A DNA stretch of 64,000 nt from Sphingorhabdus sp. 109 (GTDB lineage Bacteria > Pseudomonadota > Alphaproteobacteria > Sphingomonadales > Sphingomonadaceae), in NCBI RefSeq assembly GCF_902506555.1, contig NZ_LR732707.1, positions 2,193,290 through 2,257,289 on the forward strand, read 5' to 3'. Below the pieces are notes generated by a model. It searched no databases, was not told the DNA's origin, and was given only the letters and a program-made list of their open reading frames with translations. This document shows positions 1 to 64,000 of the stretch, one piece after another (the first letter of the stretch is position 1; each line of letters opens with the position of its first letter). The position numbers and the translations under genes were made by a program.

Positions 1-2
1 AT

Positions 3-932
3 GGATTTCCTCGCTATGCCGCGATTATGCTGGCTTTCTGCTTTTCATCGACAGCCCAGTCAGCAGCAAATCCGAACGGTCAGGCTTCGCGCACCGCCAT
101 TGCCCCCGTCATCGAAATCGAGCGGAAATTTGTCCAGGGTCCCTTTGGCCAGGTCCATATCCGGGTTGCGAATCCGGCAGGCGAGAGCGCACGAACGCCT
201 CTCGTGCTGTTTCATCCGACGCCTTATTCCGGTGACTATTTCACTGCATTCATGAAAAATATGAGCAACGACCGCCAGGTGATCGCCATCGACACGCCCG
301 GCTATGGCGATTCGGATGCACCGGACTCCCTGCCGACGATTCGCGATTACGCCGAGTCCGCTGCCGCAGTGCTGGATAGCCTTGGCTTCCACCCCGGAGA
401 CGATCTCCAAATCGACGTTCTGGGCTATCATACAGGCAGCTTGATAGCAGCCGAACTTGCCTTGATCCGCCCGCAACTGGTGCGCCGGATTGTCCTTCCC
501 GGACTGCCCTTCTTTACCGGTGACGGACGAAAGGCAGCTTATGACCGCAATGCCAAACCGGACGAGATTGCCCAAGATGGCTCGCATCTGATTGAAAAAT
601 GGAAATTCTCTACCGGAGCGACCAGCGTCGGTCTCTCGCTCGCACGCGGACAAGAGCATTTCAATGATGCTATCCAATGCTATCCGGATTGCTGGAAAGC
701 CTATCATGCCGTGTTCACCTATGAATCGGACAAGCAGCTCGTAAAAATTACCCAGCCGGTTTTGCTGATGACCAATGCAGGCAGCCTCAAGGAAGAAACC
801 GAAGCAGCGCAAAAATATCTCAGAAGAGCGGAGCTGGTCGATTTTCCGGAAATCACTCTGGGCGGTTTTGACCTGCACACGGAGGCATTGGCTGACGCGG
901 TCCGCGGGTTTCTGGACGACGGCTCAAAATAA
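3..932 (+). CDS. Alpha/beta hydrolase-fold protein with signal peptide (5' end outside window)
   Basis: Alpha/beta hydrolase-fold protein, probably exported. The frame is open back to base 3, and the residues before the Met at 27 (arginine, then a hydrophobic run ending in an AQSA-type cleavage site) read as a signal peptide whose start lies upstream of the window. The oxyanion region reads LFHPTPYSG. Counting from the Met at 27, the nucleophile elbow reads G-Y-H-T-G-S (133-138), so His135 replaces the usual Ser. A late DLHTE motif fits the catalytic His. The hydrolases at 4679 and 35197 share the odd elbow. The next gene has its own operator, so this gene probably ends an upstream operon. 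Hydrolysis as the real activity is not certain. Confidence 0.75.
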   Translation, partial: GFPRYAAIMLAFCFSSTAQSAANPNGQASRTAIAPVIEIERKFVQGPFGQVHIRVANPAGESARTPLVLFHPTPYSGDYFTAFMKNMSNDRQVIAIDTPGYGDSDAPDSLPTIRDYAESAAAVLDSLGFHPGDDLQIDVLGYHTGSLIAAELALIRPQLVRRIVLPGLPFFTGDGRKAAYDRNAKPDEIAQDGSHLIEKWKFSTGATSVGLSLARGQEHFNDAIQCYPDCWKAYHAVFTYESDKQLVKITQPVLLMTNAGSLKEETEAAQKYLRRAELVDFPEITLGGFDLHTEALADAVRGFLDDGSK

Positions 933-936
933 AATA

Positions 937-962
937 GTCACAAATAGCGATTGCATTGTGAC
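937..962. other. Short inverted repeat between hydrolase and DUF1330 gene
   Basis: GTCACAA and TTGTGAC form perfect 7-base arms around a 12-base centre, directly after the hydrolase stop codon. No T-run follows, so a factor-independent terminator is doubtful. It could be a weak terminator hairpin or a second regulator site just upstream of the GntR-type operator at 977. Confidence 0.3.
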
Positions 963-976
963 AGCGCATCGGTAAT

Positions 977-988
977 TTGTCCGGACAA
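977..988. promoter_or_regulatory. GntR-family operator, copy 1 (TTGTCCGGACAA)
   Basis: Perfect 12-base palindrome TTGTCCGGACAA in the gap before the rightward operon 1007-6415. The same word recurs at 20954, 22904, 29270 and 35175, with one-base variants at 15234 and 22783. The GT-N4-AC skeleton fits HutC-type GntR regulators, one of which is encoded at 15234. It lies about 20 bases before the DUF1330 start codon, where a bound repressor would block transcription. Confidence 0.8.
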
Positions 989-1006
989 CTTTGAGGAGAA
1001 TCGTTC

Positions 1007-1312
1007 ATGCCAGCCTATATGATCGTAACGGCCAAGATTAAGGACCGGGACGCGTTCATCTCCGGCTATGGCGCCGCCGCCGGCGCGCTGGTTGAAAAAT
1101 TCGGCGGAAAATATGTGCTGCGCGGCCCCGGTGCCCAGTTGCTCGAGGGTGACTTTGGCGACGGCGCGTCCATGGTGATTTCCGAATGGCCAGACAAAGA
1201 CGCCGCAATCGCGTTCTGGAACAGCCCCGAATATGCAGAAGCCAAAAAACTCCGCGAAGACATCGCGGATGTCCAAGTTCTTTTAATCGAAAGCCCGAAA
1301 ATCAATGACTGA
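1007..1312 (+). CDS. DUF1330 family protein
   Basis: A 101-residue single-domain protein of the DUF1330 family, a dimeric alpha+beta barrel fold. The sequence has the N-terminal AYMIVTAKIKD strand, a central GGKYVLRG segment and a late ISEWPDKDAA helix start, and the length is usual for the family. Biochemical roles of the family are mostly unknown; members often sit in catabolic operons. A GAGGAG ribosome-binding site lies just before the ATG. It is the first gene of the operon behind operator copy 1, and its end overlaps the next start by eight bases. Confidence 0.85.
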   Translation: MPAYMIVTAKIKDRDAFISGYGAAAGALVEKFGGKYVLRGPGAQLLEGDFGDGASMVISEWPDKDAAIAFWNSPEYAEAKKLREDIADVQVLLIESPKIND

Positions 1313-1778
1313 TATTATCAAACGTACTACCCTGATGGTCCGCGATGGCGACCGTGCATCGCACTGGTATGAAACCGTGCTCGGCATGACCAAATGGATG
1401 GACACGCCGTTCACCCTGTCGGGTACGCAACTGGCCGCCGGCAAAAAAGGCGACCAGACCCGGCTGATCATTCTCAAATGTCAGGACGATCTGGTCGGAA
1501 TGATCGGCCTGCTGGAATGGCTGGATCCGAAAATGGATGCGCCGGATGAATTGCCCACCGAGATCAAGTTCGGAACCCCTGTCTTTGTGGTTGCTTCGGA
1601 AGACGCGAAAGGCGCCCTGGAAAGAGCGCGCGAGCTTGGATCGCGGATTCACTGCGAACCGCGCGAGTGGACCGTCACCGGCGCTGACGGCAAGAAGAAA
1701 GATATGATCGGCTGTTCCTTCTGGGATCTTGACGGCTATTTCTTCGAGGTGAACCAGATCGTAAAGGTGCACGATTAA
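1305..1778 (+). CDS. VOC (glyoxalase/bleomycin-resistance) family protein
   Basis: A 157-residue protein with one pair of VOC modules, a metal-binding fold used by dioxygenases, isomerases and lyases. The start TLMVRDGDRASHWYETVLGM is typical of module 1, and the end DLDGYFFEVNQI carries the acidic metal-ligand position of module 2. The substrate cannot be read from sequence. The start codon lies inside the end of the DUF1330 gene, and the stop is directly followed by the GTG of the next gene, so translation is coupled. It may catalyse a ring-opening or isomerisation step. Confidence 0.82.
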   Translation: MTDIIKRTTLMVRDGDRASHWYETVLGMTKWMDTPFTLSGTQLAAGKKGDQTRLIILKCQDDLVGMIGLLEWLDPKMDAPDELPTEIKFGTPVFVVASEDAKGALERARELGSRIHCEPREWTVTGADGKKKDMIGCSFWDLDGYFFEVNQIVKVHD

Positions 1779-2867
1779 GTGACCGCAGGCGGTATGGACG
1801 CTTTCGATCAGCTGGCTGCCGACAAGCGGATTGACGACAGCGCCAACTATCAGTGGCGCGTCGCTTCACGACCGGTCGGCAATGTGGTGCCATCCGATTT
1901 CGAATGGGCAGTTACCGACATTCCCGAACCGGCCGAGGGAGAGGTTCTGCTGAAAACGCATTATCTCGGCCTCGCACCGGTCATGCGTTTCTATATGCAG
2001 GGAACCGGTGCCGCCGGCGAGCGGGTTCTCGAACCGGGCGACGTGATCCACGGCCGGGGCGTGGCACAGGTTGTGAAGTCGCGCCATCCCGACTGGCGCG
2101 AAGGCGATATGGTTCAGGGCCAGATCGGCTGGCAGACCTACAAGACTTCAAAAATGACGGCACAGGAGAAATTCTTCGCGATGCCGAACAACGGCCTGCC
2201 CGCTGCGCTCGGCTCCGGCGTTCTCGGCATGACCGGCCTCTCTGCCCATGCCGGCCTGTTCGCTTGCGGCGATCCGCGAGAGGGTGACCGGATGGTACTT
2301 TCCGGAGCAGCCGGTGGCGTCGGATCTATGGTCAGCCAGATGGCGGCCAATGTCGCGGGCTGCGAAGTCGTCGGCATGGCTGGTGGGCCGGACAAATGCG
2401 CCTTCATCCTTGAGCACGGCTGTTCGCATGCGATCGACTATAAGGCGGAGAATATTGAACAGCGCCTCGATGAACTGCTGCCCGAGGGCATGGACCTTTA
2501 TTTTGACAATGTCGGCGGAGAGACTCTCGCGGCCTGCCTTGAACGGCTGCGGATGCACAGCCGCATCGTCCTCTGCGGATCGATCAGCGAATATACCCGC
2601 AAGGAGCCTTTTTCGCTGCCCAACTACACAAGATTACGCGCCACTGAATCCCGGATGCAGGGCTTTTTCGTCTACAATCATCTCCAGAACTGGGAGAAAG
2701 TGATGGATGATCTGGCCGGCTGGATACAGGATGGAAAGCTGAAACCCGTGCAGGATATCGAGGACGGTTTCCAGAATATGCCACGCGCGCTGGCGAATCT
2801 CTATTATGGCCGCAATGTCGGCGTGCAATGTTGCTCGGTTCGTGGTGAACCGGCGGAATGGAACTAA
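1779..2867 (+). CDS. NADP-dependent MDR oxidoreductase (prostaglandin reductase-like)
   Basis: A 362-residue medium-chain dehydrogenase/reductase of the zinc-independent type. The nucleotide-binding motif SGAAGGVGSMVSQ sits near residue 170, followed by a VGMAGGPDKC segment and a YFDNVGGE motif typical of the leukotriene B4 dehydrogenase/curcumin reductase branch. Such enzymes reduce activated C=C bonds with NADPH. The gene starts with GTG immediately after the VOC stop codon. The likely role is saturating an unsaturated intermediate of the island's pathway; the substrate is unknown. Confidence 0.85.
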   Translation: MTAGGMDAFDQLAADKRIDDSANYQWRVASRPVGNVVPSDFEWAVTDIPEPAEGEVLLKTHYLGLAPVMRFYMQGTGAAGERVLEPGDVIHGRGVAQVVKSRHPDWREGDMVQGQIGWQTYKTSKMTAQEKFFAMPNNGLPAALGSGVLGMTGLSAHAGLFACGDPREGDRMVLSGAAGGVGSMVSQMAANVAGCEVVGMAGGPDKCAFILEHGCSHAIDYKAENIEQRLDELLPEGMDLYFDNVGGETLAACLERLRMHSRIVLCGSISEYTRKEPFSLPNYTRLRATESRMQGFFVYNHLQNWEKVMDDLAGWIQDGKLKPVQDIEDGFQNMPRALANLYYGRNVGVQCCSVRGEPAEWN

Positions 2868-2877
2868 GGATAATATT

Positions 2878-3333
2878 ATGACGACCAAACAGTCAGTGCG
2901 CTTTCAACGCGCCAATTTTGTTGTTGAAGATATTGATAAAGCGCTGACTTTCTATCGCGATATACTCGATTTTGAAGTCACCTTCCGCAAGGGCCACAAT
3001 CCGGACAGCTATTCCATCCCGGTATTCGAGATTGCCGACGGTGCGGAACTGGGCTTTGCTATTCTTTCGCTGCCCGGCCAGCCGAGGGTGATGGCGCTTT
3101 CGGAAATCAAGAATGTTCCGCTGGCGCCGGTCCCCCATCCCCGCCGGAGCGCCATCGTCCTCGATGTTGCCGACCCCGACAAGGTCATGGCCGCCAGCGC
3201 TGCCCTGGGTCTGAAAGTATATGAAGAAGGCCGGTTGCAAACGCATGACGGCCGGATCGGGCGCGAGATCGGTATTGTCGATTTCGATGACAATCTTGTG
3301 GTTATCTACCAGATTCCGGATGCCCAATCGTGA
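2878..3333 (+). CDS. VOC family protein
   Basis: A second small VOC protein, 151 residues. It begins FQRANFVVEDIDKALTFYRD, which is module 1, and ends with the GIVDFDDNLVVIYQ strand of module 2. The ATG at 2878 follows an AAGGATAAT ribosome-binding region; a longer upstream frame would only run back into the previous gene. It overlaps the MFS gene by a GTGA junction. It is distinct in sequence from the VOC protein at 1305, so the two are probably different steps rather than a tandem duplication. Confidence 0.82.
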   Translation: MTTKQSVRFQRANFVVEDIDKALTFYRDILDFEVTFRKGHNPDSYSIPVFEIADGAELGFAILSLPGQPRVMALSEIKNVPLAPVPHPRRSAIVLDVADPDKVMAASAALGLKVYEEGRLQTHDGRIGREIGIVDFDDNLVVIYQIPDAQS

Positions 3334-4682
3334 GCGGTGACGCGGCGGCGGATGCAATGGCGTCTCCGCCGCGCAAACCCTATCCCAGCGCGGCTGCCGG
3401 CTGGTTTCTCGTGGTCATGCTGACCATCGCCTATATTTTCAGCTTTGTTGACCGCTATATTCTCGGATTGCTGATCGAACCGATCAAGGCCGAATTCGGC
3501 CTGACCGATCGTTCCATCGGCTGGCTGCTCAGCGCTTTCACCCTCGTCTACGGCTTCGTCGGTATTTTCATGGGCTGGCTGATCGATCGCGGCAAGCGCA
3601 TCTGGATCGTGTCGATCGGGGTCGCCTTGTGGTCTCTCGCCACCATCGCCACCGGCACCGCCAAGAATTTCATGCAGCTGTTTGCCGCCCGCATGGGCGT
3701 CGGTATCGGAGAAGCGACGCTCAGTCCGGCGACCTTCTCCATGATCGGCGACAGCTTCCCGACCGAGAAACGCGGCAAGCCGATTGCTTTCTATTCTTCT
3801 GCCCTGCCCGTAGGGGCGGGGCTTGCCTCGCTGCTTAGCGGTGCGATTATTGCTTGGACGGCCTCGGGCGGCACACAGTCGCTGCCGCTTTTCGGGGAAC
3901 TGTCGCCATGGCGCTTCTCGCTGATCCTGGTCGGTTTGCCGGGCCTGGTCTTCGCCCTGTTCTTCCTGTTGATGAAAGAACCGGCGCGGCGTCCGGCTGT
4001 GGCTTCCGCCGACGTGATCAGCGGCAGCGGATTCACCGATGCCCTGACCTATATCTGGCGCAACCGTCTTCTCTATCTCGGTTTTCTGCTGCTGGTCGGC
4101 ACCATGACGGCCATCGCCTATAGCCAGGGTTTTCTCGCCCCGACCTTCGAGCGGACCTGGGGCTGGTCGCCGCAAAAATATGCCTTTGTCAACGGTGTCG
4201 CGCTACTGATCATCGGTCCGGCCAACATGCTGCTGATGGGCACGATTTCCGACTGGTGGACAAACAAGGGAGTGAAGGACGCATCCCTGCGCCTGATGTA
4301 TATCGGCTTCCTGATCATGGTGCCGACCGCGTCAATTCCGCTGTTCATGCCCAGCGCCGAACTGGCCTTTTTCATCCTGTGCATCAACACCGTCGGCATC
4401 GGTATCGTCTCCGCGATCGGGGTCACCGCCCTGCTGGTGATTACGCCGGCCCAGATCCGCGGCCAGATCGTCGCCATATATTATCTCTCGATCAGCTGGT
4501 TCGGTTCGCTCGGCCCTATTGTTGTCGGCGAGTTGTCGAGCAGCGTTTTTGGCGAAGACAATATCCGCTATGCTGTCGCGGCAGTGCCGGTCATTTTCGG
4601 CATCATCCCCTTTCTGATGATGCCCCTCACCCGTCGCCTCTATCGTGAACAGATGGCGCGCCTGAAGGATTCAACCGAATGA
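3330..4682 (+). CDS. MFS transporter (spinster-like)
   Basis: A 450-residue major facilitator superfamily permease with about twelve hydrophobic segments. The first membrane segment ends SFVDRYILGLLIEPIK, which is typical of spinster/hexuronate-type carriers common in sphingomonad catabolic clusters. The loop after segment 2 contains GWLIDRGKR, the MFS signature region. GTG start overlapping the VOC stop, and ATGA overlap with the next gene. It probably imports the substrate or an intermediate of this pathway; direction and substrate are inferred from context only. Confidence 0.88.
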   Translation: MSGDAAADAMASPPRKPYPSAAAGWFLVVMLTIAYIFSFVDRYILGLLIEPIKAEFGLTDRSIGWLLSAFTLVYGFVGIFMGWLIDRGKRIWIVSIGVALWSLATIATGTAKNFMQLFAARMGVGIGEATLSPATFSMIGDSFPTEKRGKPIAFYSSALPVGAGLASLLSGAIIAWTASGGTQSLPLFGELSPWRFSLILVGLPGLVFALFFLLMKEPARRPAVASADVISGSGFTDALTYIWRNRLLYLGFLLLVGTMTAIAYSQGFLAPTFERTWGWSPQKYAFVNGVALLIIGPANMLLMGTISDWWTNKGVKDASLRLMYIGFLIMVPTASIPLFMPSAELAFFILCINTVGIGIVSAIGVTALLVITPAQIRGQIVAIYYLSISWFGSLGPIVVGELSSSVFGEDNIRYAVAAVPVIFGIIPFLMMPLTRRLYREQMARLKDSTE

Positions 4683-5485
4683 TTATCAAAGGCTATTCCG
4701 ACGGTCCGTTTGGCCAGATACACTGGCGGATGCTGGAACCGGAACAGACACCCACGCAGCCGGATCTCTATTGCCTGCATCCGGCGCCGTTCAGCGGTCT
4801 GGCCTATCGTTCGATCATGCCCTTTCTCGCTCGCGATCGCCGGGTGATCGCACCGGATTTCCCGGGCCACGGAGGATCGGACAGCTTCAAACCGGAACCG
4901 TCAATCGGCGAATATGCCCGGGCGATGATAGCCGTCGTGGAAGATCTGTCGCTCGAGGCGCCGGTCGACGTGACCGGATTTCATACCGGCAATCTGGTCG
5001 CGGTGGAGATGGCGCTCGAAAATGTCGGCCATATCCGGAAGATGGCACTGGTCGATGTCCCGGCATTCGATCCGGAAACCCGCGCCAAATTCCTGCCCAC
5101 TGCCGGCAAGCCGCTGAATATCACCCCTGACCTCTCGTGCCTCGAAAAGGCCTGGGACATGGGCATGACAAAGCGTCTGGAAAGCCAGGGGCCCGACCGC
5201 AGTTTCGAGATGTTTGTCGAACAGCTGCGTCACGGCACCGGTATGAACGCCGCTTTCCACGCTGCCTTCTCCTATGATGTGGAAGACCGTTTGCCAGCCG
5301 TGACCTGCCCCTCCCTGATTTTGGCTTCGCAATCCGGCTTGCTCGAAGCAACCCGACGCGCGGCCGGACTTGTGCCGACGGCCCGGCTGGTCGAACGATT
5401 AGATATCAAGCGGGCGGTACTGGACGAGGCGGCAGAACAGACAGCCGCGGAAATCGTGAGATTTCTGGATGAGGCCGACCGTTGA
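4679..5485 (+). CDS. Alpha/beta hydrolase-fold protein with His in the nucleophile elbow
   Basis: A 268-residue alpha/beta hydrolase-fold protein without a signal peptide. It parallels the protein at the left edge: GPFGQIHWRM at the start, CLHPAPFSG as oxyanion region and DFPGHGGSD after strand 4. The elbow reads G-F-H-T-G-N (100-105), with His102 where Ser is usual. The C-terminal helix region also lacks an obvious catalytic His. It may therefore be a non-hydrolytic member, such as a lyase or binding protein. Coupled by ATGA to the MFS gene and TTGA to the next. Confidence 0.78.
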   Translation: MIIKGYSDGPFGQIHWRMLEPEQTPTQPDLYCLHPAPFSGLAYRSIMPFLARDRRVIAPDFPGHGGSDSFKPEPSIGEYARAMIAVVEDLSLEAPVDVTGFHTGNLVAVEMALENVGHIRKMALVDVPAFDPETRAKFLPTAGKPLNITPDLSCLEKAWDMGMTKRLESQGPDRSFEMFVEQLRHGTGMNAAFHAAFSYDVEDRLPAVTCPSLILASQSGLLEATRRAAGLVPTARLVERLDIKRAVLDEAAEQTAAEIVRFLDEADR

Positions 5486-5784
5486 AAATATTTGCAATCT
5501 ATTGCACCGACAAACCGGACAGCGCGCAGAAACGGCAGGAAACCCGTGATGCTCATTTCGCCCATATCGAGGCAACGCTCGCAAATTTTTGCATCGCCGG
5601 CCCGCTTCGGGATGAGAAGGGTGCCACGACCGGATCCCTTCTCATCGTCAAGGCGCAGGACGCAGATGAAGCACGGAAATATCTGGAAGCCGACCCCTAT
5701 TTTGATGCCGCGATCTGGGCCGATATCCGGATCACGGAATTCATTCCCGCAGCCGGCGACTGGATCGGCGGAAAAATCTGGTGA
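5482..5784 (+). CDS. YciI family protein
   Basis: A 100-residue protein of the YciI/ferredoxin-like alpha+beta barrel family. The sequence shows the usual pattern: Asp-Pro-type N-terminus, a His on the first helix (RDAHFAHIE), an IAGPLRDEKG strand and DPYFDAAIW near the end. A related fold in muconolactone isomerase and chlorophyllide-type enzymes makes an isomerase or dehydrochlorinase role possible, but none is demonstrated. It starts with TTG overlapping the hydrolase stop codon. Confidence 0.8.
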   Translation: MKIFAIYCTDKPDSAQKRQETRDAHFAHIEATLANFCIAGPLRDEKGATTGSLLIVKAQDADEARKYLEADPYFDAAIWADIRITEFIPAAGDWIGGKIW

Positions 5785-5815
5785 CATCCCTCGCTAGCGA
5801 GAAAGGCCTACGCAA

Positions 5816-6415
5816 ATGACACGTATCAAACCCCTGTCACTGGAAGAGCTTCCTGACGAAACGCGGGCATCGCTGAAATTTTCGGAAAACCTGATGGGCT
5901 ATGTCCCCAATTCGGTCATGACCATGGCGCGCTGGCCCGAGCTGCTGTCGGCATTCCGCGGTCTGGTGTCGGTAATTTACGGTGACAGCGCGATCGACAA
6001 TGGCCTCAAACGACTGATTGGCGCCGTGGTCAGCGCGGCAGCCGGATGCCAGTATTGCATGGCGCATACAACGCTCGGCGCGCGGGATACGGGTGTCGAG
6101 AAGGACAAGATTGCCGCCGTCTGGGAATATCAGACCAGCGAATTGTTCAGCGCTGCGGAGCGCGCCGCGCTCGATCTCGCCTTTGCCGCCGGGCAAATCC
6201 CCAATGCTGCCAACGACGACCATTTTGCGGCGCTCGATCCGCATTTTGACGAACGACAGAAGACCGAAATCATCGCCGTGATCAGCATGTTCGGCTTTCT
6301 CAATCGCTGGAACGACAGCCTGGCCACCGCACTCGAGGACAAGCCGTTTGAATCGGCCAGTGCGCTGTTCACTCCCGACCAGTGGCAGCCGGGGCAGCAC
6401 CGCAGGACGTCCTAA
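5816..6415 (+). CDS. Carboxymuconolactone decarboxylase/AhpD-like protein
   Basis: A 199-residue alpha-helical protein of the CMD/AhpD superfamily. The active-site signature is CQYCMAHTT near residue 80, with the CxxC pair and following His found in peroxidase-related members. The N-terminal SLEELPDETRASLKF and the MGYVPNS segment match the peroxidase-related subfamily. It probably handles peroxides or reactive intermediates, or acts on a lactone. It is the last gene of the rightward operon and converges on the VOC gene ending at 6421, leaving only five bases between stop codons. Confidence 0.82.
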   Translation: MTRIKPLSLEELPDETRASLKFSENLMGYVPNSVMTMARWPELLSAFRGLVSVIYGDSAIDNGLKRLIGAVVSAAAGCQYCMAHTTLGARDTGVEKDKIAAVWEYQTSELFSAAERAALDLAFAAGQIPNAANDDHFAALDPHFDERQKTEIIAVISMFGFLNRWNDSLATALEDKPFESASALFTPDQWQPGQHRRTS

Positions 6416-6420
6416 TACGG

Positions 6421-7323
6421 CTAGCCGATTTCAATCAGTTCCAGCAATTCCCCGGCCGGCCCCGTGGTGGTGCCTGTCCGACGCCCGCAATAAGGCGCTG
6501 CCTGGCGGGCCAGCGGCGGCGTTATCCAGTCGACGGCGAGCTGGTCCAGATCATTGACCGCCAGGCTGACCAGCGCATTGCCGGGTGGCAGCATACCCTC
6601 ATGGTGCCCGCGATCCGTGGCTTCTTCAGGATAATCATCCACCTCGATAATCGGCAGCCGGCCGTTTTGCACCATGGTCAGGTCGGACAAAGTATCGGCG
6701 GGCAGGCCAAAGGCATTATTGATCATGCTGTAGGCCAGCGTGTAGGTGTCAGCCTCGGTCAATCGAATCCGCTCGCAATACCATTTCACCGTGGCGGTAC
6801 GATCCGGCGTGGCCAGAATGACAATGAAGATATGATCGGTGGACGACTGCGCTTTGGGTAAATCAGAGGTTGGGGTATTGTCACGGACCTCGTTGAGATA
6901 GACCATTTCCCGGCCGGTCCCCAGCACCTGCATCGGCACGAAATAGGGCAGCCCGGCCAGTTCCTTGGGCGGGCCGACAATGTCGAAACCGCTGCCGGTC
7001 AGACGGTCCGGCCAGCCAAATACATCCTGTACCGTCAGCTCGTAGGCCGCCCAGCCGTAGGTCGTCGTCGGCTTGAATCCGGGATGATCCGGCTGCTCCA
7101 CCAGCCGGATATGGCAATCGGCGCCGCTGGCCGGTTGCAGGGCCGCCATCGGCGCGCCGGAGCTTTTCGGGCATCCCCAGCTGGCTGCGAGACTGGCGGA
7201 GAGCGCTCCCTGTTCGACAAGGGTCATTCCGAGTATATCGCGATAGTCGCGCAACGCAGCCTCCAGATCCGGAACCACGGCGACCCCGCCCAGTATTGCC
7301 CCGTGGTGCAGTTCGTGAGTCAT
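6421..7323 (-). CDS. Two-domain VOC family protein
   Basis: A 300-residue protein with two VOC regions, beginning HHGAILGGVAVVPDLEAALRDYRD and with a second module near residue 155 (HIFIVILATPDRTATVKWY). The size and duplication resemble dioxygenase-like members. I chose the ATG at 7323, one base beyond the stop of the upstream enoyl-CoA hydratase gene; a longer frame would run into that gene. Last gene of the leftward operon 15207-6421. The substrate is not recognisable. Confidence 0.78.
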   Translation of the reverse strand: MTHELHHGAILGGVAVVPDLEAALRDYRDILGMTLVEQGALSASLAASWGCPKSSGAPMAALQPASGADCHIRLVEQPDHPGFKPTTTYGWAAYELTVQDVFGWPDRLTGSGFDIVGPPKELAGLPYFVPMQVLGTGREMVYLNEVRDNTPTSDLPKAQSSTDHIFIVILATPDRTATVKWYCERIRLTEADTYTLAYSMINNAFGLPADTLSDLTMVQNGRLPIIEVDDYPEEATDRGHHEGMLPPGNALVSLAVNDLDQLAVDWITPPLARQAAPYCGRRTGTTTGPAGELLELIEIG

Positions 7324-7324
7324 A

Positions 7325-8089
7325 TCAGAATTCCGGCTTTCTCTTCTCCAGAAACGCGCGCACGCCTTCCTTGAAATCATCGCCATCGAAAGCGGCGTTG
7401 AACAAGGCTCGGGATGCCTCGTCATCATCCGCCTGCCCTTCCAGGATGCGCCGGATGACCTGTTTGCTCATCCGCTGGCTGTGCGAGGATACCGAGGCCA
7501 TGGTTGTCGCCATTGCCATCGCGTCTTCATAAGGTTCGTCCGCGAGCAGGGTGATCAGCCCGATGCGCAGCGCTTCTTCAGCTGACATGATCTGCCCGGT
7601 GAACAATATCCGTTTGGCCTGTGACGGTCCGACCGCGTCGACCAGCAATTTCGTGTCATGCAATGGGTAGACGAGGCCAAGTTTCGCCGGTGTGATGCCA
7701 AAGCGGGCCGCCGGCCCGGCGATGCGGATATCGCAGGCCAGGGCGATGCCGCAACCGCCACCGATACAGTCTCCGTCAATCACCGCGATCGTCGGCTTGG
7801 GCGCCTGCGCCAGATCATGCTGGACCTTGCCGATCGCGGCCTGGTTTTTGGCGCGCCAGACCGGGTCGCTCGATCCTGTGCCAAATTCCCCGATATCCGC
7901 GCCAGCGCAAAAGGCGCTGTTCTTGGTGCTGGCATTGACGGTCAGGACCCGGATGGAATCGTCGGCCATTGCGTCCGCAAGCAGCTCGGGAAACAGTTCC
8001 CACATATCCTGCGTGAAGGCATTGCGCTTTTCCGGACGATCGATCAGCAGATGTGCGATCTTGCCGTTTTTTTCCAGTCGCAGGCTCAT
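7325..8089 (-). CDS. Enoyl-CoA hydratase/isomerase family protein
   Basis: A 254-residue crotonase-fold enzyme. The oxyanion-hole segments are visible: SAFCAGADIGEF (first loop) and DGDCIGGGCGIALACDIRIA (second loop), followed by FGITPAKLGLVYP. Crotonase members hydrate, isomerise or hydrolyse acyl-CoAs. The ATG at 8089 overlaps the stop of the upstream gene (ATGA) and gives a normal-length protein. It would act on a CoA ester produced by the ligase encoded at 11274 or by the island's CoA-transferases. Confidence 0.86.
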   Translation of the reverse strand: MSLRLEKNGKIAHLLIDRPEKRNAFTQDMWELFPELLADAMADDSIRVLTVNASTKNSAFCAGADIGEFGTGSSDPVWRAKNQAAIGKVQHDLAQAPKPTIAVIDGDCIGGGCGIALACDIRIAGPAARFGITPAKLGLVYPLHDTKLLVDAVGPSQAKRILFTGQIMSAEEALRIGLITLLADEPYEDAMAMATTMASVSSHSQRMSKQVIRRILEGQADDDEASRALFNAAFDGDDFKEGVRAFLEKRKPEF

Positions 8090-8952
8090 GCCGGATCCAC
8101 CTTTGCCAGATGCCGGGCAATCTGGTGCCGGCTGGTCACCCAGACATCCTTTCTCGAGCGGACATGTTTGAGAAATTCCTCGAACGCCCATATCCGGCCA
8201 GGCCGACCGATGATCCGCAAATGCAGGCCAAGCGACATCATCTTCGGATTGCCTGCTTCGCCCTCGCGATAGATCTGGTCGAAATTATGCTTCGCATAAT
8301 CCAGCCATTGCTGCGGCGTCATCGCCGGATCGGTCCACATTTTCATGTCATTGCTGTCAAGCTGATAGGGCACGATGGCCAGCGGCTTGGCGGGTACGGT
8401 CTGCTTGTCCCAGAAGGGAATATCACCGGAATAGTCATCCATATGATAGGCAAAGCCCTCCTCGATCAGCAGGCGCCGCGTATTGTCGGTGTGGAAATAG
8501 CGCGACAGCCAGCCATAGGGGCGCACGCCGACACTTTTCTCGATTGACGTGACAGCCTTGCGGATAAACTCGCGCTCCTTGTCTTCGTCCATCTTGAACT
8601 GGTGGACCCAGCGATAGCCATGGCTGACCGGTTCGTGCCCGAGATCAGCAATCGCCTGGGCGATTTCGGGATGATTTTCCAGGCTCATCGCCGCCACTGT
8701 CCAGCTTGCCATGATCTCATAGTCACGGAGCAGTTTGACAATCCGCGGCGCCCCGGCCTTGATGCCGTAGAGATAATTGCTCTCATTGCCATAGTTGCGG
8801 ATCGGCGACTTGATATGGATACCCAGTTCATCGACCGGTTCCATCCCGCGATCGCCGCGCGCGATGGTCATCTCGCTGCCTTCCTCGACATTGACGACGA
8901 TGCTCAGCGCCATTTTCGCGCCATCCGGCCAGTCCATGCGTTCTTCCTGCAT
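8086..8952 (-). CDS. PuuE/imidase-like polysaccharide deacetylase-fold hydrolase
   Basis: A 288-residue protein of the NodB-fold branch that contains allantoinase PuuE and, in the family as I know it, bacterial cyclic imide hydrolases. Visible signatures are VVNVEEGSE near residue 20, GHEPVSHGYRWVH in the middle (metal and catalytic His region), RPYGWLSRYFHTDNTRRLL, and the C-terminal GLHLRIIGRPGRI that PuuE proteins share. These enzymes open cyclic amides or imides rather than deacetylating sugars. Start ATG overlaps the SDR stop (TGATG). With the amidase at 10069 it could form an imide to half-amide to acid sequence. Confidence 0.82.
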   Translation of the reverse strand: MQEERMDWPDGAKMALSIVVNVEEGSEMTIARGDRGMEPVDELGIHIKSPIRNYGNESNYLYGIKAGAPRIVKLLRDYEIMASWTVAAMSLENHPEIAQAIADLGHEPVSHGYRWVHQFKMDEDKEREFIRKAVTSIEKSVGVRPYGWLSRYFHTDNTRRLLIEEGFAYHMDDYSGDIPFWDKQTVPAKPLAIVPYQLDSNDMKMWTDPAMTPQQWLDYAKHNFDQIYREGEAGNPKMMSLGLHLRIIGRPGRIWAFEEFLKHVRSRKDVWVTSRHQIARHLAKVDPA

Positions 8953-9749
8953 CAATGCATTTCCTCCCCGCCGGAGACGTTGATCGCCTCGCCGGTCACA
9001 TAAAAAGCGTCATCGCTCGCCAGCCATGCGCAGGCAGCCGCCGTGTCGCTCGGCAGGCCCGGACGACCCATCGGGTTTTTCGTACTCATATTGGCAATAT
9101 AATCCTCTACCGTTTTGAACCCCAGAAGCTTGGAGAAATATTCGTTCTGCTGAGCGCCCAGACCGGTGGTCACGTGATTGGGGCAAACGGCATTTACCGT
9201 TATCGCATGGGTTCCAAGCTCCAGAGCGCTGGCCCGGGTCAAACCGACCATGCCATGTTTCGAACTGACATAGGCAGGAAGATGGGGAAAGCCGGTCTTG
9301 GCCGCCTGGCTGGCGATATTGATGATGCGCCCGCCCTTGCCGGCTTTCACCATCGCCTTGGCCGCCGCCTGCGTGCAATAGAAGGCCCCGGAGAGATTCA
9401 CACCGATCACCGTCGCCCAGTCTGCCGGATCGACGTCGAGCAGCGGCTTCATCATGAAACCGATGCCGGCATTATTGACAAAAATATCGACCGCGCCAAA
9501 GGCTTCGACCGTCTGATCGACCAGCGCCTGACACTGCGCCGCATCGCTGACATCGCAGGCAATCGCCGCGACACTGGCCCCGCGTCCGCGCAATTCCTCG
9601 GCCACCGCCTGCTCTTCTTCGCCAATGGTCAGGTCCGATACGACACAATTTGCGCCCTCATCGGCAAAGCGCTGCAATATGCCCTGTCCAAGCCCCTTCT
9701 GTTTTCCGGAACCGGTGACAACAATGGTCTTTCCTGCAAAGCGGCCCAT
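8952..9749 (-). CDS. SDR family oxidoreductase
   Basis: A 265-residue classical short-chain dehydrogenase/reductase. It has the glycine motif VVTGSGKQKGLGQGI, the NNAGIGF segment, and the YVSSK catalytic Tyr-Lys pair preceded by the usual Ser region (INIASQAA). Family members oxidise or reduce hydroxyl/keto groups with NAD(P). The insertion after TGSG resembles SDRs acting on larger or CoA-linked substrates, but this is only suggestive. It overlaps the downstream PuuE-like gene and sits two bases from the RedY-like gene. Confidence 0.87.
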   Translation of the reverse strand: MGRFAGKTIVVTGSGKQKGLGQGILQRFADEGANCVVSDLTIGEEEQAVAEELRGRGASVAAIACDVSDAAQCQALVDQTVEAFGAVDIFVNNAGIGFMMKPLLDVDPADWATVIGVNLSGAFYCTQAAAKAMVKAGKGGRIINIASQAAKTGFPHLPAYVSSKHGMVGLTRASALELGTHAITVNAVCPNHVTTGLGAQQNEYFSKLLGFKTVEDYIANMSTKNPMGRPGLPSDTAAACAWLASDDAFYVTGEAINVSGGEEMH

Positions 9750-9751
9750 GC

Positions 9752-10057
9752 TCAGAGATCCTCGGTCAGAATGAATTGCGGGTTGTCGGCAAATTCCTGA
9801 AACGGAGCAGCCATTGCCTGAAATTCTTCGGTCGATATGTCGGCGACAAATTCGTCCATGCCATTGATGTCGAGTATTTCGATATATTGGTACGGGGAAG
9901 CCTCGTCCGAACCGAACAGACCGGTGGCCTTGTGCACCGAAAAGCCGTCGACCGAACCAAGCTTGTTCACGCCCGGAATGTCAGCGGTCTTTGCCCAGTT
10001 TTCATAGTCGGCCGCACTGACGCCCGCCTTCAGGTTGAAAATGACCACGATTCGCAT
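9752..10057 (-). CDS. RedY/HapK-like small protein
   Basis: A 101-residue protein resembling the RedY/HapK family, first noted in prodigiosin biosynthesis clusters and likely a dimeric alpha+beta barrel. It starts MRIVVIFNLKAG and has a central VDGFSVHKATG strand and a PYQYIEILDI strand. The ATG at 10057 is preceded by AAGGAAAC, so I prefer it to the in-frame ATG 15 bases upstream. Its role here is unknown; it joins three other small barrel proteins in the island. Confidence 0.72.
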   Translation of the reverse strand: MRIVVIFNLKAGVSAADYENWAKTADIPGVNKLGSVDGFSVHKATGLFGSDEASPYQYIEILDINGMDEFVADISTEEFQAMAAPFQEFADNPQFILTEDL

Positions 10058-10068
10058 ATTTGTTTCCT

Positions 10069-11277
10069 TCATTGTCGATAAAATGGGGATGGTTGGCGAT
10101 AAGCGGACAGGCTTTTGTCCAACCTGGTCGCAAGCTGCAGCAGGCCCGCTTCATTGCCCGCCGCACCGATCAGCTGCACCGCTACCGGCAGGCCCGAATC
10201 ATTCCAGCCGGCCGGAATGCTGATCGCCGGCAGACCGGCGATATTGGCAAGACAGGTGAAGTCCGCCTGATTGGCGGGCGCCCGGTCGGTGTGACTGAAT
10301 GCCGCCTGTGGCGCGGTCGGCAGCAGGATCGCGCCGTGCTGATCCACCACCGCGTTTACCGCCTCGCTGACCTCGGCCAGAATCATCCGGTCCTCGGCGA
10401 GATCGGACGGACTGCGGTCGGGGCCAAAGCTCAGCAGAAACTTGAGATGGTCGGATATTCCGTTCGGATCTGTCGCCAGCAATTCCGTGAGCGATTCGGA
10501 CAGGGCGAGAGAGGTTGCGATAAAGCCCGCATAGCGGATGCGGGTGAGCGGATAGGGCAACGAAAAACTGTCCGTGGCGTTCAGAAATGCGCTGACTTTG
10601 CGATAATTTTCCAACACCGGGGGTTCGCATTCCACGCCGCCAAGATTTTCCAACAATGCAATATTTTCAATGGCTTGTGCGCCTCCCCAATCCATCAGGA
10701 CTTGCGAACATGCTTCCAGCTCTTCCAATGAACGCGCCATCGGACCGATGCTGTCGAGCGTCGCTTCGGCAATCTCCAGGCCGTCCTGACTGATCGCGCC
10801 ACGGGTCGGCTTGAGACCATAGATGCCGCAATAGGCAGCCGGAATCCGCACCGATCCCATCGTATCGGTGCCCAGCGCCACATCGCAGAGGCCGGCCGCA
10901 ACCGCCGCCGCGCTGCCACCGGAAGAGCCGCCCGGCGTATAACCAATCCGGTGCGGATTCTGCGTCGCACCGAAAAAGGGATTGTCGGTCTTTGCGCCCA
11001 GCGCCGCCTCTTCCATGTTGAGCGTTCCGATGATCGCCGCACCCGCCGCCCGAAGTCTCGCCACCGCGTCGGCATCCCTCGTTGCAATACGCTCGCGAAA
11101 GCCGCCGATCCCGCCAGTCCACGGCAGCCCTTCGACCGCAATATTGGCCTTGATACCTATGGTCATGCCACGCAACGGCCCCTCGCCAGGGCGCGCGCTT
11201 TCGTCAAAGTCGACAAAGGCGTTCAGTTCGGCATCTGCCGCTTTGAGATCGTTCCACCGGATCATCAAATTGTTCAC
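10069..11277 (-). CDS. Amidase (amidase-signature family)
   Basis: A 402-residue amidase-signature enzyme with a Ser-cisSer-Lys catalytic triad. The Lys lies in GIKANIAVEGLPWTGG, the glycine-serine stretch is PGGSSGGSAAAVAAG, and the nucleophile Ser is in TDTMGSVRIPA, where most relatives have TGGS; the Met is a mild deviation. It hydrolyses carboxamides to acid plus ammonia. The start overlaps the ligase stop (ATGA). In known cyclic-imide metabolism a half-amidase of this family follows the imidase, which suits the PuuE-like gene two genes downstream. Confidence 0.87.
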   Translation of the reverse strand: MNNLMIRWNDLKAADAELNAFVDFDESARPGEGPLRGMTIGIKANIAVEGLPWTGGIGGFRERIATRDADAVARLRAAGAAIIGTLNMEEAALGAKTDNPFFGATQNPHRIGYTPGGSSGGSAAAVAAGLCDVALGTDTMGSVRIPAAYCGIYGLKPTRGAISQDGLEIAEATLDSIGPMARSLEELEACSQVLMDWGGAQAIENIALLENLGGVECEPPVLENYRKVSAFLNATDSFSLPYPLTRIRYAGFIATSLALSESLTELLATDPNGISDHLKFLLSFGPDRSPSDLAEDRMILAEVSEAVNAVVDQHGAILLPTAPQAAFSHTDRAPANQADFTCLANIAGLPAISIPAGWNDSGLPVAVQLIGAAGNEAGLLQLATRLDKSLSAYRQPSPFYRQ

Positions 11278-12635
11278 AACCCCCGTTCGTCGATCAGCCG
11301 TATCGGCTTTTGGCGCACATCGATCTGGCTGGCGGCAGCGGTGCCGCCAACGCCGACCAGTTCGATCCCGATCTCGATGCCCAGGCCCTTGCGCAGCAAG
11401 TCGGCAAGCTGGGCCGTGTCCGACCCGCCGCGGCTTTCGAGCACCACTTTCATCTCGTCCCGGCCGCTTTCGTCCCGGCTAACATAGCAGATATATTCAC
11501 CGGTCAGGTCTGGCCGGTTCTCGATAATCGAACCGATTGCATGCGGGAAGATATTGATCCCGCGCAATTTCACCATATTGTCGCTGCGCCCCTTGAAGCC
11601 GGCAATCCGCTTGAACACCATGCCGGTGGCATTGGTATCGGTCCGCTCTTCTGTAATATCGTGGGTGTTGAACCGAATGCAGGGCGCGATATCATCCTTG
11701 AAGAGACAGGTTACCACCATATCCCCGGTTTCTCCCGGTGTTACCGGCTGACCGCTGTCCACATCCAGCAACTCGAGATACTGGGCATCTTCCCATACAT
11801 AGAGGCCATCACGGTCCGGGCCTTCGCCGGCGATGCTGCCGGTATCGCCTACCCCGTACCAGTCATAGGCTTTTGCCCCGTGCCATGCGGCTTCGGTCGA
11901 GGCCCGGTCTTCGGTACCAAGATGGCCGATGATCATCTTCAGGTTGATCCGGTCGAACAGTTTTTCCGCCTCGGCAACATCAGCCAGCTTCCGGACATAA
12001 TCGACGAAACCGACCATACAGGTCACGCCGAAATCGGCCATCAGATTGACCTGGTTGATCGAGCGGGTCTCGATGCCCGTCCCCGCACTCAGAAACAATG
12101 AGTTGGTGAAGTGGGTAACCGATTCGCGAATATAATGGCCGCCATTGATCATCCCGTGCCCGTAGACCGACTGGACCACATCATCCCGGCCCAGCCCCAT
12201 CCAGCGGTACATCCGCCCGACCAACAAATTGGTGATCTCGCGTCCTTTCGGGCCGAACATCAGCGGTTGCGGACGGCCCGTTGTCCCGCTGGTCGTATGG
12301 AAAACCACCGGGGTATCGCCGCGTCCGTCAAAGTCGCCATAGGGCGGATGCTCGCTGACCGAAGCCATCAGATCGCTCTTGTCATAGACCGGCAGTTTCG
12401 TGATGTCGGCCAGACCTGTGATGTCACCGGGTTCCAGCCCCTGCGCTCCCCAAAGCCGCTGGTAAAAGGGAATCTCCCACCCGCGTTTCATCAGCTTTAG
12501 AAACTGCCTGTCCTGCATCGCGTAAAGCTCGTCACGGGACATGGCGGTGTAGCGGCGGACGAACGCATCACCGACAGGATATTGGTCCAGCATCTGCTTG
12601 GCGTCGAAAGTTTCGAAATAGGTTGGAAAAGTCAT
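11274..12635 (-). CDS. Phenylacetate-CoA ligase-like acyl-CoA synthetase
   Basis: A 453-residue AMP-forming ligase of the PaaK branch. The phosphate-binding loop reads HTTSGTTGRPQP, the adenine region DWYGVGDTG, and the hinge area CIRFNTHDITEE, all typical of PaaK; the length is also usual (about 430-450). It activates a carboxylic acid, often aryl or arylacetyl, to its CoA ester with ATP. The start overlaps the downstream end of the PrpD gene by ATGA. It is the only AMP-forming ligase in the island; other activations would use CaiB-type transferases. Confidence 0.86.
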   Translation of the reverse strand: MTFPTYFETFDAKQMLDQYPVGDAFVRRYTAMSRDELYAMQDRQFLKLMKRGWEIPFYQRLWGAQGLEPGDITGLADITKLPVYDKSDLMASVSEHPPYGDFDGRGDTPVVFHTTSGTTGRPQPLMFGPKGREITNLLVGRMYRWMGLGRDDVVQSVYGHGMINGGHYIRESVTHFTNSLFLSAGTGIETRSINQVNLMADFGVTCMVGFVDYVRKLADVAEAEKLFDRINLKMIIGHLGTEDRASTEAAWHGAKAYDWYGVGDTGSIAGEGPDRDGLYVWEDAQYLELLDVDSGQPVTPGETGDMVVTCLFKDDIAPCIRFNTHDITEERTDTNATGMVFKRIAGFKGRSDNMVKLRGINIFPHAIGSIIENRPDLTGEYICYVSRDESGRDEMKVVLESRGGSDTAQLADLLRKGLGIEIGIELVGVGGTAAASQIDVRQKPIRLIDERGL

Positions 12636-13948
12636 TGGGGCTCCGTGGCATAAGCTAGAGGATGGTTAAATATGCGGGGGTCGCAATCGCTATTGGCCAG
12701 GCTGCGCGCGAGGTCGCGCTTGGATCTGGCCTGTGCTTCGGACATCGGCGCGGAGGGGCTGCCAAGATTGTCAGAGATTATGCGTTCAATTCTGCTGCCA
12801 TCGCTCATGCTGATGGCGAGAGACTGCGGTGCCAGGGCGTTCTGGTCCGGGTTGTCGTCGATCCGCACCGTTATTTTCCGGCCAAGGGCCAGCAAATCCG
12901 GATTGGCAAACTCCAGCGGGGTGAAGCAGCGCGGATCAATGATCCGGTCCCGCAGCATCAAGGGAATCAGAAACGGCAGGCACAGCCGCGCGTAGCGGGG
13001 AGAAATGTCCGCCTTATGAGGCCGTCCCACCAGCCGGTGAATCAGTGGCGGGGCGGTGATATCAACCGATGTCACCTTGTCCGGATCGAGCGAACCGTCG
13101 CGGAGCAATTCATCGATCGCACCGAGAATACCGTGACTTGCGCGACCGGATGGAAAGGGCTTGATGCTGACTTCATCGATCAACCATCTGGATCCGATGA
13201 TTTCGCCATAGCGGGAAAGTTCGCCCGGTTCGAGCAGACTGAAATAGCCGAATGGCCCTTCCAGCGCGTCATGCGGACCGTCCATTCCCGATTTGACCAG
13301 ATCGACCGCGCAAATGGCCGCACGGGATGCATTGGCAATTTGCAATGGCAGGGCGATCGAGGCCTCGACATGCGCCTGCATCGTTCCCGAAGCCTGCGAA
13401 TAGGCAAGTCCGAGAATATCGGGAAACTTGTTCGCCGCAATGCTTTCCAGTCGCGCCACGGCCAGCGCGGCACCGATGACTCCCGCGGTCGCCGGGCGAA
13501 AAAACCGCATGCCACCGGTCGCTGCAATGCCAAGGCCGCTGGCAATATCGACACCGACAGCTAGCGCAGTAAGAAAATCGTCCGGATCACAACCGCCGGC
13601 CCGATCCACGGAAGCTAGCAAAGCCGCGGTCACCACCGACATCGCGTGGACAACGGCCGGCTCGTGCACCGCATCCCATTCCAGGCAATGGATAGAAAAT
13701 CCGTTGAACCAGGCCGCCGATGGCGCGGCCAGTCTTTCATCCGATCCCAGCAATCGCGCCTGCTCGCCATTGCCCCACCCGCGCACGGCGCCGAGCATGT
13801 TCAAAGCCTCCTCAGAGGTCGCGCCGGCTGCACCGCCTGCCAATGTATCGCCCAGCAAACGCAGACTATTTGCCCGGGTATTTTGCGGAAGAACATGATC
13901 CGCAACGGCAAAATCGATAATTTTCCGGGTCGCGGTCATGACAGCCAA
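12632..13948 (-). CDS. MmgE/PrpD family protein (copy 2)
   Basis: A 438-residue MmgE/PrpD protein. This family includes 2-methylcitrate dehydratase, cis-aconitate decarboxylase and iminodisuccinate epimerase. Visible features are AVHEPAVVHAMSVVTAALL near residue 95, a GMRFFRPATAGVIGAALA segment and KPFPSGRASHGILGAIDEL in the C-terminal half. Homologues act on tricarboxylic or dicarboxylic acids, so a dehydratase, decarboxylase or epimerase is likely. Its start overlaps the end of the other PrpD gene by 13 bases, consistent with co-translation and perhaps a heteromer. Confidence 0.84.
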   Translation of the reverse strand: MAVMTATRKIIDFAVADHVLPQNTRANSLRLLGDTLAGGAAGATSEEALNMLGAVRGWGNGEQARLLGSDERLAAPSAAWFNGFSIHCLEWDAVHEPAVVHAMSVVTAALLASVDRAGGCDPDDFLTALAVGVDIASGLGIAATGGMRFFRPATAGVIGAALAVARLESIAANKFPDILGLAYSQASGTMQAHVEASIALPLQIANASRAAICAVDLVKSGMDGPHDALEGPFGYFSLLEPGELSRYGEIIGSRWLIDEVSIKPFPSGRASHGILGAIDELLRDGSLDPDKVTSVDITAPPLIHRLVGRPHKADISPRYARLCLPFLIPLMLRDRIIDPRCFTPLEFANPDLLALGRKITVRIDDNPDQNALAPQSLAISMSDGSRIERIISDNLGSPSAPMSEAQARSKRDLARSLANSDCDPRIFNHPLAYATEPQ

Positions 13949-15207
13949 TCCGACAGCATCTTCCGGATAGCCTCAGGATCCTGACCTTTTAGCGCTAGAT
14001 AGACAGCACGGTCCGCTTCCGCTTCCGGCAGGCCGCCCCATGCGATGAGCGACCACGCTTTCTCGACTATGCCCGTTTCCGAAAGCGGCCGCTCGGGGTC
14101 CCCCAGCGTGTCGGCAATCTCCACCGTCTCGCCGGCGCAGGTGATCCGCGCGCCATAATGTCCGGGATAGCGTCCGGTGATATCCGACGCCTCCGAAACC
14201 GTCACGAGGCTACGCGCATCAGCCAGCTCCGCAATGGCACCACTCTCAAAATCGGCGAGCCGCGGCGTGCCCTTGCGGGCAACCAGTGCAACCGCATGCT
14301 GGATCGAGAATTTTGCGTCAATCACGGATTGTGGATCCGGCCGGTCACAAAAGGCGATCGCATCGGCATAGGTCTCAACCAGAATATCTCCCTCCAGCGC
14401 GCCGAGCTTAGTCTTGAGTTCCAGCGCCGCATCAATCGCCGGATGGGCATGGCGACAGGCACCCCAGGGTTTGAAGCTGACCTCGTGAATCCGCCATTGC
14501 TCCGGGAAAGTCATCGGCTTGGGGTTTTCGCAGGTAGCGGCATAAAGCCCTTGCGGCCCCTCCAGAATGAAGCGCGGACCTTTTATGCCGTCCCAGGCAT
14601 AACAACAGGCATTATTCCCTGTGTTATGCGCAGCAACGATATGCCATTGTTTGGTATCGCTAACTTCGTTTCGCATTTGCCATAGACCACCGGTAACAGA
14701 TCCGGCCAAGCCGAACGCGGCGGTCATTGTTTCGATTTCCTGAGGAAAGTTGCCAGGTGAGTTATCATCATAAGCCCAAAAGGCTGCAACCGCTCCAAAC
14801 ACACCGGCGGTGGCCGTGTTGTGATAATGTCCATAATGTGCGGCATCAAAGGTTGATCCTACCGCGATAGTGGCTTCGTACCCCTTTACCGCGCGATCCA
14901 GAGTATCGTCCATGCTCTCCGGGAATGCCGACAATGCCGCTGGCCAGACAATCGGACCCGGATGCAGTATCGACATGCGATGGACATCATCCATCTCGAG
15001 TAAATTTCCGAACCAACGGCTCATGTCCAGCGGGTCTTGTTCAACATCAACTTTGTGCACTATCGTGCCAGCGATCTCGCTCCGCCGCGCGCCCGCGACG
15101 CATCCCAGCCAGTCGAGCAGATGCAATCTTGCCCGCTGTCTTGTCGCTTTGTCGACAGGTCGCATCAAATGGGTTGCGAGTTTCTCGGTCAGGCTCTCTT
15201 GCGTCAT
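13936..15207 (-). CDS. MmgE/PrpD family protein (copy 1)
   Basis: A 423-residue MmgE/PrpD protein and first gene of the long leftward operon 15207-6421. It shows DDVHRMSILHPGPIVWPAALS near residue 72, AHYGHYHNTATAGVFGAVAAF and VSFKPWGACRHAHPAIDAAL, the family's conserved blocks, and the last block differs from copy 2. The two proteins share only family-level similarity, so this is not a recent duplication. The promoter gap to gntR is just 26 bases and contains operator copy 2. Confidence 0.84.
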   Translation of the reverse strand: MTQESLTEKLATHLMRPVDKATRQRARLHLLDWLGCVAGARRSEIAGTIVHKVDVEQDPLDMSRWFGNLLEMDDVHRMSILHPGPIVWPAALSAFPESMDDTLDRAVKGYEATIAVGSTFDAAHYGHYHNTATAGVFGAVAAFWAYDDNSPGNFPQEIETMTAAFGLAGSVTGGLWQMRNEVSDTKQWHIVAAHNTGNNACCYAWDGIKGPRFILEGPQGLYAATCENPKPMTFPEQWRIHEVSFKPWGACRHAHPAIDAALELKTKLGALEGDILVETYADAIAFCDRPDPQSVIDAKFSIQHAVALVARKGTPRLADFESGAIAELADARSLVTVSEASDITGRYPGHYGARITCAGETVEIADTLGDPERPLSETGIVEKAWSLIAWGGLPEAEADRAVYLALKGQDPEAIRKMLSDWLS

Positions 15208-15233
15208 CCCGCTACCCGTCTTAAAGCGTTACC

Positions 15234-15245
15234 ATGTCCGGACAA
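15234..15245. promoter_or_regulatory. GntR-family operator, copy 2, over the gntR start codon
   Basis: ATGTCCGGACAA matches the TTGTCCGGACAA palindrome at 11 of 12 bases. It begins at the A of the gntR ATG, so the first four codons of the regulator are part of its own presumed operator. It also lies 26 bases before the first codon of the leftward PrpD operon. One bound dimer could therefore control both directions: autoregulation and repression of the catabolic operon. Confidence 0.7.
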
Positions 15246-15986
15246 AAAAATATAAAATCCAAGAAAAAGAAACCGCGCTATCTCGAACTGGCGGATGAAT
15301 TGCGCGAAGAAGTATTGCGCGGCGACTATTCCGACCCCGGAGACTTTCCGACCGAGTCGGTGCTGTGCAAGAAATTCGACGTTAGCCGGTTTACGGTTCG
15401 TGAAGCGCTGCGCAAACTCACCGTTGAAGGCCTGATCGCTCGCAAGCGCGGATCGGGTACCATCGTCCAGCCTGCGACAGCCCGCGCCGGTGCCTTGCAC
15501 CAGCCGCTCAGCAACGTCGGCGAGATTTTGCAATATGCGCATGATACGGCGATCAGTTTCGAGAAACTGCCTGCGCAGGAAATTCCGCTCAAGATTGCCG
15601 AACAGATCGGAGTGGGCTCGAAGAAGAAATGGTTTGTATATCACGGCAAAAGACTGAAGCCGGGCCGGAAACGCCCGATTGCCGTAACCGTCGTCTGGCT
15701 GAATCCGGAGCTTGCGGGTATCATCGACAAGATTGACATCAATGGCGCCACGCTTTTTGGCCAGATCGAGGAACATGCCGGCGTCACCGTCAGCCGGGTG
15801 ACCCAGGATATTCAGGCGATTGCCGCACCGAAAAATTTCGCGGGCGATCTCGGGCTTGAGGAGGGCGATCCGATCCTGAGAATCCTGCGCTGCTTTTTTG
15901 ACGAAAATGACCGGCTGCTTGAAATTTCGGCCAGCTACCATCCTGGCGAACGTTTTGCCTATTCGATGCACATCGAGGTGGACTGA
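15234..15986 (+). CDS. GntR-family transcriptional regulator (HutC type, UTRA domain)
   Basis: A 250-residue regulator. Residues about 15-85 are the winged helix of GntR proteins (PTESVLCKKFDVSRFTVREA), preceded by a Lys-rich N-terminus. Residues about 95-250 are a UTRA effector-binding domain, ending in the typical YHPGERFAYSM. HutC-type members are usually repressors released by a pathway intermediate. The GT-N4-AC palindrome found seven times in the island fits this subfamily's sites. The start codon overlaps one such site. It converges on the CoA-transferase gene ending at 15992. Probable master regulator of the 40-kb island. Confidence 0.9.
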   Translation: MSGQKNIKSKKKKPRYLELADELREEVLRGDYSDPGDFPTESVLCKKFDVSRFTVREALRKLTVEGLIARKRGSGTIVQPATARAGALHQPLSNVGEILQYAHDTAISFEKLPAQEIPLKIAEQIGVGSKKKWFVYHGKRLKPGRKRPIAVTVVWLNPELAGIIDKIDINGATLFGQIEEHAGVTVSRVTQDIQAIAAPKNFAGDLGLEEGDPILRILRCFFDENDRLLEISASYHPGERFAYSMHIEVD

Positions 15987-15991
15987 ACCGC

Positions 15992-17074
15992 TCATTCGGA
16001 CAGTTCCGGAGCATCGGATGGCTGCCATTTCTCATCCGATCTAAACCGGAAAGCGGGCGCGATCTGGTGTGAACCACCGGCTTCGACCAGCAGTCCTTTT
16101 TCCCGCACGAAATCCTGGTCCAGCGCTTCGCGAAAATCGAGAACGGGCGAGAAGGCAACATCCTTGTCGGCAAACCACGCCACCCATTGATCACGGCTCT
16201 TTGTCGCAAATGTTTCACGGAGAAAGTCCGTCAGCGCCTGTTGCATTTCTCCCGCGTCCATCTCGGCCAGCGGCAGCAGGTCCGTCCGGTCGAGCGCGGT
16301 CAGCAGGCTCTTCGCAAATTTCACTTCGCGGCCACCCAGCACGACGTGCAAGCCATCAGCAGTCCGGTAGACATTGTAAAATGCAGCACCCCCGAGCGAC
16401 CGCTGCGTCCGGGATGTCGGAGAGTTTCCACCTTGGATTGCCTCGCCGGCTATATGGGCGCACCATGGCAGCATCGCATCGAACATAGCAATATCGACAT
16501 AGTCGCCCTTGCCGCTCTTCTCGCGGCCGATCAGCGCCATCAGCACCGCCGACAAGCCGTTCAGTCCTGCCGCCATGTCAGCGGACGGAACGCCCGGTAC
16601 GACCGGCATGCCGTCCGGACCGTCATTGACCGAGAGGAAGCCCGAAAGCGCTTGCACCGCCAGGTCATGCGCCGGGTGGTGGGCCATCTCGCCTTCCTGG
16701 CCGAATGCCGAAACGGAACAATAGACAATACGCGGGTTCTTCGCCGCGACCGCATCATAATCGAACCCCAGGCGCTTCATGACACCGGGCCGGAACCCCT
16801 CGATCATTACGTCGGCATCCGCCAGCAACTGCCAGAGCCGCTCGCGACCCTCATCCGACTTCAGGTCCAGTGCCAAAGCCTGTTTGCCACGATTAAGATT
16901 GCGGAACCAGACCGACTGGCCGGCCTCGACCGGTTCCATGGCCCGGGCAGGGTCTCCGGTCGGCGGCTCGACCTTGATCACTTCTGCGCCATGGTCTGCC
17001 ATCATCATGGTGAGCATCGGACCCGGCAAAAACAGCGAAAGGTCGATAACTTTTATGCCCGATAATTTACCCAT
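15992..17074 (-). CDS. CaiB/BaiF (class III) CoA-transferase
   Basis: A 360-residue class III CoA-transferase. It begins with KVIDLSLFLPGPMLTMMMADHGAEVIKVE, the conserved first block (here LPGPMLTMMMADHGAEVI), and contains NRGKQALALDLK. The catalytic Asp region is VPGVPSADMAAGLNG. The family moves CoA between a donor acyl-CoA and an acid without ATP. It is the last gene of the leftward operon that also encodes a lyase, a hydratase and an acyl-CoA dehydrogenase. It follows the second transferase gene by four bases. Confidence 0.88.
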   Translation of the reverse strand: MGKLSGIKVIDLSLFLPGPMLTMMMADHGAEVIKVEPPTGDPARAMEPVEAGQSVWFRNLNRGKQALALDLKSDEGRERLWQLLADADVMIEGFRPGVMKRLGFDYDAVAAKNPRIVYCSVSAFGQEGEMAHHPAHDLAVQALSGFLSVNDGPDGMPVVPGVPSADMAAGLNGLSAVLMALIGREKSGKGDYVDIAMFDAMLPWCAHIAGEAIQGGNSPTSRTQRSLGGAAFYNVYRTADGLHVVLGGREVKFAKSLLTALDRTDLLPLAEMDAGEMQQALTDFLRETFATKSRDQWVAWFADKDVAFSPVLDFREALDQDFVREKGLLVEAGGSHQIAPAFRFRSDEKWQPSDAPELSE

Positions 17075-17078
17075 CTGA

Positions 17079-18272
17079 TCAAATCACCCCGCCGGCACGA
17101 AGTTTTGCAATGGCGTCACCATCGAAACCGATTTCGCCCAATATGGCATCGCTGTCGGCTCCTAGCAGAGGGCCGGCCTTGTTCGGCAGGCGTTTCCCGT
17201 TCATCTTGATTGGGCTGGACAGGACATCCATCGCCGGGTTGTCGGGATGATTGATGGTGTCGCGCATACCGATGGATTTGAGCCACGGATTGTCGAGTGC
17301 CTGATCGAGCTCGTAGACCGGCGCAATCGGCATATGCCCCTGCAGTTGCTCAAGCCAGTAGGCAACGGGTTTCTCGGTGAATACCGCATCCAGCAGCCCT
17401 GCAAGCTCGGCCCGATTGGCGAGGCGATTGGCCGGTGTATCAAAACGCGGATCAGCGATCAGTTCGCTTTGCCCGATGCGTTCGCACAGGATGGGCCAGA
17501 ATTTCGGAATCTGCGCCATTACGAACATCCAGCCGTCGGCTGCCTTGAACATCTGGCTCGGTGTCGCCGAGGGATGAGCCCCGCGCGGCGCGCGCCCGGT
17601 GATATCGCCTTCGTTCATATACCAGAGCGCCGGATAGCTGGTCTGGTGCACCGCCGCCGACAGCAGATCTACATCGACATCGCAACCTTCTCCCGACCGC
17701 TGGGCGTCGAGCAGGGCGGCAAGCAGGCCGACCGCCATTTGCGTTCCCGACATGAAATCGACCATCGAAAGACCAAAACGCACCGGCGGTCCGTCGGGCT
17801 CGCCCGTCAGGGAGCAGAAGCCGGCTTCCGCCTGCATCAGATAATCATAGCCCGGCCATTTCGCTCGTTCATTGTCGCGACCATAGGCCGAAACATGGGC
17901 GCAAACGATGGCCGGATTGACCGCTTTCAGGGAATCATAATCGAGCCCGATTTTGCCTGGCACGTCGCCGCGCAAATTATTCGCGACGACGTGCGCATCC
18001 TTGACCAGCCGGCGCAGGATTTCGATACCTTCATCGGTGCGAAGGTCCAGAGTCAAGGAGCGCTTGTTGAGATTGAAGCTCTGGAAATAAAGACTCTCCT
18101 GTTCGCGCAGCCAGTGCGGTCCGACATGCCGCGCCGTATCGCCACCCTTCGGTGGTTCGATCTTGATGACATCGGCACCCAGCTGGGCGAGGAACATCGT
18201 GCCATAAGGCCCAGCCCCATATTGTTCGGCAGACAGAATGCGGAAGCCCTTGAGAGGTTGTTTTACGCTCAT
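17079..18272 (-). CDS. CaiB/BaiF (class III) CoA-transferase
   Basis: A 397-residue class III CoA-transferase. Its N-terminus reads ILSAEQYGAGPYGTMFLAQL and the catalytic Asp lies in FGLSMVDFMSGTQMAVG. Together with the MaoC and CitE-like genes upstream it resembles modules that activate itaconate, mesaconate or citramalate with succinyl-CoA. Whether this protein and the neighbour at 15992 work as a heterodimer or on different acids cannot be told from sequence. It is separated by 82 bases from the acyl-CoA dehydrogenase gene. Confidence 0.88.
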   Translation of the reverse strand: MSVKQPLKGFRILSAEQYGAGPYGTMFLAQLGADVIKIEPPKGGDTARHVGPHWLREQESLYFQSFNLNKRSLTLDLRTDEGIEILRRLVKDAHVVANNLRGDVPGKIGLDYDSLKAVNPAIVCAHVSAYGRDNERAKWPGYDYLMQAEAGFCSLTGEPDGPPVRFGLSMVDFMSGTQMAVGLLAALLDAQRSGEGCDVDVDLLSAAVHQTSYPALWYMNEGDITGRAPRGAHPSATPSQMFKAADGWMFVMAQIPKFWPILCERIGQSELIADPRFDTPANRLANRAELAGLLDAVFTEKPVAYWLEQLQGHMPIAPVYELDQALDNPWLKSIGMRDTINHPDNPAMDVLSSPIKMNGKRLPNKAGPLLGADSDAILGEIGFDGDAIAKLRAGGVI

Positions 18273-18354
18273 GATGAAGTGATGTCCCGGCGACCGCCCG
18301 GATCTCCTGAAGTTTGCAAAGACAGGTAATAAAATTCCGGCTTTCCCGATCCCA

Positions 18355-19542
18355 TCAGGCCGGATTCCTTTTCACCCATTGTTTCGAGATGATCATGCGC
18401 TGCATTTCATTGGTTCCCTCGCCAATACACATCAGGATGGAATCCCGATAATAACGCTCAATGTCATATTCTTTCGAATAGCCATAGCCACCATGGATCC
18501 GCAGCCCTTCCTCCGAATTGCGCACGGCTGCTTCGGAAGCGAAATATTTGGCCATGCCGGCTTCCATGTCGCAGCGCTCGCCACGATCATAAATTTCCGC
18601 GGCATCCAAAGTCAGCAGCCGGGCGGCGCGAGCCCGGGTGACCATCTCGCCCAGTTTCAGCTGGATCGCCTGATGCTCGCAGATCGGCTTGCCCATGGTT
18701 TCGCGCAACTGTGCATATTCTGTTGCCAGCCGCAATGCACCATCGGCCAGTCCGACGCCCCGCGCAGCCACGTTGATCCGGCCAAGCTCGAGACCACCGG
18801 TGGCCTGGAAAAAACCATGGCCTTCAACACCGCCGATTAGATTTTCTGCGGGGATACGATAATTATCGAACGTCAGCTCTGCGCTGTCGATCGACTTGTA
18901 GCCCAGCTTGTCGAATTTCTTGCCGACGCCAAAACCTTGCCCCTTGGGCGCGATCATCAGGCTCATTCCCTTGTAGCGCGGATCGGCCTTGGGATCGGTC
19001 TTCACCAGCAATGCGAAACACTCGCCTTTGATGCCGTTGGAAATCCAGGTCTTGGTGCCGTTGATCACATAATCATCGCCATCACGGGTTGCCACGGTGC
19101 GGATCGCCTGCAAGTCAGTGCCGGCATTGGGTTCCGTCAGCGCCAGTCCGCCGCGAATTTCGCCGCTGGCAAATTTGGGCAGCCATTTCGCTTTCTGCTC
19201 CCCGGTTCCGAAACGTTCGACCGCGGCCGCCATGATCAGATGGGAATTGACGATTCCGGTGATCGCCATCCAGTAGGAGGAAATATAGGCGATGATCTTG
19301 GCGTAGGTGGTCGCGGGCAGACCAAGGCCGCCATATTCCTCGCCGATGGTCGCACCGAAAAGCCCCATTTCTGCCATTTGTGCAACGAGCTTTTCGGGCC
19401 AGATATCACCGTGGTCATGCTCCATCACCACGGGTTTGACTTCGCCTTCGACCCATTTCTCGATCGCGTCCATGAAGGCGCGTTCGTCGTCGGGATCGAT
19501 CGTGCGGATTTGATTCATCTTTGCGGCATTGGCCATTTTCAT
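18355..19542 (-). CDS. Acyl-CoA dehydrogenase
   Basis: A 395-residue FAD acyl-CoA dehydrogenase. Signatures are LTEPNAGTDLQAIRTVA, KTWISNGIKGECFALLV, and the C-terminal IHGGYGYSKEYDIERYYRD. It introduces a 2,3-double bond into an acyl-CoA and passes electrons to ETF. Next to a MaoC hydratase and a CitE-like lyase, a branched dicarboxylyl-CoA such as methylsuccinyl-CoA is a reasonable guess, but it is only context. The start ATG follows an AAGGAAT ribosome-binding site. Confidence 0.88.
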   Translation of the reverse strand: MKMANAAKMNQIRTIDPDDERAFMDAIEKWVEGEVKPVVMEHDHGDIWPEKLVAQMAEMGLFGATIGEEYGGLGLPATTYAKIIAYISSYWMAITGIVNSHLIMAAAVERFGTGEQKAKWLPKFASGEIRGGLALTEPNAGTDLQAIRTVATRDGDDYVINGTKTWISNGIKGECFALLVKTDPKADPRYKGMSLMIAPKGQGFGVGKKFDKLGYKSIDSAELTFDNYRIPAENLIGGVEGHGFFQATGGLELGRINVAARGVGLADGALRLATEYAQLRETMGKPICEHQAIQLKLGEMVTRARAARLLTLDAAEIYDRGERCDMEAGMAKYFASEAAVRNSEEGLRIHGGYGYSKEYDIERYYRDSILMCIGEGTNEMQRMIISKQWVKRNPA

Positions 19543-19560
19543 ATTCCTTATTCGCGAAAT

Positions 19561-20070
19561 CTAGTCGTCAGCGCCGCCGAAGCCACGTTTCCAGATCAAC
19601 ATAGTCCGCTCGAATGTGCACACGATCTTGTCATCCTGGTTTTTGCCGATCGTCTTCACCGTGACGATGCCCTGCTCGGGCCGGGAAGACGACTCGCGCT
19701 TGTCGAGCACTTCGCTCTCTGCATAAAGCGTATCGCCGGGAAACAGCGGATGGGTAAGGCGGATCTTGTCCCAACCAAGATTGGCAACCGCCTTTTGGCT
19801 GGTGTCCGAAACGCTCATTCCGACCATCAGTGCAACGGTCAACGGCGAGCAGACCAGCGGCTTCTTGAATTCCGTCTTCTTCGCGAATTCATAGTCAAAA
19901 TGGGCCGGATGGGTGTTCATCGTCAACAAGGTGAAATGCACATTGTCGGTGTCGGTAATCGTCCGGCCGGGGCGATGCTCGTAAATGTGACCAACTTCGA
20001 AATCCTCGAAATAGCGGCCAAATGTCTCGCGGAAACGTCCGGGACTGACTTCAATAACTCCATCACGCAT
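19561..20070 (-). CDS. MaoC-like hydratase (itaconyl/mesaconyl-CoA hydratase-like)
   Basis: A 169-residue single hot-dog protein of the MaoC type. The region RTITDTDNVHFTLLTMNTHP followed by AHFD contains the hydratase Asp and His, and the later LTHPLFPGDTLYAESEVLDKR strand is typical. This variant (TxxDNVxFxxLTMNTxPxH) often lies beside CitE-like lyases and class III CoA-transferases, where known relatives hydrate itaconyl-CoA or mesaconyl-CoA. It lies two bases from the lyase gene and 18 from the dehydrogenase gene. Confidence 0.86.
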   Translation of the reverse strand: MRDGVIEVSPGRFRETFGRYFEDFEVGHIYEHRPGRTITDTDNVHFTLLTMNTHPAHFDYEFAKKTEFKKPLVCSPLTVALMVGMSVSDTSQKAVANLGWDKIRLTHPLFPGDTLYAESEVLDKRESSSRPEQGIVTVKTIGKNQDDKIVCTFERTMLIWKRGFGGADD

Positions 20071-20072
20071 AA

Positions 20073-20915
20073 TTATGGTTCCTTATTTTCAAGTTGGTCT
20101 GAGGAGACGGATGCCACGATCCGCCGATATCTTTCCATGACGGGCGCTTCCAGCATTCGGCCATTATGGCTGATTGCCCTGGCGCCGGCCTGTTCGAAGG
20201 CGGCCAACGCTTCGCGCGCTTCGGCAATTTCTGCTTCACTTGGACGCATGGCCGAATCGATCGCGGCCAGCTGCCTTGGATGTATCGCGGCTTTGGCATG
20301 GAAGCCCATGGCCTTCGCCCGGGCGCATTCCTCGGCGAGACCCGATTCGTTTGCCATGTCGATATAGGGGACATCAATCGCTACTACCCGTGCCGAAGCG
20401 CAGCACATGATGAAGGCTCCTCTCGCGGCGAACAACGGCTCCCATTCAAGCTTCGTCCCCAGCTCTGCAGAGAAATCACCCCCGCCAAACATCATTGCGG
20501 TCACCCCTTTGGACGCCGCTATGGCATCGCCGGCACGCAATCCTTTGACCGTTTCAATCAGCGGAATCAGTCCTTCGACCCGGTCGCCGATAATATTCCA
20601 TACGATTTCGACCTCGGCCGGACTTTCGACCATTGGCAGGAAAACAAGCGATGGCGGATGATCGGTATGGGCCAGTGCCAAAAGGTCGGCGAGACCCGCC
20701 TCGGTTCTTAATCCGTTGATTCGGACCGCCGTTTTTTTCCGCTCGATACCGGCAAGAGCTGTCAGCACAGCCTCCCTTGCTATGTCCTTTTGATCGGACG
20801 GAACCGAGTCTTCTAGGTCGATACAGATCAAATCTGCGCCGCTCGCGACCGCCTTTTCAAAACGCTCGGGGCGGTTTGCCGGGACGAAAAGAAAGTTGGT
20901 GAATGTGATAATCAT
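20073..20915 (-). CDS. CitE-like (HpcH/HpaI) CoA-ester lyase
   Basis: A 280-residue TIM-barrel lyase of the citramalyl/malyl-CoA lyase group. Motifs are FVPANRPERFEKA near the N-terminus, LICIDLEDSVP with metal-binding acids, and MMFGGGDFSAELG; the end IHPRQLAAID is typical. It would split a 3-hydroxydicarboxylyl-CoA into a 2-oxoacid and an acyl-CoA. I chose the ATG at 20915; an in-frame TTG lies six bases upstream. First gene of the leftward operon, 36 bases from operator copy 3. Confidence 0.88.
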   Translation of the reverse strand: MIITFTNFLFVPANRPERFEKAVASGADLICIDLEDSVPSDQKDIAREAVLTALAGIERKKTAVRINGLRTEAGLADLLALAHTDHPPSLVFLPMVESPAEVEIVWNIIGDRVEGLIPLIETVKGLRAGDAIAASKGVTAMMFGGGDFSAELGTKLEWEPLFAARGAFIMCCASARVVAIDVPYIDMANESGLAEECARAKAMGFHAKAAIHPRQLAAIDSAMRPSEAEIAEAREALAAFEQAGARAISHNGRMLEAPVMERYRRIVASVSSDQLENKEP

Positions 20916-20950
20916 GTCCAATGTTTGAAATTTCGATATTGCCCCTTCAC

Positions 20951-20968
20951 AATTTGTCCGGACAAATC
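20951..20968. promoter_or_regulatory. GntR-family operator, copy 3
   Basis: AATTTGTCCGGACAAATC, a palindrome with a perfect 16-base core. It lies in the divergent gap between the CoA-ester lyase (leftward) and the DUF1838 gene (rightward), so one site can control both. Core promoter boxes are not clear enough to assign. Confidence 0.82.
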
Positions 20969-21024
20969 TAAAGTCAACCTGAAAGTGAAATTAAATCACC
21001 CAATTCACTTCCGGAGAACAGTCC

Positions 21025-21933
21025 ATGAAAGCAAATTTTAAACTCGCAATCACACTGGCAATCGGTGCCGCAACCACTTTGGCAGCGCCCGCCGGGGCGC
21101 GTACGCTGGATCCCGCCAAGCCGGAAGATGCGCTTGAAATCATGAAGCGCACACAATGTGGCGAGGCCGATGGTGTGCCAGCGGTTTATTATTGGTCGGG
21201 CAAGGTCTATTCGCGCGTCAGCGGCGAACCGGACCGACATTTGTTCAATGGCGAAGGCATGAATATCCGCCAGTGTGTACGCGTCGAGGATCCCAAGCGC
21301 GGGGTTGGCTATCGTCAGGTCAGCCGCGAAGTCATGTTCTATCTCGATCCGGCAACCAACGAAGTGCTGCGAACCTGGAAAAATCCTTGGAGTGGCGAAA
21401 CAGTTGATGTCATGCAGATCGCCAACGATCCCGTAAATGGCCGCCCGAGCTTTCCTTATTCCGCCGACGGAAAGCCCTTTACGATCTCGACGTTGCGGAA
21501 ACAGGGAAAATGGCTTTTCCTTCCTATGGAAGTGCCACTTTTCTATCACAATGTTCTGGCGGGTGACTTTCAGGATTATGTCGGCAATAAATATCACGCG
21601 ATGGAGATTTTTGACTTCGCGATGCTGGCCGACGAAATGCTCGACACCAAATATCCGACGGCCTATCCGACCATAAGCTGGGTCCGTATTTCCGACTGGA
21701 TGCCCTGGATGAAAATGCGCGGGCGTCAGGGTCAAATGGTGTTCAATGCGATGGGCGCGAAGCTGAAGAAATATGATGACCTGCCAAAGGTGATCAAGGA
21801 CGAGATTGCACTGAATCATCCTGAATATACCGCACCGCCGCCAGGCGACGATCCGCGTCCCAATGAAACGACCTGGACCGTATTCAAGAAAATGATCGAC
21901 GCCGAACGGGCCGCAGCGGCTGACGAAAAATAA
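21025..21933 (+). CDS. Exported DUF1838 family protein
   Basis: A 302-residue DUF1838 protein with a clear Sec signal peptide: Lys at positions 2 and 5, a hydrophobic stretch and cleavage near APAGA-R. The mature part has many aromatic residues, for example YYWSGKVYSRVSG, and a YHNVLAGDFQDY segment. The family has no biochemically assigned role that I know. GGAG precedes the ATG, and a strong terminator follows, so it is a single-gene unit. Its location behind a shared operator suggests a periplasmic or outer-membrane step on the incoming substrate. Confidence 0.85.
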   Translation: MKANFKLAITLAIGAATTLAAPAGARTLDPAKPEDALEIMKRTQCGEADGVPAVYYWSGKVYSRVSGEPDRHLFNGEGMNIRQCVRVEDPKRGVGYRQVSREVMFYLDPATNEVLRTWKNPWSGETVDVMQIANDPVNGRPSFPYSADGKPFTISTLRKQGKWLFLPMEVPLFYHNVLAGDFQDYVGNKYHAMEIFDFAMLADEMLDTKYPTAYPTISWVRISDWMPWMKMRGRQGQMVFNAMGAKLKKYDDLPKVIKDEIALNHPEYTAPPPGDDPRPNETTWTVFKKMIDAERAAAADEK

Positions 21934-21958
21934 TCGGCAGAAACTCTCTTTTCCCTGG

Positions 21959-21989
21959 AAGGCCGGTCGGCAGACCGGCCTTTTTTTTT
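21959..21989 (+). terminator. Rho-independent terminator after the DUF1838 gene
   Basis: AAGGCCGGTC and GACCGGCCTT form a perfect 10-base stem around a GGCA loop, followed by a run of nine T. It closes the DUF1838 transcript. The convergent membrane-protein gene ends 16 bases further on. Confidence 0.93.
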
Positions 21990-22004
21990 GCCTCCGCCTT
22001 GCGG

Positions 22005-22688
22005 CTAATATGGCTTGATATTGCCAAGAAATGCTGTTGCCAAGAGCAGCAAATAAACGATCCAGACCCAGATACGGGTCCGGTTCATGGTCGCCAGCAA
22101 GGGAATTTCTGTCTCGTCCGAAGAGCCTTCCGCAATCAGCTTGCCAAGCTGCGGCCCCACCGGCCTGAAGGTCAGGTCGATCATGATTGCGGCGGCAAAG
22201 ATCAGGCCGAACATCAAGGCCTTGGTCGCCAGCCATGCGGGAGCCAGGGGGCTGCCCAGCGCAAGGGAGACCAGCCCCAGACCGAGATAGAAGATGGTAA
22301 GACCGATGGTCAGGAGCGATTCGATCTTGCGATCGCGAGCAGCCCGATCGGTCTGGTCATGACGATGCGCGTCCCAGACCAGCCATAGCCAGCCGCCGCC
22401 AACAGCCCATGCCACGACCAACGCCCAGACGGGGAGGTCCCACCAGCCACCGGCATCGACCATGGTCAGGGTTAACGGCACCATGAGCGCCCAGGCAGAG
22501 CGCGGTACCATGTCGAGACTAACGAGCAATCGCAGCAACACCAGCCGCTGCGGCAGGTCATATTGTTCCCGCTTGCGGAAGTGCTGCCCCAACATGAAGA
22601 CACCGACATCTGCCCCCAGCCAAAGAACAAACAGGATCATGTGCAGAAACACCAGAAGCTGGTAAAAACTGATGATCATGAAATCCAT
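22005..22688 (-). CDS. Small integral membrane protein, paralogue of the one at 28536
   Basis: A 227-residue membrane protein with about six hydrophobic segments. His16 lies in the first segment, followed by W23-L-G-x-D27-x-GVF31, and the protein ends FLGNIKPY. The protein encoded at 28536 has His16, W23-L-G-x-E27-x-GVF31 and FLGAVKPF at the same positions, so they are paralogues. Membrane His residues suggest heme or copper binding, as in CopD-like or cytochrome b-like proteins, but no cofactor motif is proven. It could be the quinone-linked electron acceptor of an island oxidoreductase. The upstream gap holds operators 4 and 5. Confidence 0.8.
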   Translation of the reverse strand: MDFMIISFYQLLVFLHMILFVLWLGADVGVFMLGQHFRKREQYDLPQRLVLLRLLVSLDMVPRSAWALMVPLTLTMVDAGGWWDLPVWALVVAWAVGGGWLWLVWDAHRHDQTDRAARDRKIESLLTIGLTIFYLGLGLVSLALGSPLAPAWLATKALMFGLIFAAAIMIDLTFRPVGPQLGKLIAEGSSDETEIPLLATMNRTRIWVWIVYLLLLATAFLGNIKPY

Positions 22689-22782
22689 AATATTATTTTC
22701 CCAATCCTTTTTACCTCAAACCGGCAGGCGGATGCCGCGTTTTCGAATCAATACCTTGGCAATCTAGCCTCACCCGACAATA

Positions 22783-22794
22783 TTATCCGGACAA
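22783..22794. promoter_or_regulatory. GntR-family operator, copy 4 (one mismatch)
   Basis: TTATCCGGACAA differs from the consensus TTGTCCGGACAA by one base. It lies 95 bases before the leftward membrane-protein gene and 110 bases from the perfect copy at 22904, in the same divergent gap. It may serve the leftward promoter, or the two sites may act together. Confidence 0.65.
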
Positions 22795-22903
22795 ATATCG
22801 CGCCCATAGTCTGGTAACCGGACCCGCCAGCGCCGCTCGAACCAAAGACGCGCGTTTCGGTTCGCCTTTTTTCTGCTGGTATAATAGACTGACAACGGTA
22901 TAG

Positions 22904-22915
22904 TTGTCCGGACAA
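22904..22915. promoter_or_regulatory. GntR-family operator, copy 5
   Basis: Perfect TTGTCCGGACAA, 21 bases before the MFS start codon. A TATAAT lies upstream at 22880-22885, but no convincing -35 box pairs with it. CTGACA at 22889 with AAATTA after the operator is an alternative. In that reading the operator sits between the two promoter boxes. Confidence 0.8.
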
Positions 22916-22935
22916 ATTATGGGTAGTGAATTTCA

Positions 22936-24222
22936 ATGGTAGCAACCACAGAAGAACGCAGTGAATTTGCTCTGGGCTGGAAGGTGCTGTTCGCCAGTGT
23001 GCTGGGCGTTGCTTGCGGCGCTTCCCCGATTCCCTTCAACGTCATCGGTTTCACGGTAGAACCATTGATCAGCGAGTTCGGCTGGACTCGCACCCAGATT
23101 CTCATGCCGATCACTATTTTCGGTATCATCGCATCGCTGCTGGCACCATTTTTCGGCTCTCTGGCAGACAAATATGGGGTCCGAAAAGTCGCGCTTTATT
23201 CACTCCTGGCCTTTGGAATATCCTTCGGAATGATTGCGCTCACCCCAGCAGCGAAAGTAGCCTCCACGCTATATATCTATTATGCCTTGTGGGTACTGGT
23301 TGGCCTGGTCGGTATCGGTTCGACGCCAGTGAGCTGGAGTCGTGCGATCAATCTGTGGTTTTACAGGCATCGCGGTCTTGCTCTGGGAATTCTGTTGATG
23401 GGAACGAGCCTCGCGGCGATTGTTGTGCCCAAGTTAGCGGTCTGGGGAATCGAAAATTATGGCTGGCGGTCGATGTTTGCGATTATCGCTATCCTGCCAT
23501 TGTTCATCGCCCTGCCGCTGGGATATTTTCTGTTTCGCGAACCGCGCACAGACGAACGCCCGCAAGCCATTACCAGCGCCACCGGACATCTGACCGGCGT
23601 AACGCTCGGCAGCGCGCTGAAGGATTATCGCTTCTGGCTGATTTGGGTGTCGATCGCGATCATCGCGACTGCTTTTGGCGGAGCTTTTATCAACATGCCG
23701 GCGATGTTGTCGGATCGCGGACTGGAAGCGCAAACCGCAGCATCGGTGATGGGCGTGCTCGGAATCGGAATTCTGACGGGACGCATCATCACCGGAGCGC
23801 TGCTCGACCGATTCTGGGCAGGGTTTGTCGCCTTTCCGCTGCTCTGCCTGCCGGCGATTTCCTGCTATATATTGCTAGGCGGAAGCATCACTTTTCCGAT
23901 GGCTGCGCTAGCCGGCTTTCTGTTGGGCTTCGCTGCCGGCGCCGAGAGCGATCTGATCGCCTATCTCACCGGACGTTATTTTGGCATGGCCCATTATGGC
24001 AAGATTTACGGCATGCTCTATATGCCGTTCGGATTTTTCTCGGCCCTTTCGCCGATCCTATACGCCAATGTGAGGGATACGGCCGGAAGCTACGATCCGG
24101 TCCTTTCTGTGGCTGTGTTTGCTTTCGTCGCCGGCGGCAGCTTGCTGTTGTTGCTGGGTCGCTACCCCGACAACCTGCCGGAAGCATCCGTTTCTAACAA
24201 ACTCGCGACGGAGGCAAGTTGA
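22936..24222 (+). CDS. MFS transporter (OFA/monocarboxylate type)
   Basis: A 428-residue MFS permease with twelve hydrophobic segments. The segment FGSLADKYGVRKVALYS is the MFS loop signature, and SWSRAINLWFYRHRGLALGI is typical of the oxalate/formate and monocarboxylate branch. It probably imports a carboxylic acid or the amide/imide substrate. It heads the rightward operon 22936-28520 directly behind operator 5 and overlaps the next gene by TGATG. Confidence 0.88.
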   Translation: MVATTEERSEFALGWKVLFASVLGVACGASPIPFNVIGFTVEPLISEFGWTRTQILMPITIFGIIASLLAPFFGSLADKYGVRKVALYSLLAFGISFGMIALTPAAKVASTLYIYYALWVLVGLVGIGSTPVSWSRAINLWFYRHRGLALGILLMGTSLAAIVVPKLAVWGIENYGWRSMFAIIAILPLFIALPLGYFLFREPRTDERPQAITSATGHLTGVTLGSALKDYRFWLIWVSIAIIATAFGGAFINMPAMLSDRGLEAQTAASVMGVLGIGILTGRIITGALLDRFWAGFVAFPLLCLPAISCYILLGGSITFPMAALAGFLLGFAAGAESDLIAYLTGRYFGMAHYGKIYGMLYMPFGFFSALSPILYANVRDTAGSYDPVLSVAVFAFVAGGSLLLLLGRYPDNLPEASVSNKLATEAS

Positions 24223-25772
24223 TGGCAACCAAAATCCATTCTGATGCAATCGATCAGATTGCCGACACTGGCGTAACAATATTGACTGACTCCGCATCGC
24301 TCGATTTTTACGCCCATGATATCTACGAACGTGGCGCAGATCTGCTCGCAGTGGTTAGGCCCAGAAACAAGGATGAACTGGCAGCAGCTGTAGCGGCGAC
24401 CACTTCGCAGGGCATCGCGGTCATTCCGCGTGGGGGCGGGATGAGCTACACCGGCGGTTACATATCCAGCCAGCCGGGAGCCGTACTGTTCGATTTTGCC
24501 GAGATGAACCGGGTTCTCGAGATTGACGAGACCGACCGGACGGTGACCGTCGAAGCGGGCTGCACCTGGGCGGAATTATACAAAGCTTTGCAACCAAAGG
24601 GATTGCGCACTCCTTTCTGGGGAACTTTGTCCGGCCTCAAGGCCAGCATTGGCGGCGGAATGAGTCAGAATGGCATATTCTGGGGATCGGGCCGCTACGG
24701 CACTGCGGCACAAAGCTGTGTTGCGATGGAAATGGTGCTGGCCGACGGAACGATCATGTGTACCGGCGCAAAATTCAGCCGGCCTTATGGCCCCGATCTG
24801 ACGGGCATTTTTCTGGCTGACACAGGCGCTCTGGGAATGAAAGCGACAATCACGTTACGTCTGATCCCGGAAGCGGAAGCCCATGGCTACGCAAGCTTCA
24901 GTTTTGAAAATCACGCCCATACGCTCGCTGCCATGGCCGAAATCGAGCGCGCCGGCGTCTCTACCGAATGTTTCGGATTCGATCCCAGCCTCAACGCCAT
25001 TCGCATGAAACGCGACAGTCTGGCCAGCGATGCCAAGGCACTGGGCAAGATGATGAAGAAGCAGGGTTCGGTCTGGGGCGCGATCAAGGAAGGCGCAAAG
25101 GTTGTCGCGGCAGGACGAGACTTCATGGACGAAGCCAAATTCTCGTTGCACGTATTGACCGAAGCGCGTTTGCAAGCAGCGGCCGATGATGATCTTGAGC
25201 GCGCTCGCACGATAGCTTTGGCCCATGGCGCAACCGAAACCGAAAACACAATTCCCAAGATCATCCGCGCAAACCCATTCGGACCGCTCAATTCGATGCT
25301 CGGCCCCGAAGGACAGAGATGGGCTCCGATCCACGGTTTGCTGCCGCACTCCGGGGCAGTTGCCTGCTATGATGCAATCAATGCGCTTTTTGCCCGTCAC
25401 AAGAAAGAAATGGACGGACTTGGTATTTTCCCCGGCACCCTGATTTCGGCAGTGGGCGGATCGGGAACGATCATAGAACCTTGCCTGTACTGGCCCGATG
25501 CTCCAAATCCGCTGCACCGCGATACGGTGGAAGACAACCATTTAGCGAAATTGCCGGAACTGGAAGCCAATCCAGATGCCTGGGCATTCACCCAGCGGAT
25601 GAAGCAGGCATTGGTCGATCTTTTCTACGATCACGGCGCGGTTCACTTCCAGATCGGCCGGACCTACCGCTATCGGGACAGTCTTGATCCGGCTGCCGAT
25701 GCCTTGCTCGTCGATCTCAAGAAATCCCTCGATCCCCGCGGTCTGATGAACCCGGGATCGCTGGGTCTCTAG
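24222..25772 (+). CDS. FAD-binding oxidoreductase (VAO/PCMH fold)
   Basis: A 516-residue flavoprotein. Residues about 40-220 are a PCMH FAD-binding domain with VIPRGGGMSYTGGY, VTVEAGCTWAELY and ADTGALGMKATITLRL. The C-terminal half ends LKKSLDPRGLMNPGSLGL, as in D-lactate/glycolate oxidase and 4-cresol-dehydrogenase-like enzymes. No signal peptide is visible. It probably oxidises a hydroxy acid or an alkyl/phenolic carbon; electrons could go to the membrane proteins at 22005 and 28536. I chose the ATG at 24222 because GGAGGCAAG precedes it. Confidence 0.87.
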   Translation: MATKIHSDAIDQIADTGVTILTDSASLDFYAHDIYERGADLLAVVRPRNKDELAAAVAATTSQGIAVIPRGGGMSYTGGYISSQPGAVLFDFAEMNRVLEIDETDRTVTVEAGCTWAELYKALQPKGLRTPFWGTLSGLKASIGGGMSQNGIFWGSGRYGTAAQSCVAMEMVLADGTIMCTGAKFSRPYGPDLTGIFLADTGALGMKATITLRLIPEAEAHGYASFSFENHAHTLAAMAEIERAGVSTECFGFDPSLNAIRMKRDSLASDAKALGKMMKKQGSVWGAIKEGAKVVAAGRDFMDEAKFSLHVLTEARLQAAADDDLERARTIALAHGATETENTIPKIIRANPFGPLNSMLGPEGQRWAPIHGLLPHSGAVACYDAINALFARHKKEMDGLGIFPGTLISAVGGSGTIIEPCLYWPDAPNPLHRDTVEDNHLAKLPELEANPDAWAFTQRMKQALVDLFYDHGAVHFQIGRTYRYRDSLDPAADALLVDLKKSLDPRGLMNPGSLGL

Positions 25773-25777
25773 GGGCG

Positions 25778-26932
25778 ATGGATTTAGACCGCAGACTGGT
25801 TCTGGCAGCGGGGATATGGGCGTCCGCTCCAGCCAGACTGTTGGCGAGTGAACGAAAGAATGACAGTGAAAAAGATATGACAGATATGAAAACCTATGCC
25901 GCCGTCGCCATGCAGCTTGCTGCACGATCCGTGGAAAAGGCACCCGACAAGACAGCAGCGCGCGCACAGATGATGGCGATGATAGCGGAAATTGAAAGCA
26001 AGATCCGTTCCGCGACGATTTTCATCCAGCAATATGCCGGCAGCCCGGTCAAACTCGCCGTATTGCCGGAATATTTGCTGACCAGCTATCCCGGGCGCAT
26101 TTCGATTCCCGATTTTGCCGACAAGGCAGCGCTGGAAGTAGACGGGCCGGAATATGAAGCGCTCGGTGCGATGGCCCAGCGATTGCAAATGTTCATTGCA
26201 GGAAATGCCTATGAAGTGGACAGGAATTTTCCCGGTATCTACTTTCAGGCCAGCTTCATAATAGCGCCATCCGGAGATGTGGTATTGCGCTACCGCCGCC
26301 TGAATTCCATGTTCGCTCCTACCCCGCATGATGTGTGGTCGAAATATCTCGATATTTATGGACTGGACGGCGTATTCCCGGTCGCCAGAACCGAAATCGG
26401 CAATCTGGCCGCCATCGCTTCTGAGGAAATTCTCTATCCGGAAATTGCCCGTGCGCACGCGTTGCGCGGAGCGGAAATCTTCGTCCACAGCAGCTCGGAA
26501 ATCGGCTCGCCGCTCGACACGCCCAAGGATATCGGCAAGCGGGCAAGAGCGCAGGAGAATATGGCCTATGTGATTTCGGCCAATACCGCGGGGATAGAAA
26601 ATACCACGCTTCCCCTCGCGTCGGCCGACGGCAATAGCATGGTCGTGGACTATAAAGGCAGAATACTCTCCGAATCCAACAGCGGCGAGACCTTTACCGC
26701 TTTCGCCGACATTGATCTCGGCGCCCTGCGCGCTGCACGCCGCAAGCCGGCAATGACCAATTTTCTCGCTCGCCAGAGGCTGGAGCTCTTTGCTGCAACT
26801 TATGGAGAAATACGGATACAAGGCGCAAATGGTCTGATGAAAGACGGAAATGCGCAAATTCCTGACCGCGACTATTTTCTGCGGGCCCAGGAAGAGGTGA
26901 TTGAACGCATGATCAAGGATGACCTGATATGA
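25778..26932 (+). CDS. Nitrilase-superfamily protein with altered catalytic triad
   Basis: A 384-residue nitrilase-fold protein. Glu98 (LPEYLL) is kept. The usual YRKLH Lys is Arg174 (RYRRLN), and the catalytic Cys of ICYDLRFPE is Ser215 (IASEEILYPE). Normal amidase or nitrilase chemistry therefore looks impossible or much altered. The N-terminus (DRRLVLAAG, then APARLLA) resembles a Tat signal peptide if translation starts at 25778, where AGGGG precedes the ATG; an alternative ATG at 25877 would remove it. Lies between the flavin oxidase and methyltransferase genes in one operon. Confidence 0.82.
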   Translation: MDLDRRLVLAAGIWASAPARLLASERKNDSEKDMTDMKTYAAVAMQLAARSVEKAPDKTAARAQMMAMIAEIESKIRSATIFIQQYAGSPVKLAVLPEYLLTSYPGRISIPDFADKAALEVDGPEYEALGAMAQRLQMFIAGNAYEVDRNFPGIYFQASFIIAPSGDVVLRYRRLNSMFAPTPHDVWSKYLDIYGLDGVFPVARTEIGNLAAIASEEILYPEIARAHALRGAEIFVHSSSEIGSPLDTPKDIGKRARAQENMAYVISANTAGIENTTLPLASADGNSMVVDYKGRILSESNSGETFTAFADIDLGALRAARRKPAMTNFLARQRLELFAATYGEIRIQGANGLMKDGNAQIPDRDYFLRAQEEVIERMIKDDLI

Positions 26933-28161
26933 GTGATGACAGCAAGCTCGATGTAGCCCCTCCCTATAACGCTGTAGCGCGACATGGAGTGTCGCCGATA
27001 GCATCACATGATGAAAGTGCGCGTTTTGATTTTCTCGCCAATTTCAACAAATTCATGTCCGGTGCGCTCTCGCCCGGCAACAAGCTCGCTTATGACCTCC
27101 GCGTGTTGCCAAAGTTCGAGAAGGAGCAAGGCCGCGAGCCGAAAGACCGGTTTGAGATCCGGCGTGCGATGAATGAAGACCCGTTCCATCAATTCTGGTC
27201 TGCCCTGAAACGGAATTCCATGGAGATGCGCCAGCAAAACGGGCGGGCAATGGTTTTGCGCCAGATCGACGAGCTCAACGCAAAGGCGCGGCAGTATAAC
27301 GAAGGCCGCGAGACGCTGGAGCTACATCCCGAAATCGAGGTTCCCCGCTATCAGAGAGCGGTCGACATCCATTGCATGCCCGGCAGCTATCATGGCGAAG
27401 AGCATCCCGGAGATATTTCCGCGGGTGCAAACTATGATTGCGGAATTTTTGCCACCACCGCGGGTGGCCTCGGAGCGCTCTCCGATGGCGGCGGGCAGGC
27501 ATTGGTCGAGTGGATCAGGAAGACCCGTCCGGGCTGGGAGCCACGCCGCATGCTCGATATCGGCTGCACCGTCGGTCATAATATCGTGCCGCTAGCGCTG
27601 GCATTCCCGAACTGCGAATTTATTGCGATCGATACCGCCGCACCGATTCTGCGCTACGCGCATGCACGGGCCCAATCTCTGGGCGCGACCAACATCAGAT
27701 TCATCCAGGCAAACGCCGAAGATCTGTCGCGCTGGGACGACGAAACGTTTGATTGGGTACAGACAACGATGTTCCTGCACGAAACCAGCGGCAAATCACT
27801 CCCGAGAATACTCTCCGAAGGCTATCGTGTGCTCGCCGACGACGGGTTGATGCTGCATCTCGAACAGCCGGAATATCATGAAGGCATGCCGTTGTTCGAG
27901 CAATTCCTGCGCGACTGGGATGCGTTCAACAATAACGAACCCTTTTGGTCATCGATGCATTCGCTCGACATGAAGGAGGAAATGGTTGCTGCAGGTTTCA
28001 GTGCCGGGGAACTATTCGAAACCGGTGTGCGCGCCGTTGTTGACCGGGACATTTTTCCTGAAGCACCTACCGGTGAAGACGAGGACCACGGCCGTGCTGC
28101 CTACTGGCATGCCTATGGGGCCTGGAAAAATTCAAACGAAATGCAGGAGGCAGCAGAGTGA
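26929..28161 (+). CDS. Class I SAM-dependent methyltransferase
   Basis: A 410-residue protein with a large N-terminal region (about 200 residues, unassigned) and a C-terminal methyltransferase domain. Motif I is MLDIGCTVGHN near residue 207, followed by FIAIDTAAPIL (acidic end of strand 2) and FIQANAEDLS. The extra N-terminal part is unusual for small-molecule methyltransferases and may hold the substrate-recognition site. Overlaps both neighbours (ATGA, GTGA). It may methylate an intermediate, or act in reverse with another acceptor; the sequence cannot decide. Confidence 0.82.
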   Translation: MSDDSKLDVAPPYNAVARHGVSPIASHDESARFDFLANFNKFMSGALSPGNKLAYDLRVLPKFEKEQGREPKDRFEIRRAMNEDPFHQFWSALKRNSMEMRQQNGRAMVLRQIDELNAKARQYNEGRETLELHPEIEVPRYQRAVDIHCMPGSYHGEEHPGDISAGANYDCGIFATTAGGLGALSDGGGQALVEWIRKTRPGWEPRRMLDIGCTVGHNIVPLALAFPNCEFIAIDTAAPILRYAHARAQSLGATNIRFIQANAEDLSRWDDETFDWVQTTMFLHETSGKSLPRILSEGYRVLADDGLMLHLEQPEYHEGMPLFEQFLRDWDAFNNNEPFWSSMHSLDMKEEMVAAGFSAGELFETGVRAVVDRDIFPEAPTGEDEDHGRAAYWHAYGAWKNSNEMQEAAE

Positions 28162-28520
28162 GCGACGCAGCATTTGACTGGATGGCGGCAGCCAACAAAA
28201 AGGCCAAGGGCAAGCGACCTGAATATTTTGCGAACCCCGAAGACGACAGAATGCTGTCAATCCTGATGGCGGTGGTCGGTGAGGTTTCGGTGCTGCGCGA
28301 ACGGATGGACACGGTCGAACGGTTGCTGGAAACCAAGGGCGCGATTTCGCGGGACGATATCGAAAACTATGTCCCAGACAAGCAGGCCGCCTATGAGCGC
28401 GGCGCGATGATCCGCGAATATATTTACCGTGTCATGCGCGGCCCGCACCAGATGGTAGATGAGCTGCGGCAGGCCGAGCCGCCGGTGGAAGACATCAGCC
28501 GGGAACTCAGGAGAATCTGA
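28158..28520 (+). CDS. Hypothetical protein with coiled-coil character
   Basis: A 120-residue soluble protein, unrecognised. It is rich in charged residues, with a likely coiled coil at about 35-62 (MAVVGEVSVLRERMDTVERL) and a second helical stretch around IREYIYRVMRGPHQ. The GTG start overlaps the methyltransferase stop codon, so the two products may interact. It is the last gene of the 22936-28520 operon and converges with the membrane-protein gene ending at 28536. Confidence 0.7.
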   Translation: MSDAAFDWMAAANKKAKGKRPEYFANPEDDRMLSILMAVVGEVSVLRERMDTVERLLETKGAISRDDIENYVPDKQAAYERGAMIREYIYRVMRGPHQMVDELRQAEPPVEDISRELRRI

Positions 28521-28535
28521 GCGCCCGGCGATCTT

Positions 28536-29228
28536 CTAGAAGGGCTTTACGGCTCCGAGGAAGCATACACCGGAAATTGTAATCCAGTAGATATAGGCGG
28601 AAATACGCGCTTGGGCGATTTCTCTTTCGAGTGCAGCTTCCTCCACCGCATCTGGACCTTGGGCCAATATCCGGAACCGTTCTGTCCAGCGCCGCATGAC
28701 GAGCCGCAGGAACAGACCTATACAGAGTGCGAAGGCATAAAGTGCCATTTTGGCCGGATACCAGTGGTTTCCTTCACCCGATTCAATCGGTCCAGCGCCT
28801 TGGAAGGCCATGAACGAAACGACGAACAACCCGAGGATCAAGGGATAGCGCAATTTTTCCTCGAGCATGGTAACGGTGATCCCGATATCGGTCTCGCGCT
28901 TGATAAATGCCGTCCAGGTCATCGCCAGCCAGATCGCAAAGAACAACCACATCCACCAGATACCGGCACCTTCAAGCAGGGGTACAAAGCCATAAAGCTT
29001 GCCCATGTGAAGACCCAGCGGAAGCAACAGGACAATGCCGGTGCGCGCCAATATGTCGATGCGGTAGGCGGTTTCCATGTGCCGCTTGCGCTCTTCGAGA
29101 GAAAGATTGCGGTTTGTGACGTTATAGCTGGTCTGGAACACACCCCATTCCCCGCCGAGCCAATATACCATCGCCAGAATATGTACCCAGCGTAAAATGC
29201 TCAGTTCATTCACGGTCAGAAATTCCAT
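28536..29228 (-). CDS. Small integral membrane protein, paralogue of the one at 22005
   Basis: A 230-residue membrane protein with about six hydrophobic segments. His16, W23-L-G and G29-V-F31 line up residue for residue with the 22005 protein, and both end FLGxxKP plus an aromatic. Acidic residue 27 is Glu here and Asp there. A longer in-frame start exists, but the ATG at 29228 gives the shared N-terminus. The paired genes flank the 22936-28520 operon and each sits behind an operator copy, so they may form a heterodimer or serve two oxidoreductases. Confidence 0.8.
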   Translation of the reverse strand: MEFLTVNELSILRWVHILAMVYWLGGEWGVFQTSYNVTNRNLSLEERKRHMETAYRIDILARTGIVLLLPLGLHMGKLYGFVPLLEGAGIWWMWLFFAIWLAMTWTAFIKRETDIGITVTMLEEKLRYPLILGLFVVSFMAFQGAGPIESGEGNHWYPAKMALYAFALCIGLFLRLVMRRWTERFRILAQGPDAVEEAALEREIAQARISAYIYWITISGVCFLGAVKPF

Positions 29229-29266
29229 AGCCTGCGCCCCCAATCTGTCGCTCAAAAGGATTTGGT

Positions 29267-29284
29267 AATTTGTCCGGACAAATT
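29267..29284. promoter_or_regulatory. GntR-family operator, copy 6 (perfect 18-base palindrome)
   Basis: AATTTGTCCGGACAAATT, the best copy, symmetric over all 18 bases. It lies in the divergent gap between the leftward membrane-protein gene and the rightward gene at 29338. Confidence 0.85.
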
Positions 29285-29337
29285 CCTCTTGGCAAGCGAA
29301 TAATCGGCTGGCATGACAAAAACAAGGAGAAATTGTT

Positions 29338-30066
29338 ATGAAGCATCGCATCATCGAAGGGCGCCTCGAATATACCTCGCGCAAACCGGAAATGCAGGGC
29401 CAGAACCGTGGCTTTGAGACATTCATGTTCACGCGCCATGGGGACGGCAAGGTGACGATGCGCGCACATTGCGAAATTTACGAACCGGAGCCGACGGTCA
29501 TGCGCGACATCATCTATGCGCTCGATGAAAAGGACCAGCCGATGGACCTGCATGTCCGGCTGACGGTCGGCGATGCTTTCATGGGGTCCGGCTGGATGCG
29601 TTTTGATGGCAGCCATATCGAGATGGAAAGTTACGGCCCCTCGATCGGTCGCCTCTCGCAGCGGGTGGAAGCGCAGCTGCCGCTAACCGGCTTTGGCACC
29701 CATCCCATCGTTTCCGACGGCTATATGCTTGCCCTTCAGGACTGGGAGACGCAGGATAAGCGACTGCTCAATTGTTATTTACCCTCCCCCGATCATCGCG
29801 GCGCAACGCCGCCGCAAATCGCGCAGGTGAAGATCGGTGCCGTCTATCTGGGCAAGGAAGAAGTGACGGTGGCAGCCGGAACCTTTGCCTGCAAGCATCT
29901 GCAATTTGTCGATGATGCCAGTATCGTTCCGGGAACGGGCGGCATGGCCGGCGAACACCCGCCCTACGACGTCTGGATCACCGACGACGAGGATGGCATC
30001 TTTGTCCAGGGCGGGGTCGGCGGCTATATGATGACCTGGTATGAACTGGTGGATCTGAAGCGCTGA
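29338..30066 (+). CDS. Hypothetical protein, DUF3108-like beta-rich
   Basis: A 242-residue protein with no signal peptide and a strongly beta-rich pattern. The segment VTVAAGTFACKHLQFVDD followed by DVWITDDEDGIFVQ resembles the closing strands of DUF3108-like proteins, in which an xxGxFxxxH/xxxW pattern recurs. I do not recognise a function. AAGGAGAAA precedes the ATG. It is a single-gene unit behind operator 6, converging on the oxidoreductase gene ending at 30164. It might bind or modify a hydrophobic intermediate. Confidence 0.68.
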   Translation: MKHRIIEGRLEYTSRKPEMQGQNRGFETFMFTRHGDGKVTMRAHCEIYEPEPTVMRDIIYALDEKDQPMDLHVRLTVGDAFMGSGWMRFDGSHIEMESYGPSIGRLSQRVEAQLPLTGFGTHPIVSDGYMLALQDWETQDKRLLNCYLPSPDHRGATPPQIAQVKIGAVYLGKEEVTVAAGTFACKHLQFVDDASIVPGTGGMAGEHPPYDVWITDDEDGIFVQGGVGGYMMTWYELVDLKR

Positions 30067-30163
30067 ACAGCGACCTCGCGAGAGATTATATTCTGCCGGT
30101 TCCTCATCATCACCGGACAAGACCTGATGCCTTTGCTCCCGTCCCGCCACCGCAACCGGGCGA

Positions 30164-31186
30164 TCAGTCCATGCGGATCAGAATTTTGCCGAAATGCGAA
30201 CCGCTTTCCAGATGATGGAATGCGTCCGGCGCATCACCGAAGGAGAATTTCCTGTCCACGGGATTGCGAATGCCATGTTTCGCGACAACGGCCACCGCTG
30301 CGGCCGTCATCGCCCGGCTGCCAGAAGCGAGTCCCTTGATCGTTATATTCTTGCCGATCATTGCGCCCTGACTGGCGCTGGCGGTAGCCTGCGGTGTACC
30401 AGACAGGGCGCCCAACGTGCCGATACGACCATTGACCGCCGTAGCTGCCACCGTCTCGCCCAGGGCCGGAAAGCCCAGCGTGTCGACGACGACGTCGGCA
30501 CCACGGCCTTCGGTCTGTTCGAGCATTGCGGCTGCCCAGTCCGGTCGATCGCGATAGTTGATGACATAGTCGGCCCCCATTTCCTTCGCCCGCGCCAGTT
30601 TTTCCTCACTGGATGATGTGATCGCGAATTCGGCACCGAGAGCCTTTGCCAGCTGCAGTGCAAAAATCGACACGCCGCCCGTCCCCTGGGCGAGCACCAG
30701 CTCTCCCGGTTCGACCGCACCGAATGCCACCATCGCGTGCCACACCGTGCCCGCGACAACCGCCAGTGACGCGGCCGTCTGCTCGTCGACCTCCGTGGGC
30801 AATCTTATCGCCGCACTGGCTGGCAGGGTTATTTTCTCGGCCAGCCAGCCATCGGCAGTGACGCCCAGATCGGCCGCAAAAATAGCATAATTATAGGGAC
30901 CGTCGATCCAGTTGACGAAATGCGGCGCAATCACCCTATCACCGACCTGAAATTGTGAAACATCTTCCCCAACGGCTTCGACCACGCCCACACCGTCGGA
31001 CAGGGGGATGCGATGCGGAGGCAGATCTCTGCCATAGTCGCCACGTAACACCATGAGATCGCGGTGATTGAGACCCGTTGCTGTCACCCGGAGACATATT
31101 TCGCCAAGGCCGGCTACCGGGTCGGTCCGCTCCGCCATACGCAATCCTTCAATCCCGGTGCGCCCGCCAATTTCCCAAACCTTCAT
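30164..31186 (-). CDS. Zinc-independent NAD(P)-dependent MDR oxidoreductase
   Basis: A 340-residue medium-chain dehydrogenase/reductase of the quinone oxidoreductase type. It has TATGLNHRDLMVLRGDY (N-terminal catalytic domain), GDRVIAPHF and the nucleotide-binding VLAQGTGGVSIFALQLA. The usual structural-zinc cysteines are absent. It may oxidise an alcohol or reduce an enone. As last gene of the leftward operon 35110-30164, next to the aldehyde dehydrogenase gene, an alcohol-to-aldehyde-to-acid sequence is possible. Confidence 0.86.
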   Translation of the reverse strand: MKVWEIGGRTGIEGLRMAERTDPVAGLGEICLRVTATGLNHRDLMVLRGDYGRDLPPHRIPLSDGVGVVEAVGEDVSQFQVGDRVIAPHFVNWIDGPYNYAIFAADLGVTADGWLAEKITLPASAAIRLPTEVDEQTAASLAVVAGTVWHAMVAFGAVEPGELVLAQGTGGVSIFALQLAKALGAEFAITSSSEEKLARAKEMGADYVINYRDRPDWAAAMLEQTEGRGADVVVDTLGFPALGETVAATAVNGRIGTLGALSGTPQATASASQGAMIGKNITIKGLASGSRAMTAAAVAVVAKHGIRNPVDRKFSFGDAPDAFHHLESGSHFGKILIRMD

Positions 31187-31189
31187 AAA

Positions 31190-32632
31190 TCATGCTCCTT
31201 TGCGCAAAGCCGCAAACTTATCCTCGGAAAAATCCTGAATTCGCGCCGGCTCCGCCGTCTGGCGCATGAACGCCTGTTTACGGAAAAAGCGGGTGATCCC
31301 GCTTTCCCCCATGCGCGAGGGGCCCATACCCGACATCTTGAAACTCGAATTCTCGGCATCCCAGACCATCGCGGTCATGGAACCGTCGTTAATCGAAATG
31401 GCGCCCGCTTCCAGCCGTGCGCCGACTTTTTCGGCCTCTTCGGCTGTTCCCGCCAGCACAGCGGCGGACAGTCCATAGATAGAATCATTGGCCTGCGCGA
31501 TCGCGTTGCCGACGTCATCAAACGGGATCACCGGTAACACGGGTCCGAAACTCTCGTCACGGACAACGGCCATGTCTGGCGTGACATCTGCGAGCACGGT
31601 CGGACGCAAATAGGTCCCGCCGCCCAGTATTTCCACTGTTCCGCCGGTCAATATCCGCGCACCTTTTGATTCCGCTTCGGCGAGTTGCTCGGCAATCTTC
31701 TGCCCTTGCGGCGCAAATATGAACGGTCCGATTTCACCCTGATTTATATCGGGATAGTTGAGCCGCACCTTTTCTGCTTCCGCGACCAGCGTTTCGAGAA
31801 ACTTGTCATAGATCGGCCGTGCAATATAGAGCCGTTCGATCGACTGGCAGGCCTGCCCCGTCGCCAATATGCTTGCCCGCAACGCGGTTTTCGCTGCCTC
31901 GACAGGATCTGCACTGGCCAGAATGAGCATCGGATCCTTGCCGCCCAGTTCGAGATTGGCGGGGATAAAAGCTTCGGCCGCCGCCACGGCGACTTTCCGG
32001 CCAGTTGCTACAGAGCCGGTAAAGCACACATAATCGACATTGGCGACCAGCGCCTGTCCTGTTGCGGCGTCGCCAACGATGATTTCCAGTATCTTCGCTA
32101 GTTCGGGCACCTCGGCAATGCTTGCCTTGAGCGGTTCGACAAATCGTGGAGTGATTTCGGACGGTTTTATGAGCGCCGCACAGCCCGCAAAGAGCGCCGG
32201 TATGGCATCGATGGTGCTGAGCGTCATCGGGAAGTTCCAGGGTGCGATTGCCCCGAACAGCGGAAAAGGAACCAGCCGTGTGCTGTTGACGATTGTCGGA
32301 TTGGATGATGGAACATCCATCGGAGAATGATTAGCGATTATATCGGGAGCTTGTGCCGCCCAGCGCCGGATGGTGCCCGGCACACCGCCGACCTCCATCG
32401 CAGATATTCCGGCCCTGCCGGTATCGATTGTCAGCTGCTCAATGATTGCGCCTGCATGTTTCTCGATCGCATCGGCCCAGCGCAGCATGATCGCGCTGCG
32501 TTCGGCAATCGGCATAGCGGCCCATGCAGGCTGATTAGTGCGGAGGCGAGCTGCTGCGGCAGCCACGTCCTGAGCATCCATCGGCTGGATTTGATAGTCC
32601 AGCTCACCGGTGCGGGGGTTTCGTATTTTCAT
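31190..32632 (-). CDS. Aldehyde dehydrogenase family protein
   Basis: A 480-residue NAD(P)-dependent aldehyde dehydrogenase. The catalytic Glu lies in NLELGGKDPMLIL, the catalytic Cys in ATGQACQSIERLYI, and the C-terminal DESFGPVLPVIPFDDV is typical. The subgroup with CQSIER rather than CxxxxR resembles succinate-semialdehyde-type enzymes. The ATG at 32632 overlaps the stop of the PuuE-like gene (ATGA). Probably oxidises an aldehyde intermediate to the acid. Confidence 0.88.
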   Translation of the reverse strand: MKIRNPRTGELDYQIQPMDAQDVAAAAARLRTNQPAWAAMPIAERSAIMLRWADAIEKHAGAIIEQLTIDTGRAGISAMEVGGVPGTIRRWAAQAPDIIANHSPMDVPSSNPTIVNSTRLVPFPLFGAIAPWNFPMTLSTIDAIPALFAGCAALIKPSEITPRFVEPLKASIAEVPELAKILEIIVGDAATGQALVANVDYVCFTGSVATGRKVAVAAAEAFIPANLELGGKDPMLILASADPVEAAKTALRASILATGQACQSIERLYIARPIYDKFLETLVAEAEKVRLNYPDINQGEIGPFIFAPQGQKIAEQLAEAESKGARILTGGTVEILGGGTYLRPTVLADVTPDMAVVRDESFGPVLPVIPFDDVGNAIAQANDSIYGLSAAVLAGTAEEAEKVGARLEAGAISINDGSMTAMVWDAENSSFKMSGMGPSRMGESGITRFFRKQAFMRQTAEPARIQDFSEDKFAALRKGA

Positions 32633-33552
32633 TGTTGTGCGTCCCAATTGTCAATTATCGTGTCGCCGCGGGAAAACCCGATGTCCGGGCGCTCGGCAAA
32701 GTCTGCAATCAATCTTTCGAACGCGGCAATGCGGTAGGGCAATCCCATGATATAGGGGGTCAGATGCATCGGCATCATCCGGCCGCCAGACGTTTCCGCT
32801 TCGCCGATCAGCCAGTTGGCCGCATCGGTCATCTGTTGTGTATAGCTGTCGACGGATTGTTGCTGGACGTTGATGATCTGGCGATCGGACAGTTCATGGT
32901 TGAGCGGCAGATTGGTAATCGGGCCCGCTTCGGTTTGGAAAGCGTAAGGCAATTCATCATTCACCCAGTCGCACATGTAATCGACGCCCGCTTCTACCAG
33001 CAGCCTCGCGGTATGGAAACTCTGCGACCGTGCAATCGAAAGCCAGCCACGCGGACGCGTTCCGGTGGCTTTTTCCAGTGCGTCGAGCGAGCGAATGATC
33101 AGGATACGTTCTTCTGCCACATCCATGCCGCTAGCGATGGTACCGTTCATATCGGTACTGTGCGCGATAATCTCATGCCCGCCGGCCACGATATCCCTGA
33201 TGAGCTCGGGATAGCGTTCGGCAATGACACTGTTGATTGCAACGGATATCCGCGCCCCGACCTTTTCAAATGCTCCGAGCAGCCGGTAGATGCCGATGCG
33301 CGTACCATATTCCCGCGCGGTATAGTGCCGATAGTCGGGATAGGCGGTCTGCATATGCCCCGGCGCCCGGAACGGATCGTCACTCGGAACCATCGGAAAA
33401 TATTCAAGACTGATGACCGGCCAGACCAGCAGTTTCTTGGCATCCGGCCATTGCAGCGGTTTGCGCTCGAAAAAATTTGAATAGGGATAATAGTCATGGT
33501 CCATCCCGCGACGGCGTTTGGGATATTCCAGATATGCTGGATCGAGGCTCAT
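32629..33552 (-). CDS. PuuE-like polysaccharide deacetylase-fold hydrolase A
   Basis: A 307-residue NodB-fold protein of the PuuE/imidase side of the family. The middle motif is GHEIIAHSTDMNG, where other deacetylases have a metal-binding HSxxH; the later RPRGWLSIARSQSFHTARLL and DWVNDELPY blocks match PuuE-type enzymes. No signal peptide, so cytoplasmic. It is only distantly similar to the neighbour at 33549, and the two start-stop overlaps (ATGA) suggest equal production, perhaps of a two-component hydrolase. A cyclic amide or imide is the probable substrate class. Confidence 0.8.
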   Translation of the reverse strand: MSLDPAYLEYPKRRRGMDHDYYPYSNFFERKPLQWPDAKKLLVWPVISLEYFPMVPSDDPFRAPGHMQTAYPDYRHYTAREYGTRIGIYRLLGAFEKVGARISVAINSVIAERYPELIRDIVAGGHEIIAHSTDMNGTIASGMDVAEERILIIRSLDALEKATGTRPRGWLSIARSQSFHTARLLVEAGVDYMCDWVNDELPYAFQTEAGPITNLPLNHELSDRQIINVQQQSVDSYTQQMTDAANWLIGEAETSGGRMMPMHLTPYIMGLPYRIAAFERLIADFAERPDIGFSRGDTIIDNWDAQQ

Positions 33553-34433
33553 GCTATCTGCTCCCGGAAACGGTCAACGATATCGCCTGCTCTCGTTATC
33601 CAGGCCCGGCCATCCGCGGCAATATGTTCGAGCACGGATTCAAACGCCCCTATGCGGTGGGGCTGCCCGATCAGATAGCTGTGCAGCGGAATGCACATGA
33701 CCGTTCCCGACTGCTCCCCGTCATCGGCCAGCCGGTCATATTGACGGATCAGCGTATCTGCATATTCGCGCGGTGACATGTTATATATGAAGAAGCCATA
33801 ATGGTCATTGACTTCCAGACTATAGGGAATGGCGGTCAGGTTGCCCGACTTCACCTTCACATCGGTCGGCTGATCGTCGTGATAGAGATCGCAGGTATAG
33901 TCGAGTCCATATTCGGCGATCAGGTCGAGCGTGCGCGGGGTATGGGTTAGCGCCGGCGCCAGCCAGCCCCTGATCCGCTGACCGGTTGCGCGTTCTACCG
34001 TTGCTATACTGTCCTCGATAATTGCGCGTTCCTGCGCTTCGTCCATACCGTAGCTGTAACGGGTGTTGTAAATGCCATGGCTGAAAAACTCCCAGCCGCG
34101 CTGGCGGGCATCCTCCACGACTTCCGGGATATGATCGCAAAGCGCCACCGAAAGACTGACCGATCCGGGAAACCCGTGTTTTGTCATCATCTCGGCCATA
34201 CGCCAGTGCGACACGCGGTTCGCATGGTCGCGGTGGGCGTAGCCAACCACATCGGGATGTGGCTTGGCCCAGCTTTTGCGGTGCGGGTTGACCGCCGGAT
34301 CCAGCTCGTAAAATTCCAGATTGGGCGCCACCCATACCGCACAGGTTTTGCCATCCGGCCATTCAATCGCCGGCCGGTTCCGGTAGGGTAGATAATCGTA
34401 GAGGCCGGGATCGGCTTTTTGTGCGTTGCTCAT
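33549..34433 (-). CDS. PuuE-like polysaccharide deacetylase-fold hydrolase B
   Basis: A 294-residue NodB-fold protein. Motifs: VWVAPNLEFYELDP near residue 33, GWEFFSHGIYNTRY in the middle, RIRGWLAPALTHTPRTLDLI and DLYHDDQPT. It lacks a signal peptide. The pair A/B follows a cysteine amidohydrolase gene (34430) in the same operon. In pathways known to me, imidases open a cyclic imide to a half-amide that a separate amidase then hydrolyses, so this order suggests ring opening and deamidation. Confidence 0.8.
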   Translation of the reverse strand: MSNAQKADPGLYDYLPYRNRPAIEWPDGKTCAVWVAPNLEFYELDPAVNPHRKSWAKPHPDVVGYAHRDHANRVSHWRMAEMMTKHGFPGSVSLSVALCDHIPEVVEDARQRGWEFFSHGIYNTRYSYGMDEAQERAIIEDSIATVERATGQRIRGWLAPALTHTPRTLDLIAEYGLDYTCDLYHDDQPTDVKVKSGNLTAIPYSLEVNDHYGFFIYNMSPREYADTLIRQYDRLADDGEQSGTVMCIPLHSYLIGQPHRIGAFESVLEHIAADGRAWITRAGDIVDRFREQIA

Positions 34434-35110
34434 CGTCCCTCCAGCCAGTCGATCACCGTCTGCACCGGCTCAACATCGGCATATTTGACCTGCAAATCGG
34501 TGAGATTGGCGAAATGGTAGCTTTCGTGTTTGTCCGCGCAGGTTTCGATCGGCACGATTGTGCGGTAGCCATGGCTAAGCGCGTCCACCGCCGTTGCCCG
34601 GACGCACCCCGACGTGGAACCGCCAGTGACCACAACGGTATCGACCTTGTGCCAGACAAGATAGCTCGCCAGCGGCGTTTCGAAAAAGGCGCTTGGCATC
34701 CGCTTGGTATATTGCAGATCATCGGCACCGACGTCGCAACGCGGATCCAGCTTGTGCCGCTCGCTGTCATATTTGATATTTTGCAGCGAGTCTTCGGTAT
34801 CGGTGCGCGTTCCCCAAATACCGGCATCTGCAGCATCATCCTTATAGGCCACCCGACTCCAGATCACCGGCATGCCCTTCGCCCGCGCGCCAGCCGAGAT
34901 CTGATTGATATAATCGATCTGCTTCGGATCGGTTTCGTAGGCAGTCTTGAACATGTCAGTGCGGGTATAAGCCTGTTGCACATCGACATTCACGATCGCC
35001 AGCTTTTCGCCGAAACCAAATTTCTTGCGTGCCGGGTTGGCGATGAGTTCCTCGAAAATTTCTCTCGCTGTGCGACCATCTTCGACCATTTTTGTACCAA
35101 TAAGCGTCAT
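34430..35110 (-). CDS. Isochorismatase-family cysteine amidohydrolase
   Basis: A 226-residue cysteine hydrolase with the full triad: Asp43 (IVNVDVQQAY), Lys136 (YTKRMPSAFFET) and Cys169 (TGGSTSGCVRATA). The SGCVRATA form is that of N-carbamoylsarcosine amidase and maleamate amidase (NicF) relatives, which hydrolyse amides or ureides. First gene of the leftward operon 35110-30164, 63 bases from operator 7. Release of ammonia from a half-amide, for instance a substituted maleamate, is the role I favour. Confidence 0.88.
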   Translation of the reverse strand: MTLIGTKMVEDGRTAREIFEELIANPARKKFGFGEKLAIVNVDVQQAYTRTDMFKTAYETDPKQIDYINQISAGARAKGMPVIWSRVAYKDDAADAGIWGTRTDTEDSLQNIKYDSERHKLDPRCDVGADDLQYTKRMPSAFFETPLASYLVWHKVDTVVVTGGSTSGCVRATAVDALSHGYRTIVPIETCADKHESYHFANLTDLQVKYADVEPVQTVIDWLEGR

Positions 35111-35172
35111 TGTCTTTCTACTCCAGGATCGGAAAAAGCATCTTAATCAGAAGAAAAAGCTTGTCGAGACAT

Positions 35173-35188
35173 ATTTGTCCGGACAAAT
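35173..35188. promoter_or_regulatory. GntR-family operator, copy 7
   Basis: ATTTGTCCGGACAAAT, a perfect 16-base palindrome, nine bases before the rightward hydrolase start and about 63 bases before the leftward amidohydrolase start. TTGTCG at 35161 could be a -35 box for the rightward promoter, placing the operator over the spacer and the -10 box. Confidence 0.82.
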
Positions 35189-35196
35189 TAGGATTT

Positions 35197-36570
35197 ATGA
35201 TCACACGCCATTTTATAGACGTCGTAACCAACGGCACCAAACGTCGCGTTCATTATCGCGTGGCAGGTGTTGGGCCACCAATGCTCATGGTACATCAGAG
35301 CCCCCGCAGCTCGAAAGAATATGAGCCCCTGATGCAGAAATGGGCAAGTCATTTCACCTGTATCGCGCCTGACACGCCGGGTTTCGGGCAATCCGATTCT
35401 CTGCATGGCCGTCCTGAAATCGATGAATATGCGGATGCGCTGGTGGAATTTCTCGACACGCTGGGCGTAAAAAAATGTGCCGCATACGGCTTCCACAGCG
35501 GCGGGATCATCCTCGTATCGGCCCTGAAACGTCATGCGAATCGCTTCACGACACTGGCAATTGGCGGCTATGCGATCTGGACGCCTGAAGAGCAGAAACT
35601 GTTCGGCGAGAAATATCTACCGGAGTTTCATCCATCAAAATATGGCGAACATCTGATCTGGCTGTGGAACCGGATTTTGGAACAGACCTGGTTTTTCCCG
35701 TGGTTTGCCGCGGACGACAAACACCGGCTTTCGGTTGCCAATGATGACCCACAGCGAATCGATCTGATCGTTCGGGAAATGCTCTACGCGGGCAACGCCT
35801 ATCAGGCTGGCTATGGTGCCGTCCTGCGCGCAGCAAACGACATACCCGCGGTCAATGCGGATATGCCGCCATGCCTGATCAGCGCCTATGACGGCGACCC
35901 GCTACAAGCACATCTCGACCGCCTCGGCACCATGCCTTCGTCATGGTCCACCCGCAAGTTTGCCACGCCGGAGGAACATCAGACGGCCAGTCTGGCGCAT
36001 TTGCGGCAAAGCGAAACACCGGAAGCCGCGCATCTGAACGAGACGCAGGACGAAGGCTTCATTCATATCGAGACAAAATTGTTCAACGGGCTGGTGCATT
36101 GGCACGGTGACCGCGGTGCAGATCGGCTCCAGTTGCACGCTCCCGGTCAGGATAGTGGCTGCAATAACGAGGATGGCCGAGCCATCCATATCGACCTGCC
36201 GGGGCACGGGCTGTCGGATGACTGGATGGATGATGCGCCAACGGACTGGCAATCGTGGCAGGCCGTTGTCAATGCTTGCTTGTGCCATTTCGATGCGTCG
36301 GAAAGCATTTTTCCGGCATTGCCGAAAGGCGATCCCGAGAAACTTTACCCGGACCTGTCGCCAGATCGATTTGGCAATTATCTGACCATCGCCTGGCAGA
36401 TTGCGCGCGCGCGCAGGCTGTTTGAACCCTGGTATGAAGCCAATGCCGCTCATGCGATTTCCTTTGCTCCGGAAAGTCTGGCACCGGATCAACTGGCGCT
36501 AGACCATCTGGCGCTGCTGAACGCTCGCTCGGCCAAAGCCTATCATCTGGCGCTGGAGAGTCGATCATGA
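35197..36570 (+). CDS. Two-domain alpha/beta hydrolase-fold protein
   Basis: A 457-residue protein made of two alpha/beta hydrolase-like halves. The first has MVHQSPRSSKEYE, DTPGFGQSD and an elbow G98-F-H-S-G-G103 with His100 at the nucleophile position. The second half, from about residue 290, restarts with an IDLPGHGLSD block but shows no nucleophile elbow and looks degenerate. The ATG at 35197 has AGGA upstream; a longer frame would run through the operator. Overlaps the LeuC-like gene by ATGA. Its reaction is unknown; see the shared His-elbow finding. Confidence 0.8.
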   Translation: MITRHFIDVVTNGTKRRVHYRVAGVGPPMLMVHQSPRSSKEYEPLMQKWASHFTCIAPDTPGFGQSDSLHGRPEIDEYADALVEFLDTLGVKKCAAYGFHSGGIILVSALKRHANRFTTLAIGGYAIWTPEEQKLFGEKYLPEFHPSKYGEHLIWLWNRILEQTWFFPWFAADDKHRLSVANDDPQRIDLIVREMLYAGNAYQAGYGAVLRAANDIPAVNADMPPCLISAYDGDPLQAHLDRLGTMPSSWSTRKFATPEEHQTASLAHLRQSETPEAAHLNETQDEGFIHIETKLFNGLVHWHGDRGADRLQLHAPGQDSGCNNEDGRAIHIDLPGHGLSDDWMDDAPTDWQSWQAVVNACLCHFDASESIFPALPKGDPEKLYPDLSPDRFGNYLTIAWQIARARRLFEPWYEANAAHAISFAPESLAPDQLALDHLALLNARSAKAYHLALESRS

Positions 36571-37946
36571 CCGGCGAACGAACCCTGTTTGACAAGCTGT
36601 GGGACAGCCATGTGGTCGCCGAATTGCCCGGAGGGAGCGCGCTTGTCGCGATCGACCGGGTGTTTTTGCATGAGCGGACAGGTGCCGCTGCACTGAATTC
36701 CTTGGCTGAGGCGGGACGCAAAGTGGCCGATCCATCCCGGGTTTTCGCTGTCACCGATCATATCGTTGATACCCGGCCGGGGCGGACGGACCAGACGCTT
36801 ATGCCCGGGGGGCAGGCCTTTATCACAGAGACAAGAGCGGCGGCCAAGGCTGCGGGGATCACGCTGTTTGACGTGAATGATCCCGATCAGGGGATTGTCC
36901 ATGTGATCTCTCCGGAGCTCGGTATTGTTCTGCCGGGCTGCACCCTGATCGCACCGGACAGCCATACCTGCACGCAAGGGGCCTTTGGCGCACTGGCGTG
37001 GGGCATCGGGTCGTCGGAGGCGGAACATGCCATGGCAACCGGCACTTTGCGGTTGAGCAAGCCAAAGGCAATGCGGGTCAGATTTACCGGGCGGTTGAAC
37101 AAAGGCATCACGCCCAAAGACATGATATTGACGCTGCTGGCGCAATATGGCGCTGCGGGCGGCAAGGGCCATGCTGTGGAGTTTGCCGGCGAAGCGGTTT
37201 TGGCGCTCGATATGGAAGGGCGGATGACTCTCTGCAATATGGCAACCGAATTTTCTGCGATGTCCGGCTTCATCGCGCCAGACCAGCAAACGTTCGATTA
37301 TCTCGAAGGCCGCCGCTACGCCCCCGAAGGCACACAATGGCGACAGGCCTTGGCAAGCTGGCAGGAGCTGGGCAGCGATGCCGGCGCAGTCTTCGATCAG
37401 GAGATCGAAATTGACGCGAGCTCTATCACGCCGATGGTCAGCTGGGGAACCAATCCAGGCCAAACCATTGGCATAGATGCTGTGGTTCCCGATGATGCCG
37501 AAGCAGCGCCGCTCGACTATATCGGTCTTGCCAGAGGCCAAGCAATCAAGGGCGTGCCCATCGACGCTGCTTTTATCGGCAGTTGCACCAACAGCCGCCT
37601 GTCCGACTTGCGCCGCGCTGCAGCCCTATTGCAGGGACGGGAAATTGCCGATGGGGTTAAAGCGATTTGCGTTCCGGGATCTTCCAGGGTCAAACGCGAA
37701 GCGGAAGCGGAAGGCTTGGACCTGATATTCGAGAATGCCGGATTTGAATGGCGCGAAAGCGGCTGTTCCATGTGCTTTTATGCGGGCGGCGAAAGTTTTG
37801 CCGCGGGATCGCGGGTGATCTCGACGACCAACCGCAATTTCGAAAGCCGGCAGGGGCCGAATGTCAGAACCCATATCGCCAGTCCCGAAACGGTGGTTGC
37901 GAGCGCTATCGCCGGCATGATTGCGGATCCGGGGGAACTGATCTGA
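36567..37946 (+). CDS. LeuC-like aconitase-family hydro-lyase, large subunit
   Basis: A 459-residue 4Fe-4S hydro-lyase subunit very like LeuC. It shows TLFDKLWDSHVV at the start, PDSHTCTQGAFGALAWGIG, and cluster ligands in FIGSCTNSRLSDL and GCSMCFYAGG. LeuC normally continues with AMN after the CSMC motif, so the active-site loop differs. Relatives hydrate citraconate, dimethylmaleate or isopropylmalate pairs. With the small subunit encoded next, a (substituted) maleate-malate interconversion is likely. It lies outside any leucine operon: no leuA or leuB is present. Confidence 0.88.
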   Translation: MTGERTLFDKLWDSHVVAELPGGSALVAIDRVFLHERTGAAALNSLAEAGRKVADPSRVFAVTDHIVDTRPGRTDQTLMPGGQAFITETRAAAKAAGITLFDVNDPDQGIVHVISPELGIVLPGCTLIAPDSHTCTQGAFGALAWGIGSSEAEHAMATGTLRLSKPKAMRVRFTGRLNKGITPKDMILTLLAQYGAAGGKGHAVEFAGEAVLALDMEGRMTLCNMATEFSAMSGFIAPDQQTFDYLEGRRYAPEGTQWRQALASWQELGSDAGAVFDQEIEIDASSITPMVSWGTNPGQTIGIDAVVPDDAEAAPLDYIGLARGQAIKGVPIDAAFIGSCTNSRLSDLRRAAALLQGREIADGVKAICVPGSSRVKREAEAEGLDLIFENAGFEWRESGCSMCFYAGGESFAAGSRVISTTNRNFESRQGPNVRTHIASPETVVASAIAGMIADPGELI

Positions 37947-38563
37947 TGGCCGAACCTTTCACTATCCTGACTTCCCTGCCGATGCCGCTGATCCGCGACA
38001 ATATCGACACCGATCAGATCATTCCCTCCCGCGAGATGAAAAGCACCGGCAAGACCAGTCTGGCCGACGGACTATTTGCCGGCTGGCGCTACAAGGAGAT
38101 CGGCGGGCGCGAGCCCGATCCCGAATTCGTCATGAATGATCCGGCCTATGCCGATAGCACAGTCATCTTGGGCGGCGCCAATTTCGGTTCTGGATCGAGC
38201 CGCGAACACGCCGTCTGGGCGCTCGCCGAATATGGCTTCCGCGCGGTGATTGCGCAAAGTTTCGCCCCTATTTTCGCTGGAAACTGCGTGCGCAACGGCA
38301 TATTGCCGGCGATGCTGGATTCCGCTGCTATAACAGCCGTTGAACGGTCAGGTGCGCCGGTCACCATCGATCTGCAAGCCCGGACCATCAGCATTGCCAG
38401 CGGCCAGAGCTGGACCTTCCCGATCGAGGAAGAAGCCAAGGCTATGTTGCTGGAAGGGCTGGACGCGATCGATCTCAGTCTGAAACTGGCTGACAATATT
38501 AGCACATGGCAGGATGCGGACCGCAGCGCCCGCCCGTGGATATATTTAGGAGTAAATACATGA
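37946..38563 (+). CDS. LeuD-like aconitase-family hydro-lyase, small subunit
   Basis: A 205-residue small subunit of the LeuD type. DNIDTDQIIPSREMK is the swivel-domain start, GANFGSGSSREHAVWAL the substrate-binding loop, and SFAPIFAGNCVRNGILP the following block. The loop sequence FGSGSSREHA is that of isopropylmalate-type enzymes. Its ATG overlaps the large-subunit stop codon (TGATG), and its own stop overlaps the lyase start (ATGA). It forms the heterodimer with the protein encoded at 36567. Confidence 0.88.
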   Translation: MAEPFTILTSLPMPLIRDNIDTDQIIPSREMKSTGKTSLADGLFAGWRYKEIGGREPDPEFVMNDPAYADSTVILGGANFGSGSSREHAVWALAEYGFRAVIAQSFAPIFAGNCVRNGILPAMLDSAAITAVERSGAPVTIDLQARTISIASGQSWTFPIEEEAKAMLLEGLDAIDLSLKLADNISTWQDADRSARPWIYLGVNT

Positions 38564-39492
38564 CCCAATCCGTGACAATCAGCGAAGTGGGTCCGCGCGA
38601 CGGCTTGCAAAGCGTGGACCGCGTAATGGCGACGGATGCGAAAAAAGCGTGGATCAAGGCCGAAGCCGAAGCCGGCGTTTCGGAAATCGAGGTTGGCAGC
38701 TTCGTCCCGCCCGCCTTGCTTCCACAAATGGCCGATACGGCGGAAATTGTCGCCTTCGCGAAGACAATTCCTGATCTTGATGTTGTCGCTCTGGTTCCGA
38801 ACCTTAAAGGAGCCGAACGCGCCATCGCTTGTGGCGCTGACAAGATTTCCATCCCTTTTTCCATGTCGGAGACCCACTCGATCAAGAATGTCCGCAAGGA
38901 TCATGCCGCGATGCTAGCCGAGATCAAGGCGATTGCCGATCTGGTGGCGCAACAGCCGGAAGGCGCGCGGCCGCATTTTGAAGTTGGCCTGTCTACCGCT
39001 TTCGGCTGCACGCTGGAGGGGCCCCTTCCCGATGACCAGATCGTCCGCCTCGCAGTCGCCGCCATGGAGGCCGGTGTTGCCGAATGCGGCCTGTCGGACA
39101 CCACCGGCTATGCCAATCCCGCGCAGGTGACAAGACTGGTGCGCAAGGTAAAGGCGGCGATTGGAGACGATAAGCTCAATACGCTGCATCTCCACAATAC
39201 CCGTGGCCTCGGTCTCGCAAATGTCATGGCGGGTCTGGCAGAAGGGATCACCACGTTTGACAGCTCGCTTGGCGGACTCGGCGGCTGTCCGTTCGCCCCG
39301 GGCGCATCTGGCAATATCGTGACGGAAGACCTGGTCTTCATGCTGGAAGCCATGGGCATTGATACCGGCATCGATCTGAAAAAACTTCTGAAGGTGCGCG
39401 ACATCGTCGCCGAAGCCCTTCCCGGCGAACCCTTATACGGCTTTACACCCGACGCCGGCCTCCCTCTTGGATTTACGAAAGCAGCAGCATGA
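38560..39492 (+). CDS. HMG-CoA lyase-like CoA-ester lyase
   Basis: A 310-residue TIM-barrel lyase of the HMG-CoA lyase family. The metal/catalytic start ISEVGPRDGLQ, the HLHNTRGLGLAN His pair and the GGLGGCPFAPGASGN loop with the reactive Cys are all intact. The family cleaves 3-hydroxy-3-substituted acyl-CoAs, such as HMG-CoA or citramalyl-CoA. After hydration by the LeuCD-type enzyme and CoA transfer, a substituted malyl-CoA would be the expected substrate. The ATG at 38560 is chosen by overlap with the LeuD-like stop. Confidence 0.9.
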   Translation: MTQSVTISEVGPRDGLQSVDRVMATDAKKAWIKAEAEAGVSEIEVGSFVPPALLPQMADTAEIVAFAKTIPDLDVVALVPNLKGAERAIACGADKISIPFSMSETHSIKNVRKDHAAMLAEIKAIADLVAQQPEGARPHFEVGLSTAFGCTLEGPLPDDQIVRLAVAAMEAGVAECGLSDTTGYANPAQVTRLVRKVKAAIGDDKLNTLHLHNTRGLGLANVMAGLAEGITTFDSSLGGLGGCPFAPGASGNIVTEDLVFMLEAMGIDTGIDLKKLLKVRDIVAEALPGEPLYGFTPDAGLPLGFTKAAA

Positions 39493-40664
39493 CCCAACCG
39501 ACACCTCTGGCAGGCCTTAAAGTTATCGAATTCACCCATATGGTCATGGGCCCCACGGTCGGAGCGATTCTCGCTTCGCTGGGAGCGGAAGTGGTCCGCG
39601 TCGAACCGATCGGCGGCGATCGCACCCGCAATCTCGTCGGTTCCGGCTCCGGTTATTTTCCGATGTATAACCGCCACAAGCAGAGCATCGCGCTTAATCT
39701 CAAGGATAGTGCGGGACTAGATATCGCCAGAAAACTGGTCGCTGAGGCTGATATCTTGATTGAAAATTACCGGCCTGGCGCGATGGACCGGCTAGGACTG
39801 GGCTATGATAGCCTGTCCGAGGACAATGATCGTCTGATCTATTGTTCGGAAAAGGGCTTCCTGCCGGGTCCCTATGAAAACCGCACTGCGCTGGACGAGG
39901 TTGCCCAGATGATGGGCGGCCTTGCCTATATGACCGGCCCTCCGGGCCAACCCCTGCGCGCCGGCTCCAGCGTAATCGACGTCACCGGAGGCATGTTCGG
40001 TGTCATCGCAATTCTCTCCGCCGTCGAGGAACGGCATCGCACCGGCAAAGGCCAGAAGGTGCAAAGCTCGTTGTTCGAAACCACGGTCTATTTGATCGGC
40101 CAGCATATGGCGCAGAAAGCGGTAACCGGCAAAGCCGCCGATCCGATGCCCGCGCGTATTTCCGCCTGGGCGATCTACGATGTATTCCAGACAAAAGATG
40201 ATCCCATTTTCATCGGTGTCGTGACCGATGCGCTGTGGGAAAAATTCTGCAAGCTTTTCTCGCTCGACGAACTCTGGGCGGACGAGAGTATCCGTGAAAA
40301 TAACAATCGTGTTGCGGCGCGCGACCGTATCATGCCGCAAATCCGCGAACTGATTGCAACCTACAAACGCGACGATCTGATCGCCCTGCTCGATGGCACC
40401 GGCCTGCCATTTGCGCCGATCGCTCGGCCAGAGGACATGTTCGAGGATCCGCATCTCAATGCAAGCGGCGGACTGGAAGCCGTGACCCTAGCCAATGGTA
40501 CCGAAACAAAACTCCCGGCCCTGCCGATCGAAATGAATGGCAGCCGTCCTTCGGCACCGGCGAAACTGAAGGAAGAGGGCGCTGATACCGCGTCGATTCT
40601 GCTCGACCTCGGTTTTGCCGACGACCAGATCGCCACCTTGCGCTCGAATGGCGCGGTCCAATGA
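39489..40664 (+). CDS. CaiB/BaiF (class III) CoA-transferase
   Basis: A 391-residue class III CoA-transferase, the third in the island. GLKVIEFTHMVMGPTVGAIL is the first block, and the catalytic Asp lies in AGSSVIDVTGGMFGV. It overlaps the lyase stop codon by ATGA and closes the rightward operon. In this setting it probably charges the malate-like acid with CoA, using succinyl-CoA or the acyl-CoA product as donor, so the lyase can cleave it. Confidence 0.88.
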   Translation: MTQPTPLAGLKVIEFTHMVMGPTVGAILASLGAEVVRVEPIGGDRTRNLVGSGSGYFPMYNRHKQSIALNLKDSAGLDIARKLVAEADILIENYRPGAMDRLGLGYDSLSEDNDRLIYCSEKGFLPGPYENRTALDEVAQMMGGLAYMTGPPGQPLRAGSSVIDVTGGMFGVIAILSAVEERHRTGKGQKVQSSLFETTVYLIGQHMAQKAVTGKAADPMPARISAWAIYDVFQTKDDPIFIGVVTDALWEKFCKLFSLDELWADESIRENNNRVAARDRIMPQIRELIATYKRDDLIALLDGTGLPFAPIARPEDMFEDPHLNASGGLEAVTLANGTETKLPALPIEMNGSRPSAPAKLKEEGADTASILLDLGFADDQIATLRSNGAVQ

Positions 40665-41066
40665 TGCTGCGAGTGACATGCTGATTTGGAGCATCTGAAA
40701 TGGCCATTTAACGGTTCATTGCAAAATGCTCCAATCACATAACCTGACACAGCAATTCGTTCCTGGTAATTGCAGCTTTTTAAACGGGTACCGTTGGCTT
40801 TAGCCGGGCCCCGAAGTCGATCAGGGCGCATATCGGAAAGAGAAAAAATTTCAGGCCGTCCCTACATCTAAGCAAAAGGCTTGCCCGCCTCCTTCGTCCG
40901 GCTTGATCGCACTTCCTTATTTCACGCCGCAAGGCGTGCTCTGTTTCCGGCGGTGTAACAAGGCCAATATTGTTGTAAATCTGCGACAATCCGCCTAGAA
41001 CTAACGGCCCTATCGGCACCGCGTGATGGAACTAGTGCTTAGCATGAATACGAGTATATCCGGATA
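40665..41066. other. Intergenic region with possible LacI-type operator
   Basis: 402 bases without a convincing gene between the last island operon and the LacI-type regulator. AACGG-GTA-CCGTT at 40783-40795 is an inverted repeat of the size of LacI-family operators. TATCCGGATA at 41057-41066 is a 10-base palindrome touching the regulator's ATG. No clear terminator with T-run was found for the 40664 gene. Confidence 0.4.
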
Positions 41067-42095
41067 ATGCCAGCTTCCAAAAAGCGGGCCACGATTGTTG
41101 ATGTCGCAACGGCTGCAAATGTCTCGATGAAGACCGTTTCCAGAGTCTTCAACGACGAGCCCCATGTCCGGAAAGTCTTGCGCGACAAGGTTCTGAAAGC
41201 CGCGGAAGAACTCGACTATTATCCCAATATCATAGCACGCGGACTGGTCGGTCGCCGGTCCTACCTGCTCGGCCTGATCTACGAGAATCCCAGCCCCAAC
41301 TATGTGGTGGAACTGCAACGCGGCGCTCTCGATCGTCTGCATGGAGAAAAATACCGTCTGCTTGTGCTGCCGGTGGAATCGGTGGCAAAGGTCTCGGACA
41401 AGATAATGAACATCTTGCGAGCCGCCGCTCTGGACGGAGTGATCCTGACCCCGCCCGCTTCCGATCATCCTCAGGTGCTTGATGCGCTGACCCGTCACAA
41501 TTTCCCTTTTTCCCGCGTTGCCCCTACTGGATCTCTCGAAGTTGGACCCAGCCGGACAACCGATGATGTCGAGGCGTCGCGAAAGGTGACCGCCTATCTG
41601 CTAGAGCTCGGCCATCGCCGTATTGGCGTGATAAAAGGCGACCCGGCCCATCCTTCCAGTAGCGCCAGGCTGAACGGATTTCTCGATGCACTGAAGGCAG
41701 CGGGTGTCTCCCATTCGCCCGATCTCGTGGAACAGGGATATTATACATATGAATCCGGTCTTGCTGCGGCGCATAAATTGCTCGATCGGCCCGACCGACC
41801 GACCGCGATTTTCGCCCAGAACGACGACATGGCGGCCGCAGCTATCATGGCGGCAAGAGACCTTGGCCTTAACGTACCCGATGATGTCTCAATCGCCGGA
41901 TTTGATGACAGCGCCATCGCGCAGATCGTCTGGCCGCGTATCACTACCGTGCACCAGCCAGTCTATGACATGGCCCGCAGCGCAACCGACGCGCTGATCG
42001 CGAAGCTAGAGAACAAGACTTATGATAATCTCGAAACCCACGCCTGCGAATTGATCATCCGGCAATCCACGGCACCGCCTGCCAGCCGTCCGTGA
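41067..42095 (+). CDS. LacI-family transcriptional regulator
   Basis: A 342-residue LacI/GalR regulator. Residues about 8-30 are the helix-turn-helix (TIVDVATAANVSMKTVSRVF) followed by the hinge; the rest is a periplasmic-binding-protein-like sensor with AQNDDMAAAAIMAARDLGL and DDVSIAGFDDSAIA. Members sense sugars or sugar phosphates. It precedes a broken sugar symporter and the Entner-Doudoroff operon, so it probably regulates uptake and catabolism of a hexose or disaccharide. Confidence 0.9.
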   Translation: MPASKKRATIVDVATAANVSMKTVSRVFNDEPHVRKVLRDKVLKAAEELDYYPNIIARGLVGRRSYLLGLIYENPSPNYVVELQRGALDRLHGEKYRLLVLPVESVAKVSDKIMNILRAAALDGVILTPPASDHPQVLDALTRHNFPFSRVAPTGSLEVGPSRTTDDVEASRKVTAYLLELGHRRIGVIKGDPAHPSSSARLNGFLDALKAAGVSHSPDLVEQGYYTYESGLAAAHKLLDRPDRPTAIFAQNDDMAAAAIMAARDLGLNVPDDVSIAGFDDSAIAQIVWPRITTVHQPVYDMARSATDALIAKLENKTYDNLETHACELIIRQSTAPPASRP

Positions 42096-42217
42096 TCAAG
42101 CGCCGCGAACGTCTGAGCTACACCGCCGGCGACTTGGGATTCAATCTCGTCTGGCAATCCATCGAGCTTTATCTGCTCTTCTTCTATATCCAATTTTTGC
42201 GATCATTCTGCTGCTAA
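42092..42217 (+). pseudogene. Truncated GPH-type sugar:cation symporter
   Basis: A GTG overlapping the LacI stop (GTGA) opens a 41-residue frame reading RERLSYTAGDLGFNLVWQSI and then a hydrophobic stretch. This is the N-terminus of glycoside-pentoside-hexuronide symporters, which normally have about 450-500 residues. The frame stops at 42217. The following 185 bases up to zwf read partly hydrophobic in another frame (VADAGGLAASLIVP) and may be a remnant of the C-terminus. A large internal deletion is the simplest reading. Confidence 0.7.
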
Positions 42218-42401
42218 CCGGCGTGGTCGCGGATGCCGGCGGCCTGGCGGCATCACTGATCGTGCCGATAGACTGTTACGCCGTCATCGCAAGCTATGGC
42301 CTCTATGCGGCCCGCCGATTGATTTCCGGCAGCAGGATGAGGGCCGTTGTCGCCTGCCACTCCTGCTGGTACAGGTGCCATTTGATAGACGGGGAAATAT
42401 T

Positions 42402-43865
42402 GTGACCAAAACGTCAGACAATAGCGGCATTTCATCCCGATTGCTGCTGTTCGGAGCAACCGGAGATCTGGCGAAACGCATGCTCCTGCCATCGCTCTTT
42501 GCCTTGCACGAAGATGGCCTGATCGCCTCTGATCTGCGAATCGTCGGGACCGCACGCAGCGATATGTCGGACGAACAGTTTCGGCAGCTGGCGGCCCAGG
42601 CCCTGTCGGAATATCTGCCGGAAGACCGCAAGGGCAATGGCGAACTGCAATCCTTTCTGGAACGATTATCCTACCAGCCGCTGGATGCAACACAGAGCGA
42701 CGGCTTCTCCGCGCTTTCCGCCAAGCTTGGCGATATAACCGGTGGTCTCGCAATATTCCTGTCCACTGCGCCATCACTGTTCGAAGCGACGATTGCCGGG
42801 CTGAAGTCTGCCGGGCTGACAGGCGACCTTGTCCGTATCGGCCTGGAAAAGCCGCTCGGCCATGATCTGGAAACATCGGGTCTGATCAATGATGCGGTCG
42901 CCGCGGCTTTCACCGAAGACCAGACCTTCCGCATTGATCATTATCTTGGCAAGGAAACGGTCCAGAACCTGATGGCCCTGCGCTTTGCCAATATGATGTT
43001 TGAACCGTTGTGGAATGCCAACGGCATCGACCATATCGAAATCACCGTATCGGAAACGGTCGGGCTGGAAGGCCGTCACGGCTTCTACGACGATACCGGA
43101 GCTCTACGCGACATGGTCCAGAACCATATGCTGCAGCTGCTGGCACTCACCGCCATGGAAGCGCCGGCCAGTCTGGATGCGACATCCATCCGCGACGAAA
43201 AGGTGAAAGTACTGCGCAGCCTGCGGCCGGTCAGCGCCGAAGAAATGGTACGCGGACAATATGGCGCCGGAGCGGTCCATGGCAAAGCGGTCGGCAGCTA
43301 TGCCGATGATTTTGGTGCAGATTCCGACACCGAGACATTCGTCGCGATCAAGGCGCATGTCGATAACTGGCGCTGGCAGGGCGTGCCCTTTTACCTGCGC
43401 ACCGGCAAACGCCTGTCCGAGCGCCGCAGCGAAATCGTCATCCAGTTCAAATCGGTCCCGCATAATATTTTTGCCGAACGTGGTGGTCGGCTCAATGCCA
43501 ACCGCCTGGTCATCCGCCTGCAGCCCGAGGAATATGTCCGCCTGCAGGTGATGGCCAAGGAACCCGGTCTCGACCGCGACGGCATGATATTGCGCGAAGT
43601 GCCGCTGGATCTGTCCCTCTCGCAGGCCTTTTCCAAGGCGCGCAAGCGTATCGCCTATGAACGCCTGCTGCTCGACCTGATCGACGGCGATCCGACCCTG
43701 TTCGTGCGCCGCGATGAAGTGGAGGCGCAGTGGCGCTGGGTCGATGCCATCCGCAAGACATGGGACAAAGAGGAAATGACACCCAAATCCTACGGCGCGG
43801 GAAGCTGGGGACCGTCTGCGGCAATTGCCCTGACCGAACGCGACGGGGTGAGTTGGCATGAGTGA
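42402..43865 (+). CDS. zwf: Glucose-6-phosphate 1-dehydrogenase
   Basis: A 487-residue glucose-6-phosphate dehydrogenase: NADP+-dependent oxidation to 6-phosphogluconolactone, first step of the Entner-Doudoroff route. FGATGDLAKRMLLPSL is the dinucleotide-binding loop and FRIDHYLGKETVQNLMALR the active-site signature with the catalytic His. I chose the GTG at 42402 because GGGGAAA precedes it; a GTG 27 bases upstream is in frame. It overlaps pgl by eight bases and starts a five-gene operon. Confidence 0.95.
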   Translation: MTKTSDNSGISSRLLLFGATGDLAKRMLLPSLFALHEDGLIASDLRIVGTARSDMSDEQFRQLAAQALSEYLPEDRKGNGELQSFLERLSYQPLDATQSDGFSALSAKLGDITGGLAIFLSTAPSLFEATIAGLKSAGLTGDLVRIGLEKPLGHDLETSGLINDAVAAAFTEDQTFRIDHYLGKETVQNLMALRFANMMFEPLWNANGIDHIEITVSETVGLEGRHGFYDDTGALRDMVQNHMLQLLALTAMEAPASLDATSIRDEKVKVLRSLRPVSAEEMVRGQYGAGAVHGKAVGSYADDFGADSDTETFVAIKAHVDNWRWQGVPFYLRTGKRLSERRSEIVIQFKSVPHNIFAERGGRLNANRLVIRLQPEEYVRLQVMAKEPGLDRDGMILREVPLDLSLSQAFSKARKRIAYERLLLDLIDGDPTLFVRRDEVEAQWRWVDAIRKTWDKEEMTPKSYGAGSWGPSAAIALTERDGVSWHE

Positions 43866-44493
43866 GGCCGAGAATATCGCCGCTCCGGTCTGCTGGGCCG
43901 CCAACGCCGATGCCGGGTCGGTTGCTGACCATATAAGCGAGATCATCCAGCGGCCGGGCAGTCACTGGCTCGCGGTCCCCGGCGGCAAAACGCCGCTGCC
44001 CATTTTTGACATATTGTCCCGACGCACCCTGCCATGGGGCACAGTGTCACTGATGCTGACCGATGACCGGATTGTCCCGCCCAAAGATCCTGCCAGCAAT
44101 CAGGACAAGCTGGATGCAGCCTTTGATGCGACGCCCGCCCATGTCGCGAAACTGGTGGAGGGCATGCCCCTGCCCCTGTTCGATCTGGTCTGGCTGGGGA
44201 TGGGCGCGGACGGCCATATCGCGTCGCTCTTTCCAAACATGGACCCTACGACTCAAGGCGAAGCCGCTGTCATCCACACGGTGCCGGAACCGCTGCCCCA
44301 AGAAGCACCGTTCGAGCGCCTGTCGCTTAACCTTGCGGCACTGATCCAGGCTAAAGAAATCATGCTGGTGGTCCGCGGTTGCGACAAAAAGCGGGTGCTC
44401 GATGCAGCCATTGCCGGAGAGAATGATCTGCCGGTCGCCAGACTGTTTGCCGCCGCCCGCTGCCCGATCACCATTTTCTGGAGTCGCACATGA
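43858..44493 (+). CDS. pgl: 6-phosphogluconolactonase
   Basis: A 211-residue lactonase of the DevB type, hydrolysing 6-phosphogluconolactone to 6-phosphogluconate. Visible are WLAVPGGKTPLPIFDIL near the N-terminus, the SLMLTDDRIVPP strand and LVWLGMGADGHIASLFP with the catalytic His. Length is slightly short for the family but complete. It overlaps both neighbours. Confidence 0.93.
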   Translation: MSEAENIAAPVCWAANADAGSVADHISEIIQRPGSHWLAVPGGKTPLPIFDILSRRTLPWGTVSLMLTDDRIVPPKDPASNQDKLDAAFDATPAHVAKLVEGMPLPLFDLVWLGMGADGHIASLFPNMDPTTQGEAAVIHTVPEPLPQEAPFERLSLNLAALIQAKEIMLVVRGCDKKRVLDAAIAGENDLPVARLFAAARCPITIFWSRT

Positions 44494-46310
44494 GCCTTCA
44501 TCCTGTCGTGGAGAAAGTCACCGAACGGATCATCGCGCGGTCGGCGGAAAGCCGGAAGGCTTATCTCGACCTGATCGACCGCGCGCGCGACGCCGGCGTT
44601 CACCGGCCCACCCTGTCCTGCGGCAATCTTGCCCACGGCTTTGCCGCCAGCGGTGAGGACAAGCCCGTCATCCGCTCGGGCAAAGCGATGAATATCGGCA
44701 TTGTCACCGCCTATAATGACATGCTTTCCGCCCATCAGCCCTACGGTCGCTATCCCGAGCAGATCAAGATTTTCGCCCGCGAAGCCGGTGCAACCGCGCA
44801 GGTCGCCGGCGGCGTGCCGGCGATGTGCGACGGCGTTACCCAGGGACAGGACAGTATGGAACTCTCGTTATTCAGCCGCGACGTGATCGCGATGGGTACG
44901 GCGGTCGCCTTGTCCCACGGGATGTTCGAAGGCGCGCTGTTGCTCGGCATCTGCGACAAAATTGTGCCCGGCCTGCTGATCGGCGCGCTGCGCTTCGGCC
45001 ATTTGCCGACCATATTGATCCCCGCCGGGCCGATGCCGTCGGGTCTAGCCAACAAGGAAAAGGTCCGCGTGCGGCAGCTCTACGCGCAGGGCAAGGTGGG
45101 CGAGGAAGAATTGCTCGAAGCCGAAAGCGCCAGCTATCATGGCGCAGGGACCTGCACCTTCTTCGGCACTGCCAACAGCAACCAGATGATGATGGAGATG
45201 ATGGGCCTGCATATGCCTGGCAGCTCCTTCGTCAATCCGGGCACCAAGCTGCGCCAGGAACTGACCCGTGCCGCCACGCATCAGTTGACCCGCAATGGCT
45301 GGGCGGGTGACGATTACCGCCCGCTGGGCCGCTGCATCGACGCAAAAGCCATTGTCAACGCCGTGGTCGGCCTGCTCGCCACCGGCGGCTCGACCAATCA
45401 TGTAATTCACCTTCCCGCCATCGCCCGCTCCGCCGGTATATTGATCGACTGGGACGATATGGATGAACTGTCCGCAGCCGTGCCGCTGATCGCCAGCGTC
45501 TATCCCAATGGCGCGGGCGACGTAAACCATTTTAGCGCCGCGGGCGGCATGCCTTATATCATTCGCGAACTGATTGCTGCCGGCCTCGCCCATGACGATG
45601 TCATGACCGTTTATGGAGGCTCGCTATCCGACGGTGCCAAGCAACCAGTGATGAATGGTAAAGAACTGACCTTTGCCGACGCACAGCAAGAAACAGCCGA
45701 TGAAACAATCCTGCGCCCGGTCATCAGCCCGTTTCAGCCCGATGGCGGCATGAAGCTGCTGCAGGGCAATCTCGGCCGCGCGACGATGAAGGTGAGCGCG
45801 GTCGACCCCGTCCGCTGGACGATCGAGGCACCGGCGGCCATTTTCCACGACCAGAATGATGTCGTCGCCGCCTTCAAGGCCGGAAAGCTGGATCGCGATG
45901 TCGTCGTCGTGGTCCGCTTTCAGGGACCGGCAGCCAATGGCATGCCGGAATTGCACAAGCTCACCTCGCCGCTCGGCGTGTTGCAGGACAAGGGCTTTAA
46001 AATCGCCTTTGTCACCGATGGCCGGATGTCCGGGGCAAGCGGCAAGATACCGGCGGCCATCCATATTTCGCCGGAAGCCTATCACGGCGGTCCGCTGGGC
46101 AAGCTGCGGGACGGCGACAGGGTCCGGGTCTGTGCAGCGAATGGCGAGCTTGTCGCGCTGGTCGATCCGGCAGAATGGGAGGCCCGCGAACAGGCCGCGC
46201 CACCGCCCCCGCCCATGGGCACCGGCCGCGAACTGTTCGCGATGATGCGTCACCACAGCGATCCGGCGGAAAAAGGCGGCTCGGCCATGCTGGCCGAGGC
46301 AGGACTCTAG
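44490..46310 (+). CDS. edd: Phosphogluconate dehydratase
   Basis: A 606-residue 4Fe-4S dehydratase converting 6-phosphogluconate to [23 protein letters not shown], the cluster-binding CDKIVPGLL and [20 protein letters not shown] blocks are diagnostic, as is [19 protein letters not shown]. Length is usual. ATGA overlap with pgl; the glucokinase start follows two bases after the stop. Confidence 0.95.
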
Positions 46311-46312
46311 AC

Positions 46313-47284
46313 ATGGCCGAAATAGTCGTTGCCGATATCGGCGGCACGCATGCCCGCTTTGCCATCGCGGACATAGCGAACGGCGAGGTTGCATCGCTCT
46401 CGGAACCGACAACGCTGGCAACCGCTGACCATCCGAGCTTCCAGATCGCCTGGGAGATATACGGCGCACAACTCGACCGCCCGCTACCCCGCGCCGCAGC
46501 CATCGCCGTTGCCGCTCCGATCAACGACGAGTTGATCAATCTCACCAACAACCCGTGGATCATCAGGCCGCCGCAAATCTGCGAGAAACTGGTGGTAGAC
46601 CGCTATACGCTGGTCAACGATTTCGCGGCGGTCGCCCATGCGGTCGCGATGGTGGGCCCGGACCGGTTCAGACATATAACCGGACCCGAGACACCGCTGC
46701 CGCAATTCGGGGTGATCAGCGTGATTGGTCCCGGCACAGGCCTAGGCGTGGCGGCGCTGGTCTGCGAAAACGGCAAATTCCAGGTTCTGGCAACCGAAGC
46801 GGGCCATTGCGACTTCGCTCCGCGCGATGCCGTGGAAGACCGCATTTTGCAAACACTGCGCGCCGTGCACGGCCGCGTCTCGGTCGAACGCATCGTCTCG
46901 GGCCCTGGCCTTCGCGCCATATTCGAAGTGTTGTCGGACATGGAAAATCGGCCAATGCCGATCGGTGACGACAAGGCCCTTTGGAAACTCGCACTGGAAG
47001 GGAAAGACAGCATTGCCATCGCTGCGCTCGACCGGTTCTTCCTGACACTCGGGTCCGTCGCCGGTGATATAGCACTGGCCCATGGCGCCGGCGCGGCGGT
47101 AATGGCCGGTAGTCTCGGTCTGAGGCTGACGGATCACATGGGTTCGTCGGGCTTCGCCGACCGATTCACCTCCAAGGGCCGCTATCGCGGGTTAATGGAG
47201 AGCCTGCCGGTCAAACTGATCACCCATCCCGAACCAGGCCTGCTCGGCGCGGCTGCGGCCTTCATACAGGAACATGGTGCATGA
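46313..47284 (+). CDS. glk: Glucokinase
   Basis: A 323-residue glucokinase of the bacterial Glk family (not ROK). [15 protein letters not shown] is the phosphate-1 motif and [16 protein letters not shown] the adenosine/phosphate-2 region; [13 protein letters not shown] contains the catalytic Asp. It phosphorylates glucose with ATP and feeds zwf. The ATG at 46313 lies two bases after the edd stop. Overlaps eda by ATGA. Confidence 0.93.
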
Positions 47285-47850
47285 CGGACCAAATAAAACC
47301 GATCGAACAGCTGATGCGTCGCGCAAAGGTCATTCCAGTGCTGGTCATCGACGATCTCGCACAGGCAAAACCGCTCGCAAGAGCGCTGGTCAGCAGCGGC
47401 TGTCCGGTTCTGGAAGTGACCTTGCGAACCGATTGCGCCCTACAGGCTATTGCGGAAATGAAGCAGGTAGACGGTGCTATCGTTGGCGCCGGTACCGTCA
47501 CCAATCCGGACGAAATGGCCGCTACCATCGACGCGGGTGCCGAATTCATCGTTTCCCCTGGTCTGACCGACCGTCTCGGCCAAGCCGCGATTGCCGCCGA
47601 CATCCCTTTTCTCCCCGGCGTTGCCACTGCGGGTGATATCATGCACGGACTGGATCTTGGCCTCGCCCATTTCAAATTTTTCCCGGCCGAGGCATCAGGT
47701 GGCATTCCCGCACTGAAGGCGCTGACCGGACCATTTGGCCAGTGCCTCTTTTGCCCGACCGGCGGCATTGACGAAAGCAGTGCCGCGCAGTGGCTGGCGC
47801 TGGACAATGTCCTGTGCGTGGGCGGCAGCTGGGTGGTCCCGCCCCTTTAA
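47281..47850 (+). CDS. eda: KDPG aldolase (bifunctional 4-hydroxy-2-oxoglutarate aldolase type)
   Basis: A 189-residue class I aldolase splitting KDPG into pyruvate and glyceraldehyde-3-phosphate. [13 protein letters not shown] holds the catalytic Glu, [11 protein letters not shown] a phosphate-contact loop, and [12 protein letters not shown] the Schiff-base Lys. Slightly shorter than the usual 200-215 residues. Last gene of the Entner-Doudoroff operon. Confidence 0.93.
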
Positions 47851-47866
47851 GGCAGCACAATAGCGG

Positions 47867-49057
47867 CTAGAGGCCCAAGACCCTTTTGGCGATGATGTTC
47901 CGCTGGATTTCATTGGTGCCACCGTAAATGCTTTGCGCACGTGTGCCGAAATAAGTGGCGACGCCGGGCGCCGCAAAAGCCGCATCACCCGTCCATTCCG
48001 GACTGATACTGTCGGCAAATTTGCGATTGCCCTGTTCGGCGGCGGCTTCCAGAAACAGAGTGGTAATCTCCTGCGCAAGATCGGTCGCCATGATCTTCAG
48101 GATCGAGGCCTCGTCGCCCGGGGAACCGCCATCCCTAACCGTGGTCAACACTCTGAGTACGGTTATCTCCAGCGCGTCCAGCCGCGTTTCCGCCTCGCTC
48201 AACCGGCCTGCGAAGAAACGGTCGTCAATCAGCCGCTGATTGCCGTCGGTCGGGATTTGCGAAGCAATGGCGCGAATATTCTCCATTTGCTTCCGTTTGC
48301 CGCCGATCCGCGCATAAGAGGTCCGCTCGTTGCCAAGCAGATATTGCGAATAGGACCAGCCTTTGCCTTCCTCGCCAATGCGGTTGCCCACCGGCACCCG
48401 GACATCGACGAAATCGCACTGGCTGAGATAATATTTGCCGTCGATGGTGATGATCGGCTTCACCGTCACGCCCGGCTGGTCAAGCTTGCAGCAGATGAAA
48501 GTGATGCCCATCTGTTTCTTCGCTTCCCGCGAGGTACGGGTCAGGAGGAATATCCAGTCCGCATGCTGGGCCGCCGAGGTCCAGATTTTCGTGCCGTTGA
48601 GGACATATTCGTCGCCGTCGCGCACCGCGGAAAATTGCAGGGAGGCGAGATCCGATCCCGCTTCCGGTTCGCTATAGCCCTGCGCCCAGCCGACCGAACC
48701 ATCCCGCAGACCGGGCAGCCACTGCGCCTTTTGTTGCTCGTTCCCGAATGTGTAGATGACGGGACCGACATAGATCACGCCCATGGGGGTCACCGTCGGC
48801 GCTCCGGCCCGTTCCAGCTCTTCATCGAAAATATATTGCTGCTCGATCGACCAGCCCGGCCCGCCATGTTCCTCCGGCCAGGCACTGGCCAACCAGCCGC
48901 GCTCCCCCAGCGCCATCTCCGCGCGACGAACCTCGGCAGTGTTCAGGCTCGCGCCGGAGGCAACCTTCGCCAATATATCCTGCGGATAGTCATTTTCGAA
49001 ATAGGAGCGGATCTTGTCGCGAAAGGCCTGCAATGCGGGGCTGTGACTGAGTTTCAT
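47867..49057 (-). CDS. Acyl-CoA dehydrogenase
   Basis: A 396-residue acyl-CoA dehydrogenase of the large-substrate branch (FadE17/steroid or pimeloyl type). QGYSEPEAGSDLASLQ, NGTKIWTSAAQHADW and the C-terminal IYGGTNEIQRNIIAKRVLGL are typical. I chose the ATG at 49057, preceded by GGAAAGAG. It is transcribed alone, converging with eda, and is outside the operator-marked island. The substrate is unknown, and no partner subunit is adjacent. Confidence 0.9.
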   Translation of the reverse strand: MKLSHSPALQAFRDKIRSYFENDYPQDILAKVASGASLNTAEVRRAEMALGERGWLASAWPEEHGGPGWSIEQQYIFDEELERAGAPTVTPMGVIYVGPVIYTFGNEQQKAQWLPGLRDGSVGWAQGYSEPEAGSDLASLQFSAVRDGDEYVLNGTKIWTSAAQHADWIFLLTRTSREAKKQMGITFICCKLDQPGVTVKPIITIDGKYYLSQCDFVDVRVPVGNRIGEEGKGWSYSQYLLGNERTSYARIGGKRKQMENIRAIASQIPTDGNQRLIDDRFFAGRLSEAETRLDALEITVLRVLTTVRDGGSPGDEASILKIMATDLAQEITTLFLEAAAEQGNRKFADSISPEWTGDAAFAAPGVATYFGTRAQSIYGGTNEIQRNIIAKRVLGL

Positions 49058-49300
49058 GAACGCGCTCTTTCCTCTGTTGCCCGGTTCCGGATCCTGTTGG
49101 CGATGACTGTGCACTAATCTCACGAAAAGGGAACAGTTGCCGCGTGTCGAATGGGCAAATCAATTTCGCCGGCTTCTGCTGCCGCGCCATTGTTTTAGCA
49201 GCTTTGAGCGGCGTGCCCCAGTTTCTCGATTTCTGGAGAAAAAGGACATAAGCCCGGACAATATATTCGCAAAAAAGCACGGCTTTGCTATGGCCGCCTG

Positions 49301-50062
49301 ATGTGCATCATTTCCCTCGCGTGGCAGGCCCATCCCCACTGGAAACTTGTCGCGATCGGCAATCGGGACGAACTGCACGATCGTCCCGCGCAACCGCTGG
49401 CCCGCTGGCCGGGTCACGAGCATTTGCTGGCAGGGAAGGATGTACAGGCTGGCGGGACCTGGCTCGGCGTGTCGGAAAAGGGTCGCTTCGCCGTGGTTAC
49501 AAATCTCAGCGGCTATGGCGCACCGGATCGCAGCCGCGCCTCCCGCGGCGATCTGTTGAAAGACTTTCTGCTTGGCGACGGGCACTATGCCGATCTGGAA
49601 TCGGTGTCTCTAACGGATTTCAATCCGTTCAACCTGATCACCGTCGCGCATGATCAAGCGCTGGTCCATTCCAACCGGCCCGACAACCTCAGCAGGCGAC
49701 TCGAGCCCGGTATCCACGGCCTTTCCAACGGCTCGCTCGCAAATCCGTGGGCGAAGGCCCGGCATCTCGACGCGGCCCTGCAAGACTGGTTGCAAAACCG
49801 GCCAGAGGACCCCGCCGCGCTGCTCGGCCTGTTGACCGACCGGTCGACATATCCGCCGACGTCAGACAGAAAGGGCAGCAGACCGGTACAGCTGGAGCCG
49901 TCCAGTTCCGGGATTTTCATCGAAAATCCGGTCTACGGAACGCGCTGCAGCACGATTGTTGCCATTGACCATGCGGGCAACGGATCGATGCTGGAGCGCC
50001 GCTTTGACGCCGCCGCCAACGTCATTGGGGAAGACCGGCTTACCTTTTCGTGGCCGAACTAG
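49301..50062 (+). CDS. NRDE family protein (TANGO2-like)
   Basis: A 253-residue NRDE-domain protein. It starts MCIISLAWQAHPHWKLVAIG and then NRDELHDRPAQPLARW, the motif naming the family. Cys2 would become the N-terminal nucleophile after Met removal, as in Ntn hydrolases. Bacterial members have no settled role; the eukaryotic relative TANGO2 is linked to heme and lipid handling. The 243-base gap upstream contains no other gene that I can see. Confidence 0.85.
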   Translation: MCIISLAWQAHPHWKLVAIGNRDELHDRPAQPLARWPGHEHLLAGKDVQAGGTWLGVSEKGRFAVVTNLSGYGAPDRSRASRGDLLKDFLLGDGHYADLESVSLTDFNPFNLITVAHDQALVHSNRPDNLSRRLEPGIHGLSNGSLANPWAKARHLDAALQDWLQNRPEDPAALLGLLTDRSTYPPTSDRKGSRPVQLEPSSSGIFIENPVYGTRCSTIVAIDHAGNGSMLERRFDAAANVIGEDRLTFSWPN

Positions 50063-50130
50063 AACCGGTTCGGGGCTGACAGCAAAAAGGCCCGTCCGGA
50101 TTTTGAAACCGTCCGGGGTTTCAGCAGCCG

Positions 50131-50694
50131 TCAGGAGGACCGATTGGTGCGGTACCGGTCGGCACCGATAACCCCCTTCAGAAGTTCGGGTTGGATATCA
50201 TGCTTGTGGTCAGTAGCATGGAGGACGGACACATCGCCTGTCGTCTCGGCGATCACGGCTAGCACTTGTGAAAAATGGAAGGCATTGGCCTCACGTAGCT
50301 TTGCCCAGAGATCATCCTCGGTCATCTTCGCTTTCCTTAGCTGATCATGCTGGATCTGGTCGCCGATCATGACGAGGCGCGGCTCATTGTCCGCCAGTAA
50401 TTGCAGACGGGGGAAGCGGCTTCTCAGCACCGCCATGCCAATCTGCAGCCCGAACAGAAACACCAGAGCGGCGATCCCGTGCGCAAGTGGCGGATTTTTC
50501 GACAAGATGACGGAGCCCAGTACGGACCCGATCGCCACCGTCACCGCAAAGTCGAAGCCGCTCATTTTCGAAAAACTGCGGACGCCGGCCAAGCGGGTCA
50601 GCAATATCACCGTAATATACATTGCGGAGGCAGAAAGCGCGATCAGCGTGATCTGCTCCCAACCCGTTGCCGTCCATTCACTCAACATCTTCAT
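50131..50694 (-). CDS. DUF421/YetF-like membrane protein
   Basis: A 187-residue protein with three N-terminal hydrophobic segments (residues about 15-90), including RLAGVRSFSKMSGFDFAVTV, and a soluble C-terminal domain with DNEPRLVMIGDQIQHDQLRK. This is the DUF421/YetF architecture, implicated in stress and envelope functions. It lies 22 bases downstream of the hemerythrin gene and is probably co-transcribed. A 7-base hairpin (TGAAACC/GGTTTCA at 50104-50123) follows, without a T-run. Confidence 0.83.
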   Translation of the reverse strand: MKMLSEWTATGWEQITLIALSASAMYITVILLTRLAGVRSFSKMSGFDFAVTVAIGSVLGSVILSKNPPLAHGIAALVFLFGLQIGMAVLRSRFPRLQLLADNEPRLVMIGDQIQHDQLRKAKMTEDDLWAKLREANAFHFSQVLAVIAETTGDVSVLHATDHKHDIQPELLKGVIGADRYRTNRSS

Positions 50695-50716
50695 TCCCCC
50701 GGTTCCGCTTCAGGAT

Positions 50717-51166
50717 TCAAGCGACTTCCTGCTTCTCTTCCGGTTTACGCTCATTAAAAATATCGGCCAGTTCAGCGACACGCTCGTCGCTCAGGTCCTG
50801 CCTGGCAGCGGCAAATATCTCGTTTTCTTCTTCATCCATATGATGCTCGAGCCGCTCCTTCAGCGTCTTGAACCGGGTGAGCCAGCCGCTGCTGGAAAAA
50901 TCCATATCGACCAAGTCCTCGAAATAGTCGTCGGCCTCCTTGTGCTCGGCAACCGAGTGGCGACCCTTGTCCTGCAGATCGGGCCGGGAGAGCATTTCTG
51001 CATATAGCGACTGTTCCTCGGCATTGGCATGGGCTGATACGTCGATCCGCAGCTGTTCGAAAGACTTGCGGCGCTCCTCGGTATCGCCATTCGTGTCGGC
51101 TACGCGCTCTAGCATTTCGCGATGACGATCATGATCCTGTTTGAGGCGAGTAAAAATATCGGTCAT
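50717..51166 (-). CDS. Hemerythrin HHE-domain protein
   Basis: A 149-residue helical protein with the hemerythrin-like cation-binding domain: LKQDHDRHREML, SAHANAEEQSLYAEM, SVAEHKEADDYFEDL and LEHHMDEEENEIF carry the di-iron His and acidic ligands. Such proteins bind oxygen or NO or buffer iron under stress. The ATG at 51166 starts the conserved TDIFTRLKQDH; the longer in-frame start is unlikely. C-terminus is charged. Located in the stress region, though I see no EcfG promoter in front. Confidence 0.87.
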   Translation of the reverse strand: MTDIFTRLKQDHDRHREMLERVADTNGDTEERRKSFEQLRIDVSAHANAEEQSLYAEMLSRPDLQDKGRHSVAEHKEADDYFEDLVDMDFSSSGWLTRFKTLKERLEHHMDEEENEIFAAARQDLSDERVAELADIFNERKPEEKQEVA

Positions 51167-51365
51167 AATAGCTCCATCCGTATCGTACTGATGAAAAGAC
51201 GCACGCCTCGGCATTTGGTTGCATGTCCGTTAGCATGGCGGTGACGCGCGCCGCTTCGGCAGTTGAGCCATCCTGTTGACCTGCGCTCGCTCGGAGACCG
51301 AACAGATGAGAAAAACCCCGGATTGTAGATAAAATATCGCGACGGAAAAAAAATATGCTTTCTCG

Positions 51366-51390
51366 GGAACCAATGCGGGCGCCAGCCGTT
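51366..51390 (+). promoter_or_regulatory. EcfG-type promoter for a candidate sRNA
   Basis: GGAAC (51366-51370), 16 bases, CGTT (51387-51390): a perfect match to the consensus of alphaproteobacterial general-stress sigma factor EcfG. No rightward gene starts downstream before the terminator at 51588, so the transcript would be non-coding. Confidence 0.75.
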
Positions 51391-51396
51391 ATAAAG

Positions 51397-51625
51397 GTTG
51401 AATGGACGTTGAGCCCTGACCCGGCATTGCCTTCATTCCTCAAAAACCGGCTGGGAAATTTCCCCTTCGTAGCCCCCCGATTACCAACGGGGAAATTTTC
51501 CAGCCACCTTTGTCCCAAAATCAGATCCTCGAAAGGCTGCCCCCGGATCAGTCGGCACCTGGCTGTATACGGCATTCGCACATAAAAAATGGCCAGGGCA
51601 TGATGCCTGGCCATTATTCTCTTTT
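51397..51625 (+). ncRNA. Candidate EcfG-controlled small RNA
   Basis: About 230 bases between a perfect EcfG promoter and a bidirectional terminator, with no plausible reading frame (the first ATG gives five codons). A 17-base stem, GGCTGGGAAATTTCCCC (51449-51465) with GGGGAAATTTTCCAGCC (51489-51505), has only one G-U pair. Its 23-base loop contains six consecutive C, which could pair with Shine-Dalgarno sequences. A smaller GATCC/GGATC stem follows. C-rich loops are known in other alphaproteobacterial sRNAs. The start and end are inferred, not mapped. Confidence 0.6.
51588..51625. terminator. Bidirectional terminator
   Basis: AATGGCCAGG and CCTGGCCATT form a 10-base stem around an 8-base loop. 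Rightward it is followed by TTCTCTTTTTC, ending the candidate sRNA. Leftward it is followed by TTTTTTA, ending the lipoprotein transcript from 51867. Confidence 0.85.
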
Positions 51626-51639
51626 TCTAGGTGAAGTGT

Positions 51640-51867
51640 CTATTGTTCGGAAGGCATTTCCACGTCGATATCGGGAACGTCGACGGTGACTTCTTCGGTA
51701 CCAACTTCAACGTCGGCTGTATCAACGTCGATTTCAGGCAACTGGCCCGCATCACCGGATACGTCGACATCCATGGAAGGCATTTCGCCTTCTTCGGTAA
51801 CATTGGCTTCACAGGCGGAAAGTGCCAGTCCGGCGGTCAATATTGACGCTATTGCAATCTTCTTCAT
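51640..51867 (-). CDS. Small acidic lipoprotein
   Basis: A 75-residue predicted lipoprotein. It starts MKKIAIASILTAGLALSAC, a classic signal with lipobox LSAC. The mature 55 residues are almost entirely Asp, Glu, Val and Ser/Thr, in repeats such as DVDVSGDAG and EIDVDTADVEV, so it is very acidic and probably extended or cation-binding. I chose the ATG at 51867, preceded by GGGAGTT; longer frames have no signal. An EcfG promoter precedes it, so it is probably stress-induced. Function unknown. Confidence 0.8.
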   Translation of the reverse strand: MKKIAIASILTAGLALSACEANVTEEGEMPSMDVDVSGDAGQLPEIDVDTADVEVGTEEVTVDVPDIDVEMPSEQ

Positions 51868-51898
51868 TATGAACTCCCTTTTATGGTTCGGTATAATC

Positions 51899-51923
51899 AA
51901 CGCCAGGATGCGCGGAGAGTTCC
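51899..51923 (-). promoter_or_regulatory. EcfG-type promoter of the lipoprotein gene
   Basis: On the minus strand GGAAC (51923-51919), 16 bases, CGTT (51902-51899): perfect consensus. The predicted transcript start is about 25 bases before the lipoprotein ATG. Confidence 0.78.
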
Positions 51924-51937
51924 CCCCCGCGCGAAAT

Positions 51938-52675
51938 TTATTCGCGTCCCAGCCGCATGCGGAAAGCATCAAGGTGGAAATAGCTGGAATCGAACTGGCT
52001 GATTTCGGCGAGGCGGGCTTCATCGGTGAAGAGTATCCATCCGTTTTCCCGCACCAGCAGACCATCCCGCTCCAGCTGCCGGAGCACCCGGTTGGTGTGG
52101 ATCGGAGTCAGACCCAATGCGTCGGCAATGACAGTCTGGGTCAGCGGCACACGGAAACCTTCGCTGGTTCCTGCGCCGGTGATCAGCACCCGCCGGTAGA
52201 GTTCGAGCAGGAAATGCCCTATTCTTTCGCGCGCGGTCTGCTTGCCATTTCGCACGATTTGTTCCCGCAAAAATGCCTCTTCCTGAACCTGCATCCACCA
52301 GAACGCGAGCGTCAGTTTTCCGGACTCGGTCAACAGGCGCCGAAAGACCGCGGGCCTTACTGAAAGACCGGTCAGTGCCGTAACCGTTTTTACCGAATGG
52401 TCAGCCTCCGCTGCCACCAGCACCTGTAGGTCGAAAAAATCTCCTGGCAGCAATATGTTCAATATCTGGCGGCGGCCGTCTTCCAATGTCTTGTAACGGA
52501 TCGCCCAGCCTTCCTTGACGATCAGAACACTATCCATCTCCTGACCGGCATCAATGATTTCGCTATTCTTGTCGAAACGCTGTTCCCGCCCCTCGATATT
52601 CATGATGACCTGTTGGTCCATCTCGTCCAGATCGGCGTAGAAGGAAATGCGCCGGAGGAGGGCTTTTTGTGCCAC
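51938..52675 (-). CDS. Crp/Fnr-family transcriptional regulator
   Basis: A 245-residue regulator with an N-terminal cyclic-nucleotide-binding-type beta roll (VLIVKEGWAIRYKTLEDGRR) and a C-terminal winged helix (TQTVIADALGLTPIHTNRVL). No cluster-binding Cys set of Fnr is visible. The GTG start shares its G with the TAG stop of the histidine kinase gene, so the two are translationally coupled. This kinase-Crp pairing is frequent in sphingomonads and probably links light, redox or stress sensing to gene control. Confidence 0.87.
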   Translation of the reverse strand: MAQKALLRRISFYADLDEMDQQVIMNIEGREQRFDKNSEIIDAGQEMDSVLIVKEGWAIRYKTLEDGRRQILNILLPGDFFDLQVLVAAEADHSVKTVTALTGLSVRPAVFRRLLTESGKLTLAFWWMQVQEEAFLREQIVRNGKQTARERIGHFLLELYRRVLITGAGTSEGFRVPLTQTVIADALGLTPIHTNRVLRQLERDGLLVRENGWILFTDEARLAEISQFDSSYFHLDAFRMRLGRE

Positions 52676-54186
52676 TATCGGTACTCTTTTTCGTCGGGTG
52701 CAGGAAATCTAATCGTGCAAATCAGGCCGTCGGGTGTCCAGTCCCGATCAATTTCTCCACGCAAGTTGCGGGTTATGCTGTGATCGATCAGCGAGGACCC
52801 GAAACCGGACGCCGCCGGAGCAGGCTCTGACTGCGGTCCGCCGCTCTCCAACCAGCGCAATTCGACAACATCCTGTCCGTCTTCATCTGGAAGGATAGTC
52901 CACTTGATTTTTACCAGACCGGTATCGGTGGTCAGCGCACCATATTTGGCCGCGTTTGTGGCCAGTTCATTTAGCACGAGCGACATCGACACCATCGCGT
53001 TTTCTTCCAGAATGATATCGGGACCAAACCAGCGCACTCTCGGGTAAGTCTTGCAGAGGTCGCGCACAAGTGCGGCAAATGATCCCGTAACGAAATTGGT
53101 GTCGAGCAGGATGTGTTGCGCGCGGTTCAGCGCGCTCAGCCGGTTCTTGATCCGCTCGATATAATCATCGATCGATGTTGCTGAATTTCTGGTCAGCATC
53201 ATGATCGATTGCAGGGTCGCGAAAAGATTACGGAGGCGGTGATGAAGCTCGCGCGTGTGGAGCCGCAGCTGTTCCTGCTGGTCGACAGAATGGGTGATAT
53301 CCTTGTTGATGCCAGTCAGGGTCGGACGACCATTTGATTCGAGATAGTCGCCATATCCCTCTACCCAACGGATCTCCCCGGAAGGCAGTATGATCCGGAA
53401 TCGCGCCTCAAATTTCTCACCGGGCGCTGCGGCAGCACCCATAGCCTCGGTAACACTATCACGGTCTTCAGGATGAATACGGGACAATGCGTCTTCCACC
53501 TGGGTTAGCGCTTCACCTGCATCCTCTCCCCATATTTTCATATAGGCACCACCCCATTCGATCATTCCCGTCTCAAGATCGGTTCGGAAGCTGGCGATGT
53601 CGCTGAGAGCCAGGGTGAGGTCGAGGTTGGAACGGTCTATAGCCGCGCTTTTCTGGGCCTGTTCGCGCAAATGGATTTCGCGGTTCAGCTCCAGCTCGCT
53701 CATCACAATATCAGCCATGCTTGTCAGCTGATTGAGCTGGCTATCCGTCAGCCCCGACCGGGGAACGGTATCAGCAAACCACAGGCCGCCAAGAACCATA
53801 CCGTTCGGCGCGATCAGCGGCGCTCCGGCAAAAAACCGGATGGACGAATTCCCGCTGGCCAGCCGATTGCCGGCAAATCTCGACTCCGCCAGCACATCTT
53901 CTATTATCAGCGGCTCACGGCTTTCAATCATTCGCCCGCATAGCGATGCCTCGCGGTCGGTCTGCCGATCATCAAGCCCGACCGGTGATTTGAAGAACTC
54001 CCGATCTTTAGCGATAAGGGAGATGGATGCTATAGGAGCTGCGAAAACATCAGCGACCAGCCGCGTGACCCGGTCGAAAGCGTTCTTCCGCGCATCATCG
54101 AGAAGTTGATAGTTGCCCAGTGTTGATAGCCGCTCGACTTCCATCTTCGGCTCCAACTCCCCGGTCCGCTGATCAACCGCCTTCAT
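52675..54186 (-). CDS. HWE-type sensor histidine kinase with GAF and PAS domains
   Basis: A 503-residue cytoplasmic kinase. Residues about 15-165 are a GAF domain (RVTRLVADVFAAPIASISLI), 195-310 a PAS domain (FEARFRIILPSGEIRWVEGY), and the C-terminus an HWE kinase with ELHHRLRNLFATLQSI as phosphoacceptor, LNELATNAAKYGAL as N-box and ELRWLESGGP with the W-x-E motif. HWE kinases commonly phosphorylate PhyR-type regulators, and phyR lies nearby. No membrane segments. I chose the ATG at 54186; a longer in-frame start is less likely. Confidence 0.88.
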   Translation of the reverse strand: MKAVDQRTGELEPKMEVERLSTLGNYQLLDDARKNAFDRVTRLVADVFAAPIASISLIAKDREFFKSPVGLDDRQTDREASLCGRMIESREPLIIEDVLAESRFAGNRLASGNSSIRFFAGAPLIAPNGMVLGGLWFADTVPRSGLTDSQLNQLTSMADIVMSELELNREIHLREQAQKSAAIDRSNLDLTLALSDIASFRTDLETGMIEWGGAYMKIWGEDAGEALTQVEDALSRIHPEDRDSVTEAMGAAAAPGEKFEARFRIILPSGEIRWVEGYGDYLESNGRPTLTGINKDITHSVDQQEQLRLHTRELHHRLRNLFATLQSIMMLTRNSATSIDDYIERIKNRLSALNRAQHILLDTNFVTGSFAALVRDLCKTYPRVRWFGPDIILEENAMVSMSLVLNELATNAAKYGALTTDTGLVKIKWTILPDEDGQDVVELRWLESGGPQSEPAPAASGFGSSLIDHSITRNLRGEIDRDWTPDGLICTIRFPAPDEKEYR

Positions 54187-54497
54187 GTCTAACCCCTTTT
54201 TTGTCACTGACCCTGAAGCCGATCCCTCATAAACGAATAAGTAGCGTTTCTGTTGCCTCGTCGTACAAACCGCGCAAAACACGATGCGGCAAACGATCAG
54301 AAAAGCCGAAGCCGGAGCTATTGCCCGTATAACGATGCCGGTACAGTTTCATATCAAATCATTGACGATTGGCCCACAGCCTGTCTGGTCACCTGCGCCC
54401 AGGCATATCTCAGCATTGCGGACAAACATCGGAACAAGCCGATCGTCGATTTCCCCAACATTTTCCATCACGCAACATTTTTCATCACGAGGCCAGA
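54187..54497. other. Intergenic region upstream of the kinase gene
   Basis: 311 bases between the kinase start and the DUF883 terminator. Short frames exist, but none has coding character or a ribosome-binding site. I found no EcfG-type promoter, operator or repeat here. Confidence 0.5.
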
Positions 54498-54532
54498 AAA
54501 AGGGCTGCCAGATTTGCGCTCTGCAGCCCTTT
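54498..54532 (-). terminator. Terminator of the DUF883 gene
   Basis: AAAGGGCTGC and GCAGCCCTTT form a 10-base stem with a 14-base loop. Read leftward it is followed by TTTTTCTGG, closing the DUF883 transcript. Confidence 0.82.
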
Positions 54533-54552
54533 CAAATTCTGGTTCGGACGTT

Positions 54553-54843
54553 CTAGCGCCGAGCCATCAGGGCGCCGATCAACAGGCCGACTCCAGCGGT
54601 TGCCGCGATGCTCACGATCGGGTTTTCCTGGAATGTCGTCTGCGCCTTCGCTCGCCCTTTCGTTCCGGCTTCCACCGCATTGGCACGTGCCGCATCAAAT
54701 TTGGTCTTGGCATTGGCCCGCAGTTCCGATGCATTGGCCTTGGCGTCGGCCTTAACGGATCTGGTCAAGCTTGCCAGATCCTCTTTCAACGTCTGCAGAT
54801 CCGACTTCACCGCGCCCATTTCTTCGGAATAATTGCCTGTCAT
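54553..54843 (-). CDS. DUF883 (ElaB/YqjD-like) membrane-anchored protein
   Basis: A 96-residue protein with a long amphipathic helix rich in Ala and Lys, and one C-terminal membrane helix containing TAGVGLLIGALMARR. This is the ElaB/YqjD (DUF883) layout; the E. coli relatives bind ribosomes at the inner membrane in stationary phase. A perfect EcfG promoter precedes it. It is divergent from phyR. Confidence 0.85.
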   Translation of the reverse strand: MTGNYSEEMGAVKSDLQTLKEDLASLTRSVKADAKANASELRANAKTKFDAARANAVEAGTKGRAKAQTTFQENPIVSIAATAGVGLLIGALMARR

Positions 54844-54885
54844 TTCTTTTTCTCCATATTCGGTCTAGTGATCTAATAACAGGTT

Positions 54886-54910
54886 AACGAACGGCGACCG
54901 TTTTGGTTCC
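54886..54910 (-). promoter_or_regulatory. EcfG-type promoter of the DUF883 gene
   Basis: On the minus strand GGAAC (54910-54906), 16 bases, CGTT (54889-54886). Perfect consensus about 43 bases before the start codon. Confidence 0.78.
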
Positions 54911-54966
54911 GGACCAGATCTGCAGATCAAGCAATGCACGCGACACCGGCGTGACAAAATAATGAT

Positions 54967-54991
54967 GGAACCCTTTTTCCGGTCATACGTA
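54967..54991 (+). promoter_or_regulatory. EcfG-type promoter of phyR
   Basis: GGAAC (54967-54971), 16 bases, CGTA (54988-54991). One mismatch in the -10 element. It would give a leader of about 20 bases before phyR, consistent with the usual positive feedback of this system. Confidence 0.7.
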
Positions 54992-55017
54992 GGGGACCCA
55001 TCACGGAGATATAAAAT

Positions 55018-55797
55018 ATGTCACTAGCTCAAAATCTGAAACCGCATCTTCCCTACTTACGGCGCTATGCACGGGCCTTGACCGGCAGCCAAAAGAGCGG
55101 CGACGCATTTGTCAAAGCCACGCTTGAAGCGATTATCGCCGATCCGGAACCTGTCCCGGATGACAATGATGTACGGGTTCATCTCTATCGCGTTTTTGCG
55201 AGCATCTGGGAAAGCGCACATGTCAGGGTTTCGGACGATCCGGATCAGAACAACGCGCAAAACCGGCTGAACGCGATCCCGCCCATCAGCCGTCAGGTGC
55301 TGCTGCTAACCGCACTGGAAGGCTTTTCGGTTAGCGAAGTCGCCAAAATCGCCGATGTCGGCGAAAATTCAATCAACGACCTGCTGGACGATGCGATTGC
55401 CGAGATCGACAAGGAGATCCGGTCGGATGTCCTGATCATCGAAGACGAAGCCCTGATTTCAATGGAATTGCAGCAGATCGTATCCGGCCTGGGACATCGT
55501 GTTTGCGGAACGGCAACAACCCACAAGGGCGCACTCGAGGCGGTAACCAATGCCAAACCGAGTCTGGTCCTCGCCGATATTCAACTGGCAGACGGCAGTT
55601 CCGGTATCGACGCCGTGAAGGATATATTAGAGCAGATTTCGGTTCCGGTGATTTTCATCACCGCATTCCCCGAGCGCTTGCTGACGGGGGAACGGCCCGA
55701 GCCGACTTTCCTGATCACCAAACCGTTTCAGCCAAACGCCATTCGTGCCGCGATCAGTCAGGCACTGTTCTTTTCGACCGCAAAGCAGGACGCCTGA
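55018..55797 (+). CDS. phyR: General stress response anti-anti-sigma response regulator PhyR
   Basis: A 259-residue protein with the PhyR layout: residues 1-130 are an EcfG-like sigma mimic (LPYLRRYARALTGSQKSGDA), and 137-255 a receiver domain with Glu142-Asp143, phosphoacceptor Asp187 (LADIQLADG), Thr215 and Lys235. When phosphorylated, the sigma-like part binds NepR and frees EcfG. The three core genes are adjacent, phyR facing away from nepR-ecfG's start and converging on ecfG. The HWE kinase at 52675 is a candidate phosphodonor. Confidence 0.93.
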   Translation: MSLAQNLKPHLPYLRRYARALTGSQKSGDAFVKATLEAIIADPEPVPDDNDVRVHLYRVFASIWESAHVRVSDDPDQNNAQNRLNAIPPISRQVLLLTALEGFSVSEVAKIADVGENSINDLLDDAIAEIDKEIRSDVLIIEDEALISMELQQIVSGLGHRVCGTATTHKGALEAVTNAKPSLVLADIQLADGSSGIDAVKDILEQISVPVIFITAFPERLLTGERPEPTFLITKPFQPNAIRAAISQALFFSTAKQDA

Positions 55798-55814
55798 TTG
55801 CTGGTCCGGACCTG

Positions 55815-55916
55815 ATGGCCTCAACCCCAGTTGACAAAGGCGAGCCCATCGTTGTCGGTTCGGAAATCCGGACCGGCGACGAGGAGCTGGCTGTTTCCGG
55901 GCCGGTTCTGGGCTAG
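55815..55916 (+). CDS. Possible 33-residue peptide between phyR and ecfG
   Basis: ATG at 55815 opens a 33-codon frame encoding MASTPVDKGEPIVVGSEIRT and 13 more residues. Codon third positions look G/C-rich and coding-like, but no clear ribosome-binding site precedes it. It could be a real stress peptide in the phyR transcript or chance. Confidence 0.3.
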   Translation: MASTPVDKGEPIVVGSEIRTGDEELAVSGPVLG

Positions 55917-55959
55917 AAACAGATTATTGTAGAACAGAATGGGTTCTGGAAATTGCCGC

Positions 55960-56550
55960 CTAGGGCGCTATTTTCTCGACCGCGCCAATGATATTTTCAA
56001 GCGCGGTTGTAGTCATATCATCATGATTATCTGACGCGGAGGTGAAACGCCCTTCCTCCAGAATGGCTTCCAGCGTTTTCCGGGCGCGAGACACCCTGCT
56101 TTTCATGGTGCCGACAGCGCAATTGGCGATTTCCGCCGCTTCCTCGTAGGAATAGCCGCCTGCGCCGACCAGAATGATCGCTTCACGCTGGTCGTCCGAC
56201 AATTCCATCAGCCCGCGCTGCAAGTCGGCGAGATGCAGAGGTTCCTGCTGCGGCGCAGGCGCGGACAATACCCTTTCCGCAACCAGCTCGTCATAATTGG
56301 CACTGAATTTTTTACGGCGCATGCCAGAGAAAAATGTGTTGCGCAAAATGACGAAGGTCCAGGCCCGCATTGACGTGCCGGCTATGAACCGGTCTCGTGC
56401 AGCCCAGGCTTTCAAAAGGGTATCCTGCACGAGATCATCGGCCAGATCACGATCCCCAGACAGACTCCGGCCGAACGCGCGCAGATGTGGAATCGCTTCC
56501 GTCAGCTGCTGCTTGAACTCCGCCGGCGGTAACGCCTGGGGCTTACTCAT
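55960..56550 (-). CDS. ecfG: General stress response ECF sigma factor EcfG
   Basis: A 196-residue ECF sigma factor. Region 2 is visible as LADDLVQDTLLKAWAARDRF followed by RAWTFVILRN, region 4 as DDQREAIILVGAGGYSYEEA and GTMKSRVSRARKTLE. The EcfG assignment follows from the adjoining nepR and phyR and the nearby GGAAC-N16-CGTT promoters. Start overlaps the nepR end by eight bases, so translation is coupled and the sigma/anti-sigma ratio is fixed. Confidence 0.93.
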   Translation of the reverse strand: MSKPQALPPAEFKQQLTEAIPHLRAFGRSLSGDRDLADDLVQDTLLKAWAARDRFIAGTSMRAWTFVILRNTFFSGMRRKKFSANYDELVAERVLSAPAPQQEPLHLADLQRGLMELSDDQREAIILVGAGGYSYEEAAEIANCAVGTMKSRVSRARKTLEAILEEGRFTSASDNHDDMTTTALENIIGAVEKIAP

Positions 56551-56854
56551 TATCGTCCGGCCGGCTGGATTTTACGTCACTCGTGTCGTTTTCTTCCAGC
56601 TGGTCGAGAAGCGCCAGCATATCGTCGGGTAGCGGCTCGTCCAGGACACTCGAATACATGTCCTTCAATCCAAGGCCTAATCTTTCCTGCATGTCTTCCT
56701 TGCTTTTCACCGGCATTTCCTTTGACCGTTGCCCTGCATCATCCGGTTCTGAAGAACCTGATGTTTCAGATTTATTTTCGTTCGGGCCCGTCAAAACATG
56801 CCTCGTTTTTTCCTTGCTTGAAGACAGAACACCCGATGTTCCTAAAGGTTGCAT
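56543..56854 (-). CDS. nepR: Anti-sigma factor NepR
   Basis: A 103-residue protein with a disordered, charged N-terminal part and the conserved NepR helix region LKDMYSSVLDEPLPDDMLAL followed by LDQLEE. NepR binds and holds EcfG until phosphorylated PhyR displaces it. I chose the ATG at 56854, which gives a length near the upper range of the family; starts further downstream are possible. I could not find an EcfG promoter in front of it. Confidence 0.87.
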   Translation of the reverse strand: MQPLGTSGVLSSSKEKTRHVLTGPNENKSETSGSSEPDDAGQRSKEMPVKSKEDMQERLGLGLKDMYSSVLDEPLPDDMLALLDQLEENDTSDVKSSRPDDNE

Positions 56855-57032
56855 ATAAATTTTTCCTGAAAATGTCCAATGGCCCGCGACAATCCTCGCA
56901 CGCAGGCGCGAATGGGGATCGAGCTCCGGAGTTGGACAGGATGGCAAATGTTGCGTTTGGAGCCGAGGTGCCGAACAGGTGCCGCCTTCTTCTGCTGCTT
57001 TTCAGCCGACCCAATCCGGCAGGGACCCGCTA

Positions 57033-57458
57033 TCACCCTGACGGTTGCAATCCAAGCGAACCGAAACTTCGGAACAGCGTCCGGGCCATTTCGGGCATGG
57101 ACACATCGGCCAGTATTTTCGGGAGATCGGATTGCGCGCAGCCTTGGATAGATGGAAAATGCCGGCCGGCAAAATAGATGTTCGCAAACTGCCTGCTCTC
57201 TGATTCCTGCTGATACAGGATCGTAACCCCGCTATGCCGGTCATCTTGGCCGATATAATACATCCGGTCCCTGACCGACGAGCGCTCTCCTTCAATATAT
57301 TGCATGAAATTGAATCCGTTGCAGACAAGCAGTCCGGTCAATCCAAAACGCTCGCTGTTGCGCAGCGTAACGCTCATGATGGCAAGAAAATCGTCCTGAT
57401 TCATGCCGGGCTTTGCGGTGCTGACAAAAATGAGCGAGGTGATCGAACGAGACGACAC
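57033..57458 (-). CDS. BLUF-domain-like protein lacking key photochemical residues
   Basis: A 141-residue stand-alone BLUF-type protein. The order SLIFVSTA, GLTGLLVCNG, FMQYIEGE, then a DDRHSGVTILYQQESESRQF segment and FAGRH-type end match short BLUF proteins. Gln53 is kept. The flavin-coupled Tyr is Phe11, and the conserved Asn (seven residues before the TG glycine) is Ser35. In AppA-type proteins the Tyr is needed for the photocycle. The GTG at 57458 is my start, with GAGAAAG upstream; an ATG at 57524 is also in frame. Confidence 0.75.
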   Translation of the reverse strand: MSSRSITSLIFVSTAKPGMNQDDFLAIMSVTLRNSERFGLTGLLVCNGFNFMQYIEGERSSVRDRMYYIGQDDRHSGVTILYQQESESRQFANIYFAGRHFPSIQGCAQSDLPKILADVSMPEMARTLFRSFGSLGLQPSG

Positions 57459-57565
57459 GCAAAACTTTCTCAAAACGGCTGTGTTCACAGCCAAGACGAC
57501 GATTGCTTCGCAGAATAGCCGCATTTTTTCCGTTTTGCGCTAACATAGGTTAGCGGGCCGGTCTC

Positions 57566-58954
57566 TTATTCCACCGGCTGCTGGTCATCGAGCAGATCGG
57601 AAGCCCCCTCGCCGGATCGTTCTGAATCCACCAGTTTCTCGACATGGTCCTCGGGCGAGACGTCAAACGCCTCTTTGGCGGGCGCCCTGACCGGCTTTTC
57701 TTCACGTCCCCCGGTTGTTGCCAGCGCCCCGGTCAGACCCTGCAACTGCGGTGGGCCATTGTCGAAGCGCAGGCGATATATCGGTTCCGGCAAAGCGAAA
57801 CCGGTCTCTTCCAGCGCGTTTTTGGTCACGCGGATCGCCGCACCTCTCGCCTTGTTGAAGTCGCTGTCGCGCTGATCAATCCAGCCGTGAAAGGCGATCA
57901 GGATATTGGAGTCCCCGACTTCCCTGATTTCGGCCGTTGCCTCGGGGTCGTCCAGAACGAACGACTGGCCGTTGATGGCCCGGAGACCGGTTTCGATGGC
58001 AGCGGCCGGATCGTCGTCGGCATCGACGCCCAGTATGAAGCTGAACCGGCGCTGCGGATTGCGCGTAAAATTCAATATTTCCGCCTTGAACACCGTCGCA
58101 TTCGGAATCCGCAAATGATTGCCGTCAAGGGTCATCAGAATTGTTGCCCGCGAGGTCAGCCTTACGACCCGCCCCTCCTGCTCCCCGATACGCACATGAT
58201 CATTGGCGCGAAACGGCTGCCGAACACTCAGCATGATGCTTGACATATAATTATCGACCGTGTCGCGCAGGGCAAAGCCAACCGCCAGACCGATGACACC
58301 GGCACCGCCAAGCACCGCGCCGATCAAAGCCGTCGCATTGAGAATATCCAGGCCGACAAAAATTCCGACCATGATGAACAATATGCGGACAAACCCCGCG
58401 ATCAGTTCGGCCAGAAAAATATTCGGCGTCACCCGTTTCCAGAAGCACATGCGCGAAGCAAGGAAATGCCCCAGCAGACCGATGCATAAGGCGGACAGCA
58501 AGGCGACCCCGATGAGCGGAAGCGCCGACAGGAAATTCTGCAAGCTGGACCCGAATCTGTCGACCACGGGTTCGACATTCTTGCCGACCGACAGGTCGCG
58601 TTCGAAACGGGTTTCAACGGTAACGACACCGGAGACTCGCTCGGCAATGGCTTCGGCCCGGTCGGCCGAGGCATTGTCCGCTATGGGTCCCGACAGACGC
58701 ACAACACCGGAGTCAACGGCAACCACCACTTCCTGCAGCCCCTCTATTTCCCGAAAGATGCCCCGCAGCCGGTCCGCAATGACAAGATCGTCGCTTCCGT
58801 CTGCCTCCGGATCGATAGCCGGCTCGGGATCATCTACCGCTTCCGTCTGCTGAATCTGCGCACGCGCAGAAAAATGCGGGGAAAGACCAGTTGAAAGCGG
58901 GGCCAAGGCCGCGGCCAGAAACAGGCCCGTCAGGATCCAGCGATAAAGGGACAT
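57566..58954 (-). CDS. MscS-type mechanosensitive channel with N-terminal BON-like domain
   Basis: A 462-residue protein: signal peptide, a BON-like domain at about 60-125 (VVVAVDSGVVRLSGPIADNA), four membrane segments from about 145, then the MscS pore and beta domain (GGAGVIGLAVGFALRDTVDN, FRANDHVRIGEQEGRVVRLT) and a polar tail. MscS channels release solutes on osmotic downshock. The BON part may bind lipid at the periplasmic side. Preceded by an EcfG-like promoter. Confidence 0.88.
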   Translation of the reverse strand: MSLYRWILTGLFLAAALAPLSTGLSPHFSARAQIQQTEAVDDPEPAIDPEADGSDDLVIADRLRGIFREIEGLQEVVVAVDSGVVRLSGPIADNASADRAEAIAERVSGVVTVETRFERDLSVGKNVEPVVDRFGSSLQNFLSALPLIGVALLSALCIGLLGHFLASRMCFWKRVTPNIFLAELIAGFVRILFIMVGIFVGLDILNATALIGAVLGGAGVIGLAVGFALRDTVDNYMSSIMLSVRQPFRANDHVRIGEQEGRVVRLTSRATILMTLDGNHLRIPNATVFKAEILNFTRNPQRRFSFILGVDADDDPAAAIETGLRAINGQSFVLDDPEATAEIREVGDSNILIAFHGWIDQRDSDFNKARGAAIRVTKNALEETGFALPEPIYRLRFDNGPPQLQGLTGALATTGGREEKPVRAPAKEAFDVSPEDHVEKLVDSERSGEGASDLLDDQQPVE

Positions 58955-58979
58955 AATATTCCAATCAGCAACGTTCGCA

Positions 58980-59004
58980 TACGCCGCAACATAGCAAAGG
59001 TTCC
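58980..59004 (-). promoter_or_regulatory. EcfG-type promoter of the BON-MscS gene
   Basis: On the minus strand GGAAC (59004-59000), 16 bases, CGTA (58983-58980), the same -10 variant as in front of phyR. It lies 26 bases before the start codon. Confidence 0.62.
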
Positions 59005-59027
59005 CGCCGGCGGGGAAAATTTACTTT

Positions 59028-59052
59028 GGAACCGACCGGCGTGCCCGATGTT
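59028..59052 (+). promoter_or_regulatory. EcfG-type promoter of the PA2169-family gene
   Basis: GGAAC (59028-59032), 16 bases, TGTT (59049-59052), one mismatch in the -10 element. It is divergent from the 58980 promoter, within the same 130-base gap. Confidence 0.6.
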
Positions 59053-59085
59053 GGTTGTTCATAAATAACGCAACACGAGGATGAT

Positions 59086-59529
59086 ATGACAAATAACGCT
59101 TCCACAGAGATATTGAATGACATTCTGGAAACACTGATCGATTCCACGCATGGCTACGAAAAAGCAGCCGAGATCGCGGAACGCACCACCTTCAAGAATT
59201 TCTTCTCCCGCCGCGCGGCTTCCCGCCGGGCAATGGCCACCGCAGTTCGCGAGGAAATCGCGAAATCCGGCGGAACACCGGAAAGCGACGGCACGATCTT
59301 GGCGTCGGCCCATCGGGTTTTCATGAACCTGAGCGCTGCCTTGCAGGACAATGACGAAGCCGCGATCGAGGCTGTCGAAACGGGCGAGGAATATCTGCGC
59401 AAGAAGTTCGAGAAGGCATTGACCCGGGACGAGCTGTCGGTGTCGGCCAAAACATTGTTGCGCAACTACCAGGGCGAGCTGCGGGCGGACGGCCGTTTGA
59501 TCGACCATCTCGAAGAAGCAACGGCGTGA
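59086..59529 (+). CDS. PA2169-family four-helix-bundle protein (DUF2383)
   Basis: A 147-residue, all-helical, ferritin-like protein. NDILETLIDSTHGYEKAAEI at the start and RRAMATAVREEIAKSGGTPE in the middle are the family blocks, with acidic and Lys-rich helices after them. No signal peptide. The family is stress-associated in many proteobacteria, but its reaction is unknown. An EcfG-type promoter precedes it, in agreement. Confidence 0.85.
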   Translation: MTNNASTEILNDILETLIDSTHGYEKAAEIAERTTFKNFFSRRAASRRAMATAVREEIAKSGGTPESDGTILASAHRVFMNLSAALQDNDEAAIEAVETGEEYLRKKFEKALTRDELSVSAKTLLRNYQGELRADGRLIDHLEEATA

Positions 59530-59557
59530 TGCTCAGCATTCGCTAATATTTGGCAAT

Positions 59558-59585
59558 ATTATCTAAACAAGATTATCTAAACAAG
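59558..59585. repeat. Tandem 14-base direct repeat
   Basis: ATTATCTAAACAAG occurs twice without spacing, directly before the ribosome-binding region of the 59596 gene. It could be a duplicated regulatory site or a replication slip. Confidence 0.7.
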
Positions 59586-59595
59586 GGAATTTATC

Positions 59596-59781
59596 ATGGA
59601 ATATGGAATTGTTGGACTACTGATTTTGGCTCTGGATATCTGGGCGCTGCTGAGCGTTTGGGGCAGCGGTTCATCGACCGGTGCGAAAATTATCTGGTCG
59701 CTGATCATCTTGATCCTGCCAGTTATCGGCCTGATATTGTGGTTTTTCGTCGGGCCGAAGGGCAGCGCACGGGCGATCTAA
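59596..59781 (+). CDS. PLD-nuclease N-terminal-domain (PLDc_N) small membrane protein
   Basis: A 61-residue protein with two membrane helices (residues about 3-22 and 33-52). The SLIILILPVIGLILWFFVGP block is the PLDc_N signature found at the N-terminus of cardiolipin synthases, here without the catalytic domain. Stand-alone versions are common and unassigned. AAGGGAAT precedes the ATG. A terminator follows. Confidence 0.82.
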   Translation: MEYGIVGLLILALDIWALLSVWGSGSSTGAKIIWSLIILILPVIGLILWFFVGPKGSARAI

Positions 59782-59819
59782 CGGTCCTAGCCGTCACATA
59801 TAGCTGAGCAACGCAACAC

Positions 59820-59863
59820 GCCCCGGCATCATTCACCTCCAGTGGATGAATGGCGGGGCTTTT
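59820..59863 (+). terminator. Terminator after the PLDc_N gene
   Basis: GCCCCG at 59820 pairs with CGGGGC at 59854-59859, with an imperfect inner stem (CATTCA/TGAATG type), followed by TTTT. Confidence 0.7.
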
Positions 59864-59911
59864 GCTATGATTTCCGCGCGCGGCACCAGAGCGCTATCGG
59901 GGGAGACTGTC

Positions 59912-60316
59912 ATGACAAAAAATATATCCAGCACGGACCTTGCCAACGAGCGTACGGATCTCGCCGAAGATCGCACCGAATGGGCAGAAGACCGGACGAT
60001 CATGGCTAATGAACGAACCTTTGCCGGCTGGATGCGCACTGGCCTGGCGGCAGTCGGGATCGGTCTCGGCTTCAACGCCCTGTTCGGCAAACTGGAACCG
60101 CCGTGGCTGCCCAAGGCCATCGCTACCCTGTTCATGATCATCGGAATCTTCATTTTCTGGGTCGCCCAGCGCAACGGTTGCGCCGTGCAGGACAGGCTTA
60201 ATTCGCACCAGGCGACCCCGGTCAAACCATTTAACATGCGGATCATCTCCGGCTTGATGGCGACCGGAGCGATCGCCTTGATCGTCGCAATCTGGACCAT
60301 GAAATTCGGCCGCTAA
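59912..60316 (+). CDS. YidH/DUF202 family membrane protein
   Basis: A 134-residue protein with a polar, repetitive N-terminus (NERTDLAEDRTEWAEDRTIM) and the DUF202 start NERTFAGWMRTGLAAVGIG, then three membrane helices. The ATG at 59912 has GGGGGAG upstream; the longer frame would begin inside the terminator. The ERT-x-LAxDRT heptad-like repeats often precede DUF202 domains. Function unknown. Confidence 0.83.
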   Translation: MTKNISSTDLANERTDLAEDRTEWAEDRTIMANERTFAGWMRTGLAAVGIGLGFNALFGKLEPPWLPKAIATLFMIIGIFIFWVAQRNGCAVQDRLNSHQATPVKPFNMRIISGLMATGAIALIVAIWTMKFGR

Positions 60317-60394
60317 TCTGACCCATTGTTGCAACCTAATCCCGGTTCGTCGGTAAGTAGAGTGAACATCACACAACGAACCCAGGAGAAAGAC

Positions 60395-60508
60395 ATGCGT
60401 TATATCATCAGAACGATTGCTGCCGGTGCCATTTCCGTTGCCGCCCGGATCATCATCAAGAAAATCCAGCAAAAGAATGAAACCAAGTCACCTGAAACCG
60501 CGGCATAG
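60395..60508 (+). CDS. Tiny basic hydrophobic protein
   Basis: A 37-residue frame, MRYIIRTIAAGAISVAARII then KKIQQKNETKSPETAA. AGGAGAAAG lies seven bases before the ATG, a strong ribosome-binding site, which is why I call it. One short amphipathic or membrane helix with basic flanks; it might be a stress peptide. Not recognised. Confidence 0.6.
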   Translation: MRYIIRTIAAGAISVAARIIIKKIQQKNETKSPETAA

Positions 60509-60539
60509 CATCAAGCCATAGCACACGGGCGCGGCGGAC

Positions 60540-61952
60540 TTATACGATACCCGCAAAGGTGTCATCGGCCCGCTGCGGGTCGAGGATGTCATTCTCCGCC
60601 AGCCACGATTCCACGGCGTCAATATCGGGAGTCTCATAGACCCTGAGTTCGCGACCCGGCGTCTGAAGCGCGTCGATCGTCGCGATCAGGGATCCGGTTT
60701 CTTTCAACAGCCTTGCGACATCCTGCTCTCCAACCCCCAGATGCTCTGCCAGCAGATCGTTCCGGACACGGGCGATCTGGCTGGACACTTGCCCCCCCTC
60801 AACATCCGAAGCATCAATCGCAACGTCGCATTCGCTGTCAAAGCCCAGCGAACGATTATTGAAATTGGAAGATCCGACCCGAATATAGCGATCGTCGATT
60901 ATCATGATCTTTGCATGCACGTAGATCGGCGTGCCGGCCGCGTTGAAGGGATGGAAGATGCGGAACCGGTCATATTGGTCCTGCACCTTTATCGCTTCAT
61001 GCAGACGCGCCCGGGTAGAATCCATAATCTCGGATTCCAGCCATCCTTCCGCGCTTTGCGGGTTTACAATTATGACTTCCGGGCCATCCGGTTCCGAAAG
61101 ACGCGCGGCAATGGCAGAAGCGATCCGGGCGGAAGCAAAATACTGGCTTTCCGCATAGATAAAACGCCTGGCAGCAGCAATCAGGCCCAGACACAGGCTC
61201 TCAATTTCGCGCGCATCCCGCTGGTCATCCATTTCGGGCAATGTCCGCGCGATAGCGACGGGGCAATTCGTGAAATCTGACTGCAAACCCTCGGGCCAGC
61301 AATCGCTTTTCGCGGTTACCATCTTGTTTTTCTTGCCGCCCGCACTGCGCCAGTGCTGGACCGCATATTGTGCCAGCGCGCCCGCGACTGCACCCTGTAC
61401 CACCATTGCCGCGTCGTGCCAGGGCCCGGCATCATTGCCGTCCGGCTGCAGGCGATGCTCCTGACTGTCCTCGTGCGCGCGCGTGTCCCAGCGGTTGTTG
61501 GTCACATCAATGCCGCTGCAAAAAGCGGTGTCTTCGTCAATCACAATGACTTTCTGATGATGCGCAGCCCCCACGGGATGGTGAGAATCCAGCTTGAAAT
61601 GCACGCGCGGGTGAAAATACCATCGGATCAGCGTCAACAGACCATTCACCCGGAGAAAGGACTTGAGAGCCCCGGTATCCCATCGCAGCACATAGATATC
61701 GAGATCGCGATTCTTCTTGAGCAGCCAGTCAAAATAGGCGCCAATCTTCAACGGGCCCTCCGGTTCCTCCGCGGTATCACGCATCTCCACCCGTTCGTCG
61801 AAATCCCACCCCAGCAGCATGATACGTTGTCTGGCCTGGGCAAGCGACTTTCGCACCGCACGGAAATAATTCTCGCCATCGATAAGAACAGCCGCCCGGT
61901 CTGCATGCTCGACCCGCCAACAATTTTCCCCGGGCTTGAATAAATTCGACAT
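60540..61952 (-). CDS. Phospholipase D-like protein (cardiolipin synthase type)
   Basis: A 470-residue PLD-superfamily enzyme with two HKD motifs: HHQKVIVIDEDTAFCSGIDV near residue 130 and VHAKIMIIDDRYIRVGSSNF near residue 350. No N-terminal membrane helices, unlike classical cardiolipin synthase, so it resembles soluble PLDs that act on phospholipids. A possible EcfG promoter sits only about ten bases before the ATG, so translation would be nearly leaderless or start further in. Confidence 0.88.
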   Translation of the reverse strand: MSNLFKPGENCWRVEHADRAAVLIDGENYFRAVRKSLAQARQRIMLLGWDFDERVEMRDTAEEPEGPLKIGAYFDWLLKKNRDLDIYVLRWDTGALKSFLRVNGLLTLIRWYFHPRVHFKLDSHHPVGAAHHQKVIVIDEDTAFCSGIDVTNNRWDTRAHEDSQEHRLQPDGNDAGPWHDAAMVVQGAVAGALAQYAVQHWRSAGGKKNKMVTAKSDCWPEGLQSDFTNCPVAIARTLPEMDDQRDAREIESLCLGLIAAARRFIYAESQYFASARIASAIAARLSEPDGPEVIIVNPQSAEGWLESEIMDSTRARLHEAIKVQDQYDRFRIFHPFNAAGTPIYVHAKIMIIDDRYIRVGSSNFNNRSLGFDSECDVAIDASDVEGGQVSSQIARVRNDLLAEHLGVGEQDVARLLKETGSLIATIDALQTPGRELRVYETPDIDAVESWLAENDILDPQRADDTFAGIV

Positions 61953-61960
61953 AGGCGGTT

Positions 61961-61985
61961 AACCTTTTCCGCAGGATAGAGTTCC
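61961..61985 (-). promoter_or_regulatory. Possible EcfG-type promoter of the phospholipase D gene
   Basis: On the minus strand GGAAC (61985-61981), 16 bases, GGTT (61964-61961), one mismatch. It is very close to the annotated start codon, which weakens the call. Confidence 0.42.
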
Positions 61986-62047
61986 CTATGGAACTGCGCT
62001 TATATGCAATTTATGCAACCATTTTATGACCCGCGCGTATATAGCGC

Positions 62048-62932
62048 ATGAATAATACAACAAATCGGTCCCTTGATACTCTCCAGATTCTAGCGGCACA
62101 ATTGCGTTCCATGTGGGAAGGCATTGTCAGCCTCCTGCCCAATCTGGTTTTCGCCATCATCCTCCTCATCGCGACCTGGATTGTCGCTCGCTTTGCGACA
62201 AAAATAGCCGATCGCCTGACCGCAAGAACGAAAATGCGGCCGTCCCTGCGCGAGCTGGTCGATACGCTAGTGAGAATTGCGATCTGGACAGTCGGCTTGA
62301 TGATCGCCCTGACGATCCTGTTGCCGGATTTGACCCCAGGCAGCCTGATTGCCGGGCTGGGTGTCGGGACGGTGGCCATCGGCTTTGCCTTTCAAGACAT
62401 TTTCGAGAATTTTCTCGCCGGCATATTGATCATGGTGCGGGAGAAAATGCGGATCGGCGACTATATCTCCTGTGAAGGAATCGAAGGCAAGGTGGAGCAG
62501 ATCCTGTTGCGGGAAACCCATATCCGGAAGCTGTCAAACGAGCTTACGATCGTGCCGAATTCCATATTGTTCAAGAACCCGGTAGAAATACTGACCGACC
62601 ATGATAGCCGGCGCCACGAAGTCGTGGTCGGCGTTTCCTATGATACCGATCTCGAGGAAGCGCGCGATGTCATTCGCACAGCCGTTGAGTCCTCCGATGC
62701 CACCGACCGGGAAAAGCCCGTTGATATCTTTGCCTGCGAGTTCAACTCCAGTTCGGTCGATTTCCGACTTCGCTGGTGGTCGGGTTCGGCCCAGCGTGAT
62801 ATGCATGACAGCCGCGACCAGGTGATCCGCTCGGTCAAGCGGGCACTGGACGACGCCAATATCGAAATTCCGTTCCCTTACGTCACCCATACGTTCAAGG
62901 AAGCCGTCCCGATGGCCTCGCAGGCAGATTGA
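62048..62932 (+). CDS. Small-conductance mechanosensitive channel (MscS family)
   Basis: A 294-residue MscS channel: three membrane segments to about residue 115, the pore helix and beta domain (IAGLGVGTVAIGFAFQDIFE, then NFLAGILIMVREKMRIGDYI), and a C-terminal alpha/beta vestibule. Shorter than the BON-MscS protein at 57566 and without a signal peptide, so this is the standard form. Transcribed divergently from the phospholipase D gene. Confidence 0.9.
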   Translation: MNNTTNRSLDTLQILAAQLRSMWEGIVSLLPNLVFAIILLIATWIVARFATKIADRLTARTKMRPSLRELVDTLVRIAIWTVGLMIALTILLPDLTPGSLIAGLGVGTVAIGFAFQDIFENFLAGILIMVREKMRIGDYISCEGIEGKVEQILLRETHIRKLSNELTIVPNSILFKNPVEILTDHDSRRHEVVVGVSYDTDLEEARDVIRTAVESSDATDREKPVDIFACEFNSSSVDFRLRWWSGSAQRDMHDSRDQVIRSVKRALDDANIEIPFPYVTHTFKEAVPMASQAD

Positions 62933-63012
62933 TGCTAGGCTCCGGCCTGTCACAGCAACCGGGACGGACACCGTCGGCGGCGAATATTGGCAATGCGTCG
63001 GAGAGAAGCTTG

Positions 63013-63627
63013 ATGTCCGAATCCTGGTCTTTTCAGAATCAGCTCGAATCGGTCGATGCCAGACTCGACAATGGTGTCCGGATTTGTCTGCGCCGCGTCC
63101 GTCATTCGGATATGGAGGAACTCGAGAGAGGCATCAGGCAAATGTCCGACCAGAGCCGCTATCTGCGTTTCTTTTCCGGATCAAAATCCATGTCGCCGAC
63201 GGTTGTCGAACGGTTGGCGAATGCGGATGGCATCAATCATCTTGCCTGGGGGGTGATCGACCGGGACGAGAAGGGAAATCCCGCAATAGCGGCTGCGCAT
63301 GTCTTCCGGGACGAGGGCAGCAGCGACACCGGCGAATTCGCGATAGCGGTCCTCGATCCCTATCACGGGCTCGGCGTCGCCCGGATTTTGATGACCGCGC
63401 TGTTTCTCGACTGCTATTGTGAAGGATTGCGTTATTTGCGGATCGACATTCTGCGGGACAACAAGAAAGCCTATCGGCTGATCCGGTCAATCGGCGCAAC
63501 GCCTGGCGTAATGGAAGGATCGGTCGCCCGATATGATCTGGTCATCGAAGACGCAATTTCGGCATTGCTAAAGATGGAAATCCCGACGGCCATTCCGGAT
63601 ATATTCGCCGCTTTTTCCGCCAACTGA
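63013..63627 (+). CDS. GNAT-family N-acetyltransferase
   Basis: A 204-residue acetyltransferase-fold protein. RVRHSDMEELERGIRQMSDQ and SRYLRFFSGSK lead into the GNAT core, with the acetyl-CoA-binding loop AVLDPYHGLGVARILMTAL and a later LRIDILRDNKKAYRLIRSIG. It resembles the C-terminal domain of acyl-CoA synthetase-linked acetyltransferases, here alone. I chose the ATG at 63013, preceded by GGAGAG. Confidence 0.83.
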   Translation: MSESWSFQNQLESVDARLDNGVRICLRRVRHSDMEELERGIRQMSDQSRYLRFFSGSKSMSPTVVERLANADGINHLAWGVIDRDEKGNPAIAAAHVFRDEGSSDTGEFAIAVLDPYHGLGVARILMTALFLDCYCEGLRYLRIDILRDNKKAYRLIRSIGATPGVMEGSVARYDLVIEDAISALLKMEIPTAIPDIFAAFSAN

Positions 63628-63669
63628 ACCGCGATTCCGCACGCCGTACCAGTAAAATTTCCCCGACAC

Positions 63670-63694
63670 GGAACCGATTGGGCCTTGCCGGGTT
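63670..63694 (+). promoter_or_regulatory. Possible EcfG-type promoter
   Basis: GGAAC (63670-63674), 16 bases, GGTT (63691-63694), the same variant as before the phospholipase D gene. No convincing rightward gene follows; the downstream 100 bases contain the large inverted repeat at 63750. Confidence 0.4.
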
Positions 63695-63749
63695 ATATCT
63701 TGCAATCGATGGGCGATGTCCGAATTCACCTTCGACCCAGAGGTTTGCG

Positions 63750-63801
63750 CCGGATACCGCGATCACAACGAGTAGAGTATGTTGTGGATCGCGTTATCCG
63801 G
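63750..63801. repeat. Large imperfect inverted repeat
   Basis: CCGGATACCGCGATCACAAC (63750-63769) pairs with the complement of the arm at 63781-63801, with one mismatch and one bulged base, around an 11-base loop. No T-run follows on either side, so it is not a classical terminator. It lies between the GNAT gene and the partial leftward frame. It could be part of a small RNA or a regulator site. Confidence 0.6.
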
Positions 63802-63837
63802 CCTTCCATTCTCCAGCCGACGCGACCGTCGGCACAG

Positions 63838-64000
63838 CTACGCGCAGCAGCCGGCTACCTTCTGTGATCTTGCCTTCAGATCTTCCACGTCGGCCTCGTG
63901 CACTATCGTGTCGAGCGCCCTTGCCAGAGCGTCCCGGGACGCCTGCGCAGCGGCTGCGGCGAATAGATCTGGCCATGACTGGGCCAGCGCCAGCAGGCAG
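63838..64000 (-). CDS. C-terminal fragment of a protein of unknown function (5' end outside window)
   Basis: A leftward frame enters from the right edge and stops with TAG at 63840-63838. The 54 visible residues include SWPDLFAAAAAQASRDALAR and DTIVHEADVEDLKARSQKV, an Ala-rich helical pattern. Third codon positions are G/C-rich, as in the neighbouring genes. Not recognised; too little is visible for a family call. Confidence 0.45.
   Translation of the reverse strand, partial: CLLALAQSWPDLFAAAAAQASRDALARALDTIVHEADVEDLKARSQKVAGCCA

Follow-up and report, generated by a model that had tools for sequence, protein, structure and literature searches.

Dimethylmaleate hydratase (DmdAB) and 2,3-dimethylmalate lyase belong to the lower pathway of nicotinate fermentation, while the lower part of the aerobic nicotinate (nic) pathway uses NicD, NicF and NicE. 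Microbial cyclic-imide metabolism, known from Blastobacter and Pseudomonas, proceeds through an imidase and then a half-amidase, and the RipABC itaconate pathway has mesaconyl-CoA/citramalyl-CoA steps. We compared these systems with a divergent operon pair of Sphingorhabdus sp. 109, lying in an analysed stretch of 64,000 nucleotides (the window, Table 1). As in nicotinate fermentation, a LeuCD-type enzyme would hydrate a substituted maleate ahead of cleavage; in contrast, the maleate is proposed to be made from an imide by PuuE-like and isochorismatase-fold enzymes, and the cleavage to need a CoA-transferase and an HMG-CoA-lyase-family enzyme (HMGL). The aerobic pathway shares an isochorismatase-fold amidase with the locus, and a maleate-isomerase-family protein with some of its relatives, but it uses a dioxygenase and a deformylase where we find a PuuE-like ring opener, and isomerisation to fumarate where we propose hydration and cleavage. 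The first two reactions would resemble in principle those of Blastobacter and Pseudomonas, whose imide metabolism is not known to include a LeuCD-lyase module.

The preliminary description had suggested an imide-to-malyl-CoA route for this operon pair, and gene calls and Pfam/NCBIfam profiles recovered all the genes it named. ADH, ALDH and ABH3, which also lie within 30164-40664, had been left out of that route. We propose that the divergent operons make up a module for cyclic-imide catabolism with a single shared operator. PDA1, aided by PDA2, would open a substituted maleimide-type ring without a metal, ISOC would free ammonia from the half-amide, and LeuCD would add water to the cis-dicarboxylate, giving a malate-type 2-hydroxy acid. 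CoAT1 would then attach CoA to this acid, and HMGL would split the ester into a 2-oxoacid and an acyl-CoA. For this cleavage, some related loci would instead use a PrpB/dimethylmalate-lyase-like enzyme acting on the free acid. Judged from sequence, the whole succession, from imide through half-amide, maleate-type and malate-type acid to a 2-oxoacid and an acyl unit, is a moderately probable explanation. It builds on the genes, their conservation and linkage, the shared operator, folds and active-site residues, from which we infer every substrate and reaction.

Table 1 Features of the window (positions in the 64,000-nucleotide stretch)
Feature	Position	Strand	Basis
Operator	975-990	.	1 mismatch
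PDA3, third PuuE-like protein	8086-8940	-	Pfam
SDR linked to PDA3	8952-9749	-	SDR-PDA3 order also in L127
Amidase, AMP-binding enzyme, two MmgE/PrpD proteins	10069-15207	-	gene annotation
GntR/UTRA regulator, candidate operator binder	15234-15986	+	Pfam GntR, UTRA
Two class III CoA-transferases, second module	15992-17074, 17079-18272	-	L127 homologues 51% and 56% identical
Acyl-CoA dehydrogenase, second module	18355-19542	-	L127 homologue 65% identical
Mesaconyl-CoA-hydratase/MaoC-like, second module	19561-20070	-	L127 homologue 68% identical
CitE-like C-C lyase, second module	20073-20921	-	Pfam HpcH_HpaI; best PDB 3qll, 6e-49
Operator	20952-20967	.	exact
Operator	22902-22917	.	1 mismatch
Operator	29268-29283	.	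exact
ADH, zinc-type alcohol dehydrogenase/quinone reductase-like	30164-31186	-	Pfam ADH_N, ADH_zinc_N
ALDH, aldehyde dehydrogenase	31190-32632	-	Pfam Aldedh
PDA2, PuuE-like partner without MT5 (late) His	32629-33552	-	Pfam Polysacc_deac_1; NCBIfam PuuE sub-cut-off
PDA1, PuuE-like, presumed metal-independent cyclic-imide hydrolase	33549-34433	-	Pfam Polysacc_deac_1; fold and residues
ISOC, isochorismatase-fold, N-carbamoylsarcosine-amidase-like, presumed half-amidase	34430-35110	-	PDB matches
Operator between the two divergent operons, ATTTGTCCGGACAAAT	35173-35188	.	motif scan
ABH3, alpha/beta hydrolase	35197-36570	+	Pfam Abhydrolase_1
LeuC-type 4Fe-4S hydro-lyase large subunit	36567-37946	+	Pfam Aconitase
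LeuD-type small subunit, PSREM loop	37943-38509	+	profile searches
HMGL, HMG-CoA-lyase-family, presumed alkylmalyl-CoA lyase	38554-39492	+	NCBIfam PRK05692
CoAT1, class III CoA-transferase	39489-40664	+	Pfam CoA_transf_3

To describe linkage we counted genes near PDA1 in the best 80 of 373 relatives, to which all counts out of 80 refer; these loci are closely related to one another, not independent samples. ISOC was present in 80/80, PDA2 in 79/80, HMGL in 70/80, LeuC and LeuD in 67/80 each and CoAT1 in 66/80, with two gene layouts found in 40 and 30 loci. ABH3 (40/80), ALDH (37/80) and ADH (17/80) were less frequent; a TcuA-like flavoprotein occurred in 9/80 loci and a maleate-isomerase/arylmalonate-decarboxylase-family protein in 4/80. 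Since PDA1 and the other six genes occur together in 64/80 loci, and since among 149 family genomes all 25 with HMGL (E <= 1e-100) also carry PDA1 (E <= 1e-60; Fisher p ~2e-25), the gene set is beyond chance. The source genome holds two further copies of the module, one of them complete; no ISOC was found in the third own copy.

In PDB searches ISOC came out closer to N-carbamoylsarcosine amidase (1.1e-27) than to the NicF structure 3ot4 (1.1e-21), which counts against the proposed route. The Asp-Lys-Cys triad of isochorismatase-fold amidases is kept (Asp43 in 90/91, Lys136 and Cys169 in 91/91 rows), as are the 4Fe-4S cysteines of LeuC (C340 in 79/79, C400 and C403 in 78/79). LeuD shows the loop PSRE[M/I] in 73/88 rows, all 73 with at least 51% identity, as opposed to 0/15 below that value. 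R15, D16, H212, H214 and C245 of HMGL, presumably the Arg, Asp, His, His, Cys catalytic set of HMG-CoA lyase, are kept in 74/74 rows. HMGL scores 277.6 against the cut-off of 246 for NCBIfam PRK05692 (HMG-CoA lyase). Among the NCBIfam profiles of 3-isopropylmalate dehydratase, the window LeuC exceeds the thresholds of two subfamilies and LeuD that of leuD. Because all three pass cut-offs of known families, no substrate change is readable from the profiles. The best NCBIfam match of CoAT1, succinate-glutarate CoA-transferase, stays below its cut-off (231 bits against 750). Leucine biosynthesis appears, despite the cut-offs passed, an unlikely role for the window LeuCD because the genome has another copy: LeuC elsewhere in the genome is 47% identical to that of the window, and a separate LeuCD at C2:1876500-1884500 has a loop that differs from that of the window LeuD.

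Distant relatives bear on the last steps; the stretch L091 was left out of the comparison. Six distant stretches (L094, L100, L101, L126, L124 and the L127/L132/L133 island) carry LeuC, PDA1, PDA2 and a PrpB/dimethylmalate-lyase-like lyase, with no match to HMGL in the fetched stretches, and therefore argue for a malate-type intermediate; the PrpB-like lyase is of the same superfamily as dimethylmalate lyase. The LeuCD-type hydratase is linked to this PrpB/ICL-superfamily lyase in L094, L100, L101, L126, L124 and L127/L132, whereas the window lyase is HMGL; L092 and L097 contain both. On the other hand, CoA-transferase homologues (27-30% identity) in L124, L127 and L133 count against the proposed route, as do the third own copy with no ISOC and the occurrence of PDA1 without LeuC or lyase matches in L093 and L096. 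The same was seen by annotation in L098 and L099 and by ORF comparison in L125, L129, L130 and L131. The conserved module, the PrpB/dimethylmalate-lyase-like enzyme where HMGL was not found, and the TcuA-like and maleate-isomerase-family neighbours uphold the logic of the imide-to-malyl-CoA route, which we amend with regard to its hydrolases and its extent.

As members of the aconitase and methylisocitrate-lyase families, LeuCD and the PrpB-like enzymes would also suit a six-membered imide (2,6-dihydroxypyridine/glutaconimide, e.g. a citrazinate-type acid). PDA1/PDA2 would then give glutaconamate or aconitamide, ISOC would deamidate it, and LeuCD would act as an aconitase on the tricarboxylate before cleavage. 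We consider this unlikely: a FAD_binding_3 monooxygenase and a maleate-isomerase-family protein, paired as in pyridine catabolism, do lie near a PDA in L024, L055 and L135, but the monooxygenase genes are outside the window's operons. Moreover, aconitases bind an alpha-hydroxy carboxylate, and if the substrate of HMGL were plain HMG, LeuCD would be left without one. Another N-heterocycle may be the substrate.

The operator ATTTGTCCGGACAAAT, a perfect 16-bp palindrome, lies between the two divergent operons. When as many as 3 mismatches are allowed, the window contains six sites, where shuffles predict 0.29; with no more than 2 allowed, the genome contains 12, of which 10 fall inside C2:2180159-2228477; the core lies at most 250 nt upstream of ISOC in 36/80 loci. 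The divergent pair is confirmed, but the pathway is larger than first described, as the same operator marks an island of about 48 kb in which the divergent operons are joined by a second module and by PDA3, the third gene of PuuE-like type. In G090, a distant genome, scanning at 0-3 mismatches gave two operator sites in L127 and three in L132 (expected 0.01 and 0.00), and both modules flank one shared site at L127:11684, which separates an MFS-ISOC-PDA1-PDA2 side from an SDR-PDA3-CitE-MaoC-ACAD-CoAT side. The exact core was absent from L108, L124, L126, L128 and L133, and a relaxed pattern matched once in L108 (0.26 expected); there is no sign of the second own copy being under this operator.

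The second module shares CoA-transferase, mesaconyl-CoA-hydratase-like and CitE-like genes with RipABC, and differs by an added acyl-CoA dehydrogenase and by PDA3, amidase and PrpD genes close by. Its hydratase-like protein scores 95.1 bits with Pfam MC_hydratase (cut-off 26.5) and 80.1 with MaoC_dehydratas, and the best match of the CitE-like lyase, 3qll, is Yersinia RipC. Among 19 family genomes with PDA3, 18 also carry PDA1, the two lying at most 40 kb apart in 11/18. The second module and PDA3 probably would serve a saturated or isomeric partner product.

A pigment-derived substrate had also been suggested. The island would then serve tetrapyrrole or bilin breakdown: oxidation and hydrolysis outside the cytoplasm would yield substituted maleimides and succinimides, and two dedicated imide modules (PDA1/PDA2-ISOC-LeuCD-lyase and PDA3-CoA-transferase-ACAD-hydratase-CitE) would pass these to central metabolism. 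A DUF3598-like protein has a calycin fold (nearest BFA1 Z 17.5, then DUF3598 Z 15.5, nitrobindin and CpeS ~14, FABP ~11-12, UnaG 11.3) that would allow bilin binding without being specific to it. Profile searches for two macrocycle-opening enzymes, heme oxygenase (PF01126) and PaO (PF08417), gave no match, and the phototrophy marker PF00124 had no match in the genome; we hold the pigment reading to be distinctly unlikely. A VOC protein (6421-7323) was rejected as a canonical ring-cleavage dioxygenase, having no invariant His in 9 rows.

PuuE and N-carbamoylsarcosine amidase, the closest named relatives of PDA1 and ISOC, could instead point to a hydantoin or ureide route, with PDA1 opening a hydantoin ring, by analogy with PuuE and allantoin, and ISOC acting as an N-carbamoyl-amino-acid amidase. 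Elsewhere in the same genome, HMGL and CoA-transferase genes adjoin hydantoinase A/B genes. The product, however, would be an amino acid. LeuCD, CoA-transferase and lyase would then have nothing to act on, though all are linked in 64/80 loci, and we regard this route as quite improbable.

In our preferred reading, the imide module, PDA1 is the ring opener. The AF2 model of PDA1 has PuuE (3cl6) as its top structure match (Z 32.2, rmsd 2.6, 282 aligned); 1z7a, 3s6o, 3rxz and 3qbu (fifth, Z 27.9), titled as (putative) polysaccharide or peptidoglycan deacetylases, also rank high, and the first chitin deacetylase reaches Z 20.3. PDA1 thus shares the NodB-like fold of PuuE allantoinase, but PDA1 and PDA2 score only 111.2 and 93.5 bits with the equivalog TIGR03212 (cut-off 424.6) and are not filed as allantoinases, and PDA1 is paired with PDA2 (79/80 loci). 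Published work describes PuuE as not metal-dependent, with a signature in which the second MT2 His is lost and the MT5 His retained (PMC10967932), and its substrate as a small cyclic imide (PMC3084791). PDA1 carries this signature (Asn123 and His251, 87/87 rows); E40, H119, N123, D182, D210 and H251 are invariant in 87/87 alignment rows, and the catalytic-type residues are kept in 28/28 rows of the tree set. The CE4 Asp-His-His metal triad is broken, its second His being Asn in PDA1 (87/87) and Met in PDA2 (76/77), and there is no tandem Asp at MT1.

The window PDA2 departs from the signature, with Thr at MT5. Thr occupies this column in 73/77 rows, mostly close relatives, whereas the 28-row set has Thr in 18, His in 7, Ser in 2 and Gln in 1. 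Loss of the late His was rejected as a rule for PDA2: the rows of the larger alignment that have His are distant ones, and 7/28 rows of the smaller set retain it. Both His are present in 5/28 rows of the tree set, and the window copy has lost one; since PDA1 keeps its residues in 28/28, these sequences probably represent one imidase and a degenerating partner rather than two imidases, and we infer that PDA1 and PDA2 are in contact. The two ring-opening hydrolases first described are indeed both PuuE-like, but they are not equivalent, as in the lineage of the window the second has lost a His of catalytic type.

A reading of the PuuE-like proteins as deacetylases of sugars or peptidoglycan, in an uninformative neighbourhood, is highly improbable. 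Both are Polysacc_deac_1 in Pfam, and 3qbu is Helicobacter HP0310, reported to act as a peptidoglycan deacetylase in a single assay with crude peptidoglycan, although the purified enzyme was inactive on the compounds tried, including allantoin (PMC3084791). The PuuE fold match and the broken metal triad, together with ISOC linkage in 80/80 loci, led us to set this reading aside.

Searches of one literature library on the combined gene families, cyclic imides, substituted maleates and maleimides, nicotinate-type amidases, tetrapyrrole breakdown, citrazinic acid and the HMG-CoA-lyase site yielded no published account of this route. If true, sphingomonads and certain other proteobacteria would share a recurrent yet unnamed way of using the carbon and nitrogen of cyclic imides. 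The usual annotations of its enzyme families, as polysaccharide deacetylase, HMG-CoA lyase or part of leucine biosynthesis, would be misleading in carrier genomes. The locus would also offer a test case for the spread of PuuE-like enzymes beyond allantoin, and for the gradual loss of catalytic residues from one member of an enzyme pair.

The gene positions that the preliminary description had given for the divergent operon pair at 30164-40664 were confirmed, and the region also contains an ADH, an ALDH and an alpha/beta hydrolase. We scanned genome contigs with PDA1, one of a pair of PuuE-like hydrolases, and kept the best 80 of 373 relatives. In the stretches fetched around these best 80 of 373, the isochorismatase-fold amidase ISOC was present in 80/80, the second hydrolase PDA2 in 79/80, the HMG-CoA-lyase-like HMGL in 70/80, the hydro-lyase subunits LeuC and LeuD in 67/80 each (68/80 with other cut-offs) and the class III CoA-transferase CoAT1 in 66/80; all six partner genes occurred together in 64. 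HMGL is missing from 10 loci, three of which (L025, L034, L066) are represented by short or cut stretches; where present, it and PDA1 are on opposite strands in 40 loci and share a strand in 30. Among 149 family genomes, the window's own included, PDA1 was found in 28 and HMGL in 25, all within those 28; across the phylum, PDA1 was found in 11 of 398 genomes. The module is a conserved combination of known enzyme families, and this combination was not found described in the literature searched, at the level of listings.

Features in and near the window (L-numbers: stretches around related loci; G090: a distant genome)
Feature	Position	Strand	Remark
DUF3598-like protein, own genome	L090:5017-5568		upstream
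Aminotransferase class I/II ORF, 334 aa	L090:6728-7732	+	about 10 kb before window; end seemingly shortened or frame-shifted
Operator-marked island	C2:2180159-2228477		start about 13 kb before window (in L090)
HapK/REDY-like small protein (PF11639)	9752-10072	-	adjoins SDR and PDA3; also in L024, L128
GntR/UTRA gene	15234-15986		candidate regulator
CitE-like lyase, mesaconyl-CoA-hydratase-profile protein, acyl-CoA dehydrogenase, two CoA-transferases	20921 down to 15992	-	second module
Two small membrane-protein-like ORFs, no Pfam match	22005-22688 and 28536-29195	-	operators nearby; each faces DUF1838 protein (21025-21933) or ORF with DUF3108-annotated homologue (29338-30066)
Methyltransferase and small protein, no Pfam match	26929-28520	+	homologues of both near module in several relatives
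Operator ATTTGTCCGGACAAAT	35173-35188		62 nt from ISOC start, 8 nt before ATG of alpha/beta hydrolase
LacI regulator, glucose-6-phosphate dehydrogenase, 6-phosphogluconolactonase-family and ILVD/EDD-family genes	41067-46310	+	probably a separate sugar (Entner-Doudoroff) cluster
HMGL/hydantoinase clusters, own genome	L122:6352-12451; L123:4972-11090		another HMGL link with ring-opening enzymes
Operator site, G090	L127:11684-11699

The predicted model of PDA1 (mean pLDDT 83.1; residues 49-64 below 50) aligns with PuuE 3cl6 at Z 32.2 and rmsd 2.6 (282 aligned), followed by 1z7a, 3s6o, 3rxz and 3qbu at Z 31.8 to 27.9; the first chitin deacetylase scores 20.3. PMC10967932 describes PuuE as independent of metal, with neither the MT1 Asp residues nor the second MT2 His but with the MT4 Asp and MT5 His retained. 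PDA1 presents the PuuE pattern, with Asn123 replacing the second MT2 His and His251 at MT5 in 87/87 rows. The MT5 column of PDA2 holds Thr in 73 of 77 rows, mostly close relatives, the remainder being His (L093, L094, L101) or Ser (L098).

A hydrolase tree built on 61 rows (the window and 27 fetched loci) separates PDA1 (100/95) and operon PDA2 (98/91) into two clades of 28 rows, and the same 28 places each contribute a single row to either clade. Several PDA2 rows sit on much longer branches, and three rows called PDA2 by best match lie outside both clades, as do two rows of PDA3, a third PuuE-like protein. Both the first MT2 His and the MT5 His are retained by PDA1 in 28/28 places. For PDA2 the MT5 residue is Thr in 18 places, His in 7, Ser in 2 and Gln in 1; the first MT2 His is gone in 4/28, and both His remain in 5/28 (L100, L101, L126, L127, L128). 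Our reading is that the two would represent an old duplication now acting as a pair, in which PDA2 appears to be losing catalytic residues, more than once; we infer a PDA1-PDA2 heteromer. The earlier proposal of two ring-opening hydrolases probably applies to PDA1, the one member of the pair that has the full PuuE-type set in the window, and is doubtful for PDA2, which has Thr at MT5.

ISOC keeps its Asp-Lys-Cys, and its PDB relatives are N-carbamoylsarcosine amidase (1.1e-27) and 3ot4 (NicF; 1.1e-21). LeuC keeps the cluster cysteines and passes two subfamily cut-offs; LeuD passes the leuD cut-off. The LeuD loop PSRE[M/I] is found in 73/88 rows, those of at least 51% identity, and is absent from the 15 below 51%, a group that includes the small subunit of this genome's separate LeuCD. 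The HMGL residues Arg, Asp, His, His and Cys are conserved in 74/74 rows and the protein passes an HMG-CoA-lyase family cut-off, so that no changed substrate can be read from its sequence. CoAT1 reaches the cut-off of none of the seven NCBIfam models listed.

The genome holds a second complete module copy (L108, 53–83% identical), a third (L124) with LeuCD, a PrpB-like lyase, PDA1 and PDA2 and no ISOC or HMGL match, and two further HMGL genes (L122, L123) adjoined by hydantoinase A/B and CoA-transferase genes. A PrpB-like lyase accompanied by LeuC, PDA1 and PDA2, with no HMGL match in the stretch, is found in this third copy, on plasmids of Burkholderia plantarii (L094), Rhizobium and Neorhizobium (L100, L101), at L126 and on an island of G090 (L127/L132/L133). 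In L092 and L097 a CoA-transferase and HMGL occur alongside a second LeuCD and its accompanying enzyme of the isocitrate-lyase family, and L128 with L135 likewise has both lyase kinds. That two unrelated lyases keep the same gene company suggests one kind of substrate for both, which would be a malate-type acid. L093 and L096, with PDA1, PDA2 and ISOC and no LeuC or lyase matches, count against a shared malate-type route; the hydrolase pair is likewise annotated without LeuC or lyase in L098 and L099, and ORF comparison finds PDA1 without them in L125, L129, L130 and L131. The ring opener may therefore feed other routes as well. A TcuA-like flavoprotein occurs in 9/80 loci and a maleate-isomerase-family protein in 4/80.

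The proposed route from an imide through half-amide, maleate-type and malate-type acids to a 2-oxoacid and an acyl unit is the best reading, and we favour it by a modest degree. A pigment-derived substrate, suggested previously as one possibility, is not supported. The genome has no match to heme oxygenase (PF01126) or PaO (PF08417), and we consider a tetrapyrrole origin unlikely. A DUF3598-like protein is present in 37/80 loci, in several between the alpha/beta hydrolase ABH3 and LeuC. Its homologue from L011 is a predicted beta barrel (pLDDT 93.5) nearest BFA1 and DUF3598; nitrobindin, CpeS and UnaG rank lower. Calycins bind many ligands.

The genome contains 12 operator sites at up to 2 mismatches, and the clustering of 10 of them marks out an island of about 48 kb. 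Exact copies of the operator core TTGTCCGGACAA occur in 36/80 of the closest loci, every one belonging to layout I (40 loci), and the core lies at most 250 nt upstream of ISOC in 36/80. The GntR/UTRA protein is a candidate for its regulator.

In the second module, one protein passes the mesaconyl-CoA hydratase profile cut-off, and the minus strand continues beyond 15992 with PrpD genes, an AMP-binding enzyme, an amidase, a HapK-like protein, an SDR and PDA3. L127 of G090 has the order SDR-PDA3-CitE-MaoC-ACAD-CoAT3-CoAT2 (40–68% identity), opposed to MFS, ISOC, PDA1 and PDA2; L132 has homologues of LeuC, LeuD, ALDH, Nit2, FAD-oxidase, CopD-like and DUF3108-like proteins. At 0–3 mismatches L127 has two operator sites against 0.01 expected, and L132 has three against 0.00 expected; the tabulated L127 site falls in the gap separating the two opposed gene sets. 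PDA3 is found in 19/149 family genomes, 18 of them within the 28 with PDA1, and the two genes are at most 40 kb apart in 11 of those 18. The operator sites in G090, together with this proximity, support the view that both modules would form one regulon.
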